A DNA stretch of 64,000 nt, from NCBI RefSeq assembly GCF_001511835.1, contig NZ_LN997848.1:1612001-1676000 (forward strand), in the 5' to 3' direction. Source of the stretch: Magnetospirillum sp. XM-1 (GTDB taxonomy: Bacteria > Pseudomonadota > Alphaproteobacteria > Rhodospirillales > Magnetospirillaceae). Of the stretch, positions 1-64,000 are shown piece after piece; positions within the stretch are counted from its first letter, which is position 1, and every line of letters starts with the position of its first letter. Both the position numbers and the translations under genes were made by a program. The notes below the pieces were generated by a model. It made no database searches and was not told the DNA's origin. It was given only the letters and a program-made list of their open reading frames with translations.

Positions 1-841
1 GGGCCAGGCGGGCGGTGCTGACATGGCCGCGCCCGTGGGTGTCGGTGAGGAAGCTTTCGGTGCGCTCGGCGGTCCACTTGACCGGTCGGTCGAGGATACG
101 CGCCGCCACCAGCGCCATGGCCTGTTCCGGGAACGGGCTGATCTTCAGGCCGAAGCCGCCGCCCACGTCGGGGGTGATGACGTCGAGGGTTCCGGGCGCG
201 ATGCCCAGCACCGGGGTGAGGCGGTCCCTGATCTCGTGCACCCCCTGACTGCCGGAGGTCAGCTCCAGCCGTCCGCCGGGCAGCGGCCGGGCCAGGCAGG
301 CGCGCGGCTCCATGGCGGTTGGCGCCAGGCGGTTGTTGATCAGGTCCAGTTCCACCACCCGGGCGGCGCGGGCGAAGACCTTGGCCACGCCGGCCGCGTC
401 GCCCATCTCCCAGACGAAGGCGTCGTGGGGCGTGGCCGGCAGCGTGTGGTAGTCCACCAGCACCGCCTCGGCGGCGTCGCGGGCCTGGGCCAGGGTCTCG
501 GCCACCACGAAGGCCACCGGCTCGCCGGCATGGCGCACCCTTGGACCGGCGATGACGGGGCGCGGCGGCGGCGGCTTGGCGCCTTCGGGCAGGAAGCCGC
601 AGACCATGGGGCCCACGCCCTGCTCCGCCATCTCGGCATGGGTGAGGACCAGCAGCACGCCGGGCATCTCGCGTGCGGTGCTCGTATCCACCGTGATGTC
701 GGCATGGGGCAGCAGCGAGCGTACCACCATGCCGTATGACTGACCGGTCAGGTTTATGTCGTCGCCATAGCATCCCCGCCCGGTGAGGAAGCGCTGATCC
801 TCGACCCGGGTGCGCGATTGTCCGAAGCCGAAGCGCTTCAC
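1..841 (-). CDS. Molybdenum-binding large subunit, CO dehydrogenase/xanthine dehydrogenase family (5' part; runs off the left edge)
   Basis: Reading from a GTG at 841 toward position 1 gives about 280 uninterrupted residues beginning VKRFGFGQSRTRVEDQRFL, typical of the CoxL/XdhB-type molybdopterin subunit of aerobic carbon monoxide dehydrogenase and related hydroxylases. Family landmarks are the RLAPTAMEPRA stretch and the glycine-rich DVGGGFGLK motif that contacts the molybdenum cofactor. The C-terminal part with the active-site loop lies outside the window, so CO oxidation cannot be separated from another hydroxylation. The GTG overlaps the TGA of the AmmeMemoRadiSam gene (GTGA), which suggests translational coupling. 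No small or medium subunit is visible. Confidence 0.8.
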   Translation of the reverse strand, partial: MKRFGFGQSRTRVEDQRFLTGRGCYGDDINLTGQSYGMVVRSLLPHADITVDTSTAREMPGVLLVLTHAEMAEQGVGPMVCGFLPEGAKPPPPRPVIAGPRVRHAGEPVAFVVAETLAQARDAAEAVLVDYHTLPATPHDAFVWEMGDAAGVAKVFARAARVVELDLINNRLAPTAMEPRACLARPLPGGRLELTSGSQGVHEIRDRLTPVLGIAPGTLDVITPDVGGGFGLKISPFPEQAMALVAARILDRPVKWTAERTESFLTDTHGRGHVSTARLA

Positions 842-2208
842 TTGCCGATCTCCACCGCCTGGAAGCGGGACGCCTTGAAGCCGGGCGACCAGTGATCCTT
901 GGGCATGCCGGCCTTGGCCTTGAGATGGGCGAGGAAGGCGTGCTTGTCGGGCAGTTGTTCCCACACCGAGGGCAGGAACAGGGCGCGCTTAGCCCCATCC
1001 TCGATGACCAGGCCGTCGATGCGGGGACGAAGCTGTTCCAGCATGTCTTCCTGGTCCCTGAAGGCCATGGGAACGGGGGGCGTTAACACCGACAGCGACA
1101 GGGAAAGGCCCTCCAGCTCCTCGGGACGCAAGGGCGGAAAGCGCGGGTCCTTGAAGGCCGACTTGAAGGCGTTGTCCACCACGTCCTCGGCCAGCGGCCG
1201 CCAGGCGATCACCGAGCCGATGCAGCCGCGCAAGGCTCCCTGGCGGTTCAGGGTGACGAACACCGCGCCGGGCCGGGCCAGGATGCCGGGCCGGTCCGCA
1301 GGCGGGGCGGCGGGCGCGCCGGTCTCCAGCCCGTGGCGGATGGAGGCCCAGGCCAGTTCCACCAGCGTCTGCCCGGCGGTCTTGATCTCGTCGGCTTCGC
1401 TCATGCTCTTCTCCGTCTCGAACATGGCCCAGGACCCATAGCCCACCACCCGGTTCTTCGGCCCGGCGGTGTCGCCGGAATTGCGCACGTCCAGGGTGAC
1501 GATCTCCAGATTCCGGCGCTTGGCGGCGGTCAGCAGCCCGCCCACCGGAATGCGGCCGCAGGCCCCTTCGCGGGAAATGGCGGTGGGCTCCATGTGCTCG
1601 ATGGCCGCCACCGTCCGGGAATCGGTGCCCTTGCACTGATCGTAAGGCAAGTAGTGGGACAGGTCGGTGGAGATGACGATCAGCGTCTCGTCCCCGCCCC
1701 ACAGGGCGTCCAGCAGCCCGGCCACCATGTCGGGGCTGGAATCGCCGATCACCACCGGCAGCAGGGTGAACTCGCCCAGGGTGGCTTGCAGGAAGGGGAC
1801 ATGCACCTCGAGCGAATGCTCCTGGGCGTGGGCCTGATCCAGCACGCCGACGCCATGGACGCCCGCCAGCCGCGACCAGTCCTTGTCCAGCGGCACCGCG
1901 CCCAAGGGCGAGGCCCACTGGTCGGCGGACGACAGGGCCATGCCCTGGAAGGCGACCCGATGGCTGGGGCCCAGCAGCACCACCCGTGACCAGCTGCCCC
2001 GGAAGGGCCGCAGCAGGGCATAGGCGGCGGCCGCCACCGGGCCGGAATAGACCCAGCCGGCATGGGGCGCGATCAGCGCCTTGGGCCTGCGCCCGGCGCA
2101 CGGCGCGTGCACGGCGCCGTCGAGAAAGGCGGTGAGCTGCCGGTTGGCCTCGGCGAAATCGGCGGGATAGAACTGTCCGGCCACGGCGGTGGGGCGAATG
2201 GCGGTCAT
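838..2208 (-). CDS. AmmeMemoRadiSam system fused protein B + A (MEMO1-like plus AMMECR1 domain)
   Basis: A 456-residue protein starting MTAIRPTAVAGQFYPADF. Residues about 1-270 form a MEMO1-like dioxygenase-fold domain (APHAGWVYSGPVAA, LGPSHRV, STDLSHYLPYDQC). Residues about 285-456 form an AMMECR1 domain with the hallmark LRGCIGS. These two domains and a radical SAM enzyme are the three parts of the AmmeMemoRadiSam system, whose reaction I do not know to be settled. The ATG at 2208 is chosen because upstream sequence is only antisense to the divergent radical SAM gene, whose ATG is 48 bp away, so the two probably share a bidirectional promoter region. It is likely cotranscribed with the overlapping CoxL-like gene. 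Confidence 0.88.
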   Translation of the reverse strand: MTAIRPTAVAGQFYPADFAEANRQLTAFLDGAVHAPCAGRRPKALIAPHAGWVYSGPVAAAAYALLRPFRGSWSRVVLLGPSHRVAFQGMALSSADQWASPLGAVPLDKDWSRLAGVHGVGVLDQAHAQEHSLEVHVPFLQATLGEFTLLPVVIGDSSPDMVAGLLDALWGGDETLIVISTDLSHYLPYDQCKGTDSRTVAAIEHMEPTAISREGACGRIPVGGLLTAAKRRNLEIVTLDVRNSGDTAGPKNRVVGYGSWAMFETEKSMSEADEIKTAGQTLVELAWASIRHGLETGAPAAPPADRPGILARPGAVFVTLNRQGALRGCIGSVIAWRPLAEDVVDNAFKSAFKDPRFPPLRPEELEGLSLSLSVLTPPVPMAFRDQEDMLEQLRPRIDGLVIEDGAKRALFLPSVWEQLPDKHAFLAHLKAKAGMPKDHWSPGFKASRFQAVEIGK

Positions 2209-2256
2209 GGCGGCCTCGGGCGCGAAAACGTGGTGGGGATATGGTACTCTTCCCCC

Positions 2257-2574
2257 ATGAACGACGCCATCCAGGGTTCGCATTTTCCCGGACGCTACTG
2301 GCAGCGCCTGCCTGATGGGCGGGTGCAGTGCGACGTCTGCCCGCGCGAGTGCCGCTTGAACGACGGGCAGCGGGGCCTGTGCTTCGTGCGCGCCAATGAC
2401 GGCGGCAAAATGGTGCTGACCACCTATGGCCGCTCGTCGGGGTTCTGCGTCGACCCGGTGGAGAAGAAGCCGCTCAACCACTTCCTGCCCGGCACGCCGA
2501 TCCTGTCGTTTGGCACTGCGGGCTGCAACCTGACCTGCAAGTTCTGCCAGAAAATCCTGGCAGATTATTATTGA
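2257..2574 (+). pseudogene. 5' fragment of the AmmeMemoRadiSam radical SAM gene, cut by island integration
   Basis: The 98 host-coded residues run from MNDAIQGSHFPGRYWQRL through CDVCPREC to the radical SAM motif CNLTCKFCQ (CxxxCxxC, binding the 4Fe-4S cluster). After that the frame enters the island and stops within eight residues (KILADYY). Joining 2257-2552 to 19578-20370 restores an open frame of 362 residues with the expected CKFCQNWDISK junction, so this is the original 5' end. It keeps the native promoter and start but lacks the barrel, so it cannot be an active enzyme. A second, island-supplied 5' end sits at 19162. Confidence 0.9.
2546..2552. other. attL core GCCAGAA
   Basis: Left junction. 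The host side reads GTTCT and the island side AATCCTGG. The reconstructed attB is the near-palindrome GTTCTGCCAGAAC (arms GTTCTG/CAGAAC). The reconstructed attP is AGGAT-agccagaaa-ATCCT, also an inverted pair. Both fit a tyrosine recombinase core site. Confidence 0.85.
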
Positions 2575-2632
2575 CATATAAAATCTATTAATATCAGTGT
2601 GTTATGAATTTTGTGTGTGGATGAAAATTTCA

Positions 2633-2720
2633 ACACACAGTTTTACACACAGATTTATCTTTGCAAATTCAGTCAGATCCAATATGCTCGTTTTGCGCCA
2701 ACACAGTTTTTGACACAGGT
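2633..2720 (+). repeat. Left arm-type repeats (ACACACAGTTT family)
   Basis: Same-orientation copies occur at 2633-2643 (ACACACAGTTT), 2645-2655 (ACACACAGATT), about 2699-2709 (CAACACAGTTT) and a partial copy at 2711-2720. They lie between attL and the integrase start. The same motif recurs in tandem next to attR, so integrase arm-binding sites are the simplest reading. Confidence 0.6.
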
Positions 2721-2733
2721 GTGCGGGACGGGG

Positions 2734-4323
2734 ATGGAGCAGGTCGTTCTAAACGATGGTGAGATAACGCTTTACAGGCGTCCGGATGCTAGCAAGCGCG
2801 GCGTATGGCAGTGCAAGCTTCGCTTAAAGGGTGGGGCCTCATTGCGGCGCTCCACCAAGTCTAGTGACCTTGACGCCGCCAAGGCATTCGCTCTTGAGCT
2901 TTACAGTTTTGAAGTTCTGGCTGAGCACCAAGTCGTATCCCCGGAAAAACATTCATTCGAAAATGGCGACATACTGCTCTACCGGCGCACCGATACGGTG
3001 AACGGGCCGTGGCAAGCTCGGATTAAAACTCCCAAAGGGGATTGGCTTGTAAAAAGTACGCGCCACAATGATCTGGCTGAGGCTTTAAGTGCCGCAAGGG
3101 ACTTAAAGCGAGAAGTGGAGATCAAAGAGAGACATGGCATCCCTTACGGGAGGCACAAATTCAGCCGAATCTGGAGGAAATGGCTGGATGAGCGAGGTGT
3201 GTACTATACGCAAAATAGGATTAAAACATTCGAGGGATTTGCTCGGAGGTATTTCTTCGAGTATTTCGATGAAAGGGCATTCGATCTCATTGATGACCTG
3301 TATGTGGAAAAATATTGGAGCTGGAGGATTAATTACTGGCGCAGTCATTCGGACGAACTTCAGCGTCTTTCAGGTAAGGTTGCGGTCGAGCCATCCTCGG
3401 CATTGCTGTATGCCGAAAAAGATGCGCTTTCCCAATTTTTCAAGTGGGCGGAGCGCAATAAGTTTATTGCCCGCAAGCCACAGCTTGAGGTTCCGGTAAA
3501 GCTGGAAAGAAATCGCCGCCCGGCTCTGGAACACCAGCAGTGGGTCAAATTTCTAAAGAAAGCCAAAGAATGGGAGCGGGAATCGCCTCGCCCACAGCAC
3601 TTTGTCCCCCGCACGATGGCTCGCCTTTTTTGTGAGTTGCTAGTGCATAGCGGGCTTCGTCCGCTAGAGGCCAAGACCTTGCGGTGGAGGGACTTTTCCG
3701 CATTTAAGGACGAAAACGGCCAAAATCAACTTGTCATACACGTCAATCCCGCGAGAAAGACCGGTGAGAGGGATACCGTCCCAATGCCTGTGTGCTGGAG
3801 TGTGGTTGAGGAATTGATCCGATTTCAAAAGAAACATCAATTGCCTTGTGAGCCAGATTCATGGGTGTTTTGCAATTTCAACGGAACCCAGTTAGGCGCA
3901 ATAGAGAGGCCTGTCGAAAAAGCTTTTGAGTTTTCGAAAATAACCCATGACAGATTCGGCAGGAAATTTTCAGCCTATTCCTTCAGGCACACCTACGCGA
4001 CCTTCCGCCTATTGTATGGGGATAATGTGGATGCTTACACGCTGGCAAAAAACATGGGAACCAGCGTGGAGATGATCGAGAAGCACTATGGTCATGTCTC
4101 TAATATGCAAAAAGCCACTGTGCTCACTTCCGTAAGGAAGAATATCCCGGAAGGCTTGGATAGCTTCCAGGCACGCATGATCACACGGGTCAATAAAGAG
4201 AAAACTGCACCGGTGCTAGTCAGGCTGCAAAAGGTGGACAAGAAGGCTGGAGGTTCACCGAAGGATGGCGAATACTTCATTCGAATCGAAAATGACGTTC
4301 CAGATGTCCGTACCCGAAAATAA
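2734..4323 (+). CDS. int: Tyrosine recombinase (island integrase)
   Basis: A 529-residue phage-type integrase. The N-terminal half contains two related segments (EITLYRRPDASKRGVWQCKL and DILLYRRTDTVNGPWQARI, about residues 9 and 83) that resemble duplicated arm-binding or SAM-like DNA-binding modules. The catalytic half has Arg309 in HSGLRPLEA, Arg418 in AYSFRHTYA and the tyrosine nucleophile Tyr452 in MIEKHYGHV. The usual box II histidine is Tyr here, as in many phage integrases. The ATG at 2734 is preferred over an upstream TTG because it follows a GGGACGGGG ribosome site and leaves the arm repeats noncoding. It presumably catalyses integration at the radical SAM gene. Confidence 0.92.
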   Translation: MEQVVLNDGEITLYRRPDASKRGVWQCKLRLKGGASLRRSTKSSDLDAAKAFALELYSFEVLAEHQVVSPEKHSFENGDILLYRRTDTVNGPWQARIKTPKGDWLVKSTRHNDLAEALSAARDLKREVEIKERHGIPYGRHKFSRIWRKWLDERGVYYTQNRIKTFEGFARRYFFEYFDERAFDLIDDLYVEKYWSWRINYWRSHSDELQRLSGKVAVEPSSALLYAEKDALSQFFKWAERNKFIARKPQLEVPVKLERNRRPALEHQQWVKFLKKAKEWERESPRPQHFVPRTMARLFCELLVHSGLRPLEAKTLRWRDFSAFKDENGQNQLVIHVNPARKTGERDTVPMPVCWSVVEELIRFQKKHQLPCEPDSWVFCNFNGTQLGAIERPVEKAFEFSKITHDRFGRKFSAYSFRHTYATFRLLYGDNVDAYTLAKNMGTSVEMIEKHYGHVSNMQKATVLTSVRKNIPEGLDSFQARMITRVNKEKTAPVLVRLQKVDKKAGGSPKDGEYFIRIENDVPDVRTRK

Positions 4324-4400
4324 GTGCAGCAGCTTTGCAAGTGCCTGGCATTTGCCTTGATGCCTCATCGCTAGCGGGCGCCCCGCAGATTTCGAGTTCG

Positions 4401-4492
4401 CGCGTTTTAACGCTCATACAGCGACATCGGCTATCGAAGATGGATTGGCGGCGGGCCCTTCGCAAATCGCGTTGTATGAGCGTTAAAACGCG
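4401..4492. repeat. 20-bp perfect inverted repeat with a 52-bp loop
   Basis: The arms are 4401-4420 and 4473-4492 and are exact reverse complements over 20 bases. It lies just downstream of the integrase in a 288-bp noncoding gap. A cruciform, protein-binding site or mRNA 3' structure are all possible. There is no T-run directly after it. Confidence 0.75.
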
Positions 4493-4534
4493 TTTTTGAG
4501 CGAGGCTGTGCGGCGGGGATGCACTGTCCGGTGA

Positions 4535-4560
4535 AAACACAAAACGCCGCAACAGCGGCG
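4535..4560 (-). terminator. Intrinsic terminator of the DUF3768 gene
   Basis: A CGCCGC/GCGGCG stem with a 4-nt loop at 4545-4560. Read on the minus strand it is followed by a T-rich tract (complement of 4535-4544). It lies 52 bp past the stop of the gene at 4612-4938. Confidence 0.65.
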
Positions 4561-4611
4561 CTTCATGAATTTTAAGTATTAAAATTTTCTGATCTGCTCT
4601 TTCGGCGCCAA

Positions 4612-4938
4612 TCAATATTCATCGGCCAGCATGATCGTGAGTACGCGAACGGTTTTTTGCGGATCAGCAGGATCATCGCTGGCGTAGGCAATCGACGCAT
4701 CGTAGTAGTCGATTTTCCACATGGCCTTTGTACCTGCGACATCCACCGTACCCATGTCATGCTCGCCATATGGATCGTTACTTTGATCGAATTGATCGAA
4801 TTCACGGACGGCGGTGATAATGGCGCGGCCCAGCCACTCCTCAAGGGCCTGTATGCCGGATGTGATGTAGACCTTGCCGCCGATCCCGTGCTGTCGGAGC
4901 TGGTCATTCAGTTCGCGGATGATTCGGGTGCGTTGCAT
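4612..4938 (-). CDS. DUF3768 family protein
   Basis: A 108-residue protein with the features I recall for DUF3768, a small family common on alphaproteobacterial plasmids and islands: an N-terminal RIRELND-like start (here RIIRELNDQLRQHG), a central NDPYGEHDMG, then KIDYYD and a C-terminal RVLTIMLADEY. The function is unknown. It is followed by its own intrinsic terminator and preceded by the terminator of the next minus-strand gene, so it is a single-gene unit. Its family supports a plasmid-like origin for this part of the island. Confidence 0.75.
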   Translation of the reverse strand: MQRTRIIRELNDQLRQHGIGGKVYITSGIQALEEWLGRAIITAVREFDQFDQSNDPYGEHDMGTVDVAGTKAMWKIDYYDASIAYASDDPADPQKTVRVLTIMLADEY

Positions 4939-4950
4939 GCGATGGCTCCA

Positions 4951-4975
4951 AAAAGAAAAGGGGGCCGAAGCCCCC
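4951..4975 (-). terminator. Strong intrinsic terminator (GGGGGC-UUCG-GCCCCC)
   Basis: On the minus strand the RNA reads GGGGGC, a UUCG tetraloop, GCCCCC and then a U-rich tail. It ends the gene at 4986-5441, whose stop is 10 bp upstream. Confidence 0.85.
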
Positions 4976-4985
4976 TATGGTTCCT

Positions 4986-5441
4986 CTACTTCTTAGTCAT
5001 TCGCTTGCGAGCGGTGATTGCCTGAGCTTCCAGCACACCATCCAGCTCTCCCGCTTCGGCAGCGGCCTTGACGGTGTTCAGCGTGGCGGCCACATCGGAC
5101 AGGCTCTTGCCGCACACCACCGTGGGTTTGGACTTGTTCGCACCGAGCGTCAGCGGCTGATTGGCGTACTTGGGAGCCAGATAGAAAACATCACCCTGGA
5201 GGAACCACCAGGGACGCACCTGCACATCATGGCTCACCTGACGGTGCGATCCATCTTCACCAGTGATGCGACGCACCTTCTGGACGGCGAAGCTCTTACC
5301 CGAAATCGCCGCTTCAACGGCACCGATCTGATTGACCACGGCGGCGATGAACTTGGAGCGGGCACGGGTCTTGGTATTCATCGCATTCCGCGAAACCTTG
5401 GGCGGAGCAATGGTGGAAAATTCGAGGTTCTTGATGGACAT
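4986..5441 (-). CDS. Hypothetical island protein (151 aa)
   Basis: I do not recognise a family. The protein starts MSIKNLEFSTIAPPKVSRNA and is basic at its N terminus (NTKTRARSKF) and C terminus (TARKRMTKK). The middle (PWWFLQGDVFYLAPKYANQP) is probably a beta-rich domain. A GGAGG-like ribosome site precedes the ATG and a strong terminator follows the stop, so it is clearly expressed as a unit. The basic charge and position beside plasmid-type genes would fit a nucleic-acid-associated protein, which is only inference. Confidence 0.6.
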   Translation of the reverse strand: MSIKNLEFSTIAPPKVSRNAMNTKTRARSKFIAAVVNQIGAVEAAISGKSFAVQKVRRITGEDGSHRQVSHDVQVRPWWFLQGDVFYLAPKYANQPLTLGANKSKPTVVCGKSLSDVAATLNTVKAAAEAGELDGVLEAQAITARKRMTKK

Positions 5442-5577
5442 GATTGCCTCCAGGGCGTGATTGCACTGGAGCTAACGTCACCCAATTGGATTCATGGGTC
5501 TCCCCTGAAAGGGAATTACCTTCATGCGTGAAGATAATTTTAGAGATATCAGCCTAACCGGCTCCAAGCATGAGTTT

Positions 5578-5603
5578 AAATGGTGGCCAATTGGCCACCA
5601 TTT
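5578..5603. promoter_or_regulatory. 26-bp perfect palindrome centred on GGCCAATTGGCC
   Basis: Positions 5578-5603 equal their own reverse complement over all 26 bases. It lies in the AT-rich gap upstream of the minus-strand gene ending at 4986 and of the structured region at 5802. An operator for a dimeric repressor or an origin element is plausible. It could also form a terminator-like hairpin on either strand. Confidence 0.7.
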
Positions 5604-5681
5604 TCCCGAAATCAAAAAATAATGCTGATCATGGCGAATTCAATTGGCCTAATTCCCGCATCGAAAGCTAAATATACATGT

Positions 5682-5747
5682 AGGTCAATGTGGTTCAGTC
5701 GACGTGCCTTTATGGGATGTCTAGTGTTGAATATAGCGCATTGACCT
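5682..5747. repeat. Inverted pair AGGTCAATG / CATTGACCT
   Basis: Exact 9-bp inverted arms at 5682-5690 and 5739-5747, 48 bp apart, just upstream of the folded repeat region. This could be a paired regulator site or part of an origin. Confidence 0.5.
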
Positions 5748-5801
5748 GCTTGATTAACTGGATAAGGAAATGAATTTAATTTATTTCAAAGAGCAATTTA
5801 C

Positions 5802-6157
5802 GTCAGGTGTTCAGTCGCGTGTTCGTCATGTGTTGAACAGGGCGGAAGCCCAAAGTCGGGTGTTTGGAGCCCACCACTCTGCCTTGGTGCAGGCCTGGGC
5901 CTCATGGATAAACACACGACGACAAACACATGACGCTTCCCTACGGGATGTTCCTTCGGAACACATGACAGGAACACGCGACGGGAACACAGGACGTGAA
6001 TGTGTAGGGGAATTAGGTGTTGATAAATTTTCAGCTCAACCCGCAGATTTCATGCATGCGGAATTGCATCCACAGATAAATACAAGTGCCAGCAAGGCCA
6101 GTTTCATTGCCTGCCAGTTAATCAAACCAAGGGCGACGTTTCCAGCGTCGCCCTTTT
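5802..6157 (+). ncRNA. Candidate structured RNA (or iteron-type origin) built from nine RAACACNNGAC copies, ending in a terminator
   Basis: Four copies of an 11-bp motif lie in reverse orientation (5802, 5814, 5825, 5855) and five in forward orientation (5910, 5924, 5959, 5972, 5985). They nest. 5814-5824 pairs perfectly with 5972-5982, 5825-5834 with 5960-5969, 5802-5812 pairs imperfectly with 5985-5995, and 5855-5865 pairs with 5910-5920. The variable dinucleotide matches within each of the two inner pairs (CG with CG, AT with AT), as compensatory change would produce. A GGGC-GGAA-GCCC hairpin sits at 5840-5851. An intrinsic terminator at 6131-6157 closes the unit. The alternative is an iteron array of a replication origin. 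Confidence 0.4.
6131..6157 (+). terminator. Intrinsic terminator before the gene at 6188
   Basis: GGGCGACG (6131-6138), a 7-nt loop, CGTCGCCC (6146-6153), then TTTT. It implies that something upstream on the plus strand is transcribed, although no convincing gene lies there. Confidence 0.75.
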
Positions 6158-6187
6158 CCACGTTTGAATTACAAGGAGGCAATTTCA

Positions 6188-6730
6188 ATGAAACAAATAT
6201 TCAAACTTTGGTATAACGCCAATCCAAAAAAGGGCTCAAAATTCCACAAAGGCTACAGCATATCTGTTGAGGTTGATGCCGTTGAAGCTTTTTATCTAAA
6301 TTTCCACACTCCGGATCATTGGTACCTGCAAACCAGCGCCCCGGCTCACGTCACAGCCGAGCTGATGGACAAAATCCCGCAAATCAACGGTGAGCGCGAC
6401 GCTGATTACATGGTGCTCGCTGACTTCAAACCCAAGCTGTATGGCCAGCACATACCGCGATGGACGTGCTTGCTTGATCCGGCAGGCAGTTTGCCTGAGC
6501 TGATCTTTGTCAGCTGGGACGACGAACTCAGCATTCAGTGGTTGATGTGCCGGGAGCTCAACCGAGGAGGCAATCGCCGCAACACCCACGTTTGGCAGGA
6601 CGACTACAACGCTTTGGGAATCGGCGGCGTTCGCAAGCAGCAGGGTGCACAGGTTGATGGGATTGTATCCAATAAATTTCAAGCGGAACGTGGCTCCCAA
6701 GCCGCACCATATGGGAGGTCGCCACTATGA
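6188..6730 (+). CDS. Hypothetical island protein (180 aa)
   Basis: I do not recognise the family. The ATG at 6188 is chosen for the strong AAGGAGGC site 8 bp upstream; it gives a protein beginning MKQIFKLWYNANPKKGSKFH. The sequence is mixed alpha/beta and rich in aromatic residues (WYLQTSAPAH, RWTCLLDPAG, LIFVSWDDELSIQW), without a signal peptide or membrane segment. Its stop overlaps the ATG of the next gene (ATGA), so the pair is translationally coupled. It follows the structured region and its terminator, so it has its own promoter. Confidence 0.6.
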   Translation: MKQIFKLWYNANPKKGSKFHKGYSISVEVDAVEAFYLNFHTPDHWYLQTSAPAHVTAELMDKIPQINGERDADYMVLADFKPKLYGQHIPRWTCLLDPAGSLPELIFVSWDDELSIQWLMCRELNRGGNRRNTHVWQDDYNALGIGGVRKQQGAQVDGIVSNKFQAERGSQAAPYGRSPL

Positions 6731-7002
6731 AATCCAAGGAAAGTTACGGCTACCTCATTGAATTTACCGCAGTGCGCTTCCACAAGGAGTTCATGGATGA
6801 AGTGGTTCCTCGCGGATACAAGAAAACGTGGTGTCCAATTTATAAGCGAGAGCTAATGGGGATGTTCGGTCATGAGGTTGACCCCGACCAATATGCCAAC
6901 AGCAGCTATTACTTGGGCCATTTGCCCGAGAAAAACATCCTGCTCCTCAAAATGCGCCATTTGGGCATCAAGCGGATTTGGCGAGTGGACGTAACGGTTT
7001 GA
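6727..7002 (+). CDS. Hypothetical island protein (91 aa), coupled to its upstream neighbour
   Basis: The protein begins MKSKESYGYLIEFTAVRFHK and is soluble and moderately basic. I recognise no family. The start codon overlaps the stop of the preceding gene. A bidirectional terminator at 7012-7038 follows directly, so the two genes form a closed operon. Confidence 0.6.
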   Translation: MKSKESYGYLIEFTAVRFHKEFMDEVVPRGYKKTWCPIYKRELMGMFGHEVDPDQYANSSYYLGHLPEKNILLLKMRHLGIKRIWRVDVTV

Positions 7003-7011
7003 CAAGCAACG

Positions 7012-7038
7012 AAAAGGACGGCCTCAAACCGTCCTTTT
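7012..7038. terminator. Bidirectional intrinsic terminator
   Basis: AAAAGGACGG, a 7-nt loop and CCGTCCTTTT form a 10-bp stem whose ends give T-runs on both strands. It separates the convergent genes ending at 7002 (+) and 7024 (-); the minus gene's stop lies inside it. Confidence 0.85.
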
Positions 7039-7389
7039 CACATAACGAATAGCCATGTCGTCCAGCTTGGCCTGAAGCTTTTCATGTCGAGATATGCGGG
7101 ATTGCATGTCACCGAGATCACGTTGCTCGGCTTGTCCATTTCCCCCATACATCAACCCACGAAATGCTGTCAGCTTTTGCTGCGCTTTCAGGTAGCGACG
7201 ACGCAACAGCTTCATTCTGTGGAGGTGCTTCAATGTCAGCGCTGGGGGCTGGTTGGGTATGGCCACAACACGTTCATTTTCGTGATCGACAGACCGGCTT
7301 GGCTTCTTGCAGACTTTCAGCCTGTTGAATTTCACGTCATAGGACAGATCGGCAGACAGTGGTGTTTGGATGATTTCATAAAGACGCAT
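7024..7389 (-). CDS. Hypothetical basic protein (121 aa)
   Basis: The protein starts MRLYEIIQTPLSADLSYDVK and contains a strongly basic helical stretch (LKHLHRMKLLRRRYLKAQQK, about residues 53-72) followed by a second charged helix (ISRHEKLQAKLDDMA). No family is recognised; a small nucleic-acid-binding role would fit the charge but is inference. The stop codon lies inside the shared terminator at 7012-7038. Confidence 0.5.
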   Translation of the reverse strand: MRLYEIIQTPLSADLSYDVKFNRLKVCKKPSRSVDHENERVVAIPNQPPALTLKHLHRMKLLRRRYLKAQQKLTAFRGLMYGGNGQAEQRDLGDMQSRISRHEKLQAKLDDMAIRYVKRTV

Positions 7390-7729
7390 GTTGATACCCT
7401 CGGTTTGAGAGTATTTATGCAGATACAGCCATCTGGTTTGCTGTAAACATCATTTTTAAAACCAGAGATATACTATCTTTGAGCGCGCCAACTCGCTTGG
7501 ACAATATCGGGCCGGAAGCAGATGGCCGGCATTCTAGCGTGGAACAGGTAAAGCGGACGGTGCCGTCAAGCGGTGATCCGGCTGCTTGTGACCCATATTT
7601 GCCATTCTAATCGGATTCCAACGGAGGAGTCTTGTTGACGGCGTCTCGATAAGATAACCTTTAAATTATTAGCACTTTTTGCGCAAACCGCACCGTCGTT
7701 ATAGCCGTCCGAAGCATTGGGGATGCTGC
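7390..7729. other. Noncoding gap upstream of the magnetosome-type cargo
   Basis: 340 bp with no supported gene. It separates the plasmid-type genes from the cargo genes and should contain the promoter for the Mms6-like gene. A TTGACG at about 7634 is a possible -35 element, but no well-spaced -10 is clear. An AT-rich stretch (TTTAAATTATTAGCAC) precedes the cargo. Confidence 0.5.
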
Positions 7730-8503
7730 ATGAGTTCACCTGACGCCATGGGCAAGCTCGGCCATCTCAGCGGGGGCGGCGTAGGTGCGTCGAAAGTCAA
7801 ATCTGCAGGCACTGCCGCTGTAAAGCTGGCCACCCCGACTTCCAAACTTTCCGGGATGAGTTCGGGGGCTGCCAAGGCTTCCTCCACCAGCATCGCTCTC
7901 GGCAAGATCAGCATCCCCTACACCCACCTTACTGGGGTCGGCTCCGGAACTATCAACGTGACCTCAGCCGGTATTGCGAACGGGACCAAGCTGGTTTCAT
8001 CCATATTTTCCGGAAAAGGGCTGAGCCTCGGCATCGGCTTGGGTCTCGGCGCTTGGGGTCCTGCATTGCTTGCGGGAACCGTATGCGTTGCTGGGTATGG
8101 GGCCTATCGGATGTATGCTGCCAACCCAAAGGGCAATCCCCGCTCTCGGACCAAGAGTGGTCAAGAGACCGCCACACTAGTCTCCCAGGTCGCGTCAATG
8201 GCTGATGCTGTTTTCGCCGCAGGATACGGAGCATTTAGAAAGCTGGTATCCTCACCTGATGACGAAGCGGCCCTTGCTGCGGAGCTTGCCGCCGAAATTG
8301 CAGCCGCCGAGAAGCTAATCGCCGAGGCCAACGAAGCTGAGAAGCGTGCATTAGCAGCTGGTGCCAATGCCAAGCAGGCCATCAAGTTAGCAGCCGCCGC
8401 CAAGCGGAGGGCAAAAGCTGCTTTGGACCTTCAGCATTCAACAGAATCCAAGCTGGCGGCTACTCGGGCGCGAAAGCGGAAGGAAGCTGCCGCCAACGTG
8501 TAG
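7730..8503 (+). CDS. Mms6-like magnetosome protein with a long Ala/Lys-rich C-terminal tail
   Basis: A 257-residue protein. Residues about 1-90 are low-complexity Gly/Ala/Ser/Thr. Residues about 97-130 hold GLSLGIGLGLGAWGPALL followed by AGYGAYRMY, which matches the Gly-Leu repeat and membrane segment of Mms6 (recalled as GLGLGLGLGAWGP). Mms6 anchors in the magnetosome membrane and shapes magnetite crystals. Known Mms6 ends in a short acidic tail. Here a tail of more than 100 residues, predicted helical and rich in Ala, Glu and Lys, follows and becomes strongly basic at the end (RARKRKEAAANV). The ATG at 7730 is chosen over an upstream TTG. An iron-binding or crystal role is inference. Confidence 0.75.
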   Translation: MSSPDAMGKLGHLSGGGVGASKVKSAGTAAVKLATPTSKLSGMSSGAAKASSTSIALGKISIPYTHLTGVGSGTINVTSAGIANGTKLVSSIFSGKGLSLGIGLGLGAWGPALLAGTVCVAGYGAYRMYAANPKGNPRSRTKSGQETATLVSQVASMADAVFAAGYGAFRKLVSSPDDEAALAAELAAEIAAAEKLIAEANEAEKRALAAGANAKQAIKLAAAAKRRAKAALDLQHSTESKLAATRARKRKEAAANV

Positions 8504-8764
8504 CCCATTTTCATGAAGCATTATTTTCAGAAATAAGAAAACTCACAGCCAGACCCCCCCCCGGTACTTAGCTGCGAGCGCCTCTTACTATTAGAGCAAA
8601 TCAGTATCCACAATAAATTTCTCTGGACAGATTTCGCCTCAGCTTGCGAGAATGAGGCGTGTTATGACATATGTGCATACCAGCCTATATCTCTCCGAAG
8701 GGGCTCGGGGTATCTTCAGCAGAACGGTTTGTCGCTCTGCGTCATTGTTTAGGGAGCTGTTAGC
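8504..8764. other. Intergenic region between the two Mms-type genes
   Basis: 261 bp without a gene. It includes a run of nine or more C residues near 8555, a likely slippage-prone tract, and AT-rich sequence near 8600-8630 that may hold a promoter for the MamD-like gene. No hairpin strong enough to call a terminator was seen. Confidence 0.4.
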
Positions 8765-9781
8765 ATGCTTGACCAAATGATCATGGCCAAGGTCGAGGGA
8801 ACCACCCAGGCAGCTCTCCTGTCGTCGATGACTGGAAATTCCTACACGGTCGGTCAAGTTACTGCGGCTGGAAATGGAATGGGACACTGGTTGTTCCTGA
8901 ACCCCGCAGGAGCTACCGCTGGAAAAGGGGCCGTCGCCCTCAAACTTGAAGGTGCCCGTCAGGTCGCACAGTTGTCGGGGATGGTGGGCAAGACCGTTAC
9001 CATCGGAAAAGCCCCCCTCGTTGCAGACGGCGTGAGCAAATGGCTTGTGCTGTGCCCCAAAGCCGGTATCGCGGCAAAGGGCGCTGCCGTTGCTGCGGGC
9101 GCTGCCGGTGCTGGTGGTCTGACTGCTGCCGCCACCCAGGGCGGCGGGAACGGCATGATCATGATGAAGCTCGAAGGCGCAAGACAGGCCGGGCAGGTCC
9201 AGATGATGACCGGCAAGACTTTCATGGTGGCGAAGACCACTGCCGCCGGGAATGGAGCCGCCAATTGGCTCTTCCTTCAGCCCGTTGGTGAAACCGCTGC
9301 CACCATGAAGGATCTGGTGGTCCTCAAGGTTCAACATGGTGCTGGGCAGATGCCGTGGCTGGTCGGCAAGACCTTCGCTATTGGCGAATCTCCGATGATG
9401 GCCGGTACGACGAGCAAGTTCCTGGTTCTCAATCCTGTGACTGGTGTCGCCGCCAAGGGCGCGGCCGGAACCGCAATCGCCGCCAAGGGTGCCATGCAGA
9501 CTGTGGCATTGCAGACCGCCGGTAAAACTGCTGTGGCGGGTTCGGTTGCCAAGGGTGCCGCTGCGGGCGCCGCCACCAAGGGTGCCGCTGCTGTCGGCAC
9601 TCTATGGACTGGTACCGGCATGAGCTTGGGCCTTGGCTTGGGACTCGGCGCGGCTGGTCCTGTCATCCTAGGTGGCGTCATCGCCGCAGCCGGCTACGGC
9701 ATTTACCGCTACCGCAAGGCCCGGACCACCTCGGCAGCATCCGAGGTTGATGACGCGATCTCGGACGCAGTGACGGCTTAG
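8765..9781 (+). CDS. MamD/Mms7-like magnetosome protein with four internal repeats and an Mms6-like C terminus
   Basis: A 338-residue protein. Four repeats of about 44 residues start near positions 7, 57, 136 and 183. Each runs from a K(V/L)E or KVQ start through (M/L)(T/V)GKT to a W/FL(V/F)L-P ending (for example HWLFLNPAG, KWLVLCPKAG, NWLFLQPVG, KFLVLNPVTG), and odd and even repeats resemble each other in alternation. This repeat is what I recall of MamD (Mms7), a magnetosome membrane protein affecting crystal size. The C terminus (about 275-320) carries GLGLGLGAAGPVILGG and a single membrane helix as in Mms6, then a short acidic tail (SEVDDAISDAVTA). It is thus a MamD-Mms6 composite. An AGGGAG ribosome site precedes the ATG. 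Confidence 0.82.
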   Translation: MLDQMIMAKVEGTTQAALLSSMTGNSYTVGQVTAAGNGMGHWLFLNPAGATAGKGAVALKLEGARQVAQLSGMVGKTVTIGKAPLVADGVSKWLVLCPKAGIAAKGAAVAAGAAGAGGLTAAATQGGGNGMIMMKLEGARQAGQVQMMTGKTFMVAKTTAAGNGAANWLFLQPVGETAATMKDLVVLKVQHGAGQMPWLVGKTFAIGESPMMAGTTSKFLVLNPVTGVAAKGAAGTAIAAKGAMQTVALQTAGKTAVAGSVAKGAAAGAATKGAAAVGTLWTGTGMSLGLGLGLGAAGPVILGGVIAAAGYGIYRYRKARTTSAASEVDDAISDAVTA

Positions 9782-9859
9782 GCAAGACGATATGCTTGCC
9801 CCTTACGTGTTCACACTTCGTGCGGTGTAAGCTCGGCATGGACAGGAGGGCGTTGGTCT

Positions 9860-10663
9860 GTGACTAATGTCCCTAAAAAAGGCCGAAAGCGGGCAGGTTT
9901 CTGTTCCAATGCATCAGGTGAAACACCCTGCGCTGCTGCGTGTTCAAGCATTGTCACGCCCCCATCGGAGCGTAATGACAACGACGTAGAGCGTGGAGAA
10001 CGAGGCACATTCATTGAAGAATGCCTCGCCCTCATGCCCAAGGTTGAAGCTGGTCTGAGTGCATTTCGATCATCAGCAATTGCCCATCCCGAAAGCCCCC
10101 CAAGTAGCATCATTCGTTTCATGGCCAATGGTGCAACTGCCCATACCCTGACGGATTTGGCATGTTTTGCGACGGCGTTTGAAGCGGCCCTACTTTATGG
10201 GGAAACGGAGGGATGGTCGGACAGTCTAACCGAAGTTTCCGAGAAGAGCTTCGCCATGCTGTCGCTTCATCTGGAGGTGGCTAAAGCCGGGGCGGCCTGG
10301 AACTCCGATTGGGACATTGATTTAGTCGCAGACCTGATGATCGCCGCCAGCCCGCTGGACCAAATTGTGGATAAGGTGGCGGATAACTCACCACACCAAT
10401 CGGGCATGAGCGTTGGCGTAGAAAGCTCCTCGGCCCATCTACCCCCCAGCCCACAGATGTCCCAGGTTCAGTATCACAAGCAAACCGCCACCCTTTGGGA
10501 TGGTCGGGAAAGTCTATTTCTCAAGCTTTGGAGCGTTTTGTCACGAACAACAGCGACATGGTCGAGTGTGAAAACGAGTAAGCCTACCAGCACGGTCAAA
10601 CGCCCTAAAAAAGCTAGGCGCTCGCGCGGCGAAGATGATCCGATCTTGGAAGCTCTTCGCTAA
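9860..10663 (+). CDS. Hypothetical cargo protein (267 aa)
   Basis: The GTG at 9860 has a good ACAGGAGGG site 9 bp upstream. The protein has a basic, Cys-containing N terminus, a helical middle (about 48-165, FIEECLALMPKVEAGLSAF onward), and a low-complexity then strongly basic C terminus (VKRPKKARRSRGEDD). The helical part faintly recalls a histidine phosphotransfer bundle (TAHTLTDLACF), but the signature is not convincing. No membrane segment is seen. It lies between the MamD-like gene and a small membrane protein, in the same direction, so it probably belongs to the cargo operon. Confidence 0.6.
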   Translation: MTNVPKKGRKRAGFCSNASGETPCAAACSSIVTPPSERNDNDVERGERGTFIEECLALMPKVEAGLSAFRSSAIAHPESPPSSIIRFMANGATAHTLTDLACFATAFEAALLYGETEGWSDSLTEVSEKSFAMLSLHLEVAKAGAAWNSDWDIDLVADLMIAASPLDQIVDKVADNSPHQSGMSVGVESSSAHLPPSPQMSQVQYHKQTATLWDGRESLFLKLWSVLSRTTATWSSVKTSKPTSTVKRPKKARRSRGEDDPILEALR

Positions 10664-10685
10664 ATCAGAGGGTTGGGAGGATATC

Positions 10686-10874
10686 ATGATCACAAGCACC
10701 ATGACTGGATCGAAAATCGCTGCCGCCAGTGCTCCTGGCTTGGGTAAGGTCGCCGTCCTGATCTTGAGCGCCAGCATGGGTGTCGGGGTCTTGATCGGCT
10801 TGTCACTGGCGACCGCTGCGGGCGGTTTCTATGTCTGCCGCAAGTTGTCCGGTGCGGCCGAACCCATCACATAA
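10686..10874 (+). CDS. Small Gly/Ala-rich membrane protein (62 aa), Mms-type
   Basis: The ATG at 10686 follows a GGGAGG site. The protein is a short polar N terminus, a hydrophobic Gly/Ala/Leu stretch of about 34 residues (KVAVLILSASMGVGVLIGLS and on) and a brief basic end (CRKLSGAAEP). Size and composition resemble small magnetosome membrane proteins and the C-terminal half of Mms6, but there is no diagnostic motif. It follows the preceding gene by 22 bp. Confidence 0.6.
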   Translation: MITSTMTGSKIAAASAPGLGKVAVLILSASMGVGVLIGLSLATAAGGFYVCRKLSGAAEPIT

Positions 10875-10898
10875 TGTCGCACACATTCCACATCTAGG

Positions 10899-11234
10899 AT
10901 GCAATGTCCCATGGATGAGGACGAATTGGCGTGGCTTGCATCAAAAATAGTGATTGCATGGTCTCGCCGGAATGGGATTTCCGGCGATAATCTCCTCGAT
11001 TTGAATGATGTCATCACGCAGTCGATGTGTAACATTCTCGACCCAAATCCCAAGAAAGTCGCTGCGGCTCGTGGCAGCACACCCAGTGAAATCAGATGCC
11101 GGGAGTCACTACCCTCCCTCGTCCATCTGTTCTTTTGCGATTCCTGCGGAAAGATTTTCCGCAACATGGCATCAGAACTTCACCACAAGCGGTTCTGTTC
11201 CTCTAGAGATGAGCAGCACCGTCAATTAGGATAA
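10899..11234 (+). CDS. Small protein with a C-terminal zinc-finger-like motif (111 aa)
   Basis: The C-terminal region reads FFCDSCGKIFRNMASELHHK and continues to RFC, so the ligand pattern is C-x2-C-x11-H with a second H next to it and a Cys four residues later. That suits a C2HC/C2H2-type zinc site and hence nucleic acid or protein binding. The N-terminal 70 residues are helical and unrecognised. The start could equally be the ATG at 10911 (MDEDELAW). The 3' end overlaps the convergent gene ending at 11226 by 9 bp, with no terminator between. Confidence 0.55.
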   Translation: MQCPMDEDELAWLASKIVIAWSRRNGISGDNLLDLNDVITQSMCNILDPNPKKVAAARGSTPSEIRCRESLPSLVHLFFCDSCGKIFRNMASELHHKRFCSSRDEQHRQLG

Positions 11235-11675
11235 GCGGATTTTCATCGGGTCAACTGCGCCAAGGCGCTTGGCCTCTACGTCGAAGGCTTGTTCCCAGAC
11301 AACACGAAGTCGGGACTTTTGCTTCCCAGCCATCGGACCGCTGTTCCAAACTTTGCCACTTGGCCCCAACAATGGACACTTGGGGTATGCGGCTTTCAAG
11401 GCAGCCTTCAGAGCGTTTGCTTGGGCCATAAGCCCCTCGTTCGCAGCCTTCTTCAACCCCAACTCACGCTGCGTGGTCTTAAGCTTCTCCTCAAGCTCAT
11501 GGATGCGTTTTTCAAGCTGATGAACTTGCTTGACTGTCGGTGGCTTCTGCTTCGGTTCGGGGGCAGATGGGAGGACGGAAGCACTGAGAGCATGTGCGAA
11601 GTCCTCAACCCTATCTCGAGCAACCTGAAGTTCGTGTCCCACGAAGTCCAGGGTGTCATCAATCAGATTGCTCAT
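11226..11675 (-). CDS. Coiled-coil protein at the end of the McaAB-like cluster (149 aa)
   Basis: The start MSNLIDDTLDFVGHELQVAR is chosen because an ACAGGAGG site lies just upstream; it is 20 bp after the stop of the VWA-PilZ gene. Residues about 50-95 form a heptad-rich coiled coil (VHQLEKRIHELEEKLKTTQR). The rest is basic and unrecognised. Being third in a tight operon with a coiled-coil membrane protein and a VWA protein, it may be a structural partner of them, which is inference. Confidence 0.65.
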   Translation of the reverse strand: MSNLIDDTLDFVGHELQVARDRVEDFAHALSASVLPSAPEPKQKPPTVKQVHQLEKRIHELEEKLKTTQRELGLKKAANEGLMAQANALKAALKAAYPKCPLLGPSGKVWNSGPMAGKQKSRLRVVWEQAFDVEAKRLGAVDPMKIRLS

Positions 11676-11695
11676 GGAAACCTCCTGTCCCTTGC

Positions 11696-13201
11696 TCAAG
11701 GCTTTGTGGCCGTCTGGTCGATCCGAGTGATGATTTCTACCCACCGCATCCAGTCGTCGAGATTGTTTTCAAACTCGATCAAAAGGGCAACGGAGCGACT
11801 ACCATCACGACGGATTTCCTGAGATTTCTTCACCCCCAGAACCACATCCATATTCGGGCAGATAATCTTGGTGACGGCCTTGACCTCGGCTCCATGAGTT
11901 TCGAATTTGACGCCGTGCATGGAAATATCGATTGCTGGCGTTTCCCGCTTCTCACCATCAGCACTAATCCATTGAATCTCCATGGCTCCGGAAGGCACAG
12001 CAACACGCAATGAGAACCGTCGCTCGACCTTGACAGCTTCGCTTTCCGCTATAAGAAGCTTCCGCCGCAATTTCTCCGCATCATCAAGGGCACCTTTGAC
12101 CTTGGCGTCAATGTATTGGGAGGCAAGGTCCACCGGAACGGCTGGTTCGGCCTTGGCAGCCGCTCGTCGCCGATAGACGATCAAAGCTCCAGTAACACCG
12201 CCCAACAACACAAGAACAATCCCCCATATGGGTGACTGACTGGTTTGCGTCTCCACAAGAGCTACGGGCTGGGGGGTAACTGGCTCAGCCGCCCTTATTT
12301 CGACGGGAGGAGATAGCGGCTTGGGGGCGGGTTGCTCCCTCGGCTGAACCTTCGTAGCGATCTCGGGAATCGTGGTAAGGGCTATGGCGGCTCGATGCTC
12401 GTGGTCGTCCGGTAGGGCTTCCTTGACGATAGCACTGGAATGCTGTTGCAAGGCCGTCATGGCCTTCTGCAATTGCTCAACGGGATTTTCCTGAGCAGCC
12501 ACCCGCATCGGCAGATATTGGGCACCTGCTGCCTTGGCCCAGGTCTTTAGATAATAGGAGGTTCCGGACAAATCCCAGATGATCAGCCGATCACCGATCA
12601 GTTTGGCGATGCCCGGCATCTGGCCTTCGATCAGATCGATATTGCGGGCGTGGTAAAGAGCGCCGAGTTTTTCAAACCGCTTCCGCTTCGAGACCCCGGC
12701 ATCCTTCATCTGCTGATACTGGCGGTTCAGGTCTTCATAGCGGGTGTCCGCTTGAACCTCCTTGCTGAGATAGCCCAGCTTGGCATCCCAAATTTCCGGC
12801 TCGCCATCGGATATGATGATCGCCAGTTTGGTGGAGGGTTTGGCAAAATTCAAAAGATATCGAAAGGGCATCTCCAGGTCGGTCGCCTTGCCAGCCATCT
12901 CGATTTCGTCGATCGCCTGGTTCAGGGCCTTGATGTCGGTGGCAGTATCGCGCTCCACGGCAAGATGGCGGTATAGGGCTTCAGCAAAGCCGACGACTTC
13001 GATTTTATAGGGATTGTCGAAGGTCTTCAGGAAGGTAAGCAGCCATGCCTTGGAGGCAAGTTTTGGATCGTGCTTTCCAACCGATCCCGATTGATCGAAC
13101 AAGATGATAATGTCCGGCTGCTCTTGGGCTGAAACAGGGCGAATAGGGCCAAGAACAACACTGGCAATCAGGGCGGCAGCCAGAATGATGCGAGCAAGCA
13201 T
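11696..13201 (-). CDS. VWA - transmembrane - PilZ protein, McaA-like (magnetosome positioning candidate)
   Basis: A 501-residue protein. A signal peptide (about 1-25, ending PVSA) leads to a periplasmic von Willebrand A domain (about 28-215). Its MIDAS metal site is visible as DQSGS (36-40), TDLEM (near 107) and SDGEP (near 131). A Pro-rich linker and one membrane helix (about 324-343, SPIWGIVLVLLGGVTGALIV) follow, then a cytoplasmic helix and a PilZ-type domain with RFSLR (395-399, RxxxR) and DISMHG (425-430, DxSxxG), the two c-di-GMP-binding motifs. VWA plus one helix plus a cytoplasmic part is the plan I recall for McaA, which with McaB spaces magnetosomes in AMB-1. It is 13 bp downstream of the coiled-coil gene. 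The domain call is firm; the McaA assignment is by architecture. Confidence 0.7.
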   Translation of the reverse strand: MLARIILAAALIASVVLGPIRPVSAQEQPDIIILFDQSGSVGKHDPKLASKAWLLTFLKTFDNPYKIEVVGFAEALYRHLAVERDTATDIKALNQAIDEIEMAGKATDLEMPFRYLLNFAKPSTKLAIIISDGEPEIWDAKLGYLSKEVQADTRYEDLNRQYQQMKDAGVSKRKRFEKLGALYHARNIDLIEGQMPGIAKLIGDRLIIWDLSGTSYYLKTWAKAAGAQYLPMRVAAQENPVEQLQKAMTALQQHSSAIVKEALPDDHEHRAAIALTTIPEIATKVQPREQPAPKPLSPPVEIRAAEPVTPQPVALVETQTSQSPIWGIVLVLLGGVTGALIVYRRRAAAKAEPAVPVDLASQYIDAKVKGALDDAEKLRRKLLIAESEAVKVERRFSLRVAVPSGAMEIQWISADGEKRETPAIDISMHGVKFETHGAEVKAVTKIICPNMDVVLGVKKSQEIRRDGSRSVALLIEFENNLDDWMRWVEIITRIDQTATKP

Positions 13202-13214
13202 GTCCGCCTCCCGT

Positions 13215-14066
13215 CTATTCTAGGTTGGACAGAATGGTCGAACGCTTCTCCGCAAGGAAGTCCTTGATCTCGGTCTCGGCCATGAGCTTCCGCTCCGAGG
13301 CGAAGGTCGAGAAATATTCATGGATGCTGTCAAATTCGGCTGTAACTTTCTCGATCAGCTGACGCCGCAAGTCAGTGACCTCGGTCTGATAGCTGCTCTC
13401 AAACCGTTCCTGAAGCCGCGATTTCTCGGACTCCGTCCACGCCATGATCTTGGACAGTGCCAGTTCCTTCTGTGCGGCGACGGCCTCTTCCATCTCGGCT
13501 ACTTTTTCCCGGCGGCGCTGGTCAATATCCCGATCCAACTCGGCCATCTCAGCCTCAATCTCACGCTGCCGAGCCAAGAGAGTGGTGATGCTCTCGTCGA
13601 GAGCGTCCTTTGTTCGGGTGAGGTCAGTGACATCAGAGGACAATTCAATCACATGCGTTCTCTTGCGGTCGGCCTCCTCCTGAAGGTCGGAGACTTGCTC
13701 TACCAGCTTCTGCTCAACCTCGCGAAGCTCTCTCACACGGGTTTCAGCCGCAACCTTTGTCGTGATTGCAGCATTGATTTCTGCTTGCTCGGCAGCCAGC
13801 TTCTCGGCTTTACGGGCATCCACTTCCTGCTCAAATTCATGGATAGAGGCGAGAAGCGTACCTTCTCTTGCGGCAAGCGCAGTCACCCGAAGCTGAAGCT
13901 CGGCCTTCTGCCGGGCCAGTTTCCCAGCGTCATCGATACCCTGAAAATTTATTGTGCGGCTATCTTTGGGGACTGGTTTTGTTTTGTTGCGATCAGCCAG
14001 TTTGGACACACCAACCATGACGGCCAAAAAACCACACGCTGACAGAGCGATAAGAAGTATCGGCAT
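13215..14066 (-). CDS. Membrane-anchored long coiled-coil protein, McaB-like candidate
   Basis: A 283-residue protein: one N-terminal membrane helix (MPILLIALSACGFLAVMVGV), a basic linker, then almost continuous coiled coil from about residue 40 to 235 and a charged C terminus. The ATG at 14066 is preferred over a GTG at 14099 because it has a GGGGGGG ribosome site 5 bp upstream. It is first in a three-gene minus-strand operon with the VWA-PilZ protein. McaB is described as a magnetosome-bound partner of McaA. The gene order and topology fit, but coiled coils cannot be assigned by sequence alone. Confidence 0.6.
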   Translation of the reverse strand: MPILLIALSACGFLAVMVGVSKLADRNKTKPVPKDSRTINFQGIDDAGKLARQKAELQLRVTALAAREGTLLASIHEFEQEVDARKAEKLAAEQAEINAAITTKVAAETRVRELREVEQKLVEQVSDLQEEADRKRTHVIELSSDVTDLTRTKDALDESITTLLARQREIEAEMAELDRDIDQRRREKVAEMEEAVAAQKELALSKIMAWTESEKSRLQERFESSYQTEVTDLRRQLIEKVTAEFDSIHEYFSTFASERKLMAETEIKDFLAEKRSTILSNLE

Positions 14067-14503
14067 AATCCCCCCCAAATGGCTAACGGCCATATCCACT
14101 CAGTTTAGCACATCCGGTATTACCGCCCATGCCAAAAGCCGATAGCCCCCAACAGGGTTGGTAAGTGACGACTTGTGGCACGCATCAGTCATCTGTGGCA
14201 TTCATCCCAATGGCCGCTTTCGAGCGCTACGCTCAGGCGATTGGATGACGAAGTTGGGCGCGAAGCGGACTTAGAGGCGGAATCCAGAACAGGTGATCTT
14301 TGGAACTGCTGCGGCGAGGTTAGAATTTATCGGAACTCATCATCCTCGCGCCTGAACACCAGCGCCCTTAAAGTTATGGAATAGCAAAACCATAACCAAG
14401 CGCGGATTTCTGCCATTTTCAAAGCCCGATATAGGGGAGACCTCGGCAAAAGGTGATGTGACACTACCCATAGGATGAAAACATAACATTATGGGTGTTC
14501 GTC
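14067..14503. other. Intergenic region between divergent genes (McaB-like and small recombinase)
   Basis: 437 bp that should hold both promoters. A 7-bp inverted pair ACCCATA/TATGGGT spans about 14465-14497, just upstream of the recombinase start, and could be an operator. Repeated TGTGGCA occurs near 14173 and 14200. A 69-codon frame at 14175-14384 has no family features and I do not call it. Confidence 0.45.
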
Positions 14504-15073
14504 ATGTCGCAAGCCAAAGTCCTGTCCGAAGCCGAGATGAAGCGCGTCCTGGCTGTGGTCGCCCAGCAAGGCGTACTTTCCACCCGTAATCGCCTTGCAG
14601 TGTTGCTTTCGCACTGGGCTGGCATGCGGGCCGGTGAAATCGCGGCCTTGAGAATTATGGACGTGGTTAATGAAGGCGGTGCTGTCCGTGATCGCGTCCA
14701 CCTCGCAGCCACCCAAACCAAGGGCAAGCGTGGGCGGACGGTGTTCATCAACACCAAGCTCCAGCGCGAGATCGCTCGCTATCTTGAACAACGTGAATGG
14801 ACCGACGAGCGCAAGCCGCTGATCCGCAGTCAAAAGGGTGGACACTTCACGCCGACTACTATGGTCATGCTGTTCCGCCGCATTTATGACGAGGCTGGTT
14901 TGACGGATGCGCGTTCACACAGTGGGCGTCGGTCGTATTTGACGACGCTGGCGAACAAGGGCGTATCCGTGTTCGTGCTTCAACAGCTTGCTGGACACCG
15001 GAGCATCCAAACCACCCAGCGTTACGTCACGGTCAACGAAGAGATGATGGTGAAGGCGGCTGAGTTGGCTTGA
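14504..15073 (+). CDS. Small tyrosine recombinase (catalytic domain only)
   Basis: A 189-residue protein beginning MSQAKVLSEAEMKRVL. It contains essentially only the catalytic fold, with all four classical elements: Arg in GMRAGEIAAL, His-x-x-Arg in SHSGRRSYL, His in LAGHRSIQ and the nucleophilic Tyr in TTQRYVTV. It lacks the N-terminal core-binding domain of Xer/phage integrases, as do several compact plasmid recombinases. A 17-bp palindrome lies 3 bp after its stop and a near-identical one lies 3.8 kb away, so these may be its target sites. It is distinct from the island integrase. Confidence 0.85.
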   Translation: MSQAKVLSEAEMKRVLAVVAQQGVLSTRNRLAVLLSHWAGMRAGEIAALRIMDVVNEGGAVRDRVHLAATQTKGKRGRTVFINTKLQREIARYLEQREWTDERKPLIRSQKGGHFTPTTMVMLFRRIYDEAGLTDARSHSGRRSYLTTLANKGVSVFVLQQLAGHRSIQTTQRYVTVNEEMMVKAAELA

Positions 15074-15075
15074 AA

Positions 15076-15092
15076 TGTCTGTTAAACAGACA
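15076..15092. repeat. Palindrome TGTCTGTTAAACAGACA
   Basis: A 17-bp palindrome (single central base) directly after the small recombinase gene. Its partner TGTCCGTTAAACGGACA at 18923-18939 differs by one base in each arm. Candidate recombination or regulatory site. Confidence 0.7.
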
Positions 15093-15120
15093 AAAGCGAG
15101 GCCCATACGGACCTCGCTTT
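15093..15120. terminator. Bidirectional intrinsic terminator
   Basis: AAAGCGAGG and CCTCGCTTT form a 9-bp stem around a 10-nt loop. It ends the recombinase gene (+) and faces the interrupted minus-strand gene that stops at 15124. Confidence 0.75.
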
Positions 15121-15123
15121 AAT

Positions 15124-15453
15124 TTAGTCTATGATGTTGGAAATACCCGCTCCCGGCGTCAAGCTTAGAAAGGATTTTTCCTTCCATTCCTTCAACTCCT
15201 TGTCGCTGAAGATTTCTTCCATGCTTTCACCCGCCATAAATCTATCGTGAGGCGTGATATCACCTCGCGACGCGGCTTTGTAAAACGGATGGTCCGCCAG
15301 ATTTCCGAACGGCAGATCGTACTTTAGTCGCAGTAGATTTAAGCGGCATCGAAGGTCATCAATCTCAGCGCGAGCATCCCCGTATGTATCTGGGAAATCA
15401 AGCTGGTATCGCCGAATTTAACGTTCGGCATCGTGTAATAGATCACTTAACAT
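15124..15453 (-). pseudogene. Small gene interrupted by an in-frame TAA at codon 12
   Basis: On the minus strand an ATG at 15453, 9 bp after a clear AAAGGAG ribosome site, starts MLSDLLHDAER. A TAA follows (15418-15420). The same frame then stays open for 97 codons to 15124, with protein-like sequence (IRRYQLDFPDTYGDARAEID, later FMAGESMEEIFSDKELKEWK). No good start lies after the TAA, so the simplest reading is a nonsense mutation in a 109-codon gene; recoding or a sequencing error cannot be excluded. The product family is unknown. It lies downstream of the RFC-like ATPase gene in the same direction. Confidence 0.6.
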
Positions 15454-15580
15454 GTATGTGCTCCTTTATTGCGCCCAAGGCCATGCACGCGCTCTTGCTG
15501 AAAGACCGCATAGCTACTCGTTTGAATTTTGGGGATGCGAATGCGCGACTTTGTGTCGCGCGACCCGTAGCTTCGTCCAA

Positions 15581-16234
15581 TTAAGGGGGATTCCGCTCTG
15601 CAGACTTCTGAGAACGAATGCTGTTTCCATAGCGCTCCAACAAAATCAGCATCTCTCGAAAGCTTCCGTCCACCGACACACAGATGTTTTTAATTACCTC
15701 CGCCGACAATGGAAGGCACTCGATCAGAGAAATTCTCTGGGCATACGTCTCCATTGTGTATGTGTCCGTATGATCGAAGCAAACCGTTGAAAACCTATTT
15801 TTCAAAGGAGGATCGAGCTCTCGCGGGTTGTTCGTCGTCGCCAAAAACAGCGTTGAGTGAGGTGCTCTGTCGATAACTCCCCGCAGCATCATCTGGTTTC
15901 GTCTAGACAATGCGTCCAGTTCATTAAGAATGACGAAGCGCTCGCCTCTTGGACCTAATCCCGACACAAGGCTGACATCGTCCATTTTCTTTTGGAATTT
16001 CGTCGATGTCATTTCGGCTGTGCAGTCGATATCCACGATGCTTTGACCGGTGTCGCCTCTTGCGAGTGGAATGAGGTTGGCGCAAGTGGTTTTTCCGTTG
16101 CCCGGTTTGCCCCACAAAATCAGTGGAGCGGATGTCTTCCCGAGTGCATAGTTCTCGATTGAAGCCTTGGTGAAATCGCTTGGGTAGACAATGTCGCTCC
16201 ACGTTTTAGGTGTGTATTTTTCAGTTAAGTTCAT
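15581..16234 (-). CDS. AAA+ ATPase resembling a clamp-loader (RFC small subunit/DnaX) module
   Basis: A 217-residue protein starting MNLTEKYTPKTWSDIVYPSD, which matches the N-terminal KYRPKxxxDV pattern of clamp-loader subunits. Walker A is LWGKPGNGKTT. The Walker B position reads FVILNELDAL with Asn where Asp is usual. Sensor 1 is LATTNN, and an NRFSTV arginine-finger-like SRC position follows. The C-terminal collar domain of true clamp loaders is missing or very short. The ATG at 16234 follows an AAAAGGA site; it lies 57 bp after the stop of the preceding gene in an island cluster. Phage and plasmid replication or a repurposed ATPase are both possible. Confidence 0.75.
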   Translation of the reverse strand: MNLTEKYTPKTWSDIVYPSDFTKASIENYALGKTSAPLILWGKPGNGKTTCANLIPLARGDTGQSIVDIDCTAEMTSTKFQKKMDDVSLVSGLGPRGERFVILNELDALSRRNQMMLRGVIDRAPHSTLFLATTNNPRELDPPLKNRFSTVCFDHTDTYTMETYAQRISLIECLPLSAEVIKNICVSVDGSFREMLILLERYGNSIRSQKSAERNPP

Positions 16235-16291
16235 TTCTTTTTCCTTTTGTTGGTGGGTTGTTGAGGGCGCAAAAATGCGCCCCCACAAAGA

Positions 16292-17032
16292 TCAGGCGGA
16301 GGCCAGATCGTTTTTGATGATTTGTTCTGGATCTTGAGAGTTCTGCTCAGCAGAACTTTCCGAGCTAAGCTCTTGTTTTCCCAAGGCTTGCACTGCCGCA
16401 CCGACGATTTCATCGTTGGCGGAAAGCACCATCAGTTCCAGTTCACCGGCGTTGCCGACTTTGAAGAAGCCAACCACATAGGCGCCAGCCTTCGACGCAC
16501 CGGGCACGGAGTGCTTGATGGTCGTAATCGGCTTAGCGGGTTTGTAAATCGCCTTGGTAGCCGCATTTTCCAGCTGATTGCTCGTAACTTTGGGCTTTTC
16601 CGAAGTCTTCTTGCGGTTAACGCCGGCGATGCCGCCGTTGGCAATCGCCCAATCAGAAAGTCCGGAAGGAAGAACCCCATCCTTATCCGCAGCTTTGATG
16701 AGTTTTACGTAAGGGCTGGCTTGTTTGCTGTCCTTTCCCAACACCCAGCGCACAACCTTGGTGAGAAGATTGCTTTTCTGAGCGGCGATATTCTCTTTGT
16801 CGCAAAGATTGTTGAATGCGATGCGGAGGTTTTTGTTGCCGGTAATCCGGTTGGAAATAGACCAGCATTTAGCCAAATGTGCGTAGACCTTGAGGTGATA
16901 AGCGCTGGTGTCGCTCGCATAAGCGGCTTTAACCGCATCGAGTTCGGCAACGGTTTTGTCCAAGTCGGTTTGGACGGTGGTGATGATGGTGCTGTTTTCA
17001 CCGACAGCGGCGGTTTCATTAAAATTAGACAT
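16292..17032 (-). CDS. Hypothetical protein upstream of the RFC-like ATPase (246 aa)
   Basis: The protein starts MSNFNETAAVGENSTIITTV after a GAGGAG site. The N-terminal 110 residues are helical (TDLDKTVAELDAVKAAYASD), then comes a basic middle (NRKKTSEKPK), a short beta-rich part (GAYVVGFFKVGNAGELELMV) and an acidic, Gln/Ser-rich tail. No membrane segment or known motif. The layout would suit a DNA-binding or replication accessory protein working with the ATPase, but this is inference from order only. Confidence 0.6.
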   Translation of the reverse strand: MSNFNETAAVGENSTIITTVQTDLDKTVAELDAVKAAYASDTSAYHLKVYAHLAKCWSISNRITGNKNLRIAFNNLCDKENIAAQKSNLLTKVVRWVLGKDSKQASPYVKLIKAADKDGVLPSGLSDWAIANGGIAGVNRKKTSEKPKVTSNQLENAATKAIYKPAKPITTIKHSVPGASKAGAYVVGFFKVGNAGELELMVLSANDEIVGAAVQALGKQELSSESSAEQNSQDPEQIIKNDLASA

Positions 17033-17126
17033 AGATTTTCTCCTCGTTATGTCTTCTCGTGCACACGTTTGGTTTGACTTGTTCGCAACAGACGCGGCAC
17101 ATAACCGTTGCGGACAAGGGTGGTCG

Positions 17127-17193
17127 GAACGCTTTTGGGCGTGTTCGACCGATCGCCCGTTGCCGGGCGCATAGAAGTGCTTTTCGGCACTGC
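17127..17193. other. Three consecutive hairpins between two minus-strand genes
   Basis: Imperfect stem GGTCGGAAC/GTTCGACC (about 17130-17155), CGCCCG/CGGGCG (about 17155-17170) and AGTGC/GCACT (about 17178-17193). They lie between the stop at 17205 and the start at 17032. There are no T-runs, so they could be RNA-processing or attenuating structures, or a promoter region. Confidence 0.35.
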
Positions 17194-17204
17194 TAAATCG
17201 AGAA

Positions 17205-17837
17205 TTAGGCGGCTAGGCCCAGGGTGTGGCGGGCCGGAGTGAAAGCCTGCATGAACAGCGACACAACGGTGCTGCGCGATGCGACTTGCTTGAAGCGGTT
17301 GAGCATAAAACAAGCGTAGGTTGCGCCGAAATCGTCAGCATCAATAGGCGGCAGAGCGATGGCAGCGCGGAGCTTGTTGGTGACAGCAAGGGTTTGCATG
17401 TAGTGCGCCGACGGAGGCGTTTTAACCAGCTTGGCAACGCTTTGCAGGCGGGCCTTGGACACCTTGCTTAGCGCGGGCTTGGCCACAGGCTTTTGCGTTT
17501 TGGTCGGGGTGCGCTGCTTTTTACGTTTTGCAGCAAGTTCGGCTTTGCGCTGAGTGGCAAGCTGCTGCAGGCGTGCATTGACGCGCATTTCCTGTGCAGC
17601 AAGCACCTGCGCCAAGTGCTGTGCATTAGCAGTGCGTTGCGCTTGCTGGTCGGCGTTGGTTTGCTGGTTGGCTTTGTTGCGCTTAGCAACATACTGAGCG
17701 TTGCTAACAGGGGTGTTACGCTTGTTTTGTGCGTGATAAGCAGCAGTGTTAGCTGCAACTTCGGTGCTGCAATTAGCGTTAGCGTAAGCAGCAATTTGTT
17801 GTGCGGTGTAGTGCGTGCAGGATTGGCGTTTGTGCAT
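17205..17837 (-). CDS. Hypothetical Ala/Gln/Lys-rich basic protein (210 aa)
   Basis: The first 120 residues are biased to Ala, Gln, Asn, Thr and Lys (for example QQTNADQQAQRTANAQHLAQ) and become strongly basic (ELAAKRKKQRTPTKTQKPVA), probably helical and able to bind nucleic acid. The last 70 residues look like a compact domain (DFGATYACFMLNRFKQVASR). No family is recognised. It is the first gene of the minus-strand cluster 17837-15124 and diverges from the gene at 18013. Confidence 0.5.
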   Translation of the reverse strand: MHKRQSCTHYTAQQIAAYANANCSTEVAANTAAYHAQNKRNTPVSNAQYVAKRNKANQQTNADQQAQRTANAQHLAQVLAAQEMRVNARLQQLATQRKAELAAKRKKQRTPTKTQKPVAKPALSKVSKARLQSVAKLVKTPPSAHYMQTLAVTNKLRAAIALPPIDADDFGATYACFMLNRFKQVASRSTVVSLFMQAFTPARHTLGLAA

Positions 17838-17918
17838 TTGCGTGGGCTCCGAAATTTCGCCACTTGTACGCCTTCGGAAGGGGATTTTCTAAGCAACGCA
17901 GATCGACTTGACGAAATT

Positions 17919-17946
17919 TTGACGCCTCAAAACACTAAATTAATAC
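17919..17946 (+). promoter_or_regulatory. Candidate sigma70-type promoter TTGACG-16-TAATAC
   Basis: -35 TTGACG at 17919-17924 and -10 TAATAC at 17941-17946, spaced 16 bp, in the divergent region upstream of the gene at 18013. A direct repeat GTGACGC GA GTGACGC follows at about 17965-17980 and could be an operator. Confidence 0.4.
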
Positions 17947-18012
17947 AATAAAAACATAATGGTGTGACGCGAGTGACGCACTGCTATAGTGTCGTCTCTC
18001 TATAGCAATGCA

Positions 18013-18915
18013 ATGGTAAAATTCATGCATGTCATGCTGTTCACCTTCTATTGGACCGCCAAGCAGGAAGTGGAGAGGCCTGTATGCGCTAGGCCTGGGG
18101 ATGACGTTGAAGCTGCAATCAGCAAAAGCCTTGTGATGACCACACAGAAGGCCATGGCAGACACATTGGTCCGTAAATTGGTGCGGAACGGGCTGATTGA
18201 TGAACTAAGCGGGCATACGCTGATTGAATACGCCTATAGCGAAGGGGCGGACGATGACCTACAGGACGAGGTGTTCCAGCATTATGTGCGGGAGGCGTCG
18301 GCCGACAGCTCTCGGCGCTACATCTTCGTGTCGCCGTTTTCCTATATTGGGCGATGGCGAAAAATGACCCGACCAAAATGTCGGTTCGCCCATTATAAAC
18401 AGCTTCATCCAACCTTGTTTCCAAGTCGGTCCGAGGCCCCTCAAGATAAGCCTCAAGCGGTTTCCTACAATATGGACATCACGGATACGATCAATACGGA
18501 AGCCTGGGTGGTGAAGATTGAAAAGGCTTACCAAAAGGCGATATCCAACCGCAAACGAAGCAATCGAATGCGAAAGCTGCATAAAAGCCAGCGCAAGCAG
18601 TTGGCCCGAAATGCAAACGTCGAGAATGTGGTGGGGTTCCCGCAGTACGCCAGAGAGGAAGGGGCGAGAAAGACCGCCCAACTTCATGCTGAACGTTCGG
18701 CGGAACTCGGCGCCAAGCTTGGCGCAATAGCCTCGGCTTGGACAATCACGCGCGCCATCACCTGGACGGACATTGCCAAGAAACTGAATGACGAAAAATA
18801 TGCCCTGACCGGCACCGACTACACCGAATGGAATGCGGGATCGTTGCGCTCGCGGTCCAGCAGGGGAACCATTCCGTCCATTGACGAATTAAAGAAGCTG
18901 GCCAGGAAGCGGTGA
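18013..18915 (+). CDS. Hypothetical protein with a recombinase-type C-terminal helix-turn-helix (300 aa)
   Basis: The ATG at 18013 (MVKFMHVMLFTFYWTAKQEV) is preferred over an upstream GTG. Residues about 180-215 are very basic (NRKRSNRMRKLHKSQRKQLA). The C terminus (about 250-300) includes TWTDIAKKLNDEKYALTGTD followed by Ser/Arg-rich sequence, which resembles the DNA-binding C-terminal helix-turn-helix of large serine recombinases (pattern xWxxIAxxLN). No serine catalytic domain is visible, so it is more likely a DNA-binding regulator. A 17-bp palindrome lies 8 bp after its stop. Confidence 0.5.
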   Translation: MVKFMHVMLFTFYWTAKQEVERPVCARPGDDVEAAISKSLVMTTQKAMADTLVRKLVRNGLIDELSGHTLIEYAYSEGADDDLQDEVFQHYVREASADSSRRYIFVSPFSYIGRWRKMTRPKCRFAHYKQLHPTLFPSRSEAPQDKPQAVSYNMDITDTINTEAWVVKIEKAYQKAISNRKRSNRMRKLHKSQRKQLARNANVENVVGFPQYAREEGARKTAQLHAERSAELGAKLGAIASAWTITRAITWTDIAKKLNDEKYALTGTDYTEWNAGSLRSRSSRGTIPSIDELKKLARKR

Positions 18916-19161
18916 CGGAATTTGTCCGTTAAACGGACACAGCGCCAATCATAAAAAATTGTCGGCCACGATCATGATGGTGTATTTGGCTTCCAGCTTG
19001 GCTTTCATGGCGTCGTGATTTTCAGAATTTTGAGCAGGATATCAATTTTCGAGGATTTGATCGCGGGCTTTCAAAGCGGATTTAAGGTCAGAGCGAATTC
19101 AGAATGTGGTAGACTTTTGCGATGGCGAATCCTCTCTTTCCGAGCGGGAGCTTGTCTCCAA
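18916..19161. other. Gap before the island copy of the radical SAM 5' end
   Basis: 246 bp that starts with the palindrome at 18923-18939. A minus-strand 19-codon frame (18949-19008, MKAKLEAKYTIMIVADNFL) looks like the start of a lost gene but is too short to call. The promoter that drives the island-supplied radical SAM start must lie here or upstream. Confidence 0.4.
18923..18939. repeat. Palindrome TGTCCGTTAAACGGACA
   Basis: Partner of 15076-15092. Together they bound the ATPase cluster and the gene at 18013. Each sits within 10 bp of a stop codon. Confidence 0.7.
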
Positions 19162-20370
19162 ATGTTTCGCAGAACCAAGTACTGGACGAGGCTGGGTGAC
19201 GGTCGCATCCAGTGTGATGTGTGTCCCCGAGAGTGCAAGCTCCATAATGGGCAGCTTGGTCTCTGCTTCAACCGAGCGGCAATACACGACGAAATTGTTC
19301 TGACGACATACGGACGCAGCAGTGGGTTTTGCATCGATCCCATTGAAAAGAAGCCTTTAAATCATTTTCTACCAGGAACACCGATCCTGTCTTTAGGAAG
19401 CATCGGCTGCAATCTAACCTGCAAATTTTGCCAAAATTGGAGTATTTCAAAAGACCAGGATAACTTATTGAAAACGCTTGTCCGCGAAGCGCAGAATTCA
19501 CACACAGTTTACACACAGTTATTGAGCGAAAATATCACGCAAAATCAAATAGATACAATATGTAAGGATAGCCAGAACTGGGACATCTCCAAGGCGCGCG
19601 AGATCGACCGGCTGAACGATTACGCCGATCCCGACATGATCGCGCGCGCCGCTTTGCAGCTGGGCTGCCGCTCGGTGGCCTTCACCTACAACGATCCGAC
19701 CATCTTCCTGGAATACGCCGTGGACGTGGCCAAGGCCTGCCATGCGCGGGGATTGAAGACCGTGGCGGTGACGGCGGGCTACATCAAGCCCGCGGCCAGG
19801 GCCGAGTTCTACGCCCACATGGACGCCGCCAACGTGGACCTGAAGGCCTTCACCGAGGATTTCTACCATCGCCTGTGCGGTGCCCATCTGGAGGCGGTCA
19901 AGGATACCCTGGTCTACCTGAAGCACGAGACCGATGTGTGGTTCGAGGTCACCACCTTGCTGATTCCCGGCGAGAACGATTCGCCAAAGGAGATCGACGC
20001 CCAGAGCCGATGGATGATGGAGGCCTTGGGACCCGACGTTCCGCTTCACTTCTCCGCCTTCCATCCCGACTGGAAGATGACCGACAAGTCCCACACACCG
20101 CCCGCGACGCTCACCCGGGCCCGCGACATCGCCATGGGGAACGGCCTGAAATACGTCTATACCGGCAATGTCCACGATCCGGCCGGCGGCGGGACCTATT
20201 GCTCGGGCTGCGGCGCGCTGCTGATCGGGCGCGACTGGTACGAGCTTTCCACCTGGGCGCTGACGCCAGAGGGCCATTGCCGCCACTGCGGCACGCCCTT
20301 GCCCGGGCGTTTCGAGGCGGCGCCCGGGACCTGGGGGCGGAAGCGGCAGCCGGTAAGGTTCCAGCGCTGA
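19162..20370 (+). CDS. Chimeric AmmeMemoRadiSam radical SAM enzyme: island 5' part joined in frame to host 3' part
   Basis: A 402-residue frame. Residues 1-91 (MFRRTKYWTRLGDGRIQCDV to CNLTCKFCQ) come from the island and are about three quarters identical by eye to the displaced host start at 2257. Residues 92-138 are a 47-residue island-coded linker starting NWSISKDQDN. Residues 139-402 are host sequence resuming at NWDISKAREIDRLNDYADPD across attR, and end with the Cys-rich YCSGCGALLIG and CRHCGTPLPG zinc-like motif. A CGGGAG site lies 11 bp before the ATG. The cluster motif is intact, but the linker falls right after it, between the first strand and helix of the SAM barrel, so activity is uncertain. 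Confidence 0.85.
   Translation: MFRRTKYWTRLGDGRIQCDVCPRECKLHNGQLGLCFNRAAIHDEIVLTTYGRSSGFCIDPIEKKPLNHFLPGTPILSLGSIGCNLTCKFCQNWSISKDQDNLLKTLVREAQNSHTVYTQLLSENITQNQIDTICKDSQNWDISKAREIDRLNDYADPDMIARAALQLGCRSVAFTYNDPTIFLEYAVDVAKACHARGLKTVAVTAGYIKPAARAEFYAHMDAANVDLKAFTEDFYHRLCGAHLEAVKDTLVYLKHETDVWFEVTTLLIPGENDSPKEIDAQSRWMMEALGPDVPLHFSAFHPDWKMTDKSHTPPATLTRARDIAMGNGLKYVYTGNVHDPAGGGTYCSGCGALLIGRDWYELSTWALTPEGHCRHCGTPLPGRFEAAPGTWGRKRQPVRFQR
19500..19521 (+). repeat. Right arm-type repeats, two tandem copies, inside coding sequence
   Basis: ACACACAGTTT (19500-19510) followed directly by ACACACAGTTA (19511-19521), same orientation as the copies at 2633-2720. They are translated within the linker as SHTVYTQL, so an integrase-binding site doubles as coding sequence. 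Confidence 0.65.
19571..19577. other. attR core GCCAGAA
   Basis: Right junction; the island side reads AAGGATA and the host side CTGGGAC. Identical to the core at 2546-2552. The reading frame passes through without a stop. Confidence 0.85.
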
Positions 20371-20436
20371 GGTATTCCCTTTCCCGCCGGATATGGTAAA
20401 GCTTGCCGCCTCTCGACCTGATGGATTCCGAGATAG

Positions 20437-21426
20437 ATGGTGAAGCGCTGGTTGCCGTGGGTCCTCAAGGGGGGGCTGTCGGTCGCATTGATCTGGTTCG
20501 CGTTCAGGAATATCGATCTGGCCGAGGCCTGGAGTCGCGCCAAGACGATTGATCCGGTGATGCTGTGCGCGGCGTTGGCTCTGGGAATCGCGCAAGTGGT
20601 CATCGGGGCGGGGCGCTGGTGGCTGGTCCTGCGCGCCCTCAAATCGACCTTTTCGGCGATCCAGGCGCTTCCGGTCTTTTATATCGGCGTCTGCTTTTCC
20701 ATCGTCACCCCGGTTCTCGGTGACGCGGTCCGCATGTGGAAGGCCCATCATTCCGGGCTGTCGCTCAAGACCAGCGTCAATTCCGTGATGCTGGAGCGTC
20801 TGGTTACCATCTTAGGCCTCGTGCTGCTGGTCGCCGCCATGGAGCCGCTTCTGCTGGCCCGGGTGCCCGATGTGCCCGGAACCTGGGTGTTTCCCCTGCT
20901 GTCCGTGATCGGTGTCGCCGGTCTCGTCTTCATCAGCCAGCTGGACCGGCTTCCCGCCTCGCTGCATCGCTGGCGGGTGGTGCGCGGGCTGGTGCATCTG
21001 GCCGGCGATACCCGCCTGCTGGCGCGGCGCGTGCCGTATGGGGCGGGAACCCTGGCGGTCGCCATCTTCGGCCACGCCAATCTGGCCTTGATCGTTTACA
21101 TCCTGGCGGTCGGCCTGAAGATCAATGTCTCCCTGCTCGATTGCCTGATCCTGTTTCCGCCGGTGATCCTGGCGCTGACCCTGCCCATCTCCATCGCCGG
21201 CTTCGGCCTGCGCGAGAACATCATGATCGTCGCCTTCGGCTGGGTGGGGGTTGAAGCCAGTTCGGCTGCGGTTCTGGGGCTCATGTACGGGCTGATCAGC
21301 ATCGTCACCGCCCTGCCCGGCGGGCTGATCTGGCTGATGTCGGGCGATCATCCCAATCTGGAAGAGATCGAGCACATCGAGGAAGAGGCCGAGATCGAGG
21401 CGGAAAAGGACGGAATAGCGGGGTAA
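20437..21426 (+). CDS. Lysylphosphatidylglycerol synthase-type membrane protein (UPF0104 family)
   Basis: A 329-residue integral membrane protein with about eight helices, starting MVKRWLPWVLKGGLSVALIW. The pattern RWWLVLRAL, then GDAVRMWKAHHSGLSLKTSV, and a late PISIAGFGLRENIMI are typical of the LPG_synthase_TM/AglD-like family, thought to be lipid flippase-like. The C terminus is a run of Glu-rich sequence (EEIEHIEEEAEIEAEKDG). It lacks the cytoplasmic MprF synthase domain. It lies 66 bp after the radical SAM gene in the same direction. Confidence 0.8.
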   Translation: MVKRWLPWVLKGGLSVALIWFAFRNIDLAEAWSRAKTIDPVMLCAALALGIAQVVIGAGRWWLVLRALKSTFSAIQALPVFYIGVCFSIVTPVLGDAVRMWKAHHSGLSLKTSVNSVMLERLVTILGLVLLVAAMEPLLLARVPDVPGTWVFPLLSVIGVAGLVFISQLDRLPASLHRWRVVRGLVHLAGDTRLLARRVPYGAGTLAVAIFGHANLALIVYILAVGLKINVSLLDCLILFPPVILALTLPISIAGFGLRENIMIVAFGWVGVEASSAAVLGLMYGLISIVTALPGGLIWLMSGDHPNLEEIEHIEEEAEIEAEKDGIAG

Positions 21427-21500
21427 TCCCCTTTCCTTCCTGCCTAAGCGCGCTACATTGGGAACAGTGAATTCCGTCCCAATGTCCTTCAAGCGCGAGG

Positions 21501-23009
21501 ATGTCCATGAAGATCGCCTTTTCCAAGCCGTCGCAGCCCACCACCGGCGCCGTCGCCGTCGGTATCCTTGAAGGCAAGGTGCTGACCGGCGCCGCCCAGG
21601 CGCTGGACGCCCAGGCCAAGGGAGGCATTGCCCGCGCCATCGCCGCCTCGGGCCGCTTCGAGGGCAAGAAGGGGCAGACCCTGCTGATCCTCGCCCCCGC
21701 CGGGCTGGAACTGTCCCGCGTGCTGCTGGTCGGGCTGGGCAAGGCCAAGGATCTGGACGCCCTGGCGGCGCAGGCCTTCGGCGGCACCGTGGTGGGGCAG
21801 TTGCTGACCTCGGGCGACGCGGACGTGGCCGTGGCCTTCGACGTCATCCCCGGCTCGCCCTTGTCGGCCGCCGAGTTCGCCGCGCAGGCGGCGCTGGGCG
21901 CGCGCCTGCGCTCGTATCGCTTCGACAAGTACATGACCAAGCAGAAGAAGGAGGACAAGCCCTCCTTGAAGAAGCTTTCCCTCATGACCGAGGCGGCGGC
22001 CGAGGCCAAGGCCGTCTTCGCGACCCTCGATAAGGTGGCCGACGCGGTGTTCCTGACCCGCGACGTGGTCTCCGAGCCCGCCAACGTCATCCACCCCGAA
22101 TCCCTGGCCGAGAAGGCCGAGACCCTCAAGGACTTGGGCGTCGAGGTCGAGGTGCTGGGCGAGAAGCAGATGAAGAAGCTGGGCATGGGCTCGCTTCTTG
22201 GCGTCGGCCAGGGCTCGGAGCGCGAATCCAAGCTGGTGATCATGCGCTGGCAGGGCGCGCCCAAGAAGGACGAGGCCCCGGTCGCCTTTGTCGGCAAGGG
22301 CGTGACCTTCGATTCCGGCGGCATTTCCATCAAGCCGGGTGCCGGCATGGAGGACATGAAGTGGGACATGGCCGGCGCCGGCGCGGTGATCGGCGCCATG
22401 GCCGCCCTGGCCGGTCGCAAGGCCCGCGTCAACGCGGTGGGCGTGGTCGGGCTGGTTGAGAACATGCCGTCGGGCACCGCCCAGCGCCCCGGCGACGTGG
22501 TGACCTCCATGTCGGGCCAGACCATCGAGGTGATCAACACCGACGCCGAGGGCCGCCTCGTGCTGGCCGACGCGCTGTGGTACACCCAGGACCGCTTCAA
22601 GCCGAAGTTCATGGTCGATCTCGCCACGCTGACCGGCGCCATCATCATCGCCTTGGGCAACGAATACGCCGGCCTGATGGCGTCCGACGACAAGCTGGCC
22701 GACCGGCTCACCGCGGCGGGCAAGGCGGTGGACGAGAAGCTGTGGCGCCTGCCCTTGGGCGAGTCCTACGACAAGCAGATCAAGTCCGACATCGCCGACA
22801 TGAAGAACGTGGGCGGCCGCGAGGGCGGCTCCATCACCGCCGCCCAGTTCCTGAAGCGCTTCACCAACGATGTGGCCTGGGCCCATCTGGACATCGCCGG
22901 CATGGCCTGGAGCAAGAAGGACAGCGCCGTCTGCCCCAAGGGCGCCACCGCCTTCGGCGTGCGCCTGCTGGACCGGCTGGTGGCCGATTTCTACGAGGAG
23001 AAGAAGTAG
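21501..23009 (+). CDS. pepA: Leucyl aminopeptidase (M17 family)
   Basis: A 502-residue cytosolic dizinc aminopeptidase that removes N-terminal residues. The signature NTDAEGRLVLADAL and the metal/catalytic sequence GKGVTFDSGGISIKP with KWDMAGAGAV are complete. Translation can begin at 21501 or at the second ATG at 21507. It is the first of two tandem M17 genes; this copy has the canonical signature and is the likely housekeeping enzyme. The usual partner gene holC lies further down at 25674. Confidence 0.95.
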   Translation: MSMKIAFSKPSQPTTGAVAVGILEGKVLTGAAQALDAQAKGGIARAIAASGRFEGKKGQTLLILAPAGLELSRVLLVGLGKAKDLDALAAQAFGGTVVGQLLTSGDADVAVAFDVIPGSPLSAAEFAAQAALGARLRSYRFDKYMTKQKKEDKPSLKKLSLMTEAAAEAKAVFATLDKVADAVFLTRDVVSEPANVIHPESLAEKAETLKDLGVEVEVLGEKQMKKLGMGSLLGVGQGSERESKLVIMRWQGAPKKDEAPVAFVGKGVTFDSGGISIKPGAGMEDMKWDMAGAGAVIGAMAALAGRKARVNAVGVVGLVENMPSGTAQRPGDVVTSMSGQTIEVINTDAEGRLVLADALWYTQDRFKPKFMVDLATLTGAIIIALGNEYAGLMASDDKLADRLTAAGKAVDEKLWRLPLGESYDKQIKSDIADMKNVGGREGGSITAAQFLKRFTNDVAWAHLDIAGMAWSKKDSAVCPKGATAFGVRLLDRLVADFYEEKK

Positions 23010-23020
23010 CCAGGGAAATT

Positions 23021-23093
23021 GTCATCCCGAGCGTAGGCGAGGGATCTTTCAGCCGCCATTGCCGGAAAGATCCTTCACTGCGTTCAGGATGAC
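23021..23093. repeat. Dispersed palindromic repeat between the two aminopeptidase genes
   Basis: Outer arms GTCATCC/GGATGAC and inner arms GGATCTTTC/GAAAGATCC (23042-23050 and 23065-23073) form nested stems filling the gap. This is the style of REP/BIME-type elements. Confidence 0.7.
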
Positions 23094-23108
23094 GGGACGT
23101 CGCCGCCC

Positions 23109-24572
23109 ATGCGCATCACCTTCCGCTCTTCCCCCGCCACATTCGAAGGCGCCGTCGCCGTCGGGCTGTGGCGGGGGCGTCTCGCCACGCCGTCGTTCAC
23201 CGCCCTGGACGGCGACGGCTCGCTGTCCCGGGCGCTGAAGCGCCTGGGCTTCGACGGCGATGCCGAGGAGACCGAACTGCTGCTGGCGCCAAGGCCGCCG
23301 CTCGCCGCCCTGGTGGCGTTCGGGCTGGGCAAGGGGCGCAAGCTCAATGCAAAGCGCCTGCGCCGCATCGGCGCCTGCCTGCTGGACGAGTTGGACGAAA
23401 GCCGCGCCAGATCGGCCACCGTGCTGCTCGACCTGCCGCCCGATCAGGTGGCCGAGCTGGCCTATGGGCTGCGGCTCAAGTCCTATCGCCCGCTGTCCAA
23501 GTACCGCACCAAATACGATCCCGACGACGAGGACGACATCCGGCCGGTTCTGGACCACGTGGTGGTCTGCTGCGCCCTGCCCGACGAGGCCGAACGGCTG
23601 TTCGCCGCCCACGAGGCGGTGGCGAGGGGCGTGTTCCTGGCCCGCGACCTCACCGACGAGCCGGGCAACGCGCTGGGGCCGGAGGAATTCGCCGAGCGCG
23701 CCCGCCTGCTGGAGACGCTGGGCGTCGAGGTCACCGTGCTCGACGCGGCGGCGCTTGCCCAGCAGGGGCTGAACCTGCTGGCGGGAGTGGGCCAGGGCAG
23801 CGACCGGCCGCCGCGTCTGGTGCTGCTGCGCTGGAAAGGGGCGGAGGGGCGGCCGCTGGTGCTGGTGGGCAAGGGCATCACCTTCGATACCGGCGGCATC
23901 ACCATCAAGGATGCCGAGGACATGGAGCTGATGAAGGCCGACATGGCCGGCGCGGCGGCCGTGACCGGCGCCATCTGCGCCGTGGCGGGGCGAAAGGCCC
24001 GCGCCCATGTGTGCGGCGTGCTGGCCCTGGCCGAGAACATGCCGTCGGGCCGGGCCCAGCGCCCCGGCGACGTGGTCAAATCCTTCTCGGGCCAGACCGT
24101 CGAGGTGATCGACACCGACGCCGAGGGCCGCCTCGTGCTGGCCGACGCCCTGGCCTGGGCGGCGGAGCGCCTCAAGCCGGCGGTCATGGTCGATATCGCC
24201 ACACTGACCGGCACCACCGAGGAACTGCTGGACGCCGAATATGCCGGCCTCTACTGCAATGACGACGGATTGGCCCAGCGTCTGCTCCGGCACGCCAAGG
24301 CCGAGGACGAGCCCTTGTGGCGGCTGCCGCTGACCAAGGCCTGCGACGAGGATCTGAAGTCGGATATCGCCGACCTCAGGCATTGCGCCTGGGGCGACGT
24401 GCCCGACAACGACGACGCGGCCCGCTTCCTCGAGCATTTCGTGCCCGAGGGCTTGGCCTGGGCCCATATCGACATGGCGGGGCGCGAATTCGCCGACGAG
24501 GACGACCCGCTGTGCCCGGAGACGGCGACGGGCTATGGGGTCAGGCTGTTCGACGCCCTGGCCGGCGGGTGA
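23109..24572 (+). CDS. Second M17 leucyl aminopeptidase paralogue
   Basis: A 487-residue M17 protein, MRITFRSSPATFEGAVAVGL. It keeps the metal-binding and catalytic residues (GKGITFDTGGITIK, MKADMAGAAAV, TDAEGRLVLADAL), but the signature begins with Asp instead of Asn. The N-terminal domain is more divergent than the C-terminal catalytic domain, so it is an old duplicate with perhaps different specificity. Its stop codon lies inside the first copy of the GC-rich repeat that follows. Confidence 0.9.
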   Translation: MRITFRSSPATFEGAVAVGLWRGRLATPSFTALDGDGSLSRALKRLGFDGDAEETELLLAPRPPLAALVAFGLGKGRKLNAKRLRRIGACLLDELDESRARSATVLLDLPPDQVAELAYGLRLKSYRPLSKYRTKYDPDDEDDIRPVLDHVVVCCALPDEAERLFAAHEAVARGVFLARDLTDEPGNALGPEEFAERARLLETLGVEVTVLDAAALAQQGLNLLAGVGQGSDRPPRLVLLRWKGAEGRPLVLVGKGITFDTGGITIKDAEDMELMKADMAGAAAVTGAICAVAGRKARAHVCGVLALAENMPSGRAQRPGDVVKSFSGQTVEVIDTDAEGRLVLADALAWAAERLKPAVMVDIATLTGTTEELLDAEYAGLYCNDDGLAQRLLRHAKAEDEPLWRLPLTKACDEDLKSDIADLRHCAWGDVPDNDDAARFLEHFVPEGLAWAHIDMAGREFADEDDPLCPETATGYGVRLFDALAGG

Positions 24573-24686
24573 GAGGGCGGGCGGGACGCCCGCGCTCCAA
24601 CCGGATATCGTCCATGAGAGGGCGGGCGGGACGCCCGCGCTCCGACTACCGGATGTCGTCTATCGGAGCGCGGGCGTCCCGCCCGC
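24571..24686. repeat. GC-rich repeat GGCGGGACGCCCGCGCTCC, two direct copies and one inverted
   Basis: Direct copies at 24571-24598 and 24616-24643 within 45-bp units (each followed by a CCGGATRTCGTC stretch), and an inverted copy at 24665-24686. The inverted copy encodes the last residues (PAGGTPALR) of the glycosyltransferase, and the first copy contains the stop of the aminopeptidase. Confidence 0.85.
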
Positions 24687-25616
24687 AGGTCGCGGCTTCG
24701 GCGCCGACTGGACGTCGTGGGCGATGGCCTGAAGCAGCAGCTGGAAGCCCAGGATGGTGGGCATGGCGGCCAGCATGACGGTGCCGGCGGTGCGCGGCAC
24801 GCCCGAGGCCACCGAGGCGATCCACTGGCCGACGCCTTCCACCAGACCGAAGGCCAGCAGCGGCACGCCGATCAGCAGGTAGAGCGAGGCGATGGTGAAG
24901 TCGCTGATGAAATAGCGGAACAGCAGGCGCTTGAGGAACCCGCGCAGCAGCAGCGGCGGGAAGTCGCGCAGCACCTTGGCCACCGACAGCGACGAGACCT
25001 CGTCGCCATAGCGCGCCGGCATGGGCACGTCTTCCACCGGCAATCCGGCCATGCCCAACTGGATCAGCATGTCGCTTTCAAAGAAATAGCGCTCGGCCAG
25101 ACGGCCCAGGTCCAACTCCACCAGGGCGCGGCGGTGAATGGCGGTGTAGCCGTTGCTGGGGTCCATCACCCCCCATTGGCCCGACGCCGCCTTGACCAGG
25201 AACGACAGGCCGGAATTGCCGATCAGGCGGACCGGCGGCATGGCCTTGAGTTCCGGCAGGTGGCGGAAGCGGTTGCCCTTGGTGTAGTCGACCCGGCCCG
25301 ATGCCAGCGGTTCGATCAGCCGGGGCAGCTCGGCCGGGTCCATCTGGCCGTCGCCGTCCATCTTGACGCAGATGTCGCAGTCCAGCTCCAGCGCACGGCG
25401 ATAGCCGGTGACCACCGCGCCGCCGACGCCCTTGTTCGCGGCGTGGCGGATCACCTCGACCCGCGGGTCGGAGGTCCGGGCCGCCACGTCGCCCGAACCC
25501 TCGGGGCAGTCGTCGTCCACCACCAGGATGTGGGCGATGGACGCGGGAATGCCGGCCAGCACCGCCTCGATGTGGCGGGTCACCTTGTAGCAGGGGATGA
25601 TCACGGCAATCTTCAT
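24660..25616 (-). CDS. Family 2 glycosyltransferase (dolichyl-phosphate-mannose-synthase-like) with C-terminal membrane helices
   Basis: A 318-residue protein. The GT-A domain (1-225) starts MKIAVIIPCYKVTRHIEAVL, with VVDDDCPEGS and the DGDGQMDP metal-binding motif. Two membrane helices follow (about 238-262 and 278-300). It probably transfers a sugar to a polyprenyl phosphate or adds it to a surface glycan. The C-terminal PAGGTPALR is encoded by a dispersed repeat, so the original stop was probably replaced when the repeat inserted. Confidence 0.85.
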   Translation of the reverse strand: MKIAVIIPCYKVTRHIEAVLAGIPASIAHILVVDDDCPEGSGDVAARTSDPRVEVIRHAANKGVGGAVVTGYRRALELDCDICVKMDGDGQMDPAELPRLIEPLASGRVDYTKGNRFRHLPELKAMPPVRLIGNSGLSFLVKAASGQWGVMDPSNGYTAIHRRALVELDLGRLAERYFFESDMLIQLGMAGLPVEDVPMPARYGDEVSSLSVAKVLRDFPPLLLRGFLKRLLFRYFISDFTIASLYLLIGVPLLAFGLVEGVGQWIASVASGVPRTAGTVMLAAMPTILGFQLLLQAIAHDVQSAPKPRPAGGTPALR

Positions 25617-25673
25617 GGCTGGGGATTATACCTCTGCCTCGCCGGAACGCCATTCCCATGGTAAACCTGGGGC

Positions 25674-26129
25674 ATGACCCAGATCGGCTTCTATCACCTG
25701 ACCCGTCTGCCGCTGGAGCAGGCCCTGCCCAAGCTGCTGGAAAAGGCCCTGGCCGCCGGATTCCGCGCCGTGGTGCTGGCCGGCTCGTCCGAGCGGGTCG
25801 AGGCGCTGAACGACCGGCTGTGGACCTTCGAGCCCGATTCCTGGCTGCCCCACGGCTCGGCCAGGGACGGCGAGGCGGCCATGCAGCCCATCTGGCTGAC
25901 CCATGTGGACGAGAACCCCAACCAGGCGACCATCCTGGTGATGTGCGACGGCGCGGCGTCCGAGACGGTGGGCGGGTACCAGCGCGGCCTCGACCTGTTC
26001 GACGGCAACGACCCGGATGCGGTCGAGAAGGCGCGCGAGCGCTGGAAGCGCTGGAAGGCCCTGGGCCACGAACTGGTCTACTACCAGCAGACCGAGCGCG
26101 GCGGCTGGGAAGAGAAGGCGCGGGGATAG
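25674..26129 (+). CDS. holC: DNA polymerase III subunit chi
   Basis: A 151-residue protein beginning MTQIGFYHLTRLPLEQALPK. FYHL near the start, HGSARDGEAAMQPIWLT in the middle and RWKALGHELVYYQQ near the end fit HolC, the chi subunit linking the clamp loader to SSB. It commonly follows pepA in Proteobacteria; here a second aminopeptidase and a glycosyltransferase gene intervene. Confidence 0.9.
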   Translation: MTQIGFYHLTRLPLEQALPKLLEKALAAGFRAVVLAGSSERVEALNDRLWTFEPDSWLPHGSARDGEAAMQPIWLTHVDENPNQATILVMCDGAASETVGGYQRGLDLFDGNDPDAVEKARERWKRWKALGHELVYYQQTERGGWEEKARG

Positions 26130-26132
26130 GCC

Positions 26133-26339
26133 CTATTCGTAGCGCTTGATGTCCAGCTCTTCCGGCGAGTCGGCGACCAGCTGCAGGGCCACGGTGCCGT
26201 TGCCGGTGCGGATCAGCAGTTCAAGGAACCAGGTGCCGTCCTCCAGCTCCATGGGCTGGGCGGCGCCGATATAGCTGACCCCTTCCACGTCCATGCTGAG
26301 GCTGTGGTTGTCATTGAACGAAATGGCCGCGACCTTCAT
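26133..26339 (-). CDS. Small hypothetical protein (68 aa)
   Basis: Starts MKVAAISFNDNHSLSMDVEG after a GAAGGAG site. It is a predicted beta-rich small soluble protein with an acidic C terminus (DSPEELDIKRYE). No family is recognised. It is convergent with holC, with only 3 bp between them. Confidence 0.6.
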   Translation of the reverse strand: MKVAAISFNDNHSLSMDVEGVSYIGAAQPMELEDGTWFLELLIRTGNGTVALQLVADSPEELDIKRYE

Positions 26340-26394
26340 GGCCGAACACTCCTTCTGGGCGCCGGCGTGAGAGTCTCGCAATTGGCCGTCGGCG

Positions 26395-28779
26395 TCAATG
26401 CGCCGGTTGGCCTGGTCTGTTCCGAGGGGCGGCCGGCAGGGCCACCAGGAAGGTGCAGCCCCGGCCGTATTCGGATTCCACCCAGATGCGTCCATGGTGG
26501 GTGGTGACGATCTTGCGGCAGATGGCCAGCCCGATACCGGTGCCCTCGAACTCGCCCTCGCCGTGCAGGCGCTGGAACATGCCGAAGATGCGCTCGAAGT
26601 GCTCGGGGTCGATGCCCATGCCGTTATCCGCCACCGAGATGATCCATTCGTCCCCGTTCCGGTGGGCGCCGATGCGGATTTCCGGCACGCGGTCGGGGTG
26701 GCGGTACTTCACGGCGTTGCCGATCAGGTTCTGGAACAGCCTGACCAGTTCGCTGGGAATGCCGGGAAGGGTGGGAAGCGGAAGCTCGACCGTGACCCTG
26801 GCCTCCTCGCTGGCGTCGTCGAGGCCCAGATTGGCGCGGGACGCGGCGACGATCTCGCCCAGGTCGACGGGCGTCATGGACTCGCCGCCACGCCCCACCC
26901 GCGAATATTCCAAAAGGCCCTTGATCAGGGCGTCCATGCGCTTCACGCCCGAGACGGCGTAGCCGATGAACTCGCGGGCGCCGTCGTCCAGGCGCTCGCC
27001 CAGGTGGCGCTCCAGCAAGGTGACGTAGGAGCTGACCATGCGCAGCGGCTGGCGCAAATCGTGGGAGGCCACGTAGGCGAACTGTTCCAGCTCGGCGTTG
27101 GAGCGGGCCAGTTCGGCGGTCTTGGCCTGAAGCTCCGCCTCGAAGCGGTTGCGGTCGGAGACGTCGACCACGATGGAGCTGAGATAGGCCCGCCCGCCCA
27201 CGTGCAGCGGCGAGGTGTAGACCTCCACGTCGCGGACCTCGCCCGAGGACAGGCGGTGGTGAAAGCGCAGGAACTTGCGGCCCTCGTGCTCGACCGCCGC
27301 CAGTTCCCGCTGGATCTCCTCGGGCGAGGCGGTGTTGATGTCGCCGATGCGCATCCGCTTCAGCACCTCGATGGGATAGCCGTAGAACAGGGCGGCCGAA
27401 TCGTTGGCGTCGTTGATGGCGCCGCTCTTGGGGTCGATCAGCAGCTTGATGGCCGGGTTGCGGTGGAAGCTTTGGCTATAGAGCTCCTCGCGTTCCGAGA
27501 TGGCCTGCTGCGCCCGGTGGGCGTCGGTGACGTCGCGCCCTACCGTCTGGTAGCCCGTCAGGTTGCCGAGCATGTCGTACAGCGCCGTGGTCCGCCATTC
27601 GATCCAGCGTTCCTGTCCATCGGGGCGCACCACCCGGCGGTGGTCCTCGCGATAGGGCTGGCCATGGTTCAGGGCCTGCAGGCAGGACAGGATGAAGGGG
27701 TGTTCCTCCTGGGCGAGGAAGTCGATCCACTTGGTTCCGATCAACTGGTCGGGGTCTTTGCCGTAGAAGCGGGCGTAGGCCCGGTTGACGGTCTGCAGCG
27801 TGGTGTCGGGGGCATAGCGGTGGATCAGGTCGTCCTGGTCGTTGACCAGGATGCGGTAGCTTTCCTCGCTGGTCTTGAGCGCCGCTTCGGCCATTCGCCG
27901 CTCGTATTCGCGCCTGTTGAGCTGGACCGCCGTGCGCAGCGCCAACAGGGAGAACAGCACGCCGCCGGCTCCCATGATCATGGTGTTGCCGGTCCAGCGC
28001 CGCAGCGCCGCCCTGGTGGTGATCCCCACCGACGCCACGACGGGCTGCTGTTCCAGCACCTGATACGAGGCCAGGCGGTCCAGGCCGTCGAAGGCGCTGG
28101 GGGCGATGAAGGTGCCGGAGCGCGCGTTGGGCAGGTATCGGGTGAACAGTGGGCCCGAGCGGATCGAGGTGCCCACGTGGCTGCCGGGGGCGGGCAGGCG
28201 GGCCAGCACGTCGCCGTTGAGGTTGGTGATCACCGCCCGGTCCACGTCGCCGGACATGACGCCGCCCAGCGCCTCGGAGAAGAATTCGGGGTTGAGCGCC
28301 GCCGCCGCCAGCCCGGCGAAGGTTCCCAGCGGGCTGATGATCGGCCGCGCCACCACCAGTCCCTGTTTGCCGGTGATCGGGCTGATGGCCGGAGGGGCGA
28401 TGATCAGGCCCGGACGGAGCGGCCCCGACACCGCCATCTCGAAATAGGGGCGGCGCGAGAGGTCCATGCCCACCATGGACGGCAAGGTCGCCGCCTTGAC
28501 CCGTCCGTCGGCCCCGATCACGAAGATGTTGCGGACTTCGGGCATGCCGGCGCTGCGATAGCGCATCAGGGTCAGCAATTCCGCCGGGGACTGCTTTTCC
28601 TGGGATTGGCTGGCGACGTCCTGCAGCATCAGGTCAAGGCCGCGCAGCGACCCGGAAAGGCGCTCGGCCACCACCCGGGTCAGGGCCTCGGTCAGCCGGG
28701 CGCTGTCGTTGATGCTGTCGTTGCGGTCCCGCCATGCCATCAGGACGCCGCTGCTCCAGATGAACAGCAGCACCGCCAC
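26395..28779 (-). CDS. Cache-PAS-PAS sensor histidine kinase
   Basis: Order: membrane helix (about 1-16), periplasmic Cache-type sensor (about 30-250), second helix (about 265-285), two PAS domains (about 305-420 and 435-545), HisKA with the phospho-acceptor in ASHDLRQPL, and HATPase_c with NLIGNAVKYRH, DNGMGIDPEHF and GTGIGLAICRK. There is no receiver domain. The annotated GTG has no ribosome site. A CTG at 28821 with an AGGGGGG site upstream would add a basic N terminus (KVVTRSYRPLAYT) before the helix and may be the true start. No response regulator is adjacent. Confidence 0.88.
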   Translation of the reverse strand: MAVLLFIWSSGVLMAWRDRNDSINDSARLTEALTRVVAERLSGSLRGLDLMLQDVASQSQEKQSPAELLTLMRYRSAGMPEVRNIFVIGADGRVKAATLPSMVGMDLSRRPYFEMAVSGPLRPGLIIAPPAISPITGKQGLVVARPIISPLGTFAGLAAAALNPEFFSEALGGVMSGDVDRAVITNLNGDVLARLPAPGSHVGTSIRSGPLFTRYLPNARSGTFIAPSAFDGLDRLASYQVLEQQPVVASVGITTRAALRRWTGNTMIMGAGGVLFSLLALRTAVQLNRREYERRMAEAALKTSEESYRILVNDQDDLIHRYAPDTTLQTVNRAYARFYGKDPDQLIGTKWIDFLAQEEHPFILSCLQALNHGQPYREDHRRVVRPDGQERWIEWRTTALYDMLGNLTGYQTVGRDVTDAHRAQQAISEREELYSQSFHRNPAIKLLIDPKSGAINDANDSAALFYGYPIEVLKRMRIGDINTASPEEIQRELAAVEHEGRKFLRFHHRLSSGEVRDVEVYTSPLHVGGRAYLSSIVVDVSDRNRFEAELQAKTAELARSNAELEQFAYVASHDLRQPLRMVSSYVTLLERHLGERLDDGAREFIGYAVSGVKRMDALIKGLLEYSRVGRGGESMTPVDLGEIVAASRANLGLDDASEEARVTVELPLPTLPGIPSELVRLFQNLIGNAVKYRHPDRVPEIRIGAHRNGDEWIISVADNGMGIDPEHFERIFGMFQRLHGEGEFEGTGIGLAICRKIVTTHHGRIWVESEYGRGCTFLVALPAAPRNRPGQPAH

Positions 28780-28864
28780 CGTGTAGGCCAGCGGCCGGTA
28801 TGACCTCGTGACGACTTTCAGCCCATCCCCCCTGCGCTTCCTGTCTGGCGCTTTGCTGTCCGGT

Positions 28865-29835
<971 letters not shown>

Positions 29836-29975
29836 CGGCCGTCTCCTGATCAGGAATTGACCTGATGCCAGCCTAGCATTCCGTCAGGGGATGGCAAGCG
29901 GGCACTCGGATAAATCCATCACTTGGTGACGGCCGGGGCCATGATCCAGCCCCCGGACGCAGGAACCGGCGGGGT

Positions 29976-30872
29976 CTATTCCACCATTTCGTCGTCGGTG
30001 TAGCCCTGGGCGTAAAGCAGGTTGACCAGATCGCCGTGGTCGACCCGGACGCGGGCCTCGGCGGCGACCACCGGCTTGGCGTGGAAGGCGACGCCCAGGC
30101 CTGCGGCGCGCAGCATGTCCAGGTCGTTGGCGCCGTCGCCCACCGCCACCGCCAGTTCCGGGGTGATGCCCAGCTCGGCCGAGACGGCGTTGAGCGTCGC
30201 CAGCTTGGCCTCGCGGCCGATGATGGTGTCGCCCACCTGACCGGTCAGCTTGCCGTTCTCGACGATCAGCTCGTTGGCGATGTCGCGGTGGAAACCGCAG
30301 GATTCGCGGACCTTGGCGGTGAAGAACTTGAAGCCGCCCGATACCAGCACCGCATAGGCGCCGTGCTTGGTCATGGTGCGCACCAGCTTGTGGGCGCCCG
30401 GCGTGAACTTGATCAGGTCCCAGGTCTTCTGCAGGCACTCTTCCGGCAGGTCCTTCAACAGGCCGACGCGTTCGCGCAGCGCGGCCTCGAAGCCGATCTC
30501 GCCGTTCATGGCGCGTGCGGTGATCCGTGCGATATGGTCCTTGAGGCCCGCGAAGTCGGCCAGCTCGTCCAGGGTCTCGCCGGTGACCATGGTGGAATCC
30601 ATGTCGGCCACCAGCAGTTTCTTCCTGCGTCCCTCGGCCTTCTGGGCGACCACGTCGATGTTCCAGCCTTCCAGGATGCGGGTGGCAATCTGGTCGGCCT
30701 CGCGCGGGTCGAGCTCGGAAAAGTCCAGGTCGCAGGCGTGTTCGGGGCTCAGCCAGCGGGCGTGGCCCACTTCGGCGCCAAGCGCGCGCAGCGCGCCGCG
30801 CACCTCGAACACCAGCGAGGAATCGAGCCCCTCTCCGCCATGTCCGGCGATCAGGGTCAGAACATTGATCAT
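29976..30872 (-). CDS. serB: Phosphoserine phosphatase
   Basis: A 298-residue HAD-family enzyme making serine from phosphoserine. The nucleophile motif is VADMDSTMVTGE, motif II is LVSGGFKFF and motif III is AVGDGANDLDML. The N-terminal 75 residues form the ACT-like regulatory domain found in longer SerB proteins. The ATG at 30872 (MINVLTLIAGHGGEGLDSSL) is preferred because upstream sequence is not conserved-looking. Confidence 0.93.
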   Translation of the reverse strand: MINVLTLIAGHGGEGLDSSLVFEVRGALRALGAEVGHARWLSPEHACDLDFSELDPREADQIATRILEGWNIDVVAQKAEGRRKKLLVADMDSTMVTGETLDELADFAGLKDHIARITARAMNGEIGFEAALRERVGLLKDLPEECLQKTWDLIKFTPGAHKLVRTMTKHGAYAVLVSGGFKFFTAKVRESCGFHRDIANELIVENGKLTGQVGDTIIGREAKLATLNAVSAELGITPELAVAVGDGANDLDMLRAAGLGVAFHAKPVVAAEARVRVDHGDLVNLLYAQGYTDDEMVE

Positions 30873-31006
30873 GGCGGGTCCTTGGGGGATAGAAAAAACG
30901 GTCCCGTTTACTGCACTGCAGCACGCATTGGCAAGCACGAAGCCCTTGGCGGATGCCTTGGGGCGGGATAAACCGGAAGGACTAGACATCAAGAGGGAGG
31001 CCCAAA

Positions 31007-32254
31007 GTGTCCGTGCCGCTGCTCCGTCCGTTCCCCGGCCTGCGCCCCACGCCCGAGAGCGCGCCCCAGGTGGCGGCGCCGCCCTATGACGTCCTGTCCT
31101 CCGACGAGGCCCGCGAGATGGCGGCGGGCAAGCCGCTGTCCTTCCTGCATGTCTCGAAGCCCGAGATCGACCTTCCCCCCGGCACCGATGCCTATTCCAC
31201 TTCCGTCTACGCCAAGGCGGCCGAGAACCTGCGGGCCATGGTGGGCTCGGGCGTGCTGGTCAGGGATGCCAGGCCCTGCTTCTACGTCTACCGCATCAAG
31301 ATGGGCGACCACGTGCAGACCGGCATCGTCGGCGGCGGCTCGGTGGCCGCCTATGATGCCAACCGCATCCGCAAGCACGAATTCACGCGGCCGGACAAGG
31401 AGGACGACCGCGTCCGCCAGATCGATGCCTGCGACGCCCAGACCGGCCCGGTGCTGCTGGCCCATCGCGACACGCCGGAAATCAATGCCGCCGTCACGGC
31501 GGTCACGGCGGGGGCGCCCGCCTATGCGGTCAAGGCCGCCGACGGCATCGAGCACACCTTGTGGGTGATGGACGACGAGGCCCAGATCAAGGCGGTGACC
31601 AAGTCTTTCGACGCCATGAAGGCGGTCTACATCGCCGACGGCCACCACCGCTCGGCCGCCGCGTCGCGTGTCGCCATGGTCCGGCGCGAGAGGAAGTGCT
31701 GCGCTTCGGGCGAGGAGGCCTATGAAAGCTTCCTGGTGGTGACCTTCCCCATCCATGAGATGAAGATCTTCGACTACAACCGGGTGGTCACCGACCTTAA
31801 CGGCCTGTCGCCCGAAGCCTTCCTGCAGGCGCTGGAGACCGAGTTCACGGTGGAGCCGGTCTCGGAACAGGCCCGGCCCGCCCATGCCCGCCAGTTCGGC
31901 CTGTATCTCAAGGGCAAGTGGTACCGGCTGGGCCTCAAGAATCCGCCGCCCGCCGATCCGGTGGCCCGTCTCGACGTCAGCCTGCTGTCCGACCGCCTGC
32001 TGGGGCCGGTGCTGGGCATCACCGATCTTCGTAAGGACAAGCGCATCGACTTCGTCGGCGGCAAGCGCGGCCTGGGCGAGCTGGAGCGCCGGGTGGATTC
32101 GGGCGAGATGGCCGCCGCCTTCGCCCTGTTCCCCACAAGTATGGAGGATCTGGTGGCGGTGGCCGATTCCAATCAGGTGATGCCGCCCAAATCCACCTGG
32201 TTCGAGCCCAAGCTGGCCGACGGCCTGATCAGCTATCCGCTGGACTGGCGGTAG
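31007..32254 (+). CDS. DUF1015 family protein
   Basis: A 415-residue protein from a GTG with AGAGGGAGG upstream. The features are the N-terminal LLRPFPGLRPTPE with VAAPPYDVLSSDEA and the central YIADGHHRSAAA, both diagnostic of DUF1015, a widespread family of unknown function often found near amino-acid metabolism genes. Here it diverges from serB, which fits that association. Confidence 0.88.
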   Translation: MSVPLLRPFPGLRPTPESAPQVAAPPYDVLSSDEAREMAAGKPLSFLHVSKPEIDLPPGTDAYSTSVYAKAAENLRAMVGSGVLVRDARPCFYVYRIKMGDHVQTGIVGGGSVAAYDANRIRKHEFTRPDKEDDRVRQIDACDAQTGPVLLAHRDTPEINAAVTAVTAGAPAYAVKAADGIEHTLWVMDDEAQIKAVTKSFDAMKAVYIADGHHRSAAASRVAMVRRERKCCASGEEAYESFLVVTFPIHEMKIFDYNRVVTDLNGLSPEAFLQALETEFTVEPVSEQARPAHARQFGLYLKGKWYRLGLKNPPPADPVARLDVSLLSDRLLGPVLGITDLRKDKRIDFVGGKRGLGELERRVDSGEMAAAFALFPTSMEDLVAVADSNQVMPPKSTWFEPKLADGLISYPLDWR

Positions 32255-33457
32255 CTACTCGGCGGCGGCGGGGACGGCCTGGCGTTCCCGCTCGGTCGGC
32301 AATTGCCAGGCGGCCAGGGCGACCAGGGCGGCCGAGACGGCCAGCACGGTGAACACCGTCTCGAAGCCGCCGCCCCAGCTCCGGATCAGCGACACCATGG
32401 GCACGCCCAGGCCCGAGACGCCGAAGGACAGGATGAACTTCATGCCGAAGGCGGTGCCCCGCCACTTGGCCGGGGTATAGCGCGACAGCAGCAGGTTCTC
32501 GGCCGGAATGCCCGCCATGTTGAAGCTGACGGCGAACACGGCGATCACCAGCAGCCCCAGCCCGCTGGCATGGGCGATGCCCAGCAGCAGCGGCACCTGC
32601 ACGGCGGCGACCAGCATGTAGAGGCGCTTCGGGCTGTAGCGGTCGGCCAGATGGCCGGCCAGAATCTGGGTGAAACCCGCCAGCAGGTAGACCACCGTCA
32701 CGCCGCCTGCCGCGGCCCAAAGGCCGAACTCGCCCAGGCGTTCCTCGAACAGCTTGGGGAGCGAGGGCTGGGTGGCCTGATAGACCAGACCGGCGCACAG
32801 CATGGTCACCGACAGCACGATGAAGGCCCGTACCGTGTCGCCCCGGTCGGCCACCGGTTCGGGCTTGCGGTCGGCCTTGGTCTCGACCACCACGCCCCGG
32901 GCCACCATGGCCAGGAACAGCAGGCCGGTGGCGAAGACCATCACGCCGGGGACGATGAAGGCGGCCCGCCAGCCCGACAGGGCGATCAGGCCGCCGGCCA
33001 CCACGCCGGCCAGGGCGGGGCCGATGCCGCCGAACACGCCGTTCAGTCCGATGGCCTTGCCCTTGTCCACGGCGTTCCTGACCAGCCAACTGATGCCCAC
33101 CGGATGATAGATGGAGCCGAACAGCCCCATGAAGCCCAGCGCCACCGCCAGGGATACCGGCCCCTGCGCCATTCCGACGCCGATGGCGGACAGGCCCAAG
33201 CCGATGAAATAGACCGCCATCATGCCCACCGTGCTCCAGCGGTCGCCCAGCCAGCCGGCCAGGGGGGCGGGCAGGCCATACAGCAGCTTGCCCGCGATGA
33301 TCAGGGCCAGAACCTCCTCGTAGCTCATGCCCAGTTCGGCCGGCAGCACCAGGGCGACGATGAAGAAGATGGGCTCGAAGATATGGGCGTAGGCGTGGCC
33401 GGCGCAGGAAAAGGCCAGGGACGCCTGGGCGGAGCGGAGGGGAACGGCGGACGACAT
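32255..33457 (-). CDS. Major facilitator superfamily transporter
   Basis: A 400-residue, 12-helix carrier starting MSSAVPLRSAQASLAFSCAG. The loop 2-3 motif is relaxed (GWLGDRWSTVG) and the second-half equivalent is GHLADRYSPKRLYM. It resembles the fosmidomycin-resistance/MFS_1 group, so drug or metabolite export is likely, but the substrate is unknown. Confidence 0.8.
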   Translation of the reverse strand: MSSAVPLRSAQASLAFSCAGHAYAHIFEPIFFIVALVLPAELGMSYEEVLALIIAGKLLYGLPAPLAGWLGDRWSTVGMMAVYFIGLGLSAIGVGMAQGPVSLAVALGFMGLFGSIYHPVGISWLVRNAVDKGKAIGLNGVFGGIGPALAGVVAGGLIALSGWRAAFIVPGVMVFATGLLFLAMVARGVVVETKADRKPEPVADRGDTVRAFIVLSVTMLCAGLVYQATQPSLPKLFEERLGEFGLWAAAGGVTVVYLLAGFTQILAGHLADRYSPKRLYMLVAAVQVPLLLGIAHASGLGLLVIAVFAVSFNMAGIPAENLLLSRYTPAKWRGTAFGMKFILSFGVSGLGVPMVSLIRSWGGGFETVFTVLAVSAALVALAAWQLPTERERQAVPAAAE

Positions 33458-33635
33458 GAAAGACGGCTCGGGCAGGTGGGGGAGGGCGGTGGTCCGACCA
33501 CTTTGGCACCCCGGTCGAAGGCAAAGCAATAATTACGTAACGGCCGGAACAGGCGGGGCGGGCTTGCATCAATTCGGGCTTTGAACGACATTAACGTATT
33601 GGAAACTTTTTCTCGACGCCCGGCGGTTTCATTTC

Positions 33636-34250
33636 ATGAGCATGTCCACCGTCCTCATCATCAGCCTTGCGGCGGGAGTGATCCTGGTCGTCGGTGGCGG
33701 CCTGCTCATGTACATGGCCCAACTGGTCAAGAACGCCTACGAGTTGAAGGTCCAGATCAACGCGGAGGTGGACGAGCGCCTGACCAAGATGACCGAGGAC
33801 CTGGACAAGAAGAGCCGCTGGATCAAGCGCGACCTGATCGAGGAGATCGAGAAGATCAAGATCGCCATGGAGACGTCCAACGCCCAGAAGTTCGCCGAAC
33901 TGACCGAGCCCTTCAACCGGCGCGTCGAGGCGGCGGAGGAGATGCTGCGCAAGGACCGGGCGGAATGGACCAAGGCGCTGAACGAGGACCGCGAGGTCAT
34001 CAAGGCGCTGGACGCCAAGCTGGGCTCCGTCCGCCGCGAGATCAAGAATGCCACCGAGGGGAGCAATCCGTCCCTGGACGCCGCCATGGCCAGCCTGGCC
34101 GCCGCCAAGGCCGCCGCCGGCGAGGCTCCGCCCGGGGAAGCGGGCGCCGAGGGCGCGCCGCCCGTGGCCGCGCCCGCCGTGCCGCCGCCTGCCGCTCCTC
34201 CCAACAACACCATGAGCGGCTTTCTTCCCGATCTCGGCCGCAAGGCCTGA
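33636..34250 (+). CDS. Membrane-anchored coiled-coil protein (204 aa)
   Basis: One N-terminal membrane helix (MSTVLIISLAAGVILVVGGG), a charged coiled coil (about 35-150; DERLTKMTEDLDKKSRWIKR) and an Ala/Pro-rich tail ending SGFLPDLGRKA. No family is recognised. It is followed after 12 bp by the HD-GYP gene, so they are probably cotranscribed. Confidence 0.65.
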   Translation: MSMSTVLIISLAAGVILVVGGGLLMYMAQLVKNAYELKVQINAEVDERLTKMTEDLDKKSRWIKRDLIEEIEKIKIAMETSNAQKFAELTEPFNRRVEAAEEMLRKDRAEWTKALNEDREVIKALDAKLGSVRREIKNATEGSNPSLDAAMASLAAAKAAAGEAPPGEAGAEGAPPVAAPAVPPPAAPPNNTMSGFLPDLGRKA

Positions 34251-34262
34251 GCCTCTCGTTCC

Positions 34263-35543
34263 ATGGCCCTTTCGCTCAACCGGCAACTGGCGCTCCGCCT
34301 CGGGCTAGGCGGATTGGTGATCGCCCTCGCCCTGGGCGGAGCCACCTTCACCTACGAGATGGAGCGCATCGACGACACCTTCGTCGAGGAGGCGGTGGAG
34401 CAGGCCCGCACCCTGTCGCCGCAGCTTCCCGTTCGCCTGGACGCCGCCGCCCGTTCCCAGGTCCAGGCCCGTCTCAAGGATTTCCTGAAGGAGCGGCGCG
34501 GCGCCATCGACCACTTCGCCGGCGCCGAGATCTACGGTCCCGACCGCGTCTCGCTGGCCGAGGCGCTGGCCGACGACAGCGGCGCGCTGGGCCGGGCGGT
34601 GGACCGCTCGCGCCACGAATTCCCCCAGCCGGGCGAAAGCTGGTACACCAAGCATATCATCGGCGGCGAGCTGTACCTGCTGGTGATGACCGGCCTTAGC
34701 GCCCCGGATGGCGCCGCCATCGGCTATTTCGAGGGCATCTACCACGTGTCGCGGGCCCGTCTGGCCTGGGCCAGCCGCATGGGGCTGCGCAGTTCGGTCC
34801 TGGTGATCCTGTCGGTGCTGGCCACCTCGGGGCTGCTCTATCCCGTCATCACCCGGCTCAACCGCTCGCTGGTGGAACGGTCCCGCGCCCTGCTTTACGC
34901 CAATCTGGGCGCCATCGAGATGCTGGGTAACGCCATCGCCAAGCGCGACAGCGACACCAACAGCCACAATTACCGCGTCACCCTTTACGCCTTGCGACTG
35001 GCCGAGGAATCGGGCCTGGACGCCGCCCGGATCCGCTCGCTGCTCAAGGGCGCCTTCCTGCACGACGTGGGCAAGCTGGCCATTCCCGATTCCATCCTGC
35101 TCAAGCCGGGCAAGCTGGACGATGCCGAATTCGCCGTGATGAAGACCCACATCACCCACGGCCTCGATCTGGTCACGCGCTTCTCCTGGCTGAAGGACGC
35201 CGCCGACGTGGTCGGGCACCACCACGAGAAGTTCGACGGCAGCGGCTACATGGCCGGGCTGGCGGGAGACGAGATCCCCCTGGCCGCCCGGGTCTTCGCC
35301 ATTGCCGACGTGTTCGACGCGCTGACCTCCAAGCGCCCCTACAAGGAGGCCATGCCGGTCGGCCAGGCCACCGCCATCATGGCGGCCGGGCGCGGCAGCC
35401 ATTTCGATCCCGTTCTGCTCGACCGCTTCTTCGCCATGGCCGGGGGCCTGTACGCCGAGTATGGCGGGCGCGAGGACGAAGGGCTGAAGGACATCCTGCG
35501 GCGGCGCACCCTGGACTATTTCGAGGCGGCCCTGCATGTCTGA
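34263..35543 (+). CDS. Membrane-bound HD-GYP domain phosphodiesterase (c-di-GMP)
   Basis: Two membrane helices (about 12-32 and 178-200) flank a periplasmic sensor. The cytoplasmic HD-GYP domain has FLHDVGKLAIPD, THITHGLDLV, VGHHHEKFDGSGY and the late DVFDALTSKRPYK. The GYP motif reads GYM, a known tolerated variant. It probably hydrolyses cyclic di-GMP in response to an external cue. It follows the coiled-coil protein. Confidence 0.88.
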   Translation: MALSLNRQLALRLGLGGLVIALALGGATFTYEMERIDDTFVEEAVEQARTLSPQLPVRLDAAARSQVQARLKDFLKERRGAIDHFAGAEIYGPDRVSLAEALADDSGALGRAVDRSRHEFPQPGESWYTKHIIGGELYLLVMTGLSAPDGAAIGYFEGIYHVSRARLAWASRMGLRSSVLVILSVLATSGLLYPVITRLNRSLVERSRALLYANLGAIEMLGNAIAKRDSDTNSHNYRVTLYALRLAEESGLDAARIRSLLKGAFLHDVGKLAIPDSILLKPGKLDDAEFAVMKTHITHGLDLVTRFSWLKDAADVVGHHHEKFDGSGYMAGLAGDEIPLAARVFAIADVFDALTSKRPYKEAMPVGQATAIMAAGRGSHFDPVLLDRFFAMAGGLYAEYGGREDEGLKDILRRRTLDYFEAALHV

Positions 35544-35593
35544 TCCCACCTCGGGTGATCTCCGCCATGGAAAAAGCCGGGCGGTTATGGTCT

Positions 35594-37156
35594 ATGATCA
35601 CGCCCCAACCTTCGCTAGGCTCTCCAGACGTGGACATTGAACTCGGTACGACTTCCTCCGGCGCCCCCGCCCTCATGTCGCTCGAGGAGTTGCTCGCCAC
35701 CCGTCTGCTGGTCCAGGGCAATTCCGGCAGCGGCAAGTCGCACCTGCTGCGCCGCCTGATCGAGCAGAGCGCCAACGCCGTCCAGCAGGTGGTGATCGAT
35801 CCCGAGGGCGATTTCGCCAATCTGGCCCAGGTGTTCGGGCATATCGTCATCGACGCCGCCGCCCAGAGCGAGAACGGCATGCGCCTGATCGCCAGCCGGG
35901 CCCGCCAGACGCGGGTCTCGGTGGTGGTCAACCTGGAGAATCTGGACACCGAGCGCCAGATGCGCCACGCCGGGACCTTCCTCAACGGCCTGTTCGACAC
36001 CGACCGCCAGTATTGGACCCCGGCCCTGGTGGTGGTGGACGAGGCCCAGCTGTTCGCTCCCGCCGTGGCCGGCGAGGTGGCCGACGACGCCCGCAAGTCC
36101 TCGCTGGAGGCCATGACCAACCTGATGTGCCGTGGGCGCAAGCGCGGGCTGGCCGGCATCATCGCCACCCAGCGCCTGGCCAAGCTGGCCAAGAACGTCG
36201 CCGCCGAGGCCAGCAACTTCCTCATGGGCCGCACCTTCCTCGACATCGACATGCAGCGGGCCGCCGACCTGCTGGGCATCGACCGCCGTCAGGCCGAGGT
36301 GTTCCGCGACCTGGAGCGCGGCCGCTTCGTCGGGTTGGGCCCCGCGCTGTCGCGGCGTTCCATCACCATCCGCATCGGCGACGTCCAGACCCGCAGCCAT
36401 GCCGGCGGGGCCGGACTGGTGCCGCTGCCCGAACTGACCCAGGAAGAGGCGCGGGGGCTGCTGTTCAAGGCCAACACCCCGCCGCCGCCGCCCTATGTGC
36501 CCGAGCAGGGGCCGGGGACCGAGGCGCTGCTCGACGCCATCGAGCACACCCAGCCGGTGGCCGCCGCCCCGCCGCCGCCGCCCGCACCGACCCCCGCACC
36601 GGCGCCCGCGCCCACGCCCGCCGCCGAGGTCACGCCGCTGCCCGAAGCCGCCGACCGGGGCTCGGGCATCGATTCCGTCCTCGAGCAGCTGTTCAGCGAA
36701 AGCAGCGCGCTGGGGCGCTCGGTCGCCAGCCTCTACGACGACTTCCTGGCGCGTTGCCGCGTCCAGCGGCTGCCGGGCCGGGCGCTGGACATCACCCATT
36801 TCCGCCGCCGTCTGGTACTGGCCCAGGCCGGGGTCACCGCCGCCGTGGCGGCGCTTCCCGGCTGGGACAAGGCCGCCGCCATCGCGGGCGGGCTGGAGGA
36901 GCAGTTCCAGGGCATCTACCTGCATCTGGCGGCGGCGGCGGCGCAAAACCTGCCCTGTCCCAGCGATTCCATGATCACCCAGGCCTTCGGCAGCCATTCG
37001 CCGCGCCGCGCCCTGGCGGCGCTTTCGCGCATGCAGCAACTGGGCGTGGTCGAGATCTACGAGGAACTGGACGGCCAGCGGGTGATCGTCCTGCCGGCCC
37101 TGCAATGGCGGACCGCTCCCGGCCACGCCAGCGACGCCCTGGCCTGGAGCGGCTGA
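35594..37156 (+). CDS. HerA-like/DUF853-type ATPase
   Basis: A P-loop ATPase of the HerA-FtsK superfamily: Walker [12 protein letters not shown] (about residues 38-48), Walker [11 protein letters not shown], and [17 protein letters not shown] as the sensor region. A Pro/Ala linker (about 300-345) precedes a C-terminal helical/winged-helix part. The start is uncertain: ATG at 35567, GTG at 35555 or ATG at 35594; the last has CGGGCGG upstream. The role is unknown; DNA processing is usual for the superfamily. Confidence 0.8.
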
Positions 37157-37196
37157 ACGGCCGCCTCCCCCACCCCCATACTTGGAAAGGATGATG

Positions 37197-37544
37197 ATGA
37201 GCGACGGATTGAAGTGCCCCAAATGCGCCTCGGAACACGTCTATCAGGATGGAAGCCTGTGGATCTGCCCCGAATGCGCCCATGAATGGAACCCCGAGGC
37301 GGCGGCGGGCGACGCGGGCGACGACCTTGTGGTCAAGGATTCCAACGGCAACGTGCTGGCCGACGGCGACAGCGTCACCGTGATCAAGGACCTGAAGGTC
37401 AAGGGCTCGTCCCTGGTGGTCAAGGGCGGCACCAAGGTCAAGGGCATCCGTCTGGTGGACGGCGCCGATGGGCACAACATCTCGTGCAAGATCGACGGCA
37501 TCGGCGCCATGAACCTCAAGTCCGAGTTCGTCAAGAAGGCCTAG
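37197..37544 (+). CDS. phnA: PhnA-type zinc-ribbon protein
   Basis: A 115-residue protein starting [20 protein letters not shown]. The N-terminal zinc ribbon (CPKC...CPEC) and C-terminal [20 protein letters not shown] with a beta fold match the YjdM/PhnA family. The family name comes from phosphonate operons, but the function is not settled and no phn genes are nearby. Three successive ATG codons follow GGAAAGG; the third is taken. Confidence 0.88.
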
Positions 37545-37548
37545 GCTG

Positions 37549-37738
37549 TATCGACATTCAGGGAATTCGGCCGATTTCAGGCCAGAATGCCTGCCTGAGA
37601 GAAATTTCAGCCACAGATGCACACAGATAAACACAGATGAAGGAGGAATATTCCTTATCTGTGTCCCGCGTAGCGGGAATCTGTGTTCATCTGTGGCCTG
37701 AATCCCAGCCCATCCGCTTGAATGTCGATTGGCCCTAG
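37549..37738. repeat. Large nested palindromic element
   Basis: Outer arms ATCGACATTCA (37550-37560) and TGAATGTCGAT (37719-37729). Inner arms are built from repeated CACAGAT units (37609-37640) and their complement (37659-37700). It fills most of the gap between phnA and the cytochrome gene and has no coding capacity. It resembles a non-autonomous miniature element. Confidence 0.75.
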
Positions 37739-37748
37739 GGCCAACCGC

Positions 37749-38738
37749 TCAGTGGTGGCCCCGGAAGCGGTTGCCCTGGGGCGACGACAGGCAGATGCTG
37801 CGCAGGGTCTCGGCGACGAAGGCCAGGGTGTCCGGGGCGGGCGCGCCGCCTTGGTACCAATGGCCCAGCAGCCAGCCTTCCGGGCTGACCAGAAACTGGC
37901 TTCCGGCGATGTCGTCGGGGGTGAGGTTCAAGGTGGCGGCCAGGGCCTGGCGGGCCTCGGCCCCCTCGACCGCGCAGTCGGAATTCCGGGGGGTGCCGCC
38001 GACCAGGATCGTCGGCAGCTCCCCGCCCCGGGCCAGCCCGTCCACCCCCTCGACGATGATGTGGACCGGCTTTCCCCGCCATTGGGAAAGCGACACCCGC
38101 CCGCCGTCGGCGCAGCGGGCCGTCATGTCGGGGGCCATGAAATCGTGGGGCCAGCGTCCGGTTCGGGCCAGTTCCGCTCCGGCGGCGTTGGCGTGAAGGA
38201 AATCGATCACCGCCCAGCGTTCGGCTTCGGACAGCTTGGCGGCGAAGCCGGGCATGGTCGGGCGCCCGTCCACGCCGCTCATCCCCCGGCTGACCCACCA
38301 GAACAGGTCGCCGACGGGATGGTCCCACAGATGGTCGGCGGTGAGGTCGGCGGGCGGCACCGGCTGTTTGCCCGCCTCGGGCCCGTCGCCGCGCCCGTCG
38401 ATGCCATGGCAGTTCCGGCAATGAGCGGCGTAGAGCGCCTGGCCGTCCGCCACTGACCGGGCGGTGAAGCCGGTGGGCGAGGTATGGAAGCTGGTGGGCG
38501 TGGCCGGAACCAGCAGCAGTTCCAGGCGCTCGGCGGACAGATAGGCGAGGGGGACCGCCCCCAGGACCAGCCATCTCCACCGCCACGCCGCGAGGCATAG
38601 GGCCAGGGCGGCAAGCGCCAGGGCGGCGCCGACCTGAATCTCGTCGGCGAGACGGGGCTCGGCCCAGGCGGCCAGACTGGGGCGCCACGCGAACGGCCAG
38701 TGCGGCGGCCATGACAGTTCATACGACAGCGACGTCAA
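37749..38738 (-). CDS. Membrane-anchored cytochrome c-domain protein
   Basis: A 329-residue protein from a TTG start. Two or three N-terminal membrane helices (about 25-75) precede a c-type haem domain (CRNCHG near residue 105, with PTMPGF and a distal Met) and a C-terminal domain (about 210-329; SLSQWRGKPVHIIVEG) resembling a thioredoxin-like fold. It is probably a periplasm-facing electron carrier. It is 30 bp downstream of the secretion adaptor gene in the same direction, but there is no obvious functional link. Confidence 0.7.
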   Translation of the reverse strand: MTSLSYELSWPPHWPFAWRPSLAAWAEPRLADEIQVGAALALAALALCLAAWRWRWLVLGAVPLAYLSAERLELLLVPATPTSFHTSPTGFTARSVADGQALYAAHCRNCHGIDGRGDGPEAGKQPVPPADLTADHLWDHPVGDLFWWVSRGMSGVDGRPTMPGFAAKLSEAERWAVIDFLHANAAGAELARTGRWPHDFMAPDMTARCADGGRVSLSQWRGKPVHIIVEGVDGLARGGELPTILVGGTPRNSDCAVEGAEARQALAATLNLTPDDIAGSQFLVSPEGWLLGHWYQGGAPAPDTLAFVAETLRSICLSSPQGNRFRGHH

Positions 38739-38768
38739 ACCCCAGGCAACTCCAGCACGATCCTCGCC

Positions 38769-40477
38769 TCAGCGTTCCCGGAACGCCTCGTGGCGCAGCT
38801 TGATCACCGGCTTGATCAGGAATTCCATGATCGAGCGGGTGCCGGTGTGAATTTCCACCGTGGCCTGCATGCCGGCGCTGATCAGGCGCTTGGCCTGCTC
38901 GTCGCCGATATAGGCGCGGTCGGTCTGCACCACCACCCGGTAATAGGGCTGGGCGTTGGGCGTCTGCGGCACGGTGGTGTCGGGGGCGACCAGGATCACG
39001 TCGCCGTCCAGCCCGCCATAGGTGGTGTAGTCGTAGGCGCTGATCTTCACCGTGGCCCGCTGGCCGGTCTGGACGTAGCCGCGGTCCATGGGATTGAGCT
39101 TGGCGTCCACCTGCAGGCGTTCGTGCAGGGGCACGATCTCCATGATGGGATCGCCGGGGCGCACCACGCCGCCGATGGTGTTGGACCGCATGTTCTTGAC
39201 GATGCCCTCGATGGGGCTGCTGATCAGGGTGCGGCGCTGCTGGTCGGTGGCCTGGATGAACAATTCGCGGGTGCGCGCGATGTTCAGCTCGGCTTCCGAC
39301 ATCTCGCTCTGGGCGGTGCGCTGGAAGCGGGCCTTTTCCTCGTCGACGCGGCCCCTGGCTTCCTCCTGGGCGGCCTGGGCGCGGGGGATGGAGGCGCGCA
39401 CCGATTCCAGCTGGCCCTTCAGATCCTCCACCTGGGCCTGCATCTGGACGTGGTCCATCTTGGAGGCCAGGCCCGACTTGATGAGGTCGGTGGACATGGC
39501 GAGCCGTTCCTGGGCGAGGCGCAGGCTGGTGGTGATGGAGCGCTGCTTGGTCTCGTATTCCTGCACCTCCAGGCTCTTCTGGCGGGCCTGGTCGTTGAGC
39601 ACGGTCAGCGTGGCCTTCAGCGCCTGCCGGCGGGCCTCGAACGAGCGGCGCTCGGATTCCACCAGGGCCGGCTGGCGCTTGGCCTCCTCTTCGGGAAAGA
39701 CCACCGGCTTTTCGTGCAATTCGGCCTCGAGGCGGGCGCGCTGCAGCATGTAGCCGTCCATGCGGGCCTGCAGTTCCTCCTTGTTGAGCGAGCTGACCGG
39801 CAGGTCCAGCAGGATCAGCGGCGCGCCCTCCTTCACCTCGGCGCCGTCGGTGACCATGATCTCGCGGATCACGCCGCCTTCCAGGTGCTGGATGACCTTG
39901 ACCTTGCCCTCGGGCACGATCTCGCCCTCGGCGATGGCCACCTCGTCCAGGTGGGCGGCGAAGGACCAGACCACGAAGATGGCGGTCAGCGTCATCACCA
40001 CCCGGGCCAGCGGCCGCCAGGTGGGCAGCGGATAGGAATTGGCCAGGCCATAAAGGCGCGAGCCGAATTCCGGCGCGTGGTAGTCCTGCAGCGGGGCCGG
40101 GCCGATGGGGTTCAGCGCCGGCAGGAACCAGTCGCGGGTGCCGATCAGGATGCGGCGCGGCCAGGCCAGCGGGCCCTTGGGCGCGGTCTCGGGGCTTTCG
40201 GGGGCGGCCAGCAGCCAGCGGGTGACCTTCCAGAAGGTGCGCAAGGCCCCCAGCAGGGACTGCACCGTGGTGGGCGGCGGCCCCTTCTGGCCGCCGGGCG
40301 GCCCGCCGGGCATTCCGCCGCCGCCCATCATGGCGGCCATGGCCTGCATCAGCTGTTCCTGGGACATCTGCACCTGGGGCGGTGGCGGCGTTCCGGGAAT
40401 TGCCTGGTCGGCAGGAACCTGGACCGGGGTGATCTGGCCGAGCGGTTCTTGCGGCGGCGGGGCGGGGGGCGTCTGGG

Positions 40478-40481
<4 letters not shown>
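38769..40481 (-). CDS. Type I secretion periplasmic adaptor (HlyD family)
   Basis: A 570-residue membrane fusion protein. An unusually long N-terminal extension rich in Pro, Gln, Met and Gly (about 1-70) precedes one membrane helix (about 160-180), a lipoyl half (EGEIVPEGKVKVIQHLEGG), a long coiled-coil hairpin and a beta-barrel domain (QTGQRATVKISAYDY). It links the inner-membrane ABC exporter to a TolC-type outer channel. Its ATG overlaps the stop of the ABC gene. No TolC or RTX substrate lies in the window. Confidence 0.9.
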
Positions 40482-42304
<1,823 letters not shown>

Positions 42305-42503
42305 CAGCGCGATTGTCGCTTGCCTCGGCCGGGATGCAAAGGGGTAAGTGCAGAACGGGATAAGTAGGTAGAAGCTCATATATGGTGGATTTCGGAGTCC
42401 ACTTTTTGGTAACGTATTTTGATGTATATCAACCTTGGTTGACCTTGGCGCGCCCGATCGGGTGGGGATGCGGCAGGGTTGGGGACTTCGAGGGGGTAAG
42501 GGA

Positions 42504-44195
42504 ATGAGGATCGGGAAGCGTCTTTGGCTGGGGTTCGGGATTCTGTGTGCGTTGATTGCGGTGGTGACGGGCACCATCATTTTTGAGGCTCTGGGGGTCG
42601 ATAAGGCGGCGGACCGCATGATCGGCGTTCGCATGCCGGTGGCCCAGACCAGCGCCGCCATCGAGAACGAGATGTTCGCCTCGGTGGGAGCGTTGCGCGG
42701 CTATCTCCTGACCGGGCAGGACAGCTTCAAGGTGGAGCGCGCCGACGCCTGGACCGCCCTGATGGGCAACATCGCCGAGATGGACAGGCTGGCCACCCGG
42801 TTCACCAATGCCAAGAACGCCGACTTCTGGCGCGAGGCCCGCACCTTGCTGATCGAGCTCCATGACGCCCAGGGACGGATCGAGGCCATGGGCGCCACCA
42901 AGGAGGCGGCCGAGGCCATGCCCAAGGAGACGGCCCCCAAGATTCGCCGTCTGGTGGTCCTGTTCGAGGGCGAGAAGGGTGCCGACGGCAAGCGTTCGGG
43001 CGGCATGATCGACAACCAGAAGCAGATGCTCGACCAGGACGCCAAGGAGGTCTCCGGCCTCGTCAGCATGATGATCACCGTGGCTGTCGTGTCCCTGATC
43101 GCCGGACTGGCCGCCGCCATGATCACCGCCCAGCGCACCGCCGCCTCCATCGTGCCGCCGCTGGTGGCCATGACCGGGGCCATGGACAATCTGTCCAAGG
43201 GCGACACCAGCGTGGTCATTCCCGCCGCCAGCCGCGCCGACGAGGTGGGCGAGATGGCGGCCGCCATGGAGGTCTTCCGCGCCAATCTGATCCGCCAGCG
43301 CGAGCTGGAGGAAAAGCAGAGGCAGGCCGACGAGGCCGCCCGCCAGCGGGGCCTGCGCATCGAGCGGCTGACCAGCCAATTCGACGCCGCCGCCTCGGCC
43401 ATGGTGCAGCAGGTGGCCGCCGCCGCCGGCCAGTTGCAGGCCACCGCCGGGGCCATGAGCGCCACCGCCGCCCAGACCAGCCATCAGGCCACCTCGGTGG
43501 CCGCCGCCTCGGAGGAGGCCTCGGTCAACGTCCAGACCGTCGCCGCCGCCGCCGAGGAGCTGTCGGGCTCCATCAACGAGATCGGCCGCCAGGTGGCCCA
43601 TTCCTCCTCCATCTCCCAGGACGCGGTGGGCGAGGCCTCCAAGGCGGGCGAGGTGGTCGGCCAACTGGCCGATACCGCCCAGAAGATCGGCGAGGTGATC
43701 AACCTCATCACCGACATCGCCAGCCAGACCAACCTGCTGGCGCTCAACGCCACCATCGAGGCGGCTAGGGCCGGCGAGGCGGGCAAGGGCTTCGCCGTGG
43801 TGGCGGGCGAGGTGAAGAATCTGGCCAACCAGACGGCGCGCGCCACCGACGAGATCGGACTGCAGATCGCCGCCATCCAGGACCAGACCCATCGGGTGGT
43901 GGACACCATCGGGGCCATCGTCAAGGTCATCGAGGAGATCGGGCAGATTTCCGGCGACGTGGCCGCCGCGGTGGAGGAACAGAGCGCCGCCACCCAGGAG
44001 ATCGCCCGCAACGTCGAGCAGGCCGCCGCCGGCACCGCCGAAGTGTCGGGCAACGTGGTCCAGGTGCAGGACGCCGCCGATCAGACCGGCGTTTCGTCGC
44101 GCGAGGTGCTGGAGGCGTCGCGCACCCTGGCCGAGCAATCGTCCAATCTGCGTTCGACCATCGAGACCTTCCTGAAGGAGGTGCGGGCCGCCTGA
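42504..44195 (+). CDS. Methyl-accepting chemotaxis protein
   Basis: A 563-residue chemoreceptor: helix (about 8-28), periplasmic helical-bundle sensor with [20 protein letters not shown], second helix (about 190-215), HAMP, and the signalling domain with the core [20 protein letters not shown]. The ATG at 42504 follows GAGGGGGTAAGGG. The ligand is unknown. No che genes are near, as is usual for dispersed receptors. Confidence 0.92.
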
Positions 44196-44251
44196 TCCTC
44201 GCCTCTGGCTTAAGGCTGCCTCGACGCAGGTGAGGCAGTCGGGTATGAAGA

Positions 44252-44282
44252 GGCTCCGATCAGGGCGGGGCTGGTCGGAGCC
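44252..44282 (+). other. 8-bp stem-loop GGCTCCGA/TCGGAGCC
   Basis: A hairpin between the chemoreceptor stop and the amidotransferase start, without a T-run. It is either a weak terminator or a leader structure of the next gene. Confidence 0.35.
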
Positions 44283-44303
44283 TGATCTTCGGATGGGGGG
44301 AAC

Positions 44304-45005
44304 ATGAAGACCTGCGTCGCCATCCGTCATGTGGCGTTCGAGGACCTGGGCAGCTTCGAGGCGAGGCTGGCGGCGGCGGGCTATGGCGTCCGCTATGTGG
44401 AGGCCGGTCTCGACGATTTCGCCGCCCTGGACGAGCCCGCCATCGATCTGCTGGTGATCCTGGGCGGCCCCATCGGCGCCTACGAGGATGACGCCTACCC
44501 CTTTCTCGGCTCCGAACTGCGATTGATCGAGGCGCGCCTGCGGGCCGGACGGCCGACCATCGGCATCTGCCTCGGCGCCCAGCTGATGGCCCGCGCGCTG
44601 GGCGCCCGGGTTTATCCCAACGGGGGCGTCAAGGAAATCGGCTGGTCGGCGCTGGACCTGACCGAGGCCGGGCGGAACTCCCCCCTGGCGGTCCTGGACG
44701 GGGTGCCGGTGCTGCACTGGCATGGCGACACCTTCGACCTTCCCGAGGGCGCGACGCTGCTGGCCTCGACGTCCATCACCCGCAACCAGGCCTTTTCCTG
44801 GGGCAAGGCGGCGCTTGGGCTGCAATTCCACGTGGAGGCCACCGGGGCGGGGCTGGAACGCTGGTTCATCGGCCATGCCTGCGAGATCGGCGGAGTCCCT
44901 GGGTTGACGGTGCCCAAATTGCGCGCCGACACCGGGCGCTGCGCCGCCGGTCTGGAAACGCTCGCCCCACAGGTGCTGGGCGCGTTTTTGTCTGATATGA
45001 TGTAA
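44304..45005 (+). CDS. Class I glutamine amidotransferase (GMP synthase-like)
   Basis: A 233-residue protein with the nucleophile elbow GICLGAQLMARALGA and a later LQFHVEATG carrying the catalytic His-x-Glu. There is no synthetase domain. Stand-alone members hydrolyse glutamine or gamma-glutamyl compounds; the substrate is unknown here. Confidence 0.85.
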   Translation: MKTCVAIRHVAFEDLGSFEARLAAAGYGVRYVEAGLDDFAALDEPAIDLLVILGGPIGAYEDDAYPFLGSELRLIEARLRAGRPTIGICLGAQLMARALGARVYPNGGVKEIGWSALDLTEAGRNSPLAVLDGVPVLHWHGDTFDLPEGATLLASTSITRNQAFSWGKAALGLQFHVEATGAGLERWFIGHACEIGGVPGLTVPKLRADTGRCAAGLETLAPQVLGAFLSDMM

Positions 45006-45087
45006 GTCACTTCCATTAAGGCTTCCCGCCTGTTCAGGGCGAGGGAAGCATTGTATAGTCCGCCCAAAGGGGCAAGAGAACACAGCC

Positions 45088-46203
45088 GTGGACCAGAAGC
45101 TCAACGAAGAAGACGTCAAGCGCTTGCTCTCCAATCCGACCGGGGACGTGCGTGCCGAAATCGCCGACAAGATCGCGTCTCAGCACCAGGGGTTGAGCGA
45201 TGGCGAGCGCAAGCTGGCCGAGGATATCTTCCGGCTCATGGTTCGCGACGCGGAAGTCCGCGTGCGCGAGGCGCTGGCCCGCCAGCTCAAGGAGAACCCG
45301 ACGGTTCCCCATGACGTGGCGCTGTCGCTGGCCCGCGACGTCGAGGACGTGTCGCTGCCCATGCTGCAGTTCTCGGACGTGCTCACCGACGAGGACCTGA
45401 TCGAGATCGTCCGCAGCCAGAGCCCGGAAAAGCAGGTGGCCGTCGCCGGCCGTGCCCATGTTTCCGCCACCCTGGCCGACGCCCTGGTCGATACCGGCAA
45501 CGAGGCCGCCGTGGCCACCCTGGTGTCCAACGAGGGCGCCGAGCTGACCGAGAACACCCTGACCCGCGTGGTCGACCGCTACGGCGAGTCCGAGCAGGTG
45601 GGGCAGTCCCTGGTCGAGCGCAAGGTGCTGCCCATCACGGTGGCCGAGCGCCTGATGACCAAGGTGTCGGAGAACCTGCGCCAGCATCTGATGGCGCGCC
45701 CCGACCTCACGCCCGAGGCCGCCGCCGCCATGATGATCCAGGCGCGCGAGCTGGCGGTGCTCGGTCTGTCCAATTCCGAAGGCGACGTCGCCCAGCTGGT
45801 GGGCCACCTCTACAATGTGGGGCGCCTGACGCCGTCCATCATGCTGCGCGCCGTGTGCATGGGCGACCTGACCTTCTTCGAGGTCGCCATCGCCAAGCTG
45901 GCCAAGATCAAGGTGGAGAACTGCCGCACCCTGATCCACGACGCCGGCAAGCGCGGCTTCGAGGCCCTGTTCGAGAAGGCGGGCCTGCCCAAGGCGTTCT
46001 ACGCCGCCATGCGCGCCGCCATCGACGTGTCCTACGAGATGGAATACGACGGCGGCCCCAATGACCGCGAGCGGTTCTCCCGGCGCATGATCGAGCGCAT
46101 CTTGACGCAGTACGGCGATCTGGGCGTCGATTTCGAGAATGACGACCTGGAATATCTGCTGTCCAAGATGAACCAGCTGCCGGCGACGATGCTGGGCGAG
46201 TGA
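45088..46203 (+). CDS. DUF2336 family protein
   Basis: A 371-residue, nearly all-helical protein from a GTG start (MDQKLNEEDVKRLLSNPTGD). HEAT-like repeats in the first half (VRVREALARQLKENPTVPHD) and NDREFSRRMIERIL-like sequence near the end (NDRERFSRRMIERILTQYGD) match DUF2336, a family characteristic of Alphaproteobacteria with unknown function. Confidence 0.8.
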   Translation: MDQKLNEEDVKRLLSNPTGDVRAEIADKIASQHQGLSDGERKLAEDIFRLMVRDAEVRVREALARQLKENPTVPHDVALSLARDVEDVSLPMLQFSDVLTDEDLIEIVRSQSPEKQVAVAGRAHVSATLADALVDTGNEAAVATLVSNEGAELTENTLTRVVDRYGESEQVGQSLVERKVLPITVAERLMTKVSENLRQHLMARPDLTPEAAAAMMIQARELAVLGLSNSEGDVAQLVGHLYNVGRLTPSIMLRAVCMGDLTFFEVAIAKLAKIKVENCRTLIHDAGKRGFEALFEKAGLPKAFYAAMRAAIDVSYEMEYDGGPNDRERFSRRMIERILTQYGDLGVDFENDDLEYLLSKMNQLPATMLGE

Positions 46204-46349
46204 TCCAGCCAGCCGGCGTTTTAACCGAACATTCCGGCCGGTCGCAGGCCGCCGTTGGGGCGGCGGCCAAGCGGGCTTAGGGCCCGCGCCCGGCGAGGGA
46301 CAATAGGCAGGTCGATGTATCGGCCTGCCGGGAATAAGAGGGGAAGATC

Positions 46350-47516
46350 ATGTCCGGGAGCGCGAAGCCCGCGGCCAAGCCGCTCGACAAGGATGCGGCC
46401 AACCGCAAGGAAATCGTCACCACCATCAAGGGGCCGGTGACCGCCCGCGTCACCCAGCTGATTCCCGCCCTGGCCGCCTTCCCCAATCCGTATTCCGCCG
46501 TGCTGGCCACGCCGGACCTGCTTTACGCCTGCATGCAGCTGGTCAAGACCAAGCGCGACCAGTTCCAGGACCTGCTGGTGGACAAGGACGGCAACCCGGT
46601 CACCACCGATGACGGCCTGCTGCGCTGCGACCGCTCGCTGGACCAGGTCATCTCCATGGTGGTGCGTTCGGGCGCCAAGGCCTATGCGGAAAAGCGCTTC
46701 GGCACCGCCGACAAGCCCGCCGCCCCGGTGGCGCCCAAGAAGGAGCCCAAGACCCTGCTGGAGAAGATCCAGTCCCTGGTCTCGGGCAAGTGGGGCGACA
46801 TGGAGGTGCCCAAGTCGTCGCCCACCCAGGCCGACCAGTTCTATGGCGCCATCAAGGACTACCTGGATTACGACTGGCAGGTGCCGCTGATCCCCTGCTT
46901 CGCCGAACTGCCGGTCAAGCTGATCCGCGAGATGGGCCGGGGCGTCACCACGCTGCGCACCGCCGAAGGCATCGCCGCCCTGGCCGATATCGGCCGCCAT
47001 TCCATGGATTCGGCCAAGCGCATCCTGTCCGACGACATGATGCGCGAGATGCTCGACACCCAGCCGCTGGCCGCCAAGGGCGTGGCCTTCCTGGGCAAGG
47101 ACCGCTACGACTACCTGCACGGCACCGTCTACGACAAGATGGGCGAGAAGTTCTGGGAAATGTGCGTCGATTGCGACCGCCTCGAGGCCATGGAGGTCCA
47201 GAACGCCAAGGATCTGGAGCAGCTGGCCAGCCATCTGCACATCCTGTCGGGCGAGTCCATCAACCAGATCGTCCGTTTCCTCAGCTATTCGCAGATTCCC
47301 ATCTTTCTCGAAATCGGCACGCAGAAGCTGGGCGAGTCGATCTTCGCCGAGATTTTCGGCGTTCCCGGCAACAAGAAGCTGATCAAGATGTTCTGCGAGA
47401 AGATCAAGATGTGGAAACTGGATCAGGACGATCCGGATTCCGACCTGCGGGCCAAGCTTCCCGACGTGTTCGGCGCCTATCTGCGGGCGCCCGCGGATTT
47501 CGAGAAGGGGCTTTAG
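46350..47516 (+). CDS. Hypothetical protein (388 aa)
   Basis: A soluble, mostly helical protein starting MSGSAKPAAKPLDKDAANRK. No membrane segment, signal peptide or recognised motif. A charged Pro/Lys linker lies near residue 125 (KPAAPVAPKKEPK). It stands alone between a DUF2336 gene and lysS, and probably belongs to a lineage-specific family. Confidence 0.65.
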   Translation: MSGSAKPAAKPLDKDAANRKEIVTTIKGPVTARVTQLIPALAAFPNPYSAVLATPDLLYACMQLVKTKRDQFQDLLVDKDGNPVTTDDGLLRCDRSLDQVISMVVRSGAKAYAEKRFGTADKPAAPVAPKKEPKTLLEKIQSLVSGKWGDMEVPKSSPTQADQFYGAIKDYLDYDWQVPLIPCFAELPVKLIREMGRGVTTLRTAEGIAALADIGRHSMDSAKRILSDDMMREMLDTQPLAAKGVAFLGKDRYDYLHGTVYDKMGEKFWEMCVDCDRLEAMEVQNAKDLEQLASHLHILSGESINQIVRFLSYSQIPIFLEIGTQKLGESIFAEIFGVPGNKKLIKMFCEKIKMWKLDQDDPDSDLRAKLPDVFGAYLRAPADFEKGL

Positions 47517-47532
47517 GGCGTTAATCCGCTCT

Positions 47533-47662
47533 TGTCATGCCCGGCCTTGTTCCGGGCATCCACGCGGCTCCATCCGGGATAAGGCCAAACGGCTCTAAGT
47601 GGATGGCCGGGTCAAGCCCGGCCATGTCGCGAAGGGCGACATGGATTTAGTCCATGTCGCCG
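47533..47662. repeat. Dispersed palindromic repeat (CATGCCCGG/CCGGGCAT type)
   Basis: Contains CATGCCCGG...CCGGGCATCC followed by GGATGGCCGGG...CCCGGCCATG and CATGTCGC pairs, forming several stems between convergent genes. This REP-like sequence type is common in alphaproteobacterial genomes. Confidence 0.65.
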
Positions 47663-47671
47663 CGAAACGTC

Positions 47672-49258
47672 CTACATGTCCTCGCCCTTGATCGCCTTGT
47701 CCAGCAGGGCGATGGTCTCGGCGACGCCGAACAGCTTGATGAAGCTGCCCATGCGCGGGCCCTGGTCGTTGCCCAGCAGCACCTCGTAGCAGGCCTTGAA
47801 CCAGGCCTTGAGGTCGGCGAAGCAGGGGCGCTTGCCGATCTCGTAGACCAGGTTCTGGATATCCTCGACCGACGCGTCGGCCGACAGGGCCTCCAGGCCG
47901 GTTTTCAGCGCGGTGAAGGCGTCCACCTCGTCGGGATTGGCCTTGCGGTAGGTCTTGTTGGGCAGGACGAAGTCGCGGTAATAGGCGATGGCATAGCCCA
48001 CCAGCCCGTTGAGGATGGGGGCGGTCTCGGGCGCGGCGCCCGGCGCGTAGCGCTTGATGAAGCCCCAGATCACCGCTGGATCGTCCGAGTGGCAGACGCT
48101 GACCAGGTTCAACAGGATGTTGAACGACAGGTGGGCGTCCTCGGCCGGCGGCTTGCCGCCGTGGATGTGCCACACCGGATTGTCCAGCTTGTTGCCCGGC
48201 TCTTCCCCAGAGAACTTGCCCAGATAGGCCAGATACTCGTCCACGGCGCGCGGAATGACGTCGAAATAGAGGCGCTTGGCGGTCTTGGGCTTCTGGTACA
48301 TGAACAGCGACAGGCTTTCCTGCGGCGCGTATTTCAGCCAGTCCTCGACGGCCAGTCCGTTGCCCTTGGACTTGGAGATCTTCTGGCCCTGGTCGTCCAG
48401 GAACAGCTCGTAGGTCAGGTTCATGGGTGCCTTGCCGCCCAGGATCGAGGCGATGCGGGTCGATAGCTGGACCGAGGGGATCAGGTCCTTGCCGCTCATC
48501 TCGTAATCAACGCCCAAGGCCACCCAGCGCATGCCCCAATCGGCCTTCCATTGCAGCTTGCAAGCGCCGCCGGTGACCGGGGTCTCGACCTTCTTGCCGT
48601 CTTCGCGCTGGTAGACGATGGTGCCGGCCTCGACGTTGCGCTCGATCACCGGCACCTGCAGCACGACGCCGGTTTCCGGGCAGACGGGCAGGAAGGGGGA
48701 ATAGGTGGCGCGGCGCTCGTCGCCCAGCGTCGGCAGCACCACGTTGATCACCTGGTCGTAATGCTTGAGCACACCTAAGAGGGCGGCGTCGAAGCGGCCC
48801 GAGGTGTACCAGTCGGTGGCCGACTGGAACTCGTATTCGAAGCCGAAGGCGTCGAGGAACGAGCACAGCCGCGCATTGTTGTGATGCCCGAAGCTTTCAT
48901 GGGTGCCGAAGGGATCGGGAATCCGGGTCAGCGGCTTGCCCAGGTGCTTGGCCACCATCTCCTTGTTGGGGATGTTGTCGGGCACCTTGCGCAGCCCGTC
49001 CATGTCGTCGGAGAAGGCGAACAGGCGGGTGGGGATCTCGGGGGCCAGCAGCGCGAAGGCGCGGCGCACCATGGTGGTGCGCGCCACTTCGCCGAAGGTG
49101 CCGATATGGGGCAGGCCCGAGGGGCCGTAGCCGGTCTCGAACAGCACGTAGCCCTTGTCCGGCGCTTTGCCTTTCAGACGCTCGTCCAGCAGGGCGCGGG
49201 CTTCCTGGAAGGGCCAGGCGGTAGCGGAGCGGGCGAGGTCGCGAGGGTCGGAGGACAT
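47672..49258 (-). CDS. lysS: Class I lysyl-tRNA synthetase
   Basis: A 528-residue class I (archaeal-type) LysRS, MSSDPRDLARSATAWPFQEA. The class I signatures are HIGT in GPSGLPHIGTFGEVART and KISKSKG. It charges tRNA-Lys in Alphaproteobacteria that use this form instead of class II. The ATG at 49258 is taken over an upstream ATG at 49282. The neighbour upstream reads in the same direction, 87 bp away. Confidence 0.95.
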   Translation of the reverse strand: MSSDPRDLARSATAWPFQEARALLDERLKGKAPDKGYVLFETGYGPSGLPHIGTFGEVARTTMVRRAFALLAPEIPTRLFAFSDDMDGLRKVPDNIPNKEMVAKHLGKPLTRIPDPFGTHESFGHHNNARLCSFLDAFGFEYEFQSATDWYTSGRFDAALLGVLKHYDQVINVVLPTLGDERRATYSPFLPVCPETGVVLQVPVIERNVEAGTIVYQREDGKKVETPVTGGACKLQWKADWGMRWVALGVDYEMSGKDLIPSVQLSTRIASILGGKAPMNLTYELFLDDQGQKISKSKGNGLAVEDWLKYAPQESLSLFMYQKPKTAKRLYFDVIPRAVDEYLAYLGKFSGEEPGNKLDNPVWHIHGGKPPAEDAHLSFNILLNLVSVCHSDDPAVIWGFIKRYAPGAAPETAPILNGLVGYAIAYYRDFVLPNKTYRKANPDEVDAFTALKTGLEALSADASVEDIQNLVYEIGKRPCFADLKAWFKACYEVLLGNDQGPRMGSFIKLFGVAETIALLDKAIKGEDM

Positions 49259-49345
49259 GGGTTCTACTTTCCGTTCAAACAAGTGAAGAGCGGAAAGCTA
49301 GTCTTCGGGGAGGGCTGCGTCAATCGCGGTGCGGCGCATGGGAGC

Positions 49346-50848
49346 TCAGCGCCGCTTCTCCACTTCCTCGGCCTCGCGATGGGCGAGGTAGTTGGAAAGC
49401 TCCTTCATCTGGCTCTGCCATTCCTGCTCGGCATTGCGCTCGCGCAGCCAGATGTCCGGGTCCTCCTTGACCTGGCGGAGATAGCGCACCGTGTAGGGGA
49501 CGTGCAGTTCGCGCTGCCCCTCGGTGGTGCCGAAATTGCTGACGAAGCTTTCCAGGAAGGCCGACGACACGCGGGGAAACACCCGGTGGCAGGCCAGGAC
49601 CAGGAAGTCGCCCCATTCCGGCGGGAACTTGGCGAAGGCGCCCAGCAGGTTGTCGCGCAGCGCTCCCTCGCGGGCCTTCTGCTGGAAGATGCGCGGGTCC
49701 TTTTCCTGCTCGTAGAGGTCGTGGCAGATGCGCCAGGCGTGGTTGAGGCGCTTCCACCAGTCGTTCCTGGGGTCGAGCAGCGAACGCAGCGTCTCGATCT
49801 CGCGGTTGCCGATCTTGGGGATGTCGTAGGCCTCGGGCGAGGACGGGGTGAGCATCTCGCGCAAGGCCTTGGTGTTGTCCTTGACCTGGAAGACCTTGGT
49901 GCCGTCGGGCTTCTTGGTCTCCACCAGCTTCAACTCGTCCCAGCCGCTGTTCCAGCCCTGGAGGATGCTGTCTTCCAGGGGCTTGGTGACGTGGTCCCAG
50001 AAGCTGTCGGTGTCGTCCTCGGCCCATTCGTAGCTGGTGGCCAGCATGCGGATATTGCGGCTTTCCCAGATGGTGGGGAAGATCAGCTTGGTCACCGCCG
50101 CCTTGAACTTCTCGGCGAATTCGGGCGACGCCAGGAAGAAGGGCGGCAATTCCCGCCTCAGCGCCGGATTGTGGCGCTGGAAGAACACCAGCACCTTGTC
50201 GATGCGCCGTCCGATGGCCGCTTCGCACAGCTTGTCGAAGCTCTCGAACTTGGCGCCGGGCTCGGGAAGTTCCGGCACCACGTAGTCCAGGCGTTTCAGC
50301 AGGTGGGCCAGGTTGGGCGGCAGTTCGTATTCGATGTCCTTGTTGCGCGCCTCGCGCCGGGCCTTGCGCTCGGCCTCGTCGTCGCTCTTGGGCGGCAGGC
50401 CGGAATACATCTCCATGACGGGCGCCGGCGGCGGGGGAGGCGGTGCCTTCTTGGGAATGCAGGACTTGTACTTCATATCCTCCTTGAGGATATGGGTGAC
50501 GAGCCAGTCGGTGAGCACCCGGATCAGCACCTGGGAACAGGTCTTCAGATCCTCGTCCAGGGTGGCGGCCTTGAACTTGTCGTGCAGCAGCTTGGCCTTG
50601 AAGGCCAGGGCCTCGTGGCCCTTCTTGTGCGCATCGATGTCGGGATACTTGGTGGCGGCCATCACCGCTTCCTCGCGGCGGAAATGCTCGTCCACGTAGC
50701 GCAGCAATTCGTCGGTGACGGTCGAGACCTGACGCCAGTTGTCCTGGCCGATCCATTGCTCCGTCATGTTGATCAGATCAATCAGCCGCTTGTGGTCGGC
50801 ATCCAGTGCCGGCGCTCCAACGGACATGGCATCGCGCCATACGATCAT
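49346..50848 (-). CDS. Bacteriohemerythrin fused to a large uncharacterised domain
   Basis: A 500-residue protein. Residues 1-135 are a hemerythrin domain with the diiron ligands visible in DADHKRLIDLIN, YVDEHFRREEAVM, DAHKKGHEAL and VTHILKED. After a Pro-rich linker (KKAPPPPPPAPV) about 350 residues follow that I do not recognise, helical and rich in Trp, Phe and charged residues (IWESRNIRMLATSYEWAEDD). Oxygen or iron sensing feeding an unknown effector is likely. The start MIVWRDAMSVGAPALDADHK is chosen because hemerythrins begin this way. Confidence 0.85.
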   Translation of the reverse strand: MIVWRDAMSVGAPALDADHKRLIDLINMTEQWIGQDNWRQVSTVTDELLRYVDEHFRREEAVMAATKYPDIDAHKKGHEALAFKAKLLHDKFKAATLDEDLKTCSQVLIRVLTDWLVTHILKEDMKYKSCIPKKAPPPPPPAPVMEMYSGLPPKSDDEAERKARREARNKDIEYELPPNLAHLLKRLDYVVPELPEPGAKFESFDKLCEAAIGRRIDKVLVFFQRHNPALRRELPPFFLASPEFAEKFKAAVTKLIFPTIWESRNIRMLATSYEWAEDDTDSFWDHVTKPLEDSILQGWNSGWDELKLVETKKPDGTKVFQVKDNTKALREMLTPSSPEAYDIPKIGNREIETLRSLLDPRNDWWKRLNHAWRICHDLYEQEKDPRIFQQKAREGALRDNLLGAFAKFPPEWGDFLVLACHRVFPRVSSAFLESFVSNFGTTEGQRELHVPYTVRYLRQVKEDPDIWLRERNAEQEWQSQMKELSNYLAHREAEEVEKRR

Positions 50849-50941
50849 TCCGGCCCCCGCCCAACATACATGCCAAAGGCATTTCCCACCCTTCATCAGA
50901 TGTGACTTTAGGCATGCTTGTCAACGGTGATAGGGCGAAAG

Positions 50942-51160
50942 TCAGCCGGGAACCATCTCATGAGGGTGGCGGTCATGTTCGGCCAGCAGCGAGGCGCTCA
51001 GGATGGTGCAGTAGTCGCCGAACTCGCACTCCTTGAGGCGCTGGCAGGACAGAATTTCACGGGTGAACTGGATCAATGCTTCCGGATTGTTCGCATCGAT
51101 CAAGCGTTGTCCGGTGTCCGAGACCAATCGGAATGTGCAGTCTTGGGTTCGGAGCGTCAT
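50942..51160 (-). CDS. Small hypothetical protein (72 aa)
   Basis: MTLRTQDCTFRLVSDTGQRL, with three further Cys residues in SCQRLKECEFGDYC that could bind metal. No family is recognised. It lies upstream of the hemerythrin gene with a 93-bp gap, in the same direction. Confidence 0.5.
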   Translation of the reverse strand: MTLRTQDCTFRLVSDTGQRLIDANNPEALIQFTREILSCQRLKECEFGDYCTILSASLLAEHDRHPHEMVPG

Positions 51161-51241
51161 GGACGCCTCTGCTTCTCAAAAATTACGGGCGGGCACTTCT
51201 GCCGCTCGGTTCACGAGAAGATTATACCTAAGGTAACTGCC

Positions 51242-51259
51242 TGAATAAACAATTATTCA
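51242..51259. promoter_or_regulatory. 18-bp inverted repeat TGAATAA-ACAA-TTATTCA
   Basis: A perfect 7-bp inverted pair in the AT-rich gap 51161-51321 upstream of the small gene ending at 50942. Possible regulator site; not an FNR box (TTGAT-N4-ATCAA). Confidence 0.4.
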
Positions 51260-51321
51260 TTAGGAGTAGAAATTTAATACTTAGGAATTAAGAAAAAGAC
51301 GCGGGAAATTTCCGTAAAATT

Positions 51322-54078
51322 TTATGGATCGGTGGTCTCCAGGAGTTGACGGCATTGCCTGACCGCTTCGGCGAGGCCGACTTTCAGCGGCTCGACGCCC
51401 GGGGGAAAGGCTCCGAACAGGCGGCTCGGCATCATGGGGTCCAGCAGGACGAAGACGCCCCGGTCGTCGGCGCGGCGCACCAGCCGGCCAAAGGCCTGCT
51501 TGAGGCGCAGCCGGGTGATCATGTCGTCATAGGCCCGCCCGCCGAACTCGGCCCGGCGGGCCTTGTGCAGGATGTCGGGGCGCGGCCACGGCACCCGGTC
51601 GAAGACGATCAGGTGGAGCGAGCGGCCGGGCACGTCGACGCCGTCTCTGACCGCGTCGGTGCCCAGCAGGCAGGAACGCTCCTCGGCGCGGAAGATGTCC
51701 ACCAGGGTCGAGGTGTCCATGTTGTCCAGATGCTGGGCCAGGAGCGGCAGGCCTGCATCCTCCAGCGGCGCGCTGATGCGCTTGTGCACGGCTTTGAGGC
51801 GCGAGATGGCGGTGAACAGGCCCAGCGCTCCGCCGCCGGCGGCCAGGAACAGCTCGCGGTAGGCGGCCGCCACCTGGTCCATGTCGTCCTTGCGCACGTC
51901 GGTGACGATCAGAACCTTGGTGCGGGCGGGATAGTCGAAGGGCGAGGCCACCTCGGCGCGGATCGGGGCCGATTGCAGATGGATGGCCCCGGTGCGCCGC
52001 TCGGCCGCCCGCCAGTCGGTCTCCACGTCGCCCGATCCGTCCTTGAGCGTCGCCGAGGTGACGACGATGCCGTGGGCCGGCTCGACAACGGCCTTGGCGA
52101 AGGGCTGGGTCGGGTCGATCCAGTGGCGGTGCATGCCCACATCCATGTCGCGCCCGTCGATCCTGTCCACCGAGAACCAGTCGATGTACTGCCGGTCGAT
52201 GGAGCCGCCCTGGACGATGCCGTCCAGCATGCCCTTCCACCCGGCCAGCGGCATCAGCACCCGGCGCTCGATGGAGCGGCAGATGCCTTCGATGCGGGAC
52301 CGGGTGGCGGTTTCCAACTCGGCCGCCTCGTCGTCCAGCAGGGCGGCCAGCGCCTTGGCCAGCACCTGCAGCGGCAGGGCGACGCGGCCCAGCGCTCCGG
52401 CCAGGGCTCCGGCCGCTTGCGGAAGGCCCTCGATGGGGGCGGTGATCTCGGTTTCCAGGCTGTAGGGGGAATCGGGATGGGCGGCGCGGGCATAGACCTG
52501 ACGGCGCGCCAGGGCCAGGAAGGCTTCGGCCGGTCCCTGGGGCTCGCCCTCGGTGATGCGCACCAGCCAACCGGGGCCGGGCAGGGCGCGGGCGGCGGCC
52601 AGGGCGGCGTCGAGCGCGGCGATGGCGTCTTCCGACCCGCCCACCAGATCCTCGGCCCGGCGGTGCAGCCCGCGGGCGCGGGACCGGGACGCCATCTCGC
52701 CCTCGGGGCCCAGGATCCAGCGCCGCACCTCGGCGGCCTCCAGACCGGTCAGGTGGGCGGAAAAGGCGGAATCGGCGGCGTCGAAGACGTGGTGGCCCTC
52801 GTCGAACACCAGCCGCGTCGGCTGGGTGCCGTCGTCCAGGCCGCCCAGTGCCGCCTGGATCATCACCAAGGCGTGGTTGGCCACCACGATGTCGGCGCGC
52901 CTCGCCCGGCGCACGGCGCGCTCGATGAAGCATTTGCGGTAATGGACGCAGGCCGAGAAGATGCACTCGCCCCGCCGGTCGGCTATCCCTAACGTGCGGG
53001 CGCGGCCCAGCACCTCGGTCAGCCAGCCGGGGAAGTCGCCGCCCACCATGTCGCCGTCCCTGGTCGCCAGCAGCCAGCGGGCCATCAGCCCCAGGGCGGC
53101 CGCATCCTGGCTGCGGTTGCGGGTGACCATCTCCTCGTAGTTCAGCAGGCAGGCATAGTTCTCGCGGCCCTTCCTGATCACCACCTTGCGCGCCTTGTCG
53201 TGCGGATTGGGGAACAGGCGGTCCAGCTCGCCGTCCAGCTGGCGCTGCAGGTTGCGGGTGTGGGTGGATATCCAGACCGGCGCGCCGTTCTTCTCGGCCC
53301 ACAGCCCGGCGGGGGCGATGTAGCCCAGCGTCTTGCCGGTGCCGGTGCCGGCCTCGGCCAGCACCAGATGGGGGTGGGCTTCGGCCTCGCGCGGCAGGAA
53401 GGCCTGGCTGACGGCCGAGGCGTAATCGGCCTGGGTGGGGCGCTGCTCGGCCCCTTCGCCCAGCATCTGGGCCAGCCGCGACCGGGTCTCGGCCGGGTCC
53501 ACGGGGATATTGCCGGGGGGCGGCTCGGGGGCATATTCGCTCCACTCGGGCAGGCGGTCCCAGACGCGAAGCGCGCCGCCGCCGCGTCCCGAATCGCCCT
53601 GGACGCCCAGCGCGGCCAGCACCGCGTTGCCCCAGCCCCAGCCGCCCCGGGCCATCATCCAGGCCAGCCCGCGCGTATCGACGGCCTTGGCGGCGGTGTC
53701 GGCATTGGTCCGCGCCGCCAGCTCCTCCAGCAGGCGGCGGGTGCCGGTCATCAGCGCCTCGGCCTCGTCCTCCAGATCGGCGGGATGGGGCAGCCCCATG
53801 GCGTCGGCCAGCCCGCGCGGGGTGGGCAGGCAGAAGCGGGCGGGGCGCACGAAGGCGAAGAGTTCAAGAATGTCGAGGCGCAGGAAATCGTCGATGCCCA
53901 GCCGCGCCCCGACCGCCGGGCCGTGGCAGACCAGCGGGCTTTCGTTTCTGGCGTAACGGGCTGCTTCCGTGCGGGAAAGACGCCTGAACTCGCCGTCGGG
54001 CTCCAGCGCCACCGCGCCCCGGATTCCGGCGACCAGCACCGGGACATGGGGCAGCACTATGCGGGACGGCGCGGACAT
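51322..54078 (-). CDS. DinG/XPD-type ATP-dependent helicase
   Basis: A 918-residue superfamily 2 helicase. Walker A is EAGTGTGKTLGYIAP and Walker B/DEAH box is VFDEGHHVFDA. Cysteines in NYACLLNYEEM and ECIFSACVHYRKC between them fit the Fe-S cluster of this family. Motif VI is KQAFGRLVRRADDRG. The first 200 residues are an N-terminal extension without clear domains. It presumably unwinds damaged or structured DNA. Confidence 0.9.
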   Translation of the reverse strand: MSAPSRIVLPHVPVLVAGIRGAVALEPDGEFRRLSRTEAARYARNESPLVCHGPAVGARLGIDDFLRLDILELFAFVRPARFCLPTPRGLADAMGLPHPADLEDEAEALMTGTRRLLEELAARTNADTAAKAVDTRGLAWMMARGGWGWGNAVLAALGVQGDSGRGGGALRVWDRLPEWSEYAPEPPPGNIPVDPAETRSRLAQMLGEGAEQRPTQADYASAVSQAFLPREAEAHPHLVLAEAGTGTGKTLGYIAPAGLWAEKNGAPVWISTHTRNLQRQLDGELDRLFPNPHDKARKVVIRKGRENYACLLNYEEMVTRNRSQDAAALGLMARWLLATRDGDMVGGDFPGWLTEVLGRARTLGIADRRGECIFSACVHYRKCFIERAVRRARRADIVVANHALVMIQAALGGLDDGTQPTRLVFDEGHHVFDAADSAFSAHLTGLEAAEVRRWILGPEGEMASRSRARGLHRRAEDLVGGSEDAIAALDAALAAARALPGPGWLVRITEGEPQGPAEAFLALARRQVYARAAHPDSPYSLETEITAPIEGLPQAAGALAGALGRVALPLQVLAKALAALLDDEAAELETATRSRIEGICRSIERRVLMPLAGWKGMLDGIVQGGSIDRQYIDWFSVDRIDGRDMDVGMHRHWIDPTQPFAKAVVEPAHGIVVTSATLKDGSGDVETDWRAAERRTGAIHLQSAPIRAEVASPFDYPARTKVLIVTDVRKDDMDQVAAAYRELFLAAGGGALGLFTAISRLKAVHKRISAPLEDAGLPLLAQHLDNMDTSTLVDIFRAEERSCLLGTDAVRDGVDVPGRSLHLIVFDRVPWPRPDILHKARRAEFGGRAYDDMITRLRLKQAFGRLVRRADDRGVFVLLDPMMPSRLFGAFPPGVEPLKVGLAEAVRQCRQLLETTDP

Positions 54079-54218
54079 GGCCGGAGACTACAGGGAGAAC
54101 GGATCGGGGACAAGGCGTGCTGTCGATCACAGAATGGTCACAGCATTTTCACCCCCTGGTCCCAGCCAGGCGGCGTACACCTTGTGGCCCGGAATTCGCT
54201 TGGGAAAGGGGTGCCGTC

Positions 54219-54437
54219 ATGATCGACCATGAAAGCATCGCCGCCGTCATCGGCCGTGGCGGGCACGGTGGAAGCGTCGCCATCGCCGCATGCAAGTCCG
54301 GCTCCGGCGCGGTCAAGGAAATCGGCTATTCCAGCGCCGATCGCTGCTTCTTCGTGACGGTCGACGGGCGTGAAAGGCTGCGCAGCGACGTGCCGGAAAC
54401 CGCCTACGTCTTTTTCAGCGCCACCGCGCCCGAGTAG
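54219..54437 (+). CDS. Small hypothetical protein (72 aa)
   Basis: The ATG at 54219 follows GGAAAGGGG. The sequence MIDHESIAAVIGRGGHGGSV continues to a beta-rich end (CFFVTVDGRERLRSD). No family is recognised. Convergent with the 5'-nucleotidase gene, 4 bp apart. Confidence 0.55.
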   Translation: MIDHESIAAVIGRGGHGGSVAIAACKSGSGAVKEIGYSSADRCFFVTVDGRERLRSDVPETAYVFFSATAPE

Positions 54438-54441
54438 TGGC

Positions 54442-55929
54442 CTACCGCACCGCCTTCACCCGGCCTTCGATCTTGGGGGAAACGGTGCCCTTGGCGGCTG
54501 CGTAGTCGGCGACCACGTTGACCAGCAGGGGCGCGGCCTCGGCGTTGACCAGGACCTTGCCGTCTTTGAGGGCCTGATAGCCGTCGCCGCCGCCCGCCAG
54601 GTAGTCGGTGGTGGCGAGGCGATAGCGGCGCTTGAGGTCCAGCGGCTTGGGTCCGGCCATGGCCTTGACGATGCGCTTGCCCGGCGGGCGGGCGGGGTCG
54701 TAGGAGATGGACAGTCCCGACACCTGCGGGAAGCGCCCGGCCTTGGCCTCCACCGCCGACAGGGTGAATTCCAGCACGTTCAGCAATTGGGCGCCGCTGA
54801 TCTCCACCAGCATCACGGTGTTGCCGAACGGCATCTCGGACAGCAGGTCGCGGCGGGTGAGCGGCTGGCCCGGCTGGTACTGGCGGTTGCCGCGCAGGCC
54901 GCCCCCGTTGATCAGCGCCATGTCGGCGCCGAAATGGGCGGAAAGCGCGTCGGCCACCAGATTGCCCAGCGCCGCCTCCTCGCCCCGCACGGTGGTGGTG
55001 CGGCTGTCCATGGCGGTGGCGAGCGTGGCGAGCGGCACGCCCAGCGCCTCGCCCAGCAGGGAATCGGTCTTGGCGACCACACCAGCCAAGGCGGGGGCGG
55101 GGGCTTCGCCCGCCACCGGCAGGAAGCGCCAGCCCAGGGTGCTGACGGTGGTCGGACCGGTCTGGCCGGCATCGGGGCGGTCCACCAGCAGCTCGACCAT
55201 GCCCACCCAATGGGCGTCGTGGCCGGCTTTGAGCACCAGCGGGCCGTTCTCCAGGATGCTGATGGGGTCGTGGTCGTGGCCGCCCAGCACCAGATCGATG
55301 CCCTTGACCGCGCCGGCCAGCTTGCGGTCGTCGTCCAGGTCCAGATGGGTCAGCGCCACCACCAGTTCGGCCCCCTGGGCGCGAAGCTGGGCGATTACGG
55401 CCTCGGCGGTGGCGCGCTCGTCGCTGAAGCTGGCGCCCTCGGCGGTGGACATGCGGGCGGTGGCCTGGGTCAGGACGCCCAGGAACCCCACCTTGACCCC
55501 GCCGATCTCCTGTAGCAGCAGGGGCTTCACGCCCTCGACGCCGCCGATATTGGAGCCCACCCAGGGGAAGGTGGAGGCCTTGATCTGGGCGGTGAAATTG
55601 GCGGTGCCGAAATCGAATTCGTGGTTGCCGGGCACGGCGGCCACGGGGGAAAGGGCGTTGAAGAACTCCACCATGTGGGAGCCCTTGGTGACGTTGGAGG
55701 CCAGCGAGGGGCTTAAGAGATCGCCGCCGAAGGTGAAGACCGGGTTGGGGTTGCGGCCCTTCTCCCGCTCCAGCACGGTCAACAGCTCGGCCAGCCCGCC
55801 CTTGCCTTCGACCGGGCGGTATTCGTAGATGTCGTTGACGTGCAGGAAGGTGAGGCGCACCTGCTCGGCCAGGGCCTCTCCCGCCCAGACCAGCAGGGCC
55901 AGGACGGCGACGGTGAGCCGCATGGCCAT
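54442..55929 (-). CDS. 5'-nucleotidase/2',3'-cyclic phosphodiesterase (UshA-like), exported
   Basis: A 495-residue protein with a signal peptide (MAMRLTVAVLALLVWAGEAL, cleavage near AEQ). The calcineurin-type metallophosphatase domain has FLHVNDIYE, FGGDLLSPS, PGNHEFDFG and GGHDHDPI; the C-terminal 5'-nucleotidase domain has NGGGLRG and YDPARPPG. It should release phosphate from nucleotides in the periplasm. It starts 1 bp after the stop of the AhpD-like gene, in one operon. Confidence 0.9.
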   Translation of the reverse strand: MAMRLTVAVLALLVWAGEALAEQVRLTFLHVNDIYEYRPVEGKGGLAELLTVLEREKGRNPNPVFTFGGDLLSPSLASNVTKGSHMVEFFNALSPVAAVPGNHEFDFGTANFTAQIKASTFPWVGSNIGGVEGVKPLLLQEIGGVKVGFLGVLTQATARMSTAEGASFSDERATAEAVIAQLRAQGAELVVALTHLDLDDDRKLAGAVKGIDLVLGGHDHDPISILENGPLVLKAGHDAHWVGMVELLVDRPDAGQTGPTTVSTLGWRFLPVAGEAPAPALAGVVAKTDSLLGEALGVPLATLATAMDSRTTTVRGEEAALGNLVADALSAHFGADMALINGGGLRGNRQYQPGQPLTRRDLLSEMPFGNTVMLVEISGAQLLNVLEFTLSAVEAKAGRFPQVSGLSISYDPARPPGKRIVKAMAGPKPLDLKRRYRLATTDYLAGGGDGYQALKDGKVLVNAEAAPLLVNVVADYAAAKGTVSPKIEGRVKAVR

Positions 55930-55930
55930 C

Positions 55931-56506
55931 TCAGCGGTCCATCTTGTGGTATTCGGGATTGGGCATCATGTCCAGCCCGTGCGCCATGCGGTTGGTGTAA
56001 TTGAAGAAGCCGACGGTGTCGGTGATGTCGAAGATGTCGGCATCGCTAAAGCCCGCCTCGCGCAGGCTCGCCCGGTCGGACTCGGCGATGTCGTGGGGGG
56101 TCTCGGTCAGCTTCCAGGCGTAGTCCAGCATGGCCCGCTGGCGGGGCGACAATTCGGCGACGCGGTAGTTCATCACCATCATCTCGCCCAGCTGCGGGTC
56201 GCCCGACAACTGGCGGATGGCCTGGCCGTGGGCCACCAGGCAGTAATAGCAGCGGTTGGCCGAGGAGACGACCACGGCGATCATCTCGCGCTCCAGCTTG
56301 GACAGCCCCGAATCCTCGGCCAGCATCAGTTGGTTGTAGAAGCGGGTGAAGGTGCGGAACTTCTCGGGCCGCGCCGTATAGGCCAGCAGCACGTTGGGCC
56401 GCATGCCCAGCTTCTCGTCGCACTTGGCGAAATAGCCGGCGATGTCGTCGGGGTAGTCCTTCGCCTCGGGCAGGTGAATGCGGACGATATGGTCGGGCTG
56501 GGGCAT
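55931..56506 (-). CDS. Peroxidase-related AhpD/carboxymuconolactone-decarboxylase-like protein
   Basis: A 191-residue protein MPQPDHIVRIHLPEAKDYPD. The AhpD-type active site is ANRCYYCLVAHGQAI (Cys-x-x-Cys-x-x-x-His, here CYYCLVAH), within an all-helical domain. It is likely to act in peroxide defence or as a thiol-disulfide enzyme. It sits between a GGDEF gene and a nucleotidase gene in one direction. Confidence 0.88.
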   Translation of the reverse strand: MPQPDHIVRIHLPEAKDYPDDIAGYFAKCDEKLGMRPNVLLAYTARPEKFRTFTRFYNQLMLAEDSGLSKLEREMIAVVVSSANRCYYCLVAHGQAIRQLSGDPQLGEMMVMNYRVAELSPRQRAMLDYAWKLTETPHDIAESDRASLREAGFSDADIFDITDTVGFFNYTNRMAHGLDMMPNPEYHKMDR

Positions 56507-56526
56507 GGACTCTTTCTCCAGGGGGC

Positions 56527-58323
56527 TCAGGCGGCGGTCTGGGCCGAAACGCGGTTGCGGCCGCCGGTCTTCGCCCGGTACAGGGCGGTGTCGGCGTTGG
56601 CGATCAGGCTTTCGGTGTCGAGCGGCTTGCCTTGGGAGGCATCGGACAGGGGCGCGGGGTGCAGGCTGGACGCGCCGATGGAGATGGTGACCTCGGCCGC
56701 CGTCTGCGACGCCGCGTGGGGAAGGTGAAGCGCCGCCACGGCCAGCCGCATCTTTTCCGCCAGGGCCTCGGCCTCGGCCAGGGTGCTGCCGGGAAGAACG
56801 ACCCCGAACTCCTCTCCGCCGTAGCGGGCCACCAGATCGCCCGGACGCCGGGCGGTGGCGGCAAGGGCGGTGGCCACCGCCCGCAGGCATTCGTCGCCGG
56901 CCTGATGGCCGTAATGGTCGTTGTAAGCCTTGAAGTGGTCCACATCGATCATCAGCAGCGACAGCGGCGTCCCCGAGCGGGCCGCCCGGCGCCATTCCAG
57001 GCCCAAGGTCTCGTTGAAGGTCCGGCGGTTGGCGATGCCGGTCAACCCGTCGACCATGGCCAGATGCCGCAGATGGGATTCCGCCGCCTTGCGCTCGGAG
57101 ATGTCGTGGTGGCTGATCACCACTCGGATTCCGCTGGCCGATTCCGCCCGCCGCACATTCATCAGGAACCAGCGCTGCCGGGCACTCGAATCACACCGGT
57201 ATTCCATGGAGAAGCCGGGTGTCGCCCCGCGCAGCACCGAACGGATTTCCTGGGCGACCTTGTCGGCGTCCTCGCTGAAATCGCCGTGGGCCCGGTCGCA
57301 GATGTCGAGGTAGTTGGCTCCGACCCCGCACAGGTCGCGGCCGCCGCCGTTCTCGTCCTGGAATTCCCGCCAGCGCTGGTTGACCGCCAGGATCGTTCCG
57401 CTTTCATCGATGACGCAGACATGATCCAGCAGGGTGTCCAGGGTGGTGCGGGCCAATTGCCGCTCGGCCTTCAGTTCGAGATTGGCGGCGTCCAGGCGTT
57501 TGGTTTCCTCCTCCAGCGCGCGCATCAGCTGTTCCTGGCTGAAGGCCGAGGCGAAGGACTTGGTGGTGAGCAGGGCGCTGATCACGCCCCAGCCGATCAC
57601 CGAGAAGCCGATGGCGAAGATGGCGTGGGCCAGCCACCACATGTGATCCCAGGGCTTGGCCAGCAGGAAGGCCAGCGCCGCCTGGGCGAACAACAGCAGG
57701 GCCACGCCATAGAACTTCATCAGGGGCGAGGCGATCCGCCGCCGCGCCATCACCGCGACGCCCCCCAGGCACAAGAGCGCCGCCGCCAGTTCCATGGGCA
57801 TGCGGACCCAGGGGCTGGAGGCGATGGGGGAATGGGCCAGGATCGCCACTCCGGCCACGGACACGGCGCACCAGATCATGACGCGCCGCCAGAATCCGCT
57901 GGCCGAGACGGATTCCACGTCTTCCGCCGGCCTGCCGTATTGCGCCAGCCCATACGCCATGCTGCCGAGCATGACGAGCCGCGATACCGGTCCGAACAGC
58001 AGGAACAGCCAGATGTTGTGGTGCGCGGTGCGGGTCAGCAGGCCGTGCGGCGCATAGATCACGGTGAAGGCCAGGAAGCCGACGGTGAGCCAGCGCAGAA
58101 AAATCTCGCCCGATTCCCGATAGCTACGCCAGGAGACATAGGTGATGAAGCTGCCGATCAGCGTGGCGCCGGTGATGGCGACTTCGTGGAACCAGTGGCT
58201 TTCGAAGCGGGGCGACGGCTGCGGCGAGAAGGTCCACAGGTACCAGATGGCCACGCTTGGCGTAAGCGAGACCGCCAGCAACTGCAGCAACTGGTAAAGG
58301 CGGCCAAGTCCCTCAAGTCTCAT
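56527..58323 (-). CDS. Membrane PAS-GGDEF diguanylate cyclase
   Basis: A 598-residue protein: about seven membrane helices (12-245), coiled coil, PAS (about 285-410) and GGDEF (about 430-590). The active site is ARYGGEEFGVV, and RPGD five residues before it is a proper inhibitory RxxD site. It is therefore likely to make cyclic di-GMP with product inhibition. The ATG at 58323 (MRLEGLGRLYQLLQLLAVSL) is used. Confidence 0.9.
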   Translation of the reverse strand: MRLEGLGRLYQLLQLLAVSLTPSVAIWYLWTFSPQPSPRFESHWFHEVAITGATLIGSFITYVSWRSYRESGEIFLRWLTVGFLAFTVIYAPHGLLTRTAHHNIWLFLLFGPVSRLVMLGSMAYGLAQYGRPAEDVESVSASGFWRRVMIWCAVSVAGVAILAHSPIASSPWVRMPMELAAALLCLGGVAVMARRRIASPLMKFYGVALLLFAQAALAFLLAKPWDHMWWLAHAIFAIGFSVIGWGVISALLTTKSFASAFSQEQLMRALEEETKRLDAANLELKAERQLARTTLDTLLDHVCVIDESGTILAVNQRWREFQDENGGGRDLCGVGANYLDICDRAHGDFSEDADKVAQEIRSVLRGATPGFSMEYRCDSSARQRWFLMNVRRAESASGIRVVISHHDISERKAAESHLRHLAMVDGLTGIANRRTFNETLGLEWRRAARSGTPLSLLMIDVDHFKAYNDHYGHQAGDECLRAVATALAATARRPGDLVARYGGEEFGVVLPGSTLAEAEALAEKMRLAVAALHLPHAASQTAAEVTISIGASSLHPAPLSDASQGKPLDTESLIANADTALYRAKTGGRNRVSAQTAA

Positions 58324-58437
58324 CCAGCCACAGCCCCAATGATCTTCCCGCCCCACTGCCGGTCCTCGCGATCGACAGCAGATTACCCCTTCTCCGCAAG
58401 GGGGAGAAGGGTCTCGCGGTGCGATACGCCTTTAGAC

Positions 58438-58890
58438 TCAGGCCGGGTCGGATGAATCCGCCAGGCAGATCATGGTGGCGAGCATGGTCGCCACCAGGGT
58501 TTCCCGGCCGCCCTCGATGCCGAACACGTCGGAACGCACCACGATCAGGGTGCGGCCGGGCTTGATGACCTCGGCGCGGGCGACCAGTTTCTCGCCCCTG
58601 GCGGGGCTGAGCAGGTTGACCTTGAACTCGGTGGTCAGCACCGCCGATCCCGCCGGCATCAGGGAAAAGGCGGCATAGCCGGCGGCGGTGTCGGCCAGCG
58701 TGGTGGTGGCGCCGGCATGGACGAAGCCGTGCTGCTGGCACAGGTCGGGGCGGGTGGGCATCTCGAGCGTGCAGCGCCCCGGCTCGAGATCCGCCATGTG
58801 GGCCCCGATGGTGGCCAGGAACGCCTGCCGGGCGAAACTGGCCTCCACCTTGGCGCGGTAGTCGGGGTCCTTGGGCGTGGGGACCGCCAT
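58438..58890 (-). CDS. PaaI-like hotdog thioesterase
   Basis: A 150-residue hotdog-fold protein, MAVPTPKDPDYRAKVEASFA. It contains QHGFVHAGATTTLADTAAGY, the HGG-like motif (here FVHAG) of PaaI/YdiI acyl-CoA thioesterases. Its ATG overlaps the stop of the UspA gene (TGATG), and it ends the catabolic operon; it may recycle CoA from stuck intermediates. Confidence 0.88.
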   Translation of the reverse strand: MAVPTPKDPDYRAKVEASFARQAFLATIGAHMADLEPGRCTLEMPTRPDLCQQHGFVHAGATTTLADTAAGYAAFSLMPAGSAVLTTEFKVNLLSPARGEKLVARAEVIKPGRTLIVVRSDVFGIEGGRETLVATMLATMICLADSSDPA

Positions 58891-59705
58891 CAGTTGCTCA
58901 TCAGCACCGGAACGGTCATGTGGGCCAGCACGTAGCGGGTGCCGGTGCCGCGCTTCAAGGACAGGCCGTAATGGCCGTGCGCGCCCATGACCACCAGATC
59001 GGCGCCCAGGTCGCACAGGCGTGACAGCAGCATGTCCATCTTGCCGATATGCTCGCCGGCCAGCCGTTCGGCGCCGGCGGTGATGCCGCAGGCGGCCAGA
59101 TGGTCGATGACGTCCACCTGGGGCACTTCGCCCATGCTGGCGGCGGCCTCGTCGGAGGGGCCGCGCAAGGACAGCACGGTCACCGACTTGGCCTTGGCCA
59201 TCAGCGGCTTGGCGTCATTGAGCGCGCGCACCGCTTCCTTGCCTGCGTTCCAGGCCAGGGCGATGCGCTCGCCCACGCTGGGGAAGATTCCGGTATGGGG
59301 AATCACCAGCACGGGACGGCCGCAATGCAAGATGACGTGCTCGACCATCTCCTCGGGCACCAGCTTGCTCTTGGGCTCTGCCTGGCCCATCACCACCAGG
59401 TCGGCGTAGCGGGCGCAGAACATGGTCTCGCTGACCACGTGGCCGGGCTCGCCATGGGCCAGCTGCCACCAGCGCGACGTGATTCCGGCGGCGGCGCAGG
59501 CCTGATTGAACTTCTCCTTGGCGGCGTCGCGGGCCTGGACCAGCTGCTCGCTGGCCTTGTGGGCGACGGCGCTGGGGCGATGGCTTTCCACGCGGGCGAA
59601 CAGGCCGGTCAGTCGGGCTCCGAAGCTCTTGGCCAGCCCGACGGCGATGTCCAGACGGGCGGTGCAGCGCTCGCTGTCGTCGATGTGGACGAGAATGTCT
59701 TTCAT
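58890..59705 (-). CDS. Tandem universal stress protein (two UspA domains)
   Basis: A 271-residue protein starting MKDILVHIDDSERCTARLDI. It has two UspA folds; the second ends with DLVVMGAHGHYGLSLKRGTG, the G2xG9xG(S/T)-type ATP-binding pattern, while the first has a degraded one (DLVVMGQAEPKSKL). It overlaps the thioesterase gene and follows the acyl-CoA dehydrogenase gene. Confidence 0.9.
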   Translation of the reverse strand: MKDILVHIDDSERCTARLDIAVGLAKSFGARLTGLFARVESHRPSAVAHKASEQLVQARDAAKEKFNQACAAAGITSRWWQLAHGEPGHVVSETMFCARYADLVVMGQAEPKSKLVPEEMVEHVILHCGRPVLVIPHTGIFPSVGERIALAWNAGKEAVRALNDAKPLMAKAKSVTVLSLRGPSDEAAASMGEVPQVDVIDHLAACGITAGAERLAGEHIGKMDMLLSRLCDLGADLVVMGAHGHYGLSLKRGTGTRYVLAHMTVPVLMSN

Positions 59706-59722
59706 TTTCGGTGTTCCCCTAC

Positions 59723-60859
59723 CTATTCCGTCGCCAGCGCGCGGGAGATGACGAGGCGCTGGATGTCGCTGGTACCCTCGTAAATCTGACAGACCCGGAC
59801 GTCGCGGTAAATGCGTTCCACCGGGAAATCGGCGAGATAGCCGTAGCCGCCGTGAATCTGGATGGCGTCGGAACACACCCGTTCGGCCATCTCGGAGGCG
59901 AACAGCTTGGCCATGGAGGCTTCTTTCAGGCACGGCCGCCCGGCTTCGCGCAGCGTGGCGGCGTGCAGCACCATCTGCTCGGCCACCTCGACGCGGGTGG
60001 CCATGTCGGCCAGGCGGAAGGCCACCGCCTGATGCTCGAAGATGGGCTTGCCGAACTGCTTGCGCTCACGCGAATAGGCAAGCGCGTGGTCCAGGGCCGA
60101 ACGCGCCATGCCGACGCTTTGCGCCGCGATGCCCAGGCGCCCGCCTTCCAGGTTGGCGAGCGCGATCTTCAGGCCCTCGCCCTCCTCGCCCAGGCGGTAC
60201 GACGCCGGGATGCGCATGTCCTCGAAGGCCAGCTGGCAGGTGTCCGACAGATGCTGGCCCAGCTTGTCTTCGACCCGCACCACGGTGAAGCCGGGCGTGT
60301 CGGTGGGCACCACGAAGGCCGAGATGCCGCGCTTGCCCGCTTGTGGGTCGGTCACCGCGAAGACGATGGCCACCTGGCCGTTCTTCGCCGTGCTGATGAA
60401 CTGCTTGGCGCCCGACAGGACGTAATGATCGCCGTCCTTGCGCGCCTTCGTGCGGATCGAGGCGGCGTCCGAGCCCGCTTCCGGCTCGGTCAGGCAGAAG
60501 CAGCCCAGCTTCTCGCCCCGCGCCATGGGACGCAGGAACTGTTCCTTCTGCGCGTCGGTGCCGTAAGAGAGGATGGGCATGCAGCCCACCGAGTTGTGGA
60601 CGCTCATGATGGTCGACAGGGGCCCGCAGCCCGCGGCGATCTCCATCACCGCCATGGCGTAGGAGACGTAATCGGTCCCCGCCCCGTCCCATTCGGGCGG
60701 CACCACCATGCCGAGGAAGCCCAACTCGCCCATCTCGGCGATGGCGTCCTTGGGGAACAGGTGCTCGCGGTCCCACAGGGCGGCGTTGGGGGCCAGCTTT
60801 TCGCGCGCGAAGGACCGCGCCATGTCGCGGATGAGCTGCTGCTCCTCGGTGGGGATCAT
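59723..60859 (-). CDS. Acyl-CoA dehydrogenase
   Basis: A 378-residue FAD enzyme. Signatures are [16 protein letters not shown] and the C-terminal [20 protein letters not shown]. The usual catalytic Glu lies in YEGTSDIQR near the end. It probably oxidises a fatty or aromatic-ring acyl-CoA in the operon that also holds thiolase and aldehyde dehydrogenase. Confidence 0.93.
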
Positions 60860-60967
60860 GATTTTTGCCCCTCAATCGCCGGGCGGCGACCTCCGGTCGC
60901 CTTGGCTTTCGCGGCATAAGCCGCGCCGGCCCTTGGCCGCAACTCCTCGCTACGCTCGTCGATCATG

Positions 60968-62152
60968 TCAGGCCAGCTCCACCATCATGGCGGTGGCCTC
61001 GCCGCCGCCGATGCACAAGGACGCCACACCGCGCTTCATCCCGTACTGCTTTAAGGCCGACAGTAGGGTGACGATGATCCGCGCCCCCGACGCGCCGATG
61101 GGATGGCCGAGAGCGCAGGCGCCGCCATGGACGTTGACCCGCTCGTGGTCGAGCTTCAGGTCGTGCATGGCCGCCATGGTGACCACGGCGAAGGCCTCGT
61201 TGATCTCCCACAGATCCACGTCGCCGGCCTTGCACCCCACCTTGTCCAGCAGCGCCTTGATGGCGCCCACCGGGGCGGTGGTGAACAGGTTGGGCGCCTG
61301 GGCGAAGTTGGTGTGCCCTAAGATGGTGGCCAGCGGCTTCAGGCCGCGTTTGGCGGCTTCCGACGCCCGCATCATCACCAGGGCGGCGGCGCCGTCGGAG
61401 ATGGACGACGAATTGGCCGCCGTCACCGTGCCGTCCTTGGCGAAGGCGGGCTTGAGCGTCGGGATCTTGTCGGGCATGGCCTTGCCCGGCTGCTCGTCGA
61501 TGGTGATCAGGGTCTCGCCCTTGCGGCCCGCCACGGTGACGGGGGCGATCTCGGCCGCGAACGAGCCCCCGGCGATGGCCTTCTGGGCGCGGGAGAGCGA
61601 GGCCAGCGCGAAGCCGTCCTGGGCCTCGCGCGAGAACTTGTAGCTGGCGGCGCATTCCTCGGCGAAGGTGCCCATCAGGCGACCCCTATCGTAGGCGTCC
61701 TCGAGCCCGTCCAGGAACATGTGGTCCAGCACCTTGCCGTGGCCCAGGCGATAGCCGCCCCGTGCCTTGTCCAGCAGATAGGGGGCGTTGGACATGCTTT
61801 CCATGCCGCCCGCCACCATCACCTTATTGGTGCCGGCCACCAGCAGGTCGTGGGCCAGCATGGCGGCCTTCATGCCGGAACCGCAGACCTTGGAAATGGT
61901 GGTGCAGCCCGCCGAACGCGGAAGGCCCGCGCCCAGGCTGGCCTGGCGCGCCGGGGCCTGGCCGACGCCGGCCGGCAGCACGCAGCCCATGAACACCTCG
62001 TCCACCTGATCGGGCGCGATGCCCGAACGCTCGACCGCCGCCTTGATGGCGACGGCCCCTAGCTGCGGCGCGGCGAGGCTGGCGAAGTCGCCCTGGAAGC
62101 CGCCCATGGGGGTGCGGGCGGCGCCGACGATGACGATGGGATCGGTGGTCAT
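60968..62152 (-). CDS. Acetyl-CoA acetyltransferase (thiolase)
   Basis: A 394-residue thiolase. The active Cys lies in INKVCGSGMKA-like sequence (TISKVCGSGMKA), the NVHGGACALGHPIGASGARI block holds the His, and CIGGGEATAMMVE the second Cys. It cleaves beta-ketoacyl-CoA or condenses acetyl-CoA. It is in the same direction as the acyl-CoA dehydrogenase, 108 bp upstream of it. Confidence 0.93.
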   Translation of the reverse strand: MTTDPIVIVGAARTPMGGFQGDFASLAAPQLGAVAIKAAVERSGIAPDQVDEVFMGCVLPAGVGQAPARQASLGAGLPRSAGCTTISKVCGSGMKAAMLAHDLLVAGTNKVMVAGGMESMSNAPYLLDKARGGYRLGHGKVLDHMFLDGLEDAYDRGRLMGTFAEECAASYKFSREAQDGFALASLSRAQKAIAGGSFAAEIAPVTVAGRKGETLITIDEQPGKAMPDKIPTLKPAFAKDGTVTAANSSSISDGAAALVMMRASEAAKRGLKPLATILGHTNFAQAPNLFTTAPVGAIKALLDKVGCKAGDVDLWEINEAFAVVTMAAMHDLKLDHERVNVHGGACALGHPIGASGARIIVTLLSALKQYGMKRGVASLCIGGGEATAMMVELA

Positions 62153-62220
62153 GGTTGGGGTCCTTCACATTCAGGCGTCACCCCCGGGCTTAAGCCCCGG
62201 GGGTGTAATGGAGAGCGGGA

Positions 62221-63711
62221 TCACTTCATGTTGAAGATGATGGTCTTCTTGTGGGTGAAGTGCTCCAGCATGGATTCCAGCGACGCTTCCTTGCCGATGC
62301 CTGAGGTCTTGACGCCGCCATAGGACAGCGTCGGCTGGACGACCAGGTTCTGGTTGACCTGGACGAAGCCGGCTTCCAGACGCCGTGTCGCGTCCATGGC
62401 GACCTTGATGTCGCGGGTCCAGATGGAGGCGGCCAGGCCGTATTCGGAATCGTTGGCCTGGGCGATGACCTCTTCGTAGTCGCTCCACTTGATGACGGCG
62501 CAGACGGGTCCGAAGATTTCCTCCTGACAGAGGCGGTCCGAGTTCTTCATGCCGGTGAAGATCACCGGCTGGACGAAGCGGCCCTTCTTCAGCTTGGGAT
62601 CGGTGGGCATGGCGGAGCACACATGCTTGGTGGCGCCCTTGGTCTCCTCGCCGATCTTGATATAGCTCCTGACCCGCTCCAGCTGGCCGTCGGAGACGAT
62701 GGTGCCGATGTCGGTCTTCTCGTCCAGGGGATCGCCCATCACCATGGCGTCGACCTTGGCCTTCACGCGGGCGACGAACTCGTCGTGGATGCTCTCGTGC
62801 ACGAACAGGCGCGAGCTGGCGGTGCAGCTCTGGCCCTGGCGGGTGAAGCGCATGCCGGCCAGCGCGCCGGCGACGGCCTGGTCCATGTCGGCGTCGGCGC
62901 AGACGATCATCGGGCTCTTGCCGCCCAGCTCCAGCGTCACGGGGATCAGCTTTTCGGCCGCCGCGCGGTAGACGATGCGCCCGGTCTCCACCGAGCCGGT
63001 GAAGCTCACCTTCTTGACGTCCTTGTGTTCCACCAGCGGCGCGCCGCATTCGGGCCCGAAGCCCGACAGCATGTTGAACAGGCCGTGGGGCAGCACGGTG
63101 TTCATGATCTCGGCGACGCGCAGCACGGTCAGCGGCGCTTCCTCGGCCGACTTGACGATGACGGCGTTGCCGGCAACCAAAGCGGCGGCGGCCTTCATGG
63201 CCATCAGCAGCAGCGGCACGTTCCAGGGAATGATGCAGGCCACCACGCCCACGGGTTCCCGCACCGTGACGGTCAGCATGTCGGGGTTGAAGGGGATGGT
63301 CTCGCCCTTGAGCTCGGACCCCAGCCCGCCGAAGAAGGTGAACATGTCGGCCAGCACGCCGGCCTCGACCCGGCTTTCGGTGCGCAGCGCCTTGCCGGTC
63401 TCGAGCGCCACCAGACGGCCCAGTTCCTCCACGTGGTTGGCCAGCACCCGGCCGCACTCGGCCACCAGCTTGCCGCGCTGGCGGGCGGGCAGCTTGGCCC
63501 ATTCCTTCTGGGCGGCCTTGGCGGAGATGACGGCGGTGTCCACGTCCTCCTTGGTGCCGAAGGCGGCGGTGCCGATGATCTCGCCGGTGGCGGGATTGTC
63601 CACCTCGAAGACCTCGCCGCTTCCGGCGGCGACGAACTTGCCGCCGATCAGGTGTTTGCCCGAAAGGGCCTTGGCCAGCTTGAAGGGATCGAGTTCCGGC
63701 GTGAGGGTCAT
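62221..63711 (-). CDS. Aldehyde dehydrogenase family protein
   Basis: A 496-residue NAD(P) aldehyde dehydrogenase. VTLELGGKSPMIV carries the catalytic Glu and RQGQSCTASSR the Cys nucleophile. Translation starts at 63711, 2 bp after the stop of the CoA ligase gene. The enzyme probably feeds an acid or acyl-CoA into the operon's beta-oxidation steps. The aldehyde substrate is unknown. Confidence 0.92.
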   Translation of the reverse strand: MTLTPELDPFKLAKALSGKHLIGGKFVAAGSGEVFEVDNPATGEIIGTAAFGTKEDVDTAVISAKAAQKEWAKLPARQRGKLVAECGRVLANHVEELGRLVALETGKALRTESRVEAGVLADMFTFFGGLGSELKGETIPFNPDMLTVTVREPVGVVACIIPWNVPLLLMAMKAAAALVAGNAVIVKSAEEAPLTVLRVAEIMNTVLPHGLFNMLSGFGPECGAPLVEHKDVKKVSFTGSVETGRIVYRAAAEKLIPVTLELGGKSPMIVCADADMDQAVAGALAGMRFTRQGQSCTASSRLFVHESIHDEFVARVKAKVDAMVMGDPLDEKTDIGTIVSDGQLERVRSYIKIGEETKGATKHVCSAMPTDPKLKKGRFVQPVIFTGMKNSDRLCQEEIFGPVCAVIKWSDYEEVIAQANDSEYGLAASIWTRDIKVAMDATRRLEAGFVQVNQNLVVQPTLSYGGVKTSGIGKEASLESMLEHFTHKKTIIFNMK

Positions 63712-63713
63712 GA

Positions 63714-64000
63714 TCAAACTCGCTTGTCTTGGATGACGATGCCGTCGTTGGGCAAGGTTCCGGGGGCGACGAAGGCCACCTCCGTCTTCAGCTTGCACAG
63801 CGACTGGAAGGAATCCTTCAGCGCCGCGTCCAGGCCGGTGGCGCTGGTCTCGACGGTGAGGGTCAGGCGGTCGTTCTCGCCGTCCTTTTCCACCACCAGA
63901 CGGGCGCGGATGACGTCCGGGTGGCGCTTGGCCACCTCGGCGATCTGGCGGGGATGGACGAACATGCCCTTGATCTTGGTGGTCTGGTCGGCGCGGCCCA
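63714..64000 (-). CDS. Phenylacetate-CoA ligase-type AMP-binding enzyme (3' end, runs off the right edge)
   Basis: Only the last 95 codons or so are present. GRADQTTKIKGMFVHPRQIA is the C-terminal hinge and lysine region of PaaK-like aryl-CoA ligases, followed by the typical small C-terminal domain. It activates an aryl or acyl acid with ATP and CoA. It is upstream of, and nearly overlaps, the aldehyde dehydrogenase gene, so it heads the visible catabolic operon. Confidence 0.82.
   Translation of the reverse strand, partial: GRADQTTKIKGMFVHPRQIAEVAKRHPDVIRARLVVEKDGENDRLTLTVETSATGLDAALKDSFQSLCKLKTEVAFVAPGTLPNDGIVIQDKRV

Follow-up and report, generated by a model that had tools for sequence, protein, structure and literature searches.

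An accessory magnetosome gene cassette carried by an integrative element in amrS of Magnetospirillum sp. XM-1

Layout of the locus

The window, the whole 64,000-nucleotide stretch analysed from Magnetospirillum sp. XM-1, contains a cassette of magnetosome-type genes within an integrative element inserted in amrS; features are listed in Table 1. The cassette is found as a 91–96% identical block in five other genomes, where the flanks are unlike those of the window, and this synteny in other species rules out a chance arrangement. An earlier note had placed the genes between 7730 and 14066: they are located as claimed, but the conserved cassette is slightly wider, from about 7636 to 14181. It is composed of two convergent gene sets: the left one encodes an LG-repeat membrane protein, MamD and two small conserved proteins, the right one McaB and McaA, plus, in some copies, a small coiled-coil protein. 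Each set would form one operon.

The surrounding element has a GC content of 0.528, versus 0.699 in the left and 0.673 in the right flank. An uninterrupted amrS site was seen in both genomes inspected (ME-1 and SO-1), and amrS is contiguous in 14 of the 17 genomes of the genus. Elements in AMB-1 and SP-1 share the left module, the recombinase and the right end, and carry different cargo; identity to their versions is 98–99% for the large integrase and 95–97% for the short recombinase. The GC drop, the GCCAGAA cores and the empty sites bear out the island with att ends described by the earlier note. Integrase, att repeats and empty sites in relatives are those of a tyrosine-recombinase integrative element: judged from its sequence, the vehicle enters amrS and supplies a new 5' half to the gene, while its excision and transfer are putative. 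The hybrid gene product scores 636.6 bits with the NCBIfam model AmmeMemoSam_rS.

Several ideas on the cassette ends were discarded. A conserved promoter at both ends, an idea resting on position, was dropped: between 7500 and 14300, two sigma-70-like sites are found versus 3.4 expected in shuffles, neither of them at the ends. A transposon with its own terminal repeats was likewise rejected: the four copies compared feature only short border-to-border matches, and no terminal repeats that would explain the change of vehicles. Finally, the right-edge pattern GGTARRTGACGRYTTGTGGCAC, searched with up to 2 mismatches, occurs at 11 places in 9 of 55 genomes; as nine of these places are at mcaB (the other two are in unrelated sequence), it is not a repeated insertion-sequence end.

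Table 1. Features of the element and of its cassette, in window coordinates
Feature	Position	Strand	Remarks
Integrative element, att core to att core	2546..19577	.	inserted in amrS; GC, cores, empty sites, AMB-1/SP-1 copies
Host amrS 5' half	2257..2574	+	severed by insertion
Left att core GCCAGAA	2546..2552	.	direct repeat
Large tyrosine integrase, 570 aa	2611..4323	+	Pfam Phage_integrase, phrog_1
Arm-type-like repeat ACACACAGTTTTACACACAG, left	2633..2652	.	also in AMB-1 copy; putative role
Left module, conserved, hypotheticals	4612..7418	.	94% DNA identity to AMB-1, SP-1 elements
Magnetosome cargo cassette, 6.5 kb	7636..14181	.	conserved block; sharp right edge
LG-repeat magnetosome-type membrane protein, 257 aa	7730..8503	+	frame 7679-8503, likely start 7730
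MamD, 338 aa	8765..9781	+	NCBIfam MamD equivalog, 408.1 bits (cut-off 100)
Conserved cassette protein, 267 aa	9860..10663	+	4 homologues in protein search; conserved in cassettes
Small protein, 111 aa	10899..11234	+	CxxC...HxxxxC finger, by eye
Small coiled-coil protein	11226..11744	-	
McaA-type protein	11696..13201	-	VWA with DxSxS (DQSGS); C-terminal PilZ-like domain
Predicted PilZ domain of McaA, residues 395-494	11720..12019	-	RFSLR...DISMHG
VWA domain of McaA, residues 28-262	12416..13120	-	
McaB-type protein	13215..14066	-	coiled coil and, by eye, an N-terminal TM helix; frame 13215-14099 with likely start at 14066
Short tyrosine recombinase, 192 aa	14495..15073	+	Pfam Phage_integrase, 93.6 bits
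Phage-type clamp-loader ATPase	15581..16288	-	phrog_168, 94 bits
Hybrid amrS	19015..20370	+	element-derived 5' half, host 3' half, extra residues at join
Arm-type-like repeat ACACACAGTTTACACACAG, right	19500..19518	.	also in AMB-1, SP-1 copies; putative role
Right att core GCCAGAA	19571..19577	.	direct repeat

The cassette proteins and their known relatives

The MamD-like gene of the earlier note was confirmed by profile search, the match to the equivalog model spanning residues 2–337. The neighbouring "Mms6-like" gene holds only loosely. Its product scores 36.8, 28.5 and 20.9 bits with the MamD, Mms6 and MamG models of NCBIfam, all below the respective cut-offs (100, 200 and 100) and all confined to the LG-rich part: it is an LG-repeat relative and not Mms6 itself, the Mms6 of the host's own magnetosome island scoring 284 bits. 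For the small finger protein, no Pfam match was found at 0.001 and no NCBIfam match at 0.01; its gene is split by a 1.2-kb insertion in the SO-1 cassette. The small coiled-coil gene has a 436-bp core (11246–11681) which is absent from five other cassettes.

McaA is recognized by homology, by a VWA domain with DxSxS and by a conserved C-terminal region, and is nearest to the McaA-like group. An N-terminal signal/TM helix and a later TM segment are predicted by eye and in the structural model only. It is 83% identical to the AMB-1 McaA-like protein, while identity to the McaA of the AMB-1 magnetotaxis islet (MIS) is 44% in the VWA part (370 columns) and 31% at the C-terminus (136 residues). When its profile was searched against PDB sequences, integrin I (VWA) domains were the best of 26 matches, at E 0.019 or worse; no NCBIfam family was matched at E 1e-5 by the 19 McaA homologues. 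McaB, identified by homology, coiled coil and position adjoining mcaA, is 82% identical to the AMB-1 McaB-like protein and 43%, over the last 138 residues, to MIS McaB; its match to an SMC-like coiled-coil model of NCBIfam is far below cut-off. By these comparisons the pair belongs with the 'Mca-like' proteins, and the VWA/coiled-coil design of the earlier note is upheld; of the similarities to magnetosome proteins it had called for, that of MamD was detected by profile search and those of McaA and McaB by direct comparison with AMB-1 loci.

Since the fold-search matches shown for whole McaA cover its VWA part, the C-terminal domain was modelled alone. The model has a predicted PilZ beta-barrel fold; in Foldseek it matched nothing at E 0.001 or better, the best match having E 0.003 and an unrelated protein ranking tenth. 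The c-di-GMP signature of PilZ domains consists of RxxxR and [DN]xSxxG. It is present in 16 of the 19 aligned proteins if the last residue may be G or S, in 15 if only G is accepted, and is missing from AMB-1 MIS McaA. Pfam PilZ is absent from the family list of the window McaA and from the 25 families listed for the 19 homologues at E 10, and no PilZ chain is present among the 26 PDB matches.

The MIS resembles the cassette in containing homologues of the LG-repeat gene, MamD, McaA and McaB and, like the island described here, has a low GC content and is located apart from the MAI (PMC2818848, in the part consulted). It differs in gene order, mcaA-mcaB then mms-mamD being a permutation of the cassette order, in its more distant McaA without the PilZ signature and, according to the passages available, in featuring mamK-, mamE-, mamL- and mamQ-like genes and many transposases. 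No such mam-like family, nor any other mamAB family, is among those listed by NCBIfam for 19 island and amrS proteins (covering frames of about 90 aa or more, with one list giving the best 25 of its 37 entries), in line with the earlier note. Those passages contain no description of integration ends of the MIS.

Closer in sequence is the AMB-1 mcaA-like/mcaB-like pair (amb0908/amb0907), which, as the PR1 and G049 cassettes described below, is near an integrase next to a tRNA gene (tRNA-Met, 3.5 kb upstream). Unlike the cassette, it has no mms or mamD match beside it, and some 20 kb separate it from the AMB-1 island. The pair is described as near magnetosome clusters in the consulted part of PMC9512821, the main text of which mentions neither integrase nor prophage.

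Copies in other genomes and their vehicles

Terminase large-subunit genes adjoin the cassette in SO-1, SS-4 and the IMG/VR contig L120. On its other side, portal and head-protease genes are found in SO-1 and L120, followed in L120 by a head decoration gene. L120 includes a 14,171-base stretch of genome G040; the only other IMG/VR contig with the cassette, L119, is letter-for-letter identical to the SO-1 contig. With two such contigs, and queries which detect close relatives only, the link to phages depends on host-genome contigs that look like prophages. A search of 50,697 phage records detected no relative of McaA, and the cassette was absent from the 72,556 plasmid records searched.

The location between terminase and portal, seen in two prophages, is that of prophage cargo slots, where morons or lysogenic conversion genes reside: in other copies of the prophage the slot contains a secretion pair (ShlB/TPS, in genome G021, which has no McaA match) or a type IIG restriction-modification system (in another SS-4 prophage). 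Unlike usual prophage cargo, the cassette concerns organelle building, and some copies adjoin integrases where no phage structural genes are recognised. In PR1 (Arg) and G049 (Gln), an integrase neighbouring a tRNA gene lies within 2–4 kb of it. A recombinase near the G049 cassette is 49% identical to the short recombinase of the window. These copies, in prophages, near other integrases and in other species, strengthen the proposal of the earlier note that accessory sets spread on mobile elements. No title on prophage-borne magnetosome cassettes is among those listed by literature searches on magnetosomes with prophages, bacteriophage or horizontal transfer.

Several contexts are partial or rearranged. 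The SS-4 contig, past the LG-repeat gene, has no match to the portal side of SO-1, and a third SS-4 terminase copy (C74) has no portal within the stretch taken. The BB-1 and UT-4 copies end where their short contigs end, SP-1 features partial mcaB copies at contig ends, and G011 and G012 contain one cassette half each on the contigs examined. In LM-1 and WMHbin7 the mca block lies inverted, with the LG-repeat gene on one side and mamD on the other; a recombinase Zn-ribbon gene in LM-1, about 8 kb from the cassette, is too distant to count.

By sequence comparison, the cassette tree does not follow the hosts. McaA identity and identity of a host control protein are uncorrelated over 45 pairs (Spearman 0.002), with conflicting clades supported at 100/100: in the McaA tree, BB-1 groups with XM-1 and AMB-1 falls in the other group, contrary to the host gene. 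Relative to XM-1, the control protein is 74–85% and McaA 93–94% identical in PR1, SS-4, G049 and BB-1; for AMB-1, the values are 95% and 84%.

Proposed role and alternatives

The cassette is probably a self-contained accessory magnetosome gene set, forming the cargo of an integrative element and tuning crystals and chain, with a c-di-GMP gate proposed as part of the same explanation. MamD and the LG-repeat protein would enter the magnetosome membrane and tune the crystals in a host already provided with a magnetosome island; McaA would mark the envelope through a periplasmic VWA domain, and its cytoplasmic C-terminal domain would hold McaB on magnetosomes, altering spacing and chain position. 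In AMB-1, according to the consulted parts of the papers, mcaAB set chain spacing, and crystal shape is influenced by the islet segment iR3 (PMC9512821). Control of chain spacing, together with a dashed localisation where curvature is positive, is shown for AMB-1 McaA only (PMC9512821), and its residues 530–665 are necessary and sufficient to bind McaB (PMC13170167, section 8). This segment aligns with the C-terminus of the McaA described here. A chain-organisation trait would then be switched whenever an element or prophage is acquired or lost.

It is unlikely, although less so than the other alternatives, that the cassette is mobile cargo, idle or redundant in this host and kept because the element is kept. 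Such a fate would fit the finding that the AMB-1 mcaAB-like genes could be deleted without obvious phenotype (PMC9512821, section 13, as far as consulted), as well as the LG-repeat protein falling under every family cut-off and the finger gene interrupted in SO-1. The deletion result and the interrupted finger gene also weigh against the preferred reading, together with the lack of terminal repeats, of promoters beyond chance and of matches among phage isolates and plasmids. Yet pairwise dN/dS does not exceed 0.42 in any of the six cassette genes tested (mamD 0.01–0.05, and 0.01 in 4 of 5 comparisons; mcaA 0.10–0.16; mcaB 0.15–0.30; LG-repeat gene 0.13–0.33): on this measure, cassette genes are under purifying selection, which Wan et al. 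also infer for mca-like genes (PMC9512821, in the part consulted). The recurrent link to several vehicles, moreover, suggests selection for the cargo.

That the cassette is a displaced, decaying piece of the host magnetosome island, or derives from a cluster duplicated long ago, appears improbable. The island (Mms6, MamH, MamK, MamO, MamQ and MamV over cut-off; MamA at 190 bits versus 200, its frame being cut by the end of the locus taken) does contain a second, better-scoring MamD (467.8 bits), and in Alphaproteobacteria magnetosome genes are commonly duplicated (PMC6819731, in the part consulted). The host genome, however, has no second McaA or McaB at E 0.01, the genes are intact with low dN/dS, and the block lies between two modules of an element carrying other cargo elsewhere; the McaA tree, grouping BB-1 with XM-1 and AMB-1 apart, already strains this origin. 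Least probable of all is a single ancestral element, its vehicles diverged by recombination around the cassette without interspecies transfer: the XM-1, PR1 and G049 cassettes have related large integrases near them (26–31% identity), frame 4986–5441 of the left module is matched at 30% identity within the PR1 element, and a DUF6641 protein is encoded near the G049 cassette, but the control-protein and McaA identities conflict in both directions and the prophage vehicle has a different gene content.

Within the preferred reading, of a selected accessory cassette on mobile elements, c-di-GMP would gate the McaA–McaB contact in this group: the gate is proposed because the modelled C-terminal domain looks like PilZ with an intact signature. 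In predicted fold and in both motifs McaA resembles the PilZ receptors Alg44, YcgR, MrkH and BcsA; unlike them, it would have its PilZ-like domain joined across the membrane to a periplasmic VWA domain. As the working MIS McaA is devoid of the signature, c-di-GMP is dispensable for the function shown in AMB-1; this counts against the gate, as do the Pfam, PDB and Foldseek results above. Neither PMC9512821 nor PMC13170167 uses the term 'PilZ' in its main text, and a literature search on PilZ and magnetosomes listed no title on a PilZ domain in McaA. A bolder extension is offered tentatively, as a conjecture somewhat more apt to fail than to hold: chain organisation may be a trait borne by phages, transferable and governed by a second messenger, and encoded by a two-operon conversion cassette of MamD-type mineralisation proteins and McaAB on prophages and integrative elements of magnetotactic bacteria. 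McaA would here be a transmembrane c-di-GMP receptor gating McaB, and through it MamK dynamics, according to whether the cell is motile or sessile, and the AMB-1 protein a derived, signal-blind form that is always on.

The spread of magnetotaxis genes is a long-standing question, mostly argued from trees; here vehicles are visible, namely an amrS-integrating element, tRNA-linked integrases nearby and a prophage terminase–portal slot. The cassette sequence ignores host kinship, yet stays under selection, and its copies on varied mobile elements suggest how magnetosome traits could spread. The Mca story is extended beyond AMB-1, and the McaB-binding domain of McaA gains a predicted fold and a candidate ligand, which, if true, would link c-di-GMP to organelle positioning.

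An integrative element with an exchangeable stretch

The window lies at C1:1612001-1676000 of the XM-1 genome (4,992,477 bp in two contigs, with a chromosome of 4,825,187 bp). Within it, an element located at 2546-19577 splits amrS, which is the AmmeMemoRadiSam system's radical-SAM gene. The GC content of the element is 0.528, that of its flanks 0.699 (left) and 0.673 (right). The same att core, GCCAGAA, is found at both ends and the uninterrupted site is present in ME-1 and SO-1: the integrative island with att sites, proposed in the earlier note, is thus borne out. The element carries its own amrS 5' half, 76% identical to the host 5' half over the aligned part, which forms one open frame with the host 3' half. 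All 17 genomes of the genus match in an amrS search: the two parts are contiguous in 14, and about 17-27 kb apart in XM-1, AMB-1 and SP-1. The hybrid gene features about 40-47 additional in-frame residues directly past the CxxxCxxC cluster, an arrangement recurring in AMB-1 and SP-1. A phage-type clamp-loader ATPase, presumably T4 gp44-like, is the only replication gene recognised on the element.

Three parts of the element recur in AMB-1 and SP-1: the integrase-bearing left module, at 94% DNA identity; the short recombinase (14.4-15.1 kb in the window), at 91-93%; and the end next to amrS. The stretch between left module and recombinase differs. As indicated by these alignments, the exchangeable stretch of the window is the magnetosome cassette, about 7636-14181. 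The same slot in AMB-1 holds, as judged by eye, sensor and chemoreceptor-like genes; a DNA methyltransferase gene and one for an OLD-like ATPase lie farther to the right. Enzymes resembling, by eye, those of QueD/QueE/FolE-like deazaguanine synthesis are also present on the AMB-1 element (L096, L097), and possibly serve DNA modification.

Genes of the cassette

The cassette is composed of two convergent gene sets. The gene at its left end, formerly presented as Mms6-like, falls below the Mms6 cut-off, and is therefore not called Mms6; its neighbor, described as MamD-like, is confirmed as MamD. Compared pairwise with other cassettes, mamD has a dN/dS of 0.01-0.05, the LG-repeat gene one of 0.13-0.33, and the two unassigned genes range over 0.28-0.42; when the mca-like copy of AMB-1 is included, mcaA ranges over 0.10-0.16 and mcaB over 0.15-0.30. 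By this measure, the cassette genes are kept despite movement between hosts. A 436-bp stretch (11246-11681), corresponding to most of the small coiled-coil gene, is found in the XM-1, AMB-1, SP-1, UT-4 and BB-1 copies, and is cleanly absent from five others.

Features of the element and of its magnetosome cassette (window positions)
Feature	Position	Set	Remarks
Left att core GCCAGAA	2546-2552		end of host amrS 5' half
LG-repeat protein	7730-8503	left	Mms6 28.5 bits, cut-off 200
MamD	8765-9781	left	408 bits, cut-off 100
Two conserved proteins		left	function not assigned
Small coiled-coil gene	11226-11744	right	core missing in five other copies
McaA type	11696-13201	right	convergent to left set
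McaB type	13215-14066	right	convergent to left set
Clamp-loader ATPase	15581-16288		phage-type
Hybrid amrS	19015-20370		element 5' half + host 3' half
Right att core GCCAGAA	19571-19577		junction of element-borne amrS 5' half with host 3' half

The cassette in prophages and near integrases

A family search gave a McaA match in 14 out of 55 genomes, and MamD over cut-off in 21. The 7.6-14.2 kb block is found on one contig, at 91-96% identity and with flanks differing from those of the window, in five other genomes: SO-1 (L060), SS-4 (L061), G040 (L066), PR1 (L063) and the MAG G049 (L067/L068). The PR1 record (G038) bears the title Terasakiella sp. PR1 and is placed by GTDB in the genus of XM-1; a check of its label or assembly may be called for.

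In SO-1, where the finger gene is interrupted by a 1.2-kb insertion, and in the IMG/VR contig L120, the cassette lies between prophage terminase large-subunit and portal genes, followed by a head-protease gene; in L120, which includes the 14,171-base G040 stretch letter for letter, genes for head decoration, an integrase and a primase are present as well. L119, a second IMG/VR contig, is one and the same as the contig of SO-1. SS-4 has the terminase side, with a different sequence on the opposite side of the cassette. Some prophages whose terminase and portal regions are about 92-93% identical lack the cassette: in G021, taken as MSR-1, the slot is occupied by 6.5 kb carrying a ShlB/TPS secretion pair (L163:9072-15616), and in an SS-4 copy by 4 kb carrying a type IIG restriction-modification gene (L164:9606-13570). 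Being filled differently among related prophages, the terminase-portal interval is therefore a cargo site, and a cargo hotspot of this Magnetospirillum prophage.

In PR1 and G049 a tyrosine integrase, adjoining tRNA-Arg or tRNA-Gln, is found 2-4 kb from the cassette; the mca-like half-cassette of AMB-1 lies 3.5 kb from an integrase adjoining tRNA-Met, and in SP-1 a partial mcaB adjoins a frame resembling, by eye, a large serine recombinase. Pieces of mcaB at several SP-1 contig ends (L175, L179, L073) suggest that the mca block is present there more than once. LM-1 and WMHbin7 (L128, L127) have the mca block in inverted orientation and placed between the LG-repeat gene and mamD, so that all genes run in one direction.

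The right border is sharp: similarity stops at YTTGTGGCAC in XM-1, the prophages, BB-1, AMB-1, UT-4 and two SP-1 contigs, followed by at least five different continuations. Past it, BB-1 and the prophages have 23 further bases in common, AMB-1 and one SP-1 contig about 52; in PR1 and G049 similarity stops about 40 bases before this edge. Terminal repeats were looked for at the cassette borders and not found. In the magnetotaxis islet of AMB-1 (L167, L072) the mca and mms-mamD blocks are in reverse order relative to the window, with the same orientations, as circular permutation would give: this is no more than a hint that a circular intermediate may exist. The AMB-1 genome is recognised by its mamD-like gene, located at the place given for amb0400 in PMC2818848.

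That accessory magnetosome genes occur apart from the main island, in the MIS, and that phage genes lie near it, is already known (PMC2818848, PMC9512821), and phage-mediated transfer of the islet is named as one scenario by Wan et al. (PMC9512821). Within the portions of the magnetosome-prophage and phage-transfer literature reached by our searches, a compact cassette seen together with its vehicles, and its occurrence both in prophages and near several integrases, are apparently new.

Movement between hosts and possible function

McaA was compared with a single control protein, leucyl aminopeptidase, encoded outside the island. The two identities are unrelated (Spearman 0.002; 45 pairs, 10 genomes, one control gene): XM-1 and AMB-1 share 94.6% in the control and 84.0% in McaA, XM-1 and BB-1 73.7% and 94.0%, respectively. 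The McaA tree sets AMB-1, SP-1 and UT-4 apart from the other seven (100/100 support), with the branching order inside the seven not resolved; the control tree joins XM-1, SO-1, AMB-1 and G040, and BB-1 with UT-4, each at 100/100. These comparisons indicate that the cassette moves between hosts.

The magnetosome island of XM-1 itself is located 0.7 Mb off, with Mms6, MamD, MamH, MamK, MamO, MamQ and MamV over cut-offs; no second McaA or McaB match was found in the XM-1 genome search. Since the host island lies elsewhere, any cassette function would act on magnetosomes made elsewhere. In AMB-1, according to PMC9512821, the spacing of magnetosomes is set by McaA and McaB, the islet segment iR3 affects crystal shape, and deletion of the mca-like genes has no obvious effect, so that the McaAB pair may be redundant, or needed under certain conditions only.

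A C-terminal PilZ domain, with the RxxxR / [DN]xSxxG signature of c-di-GMP binding, is predicted for McaA, a reading apparently new in the parts of the PilZ-magnetosome literature covered by our searches. The AMB-1 islet McaA (L167:2172-4502), whose role is proven, has other residues in place of the two arginines and the serine of this signature. Speculatively, a c-di-GMP condition could be one reason for the absent effect of the mca-like deletion. The cassette would supply its host with extra MamD-type proteins, and its McaAB pair, which in the cassette group c-di-GMP may gate, would act on the host's own magnetosomes.
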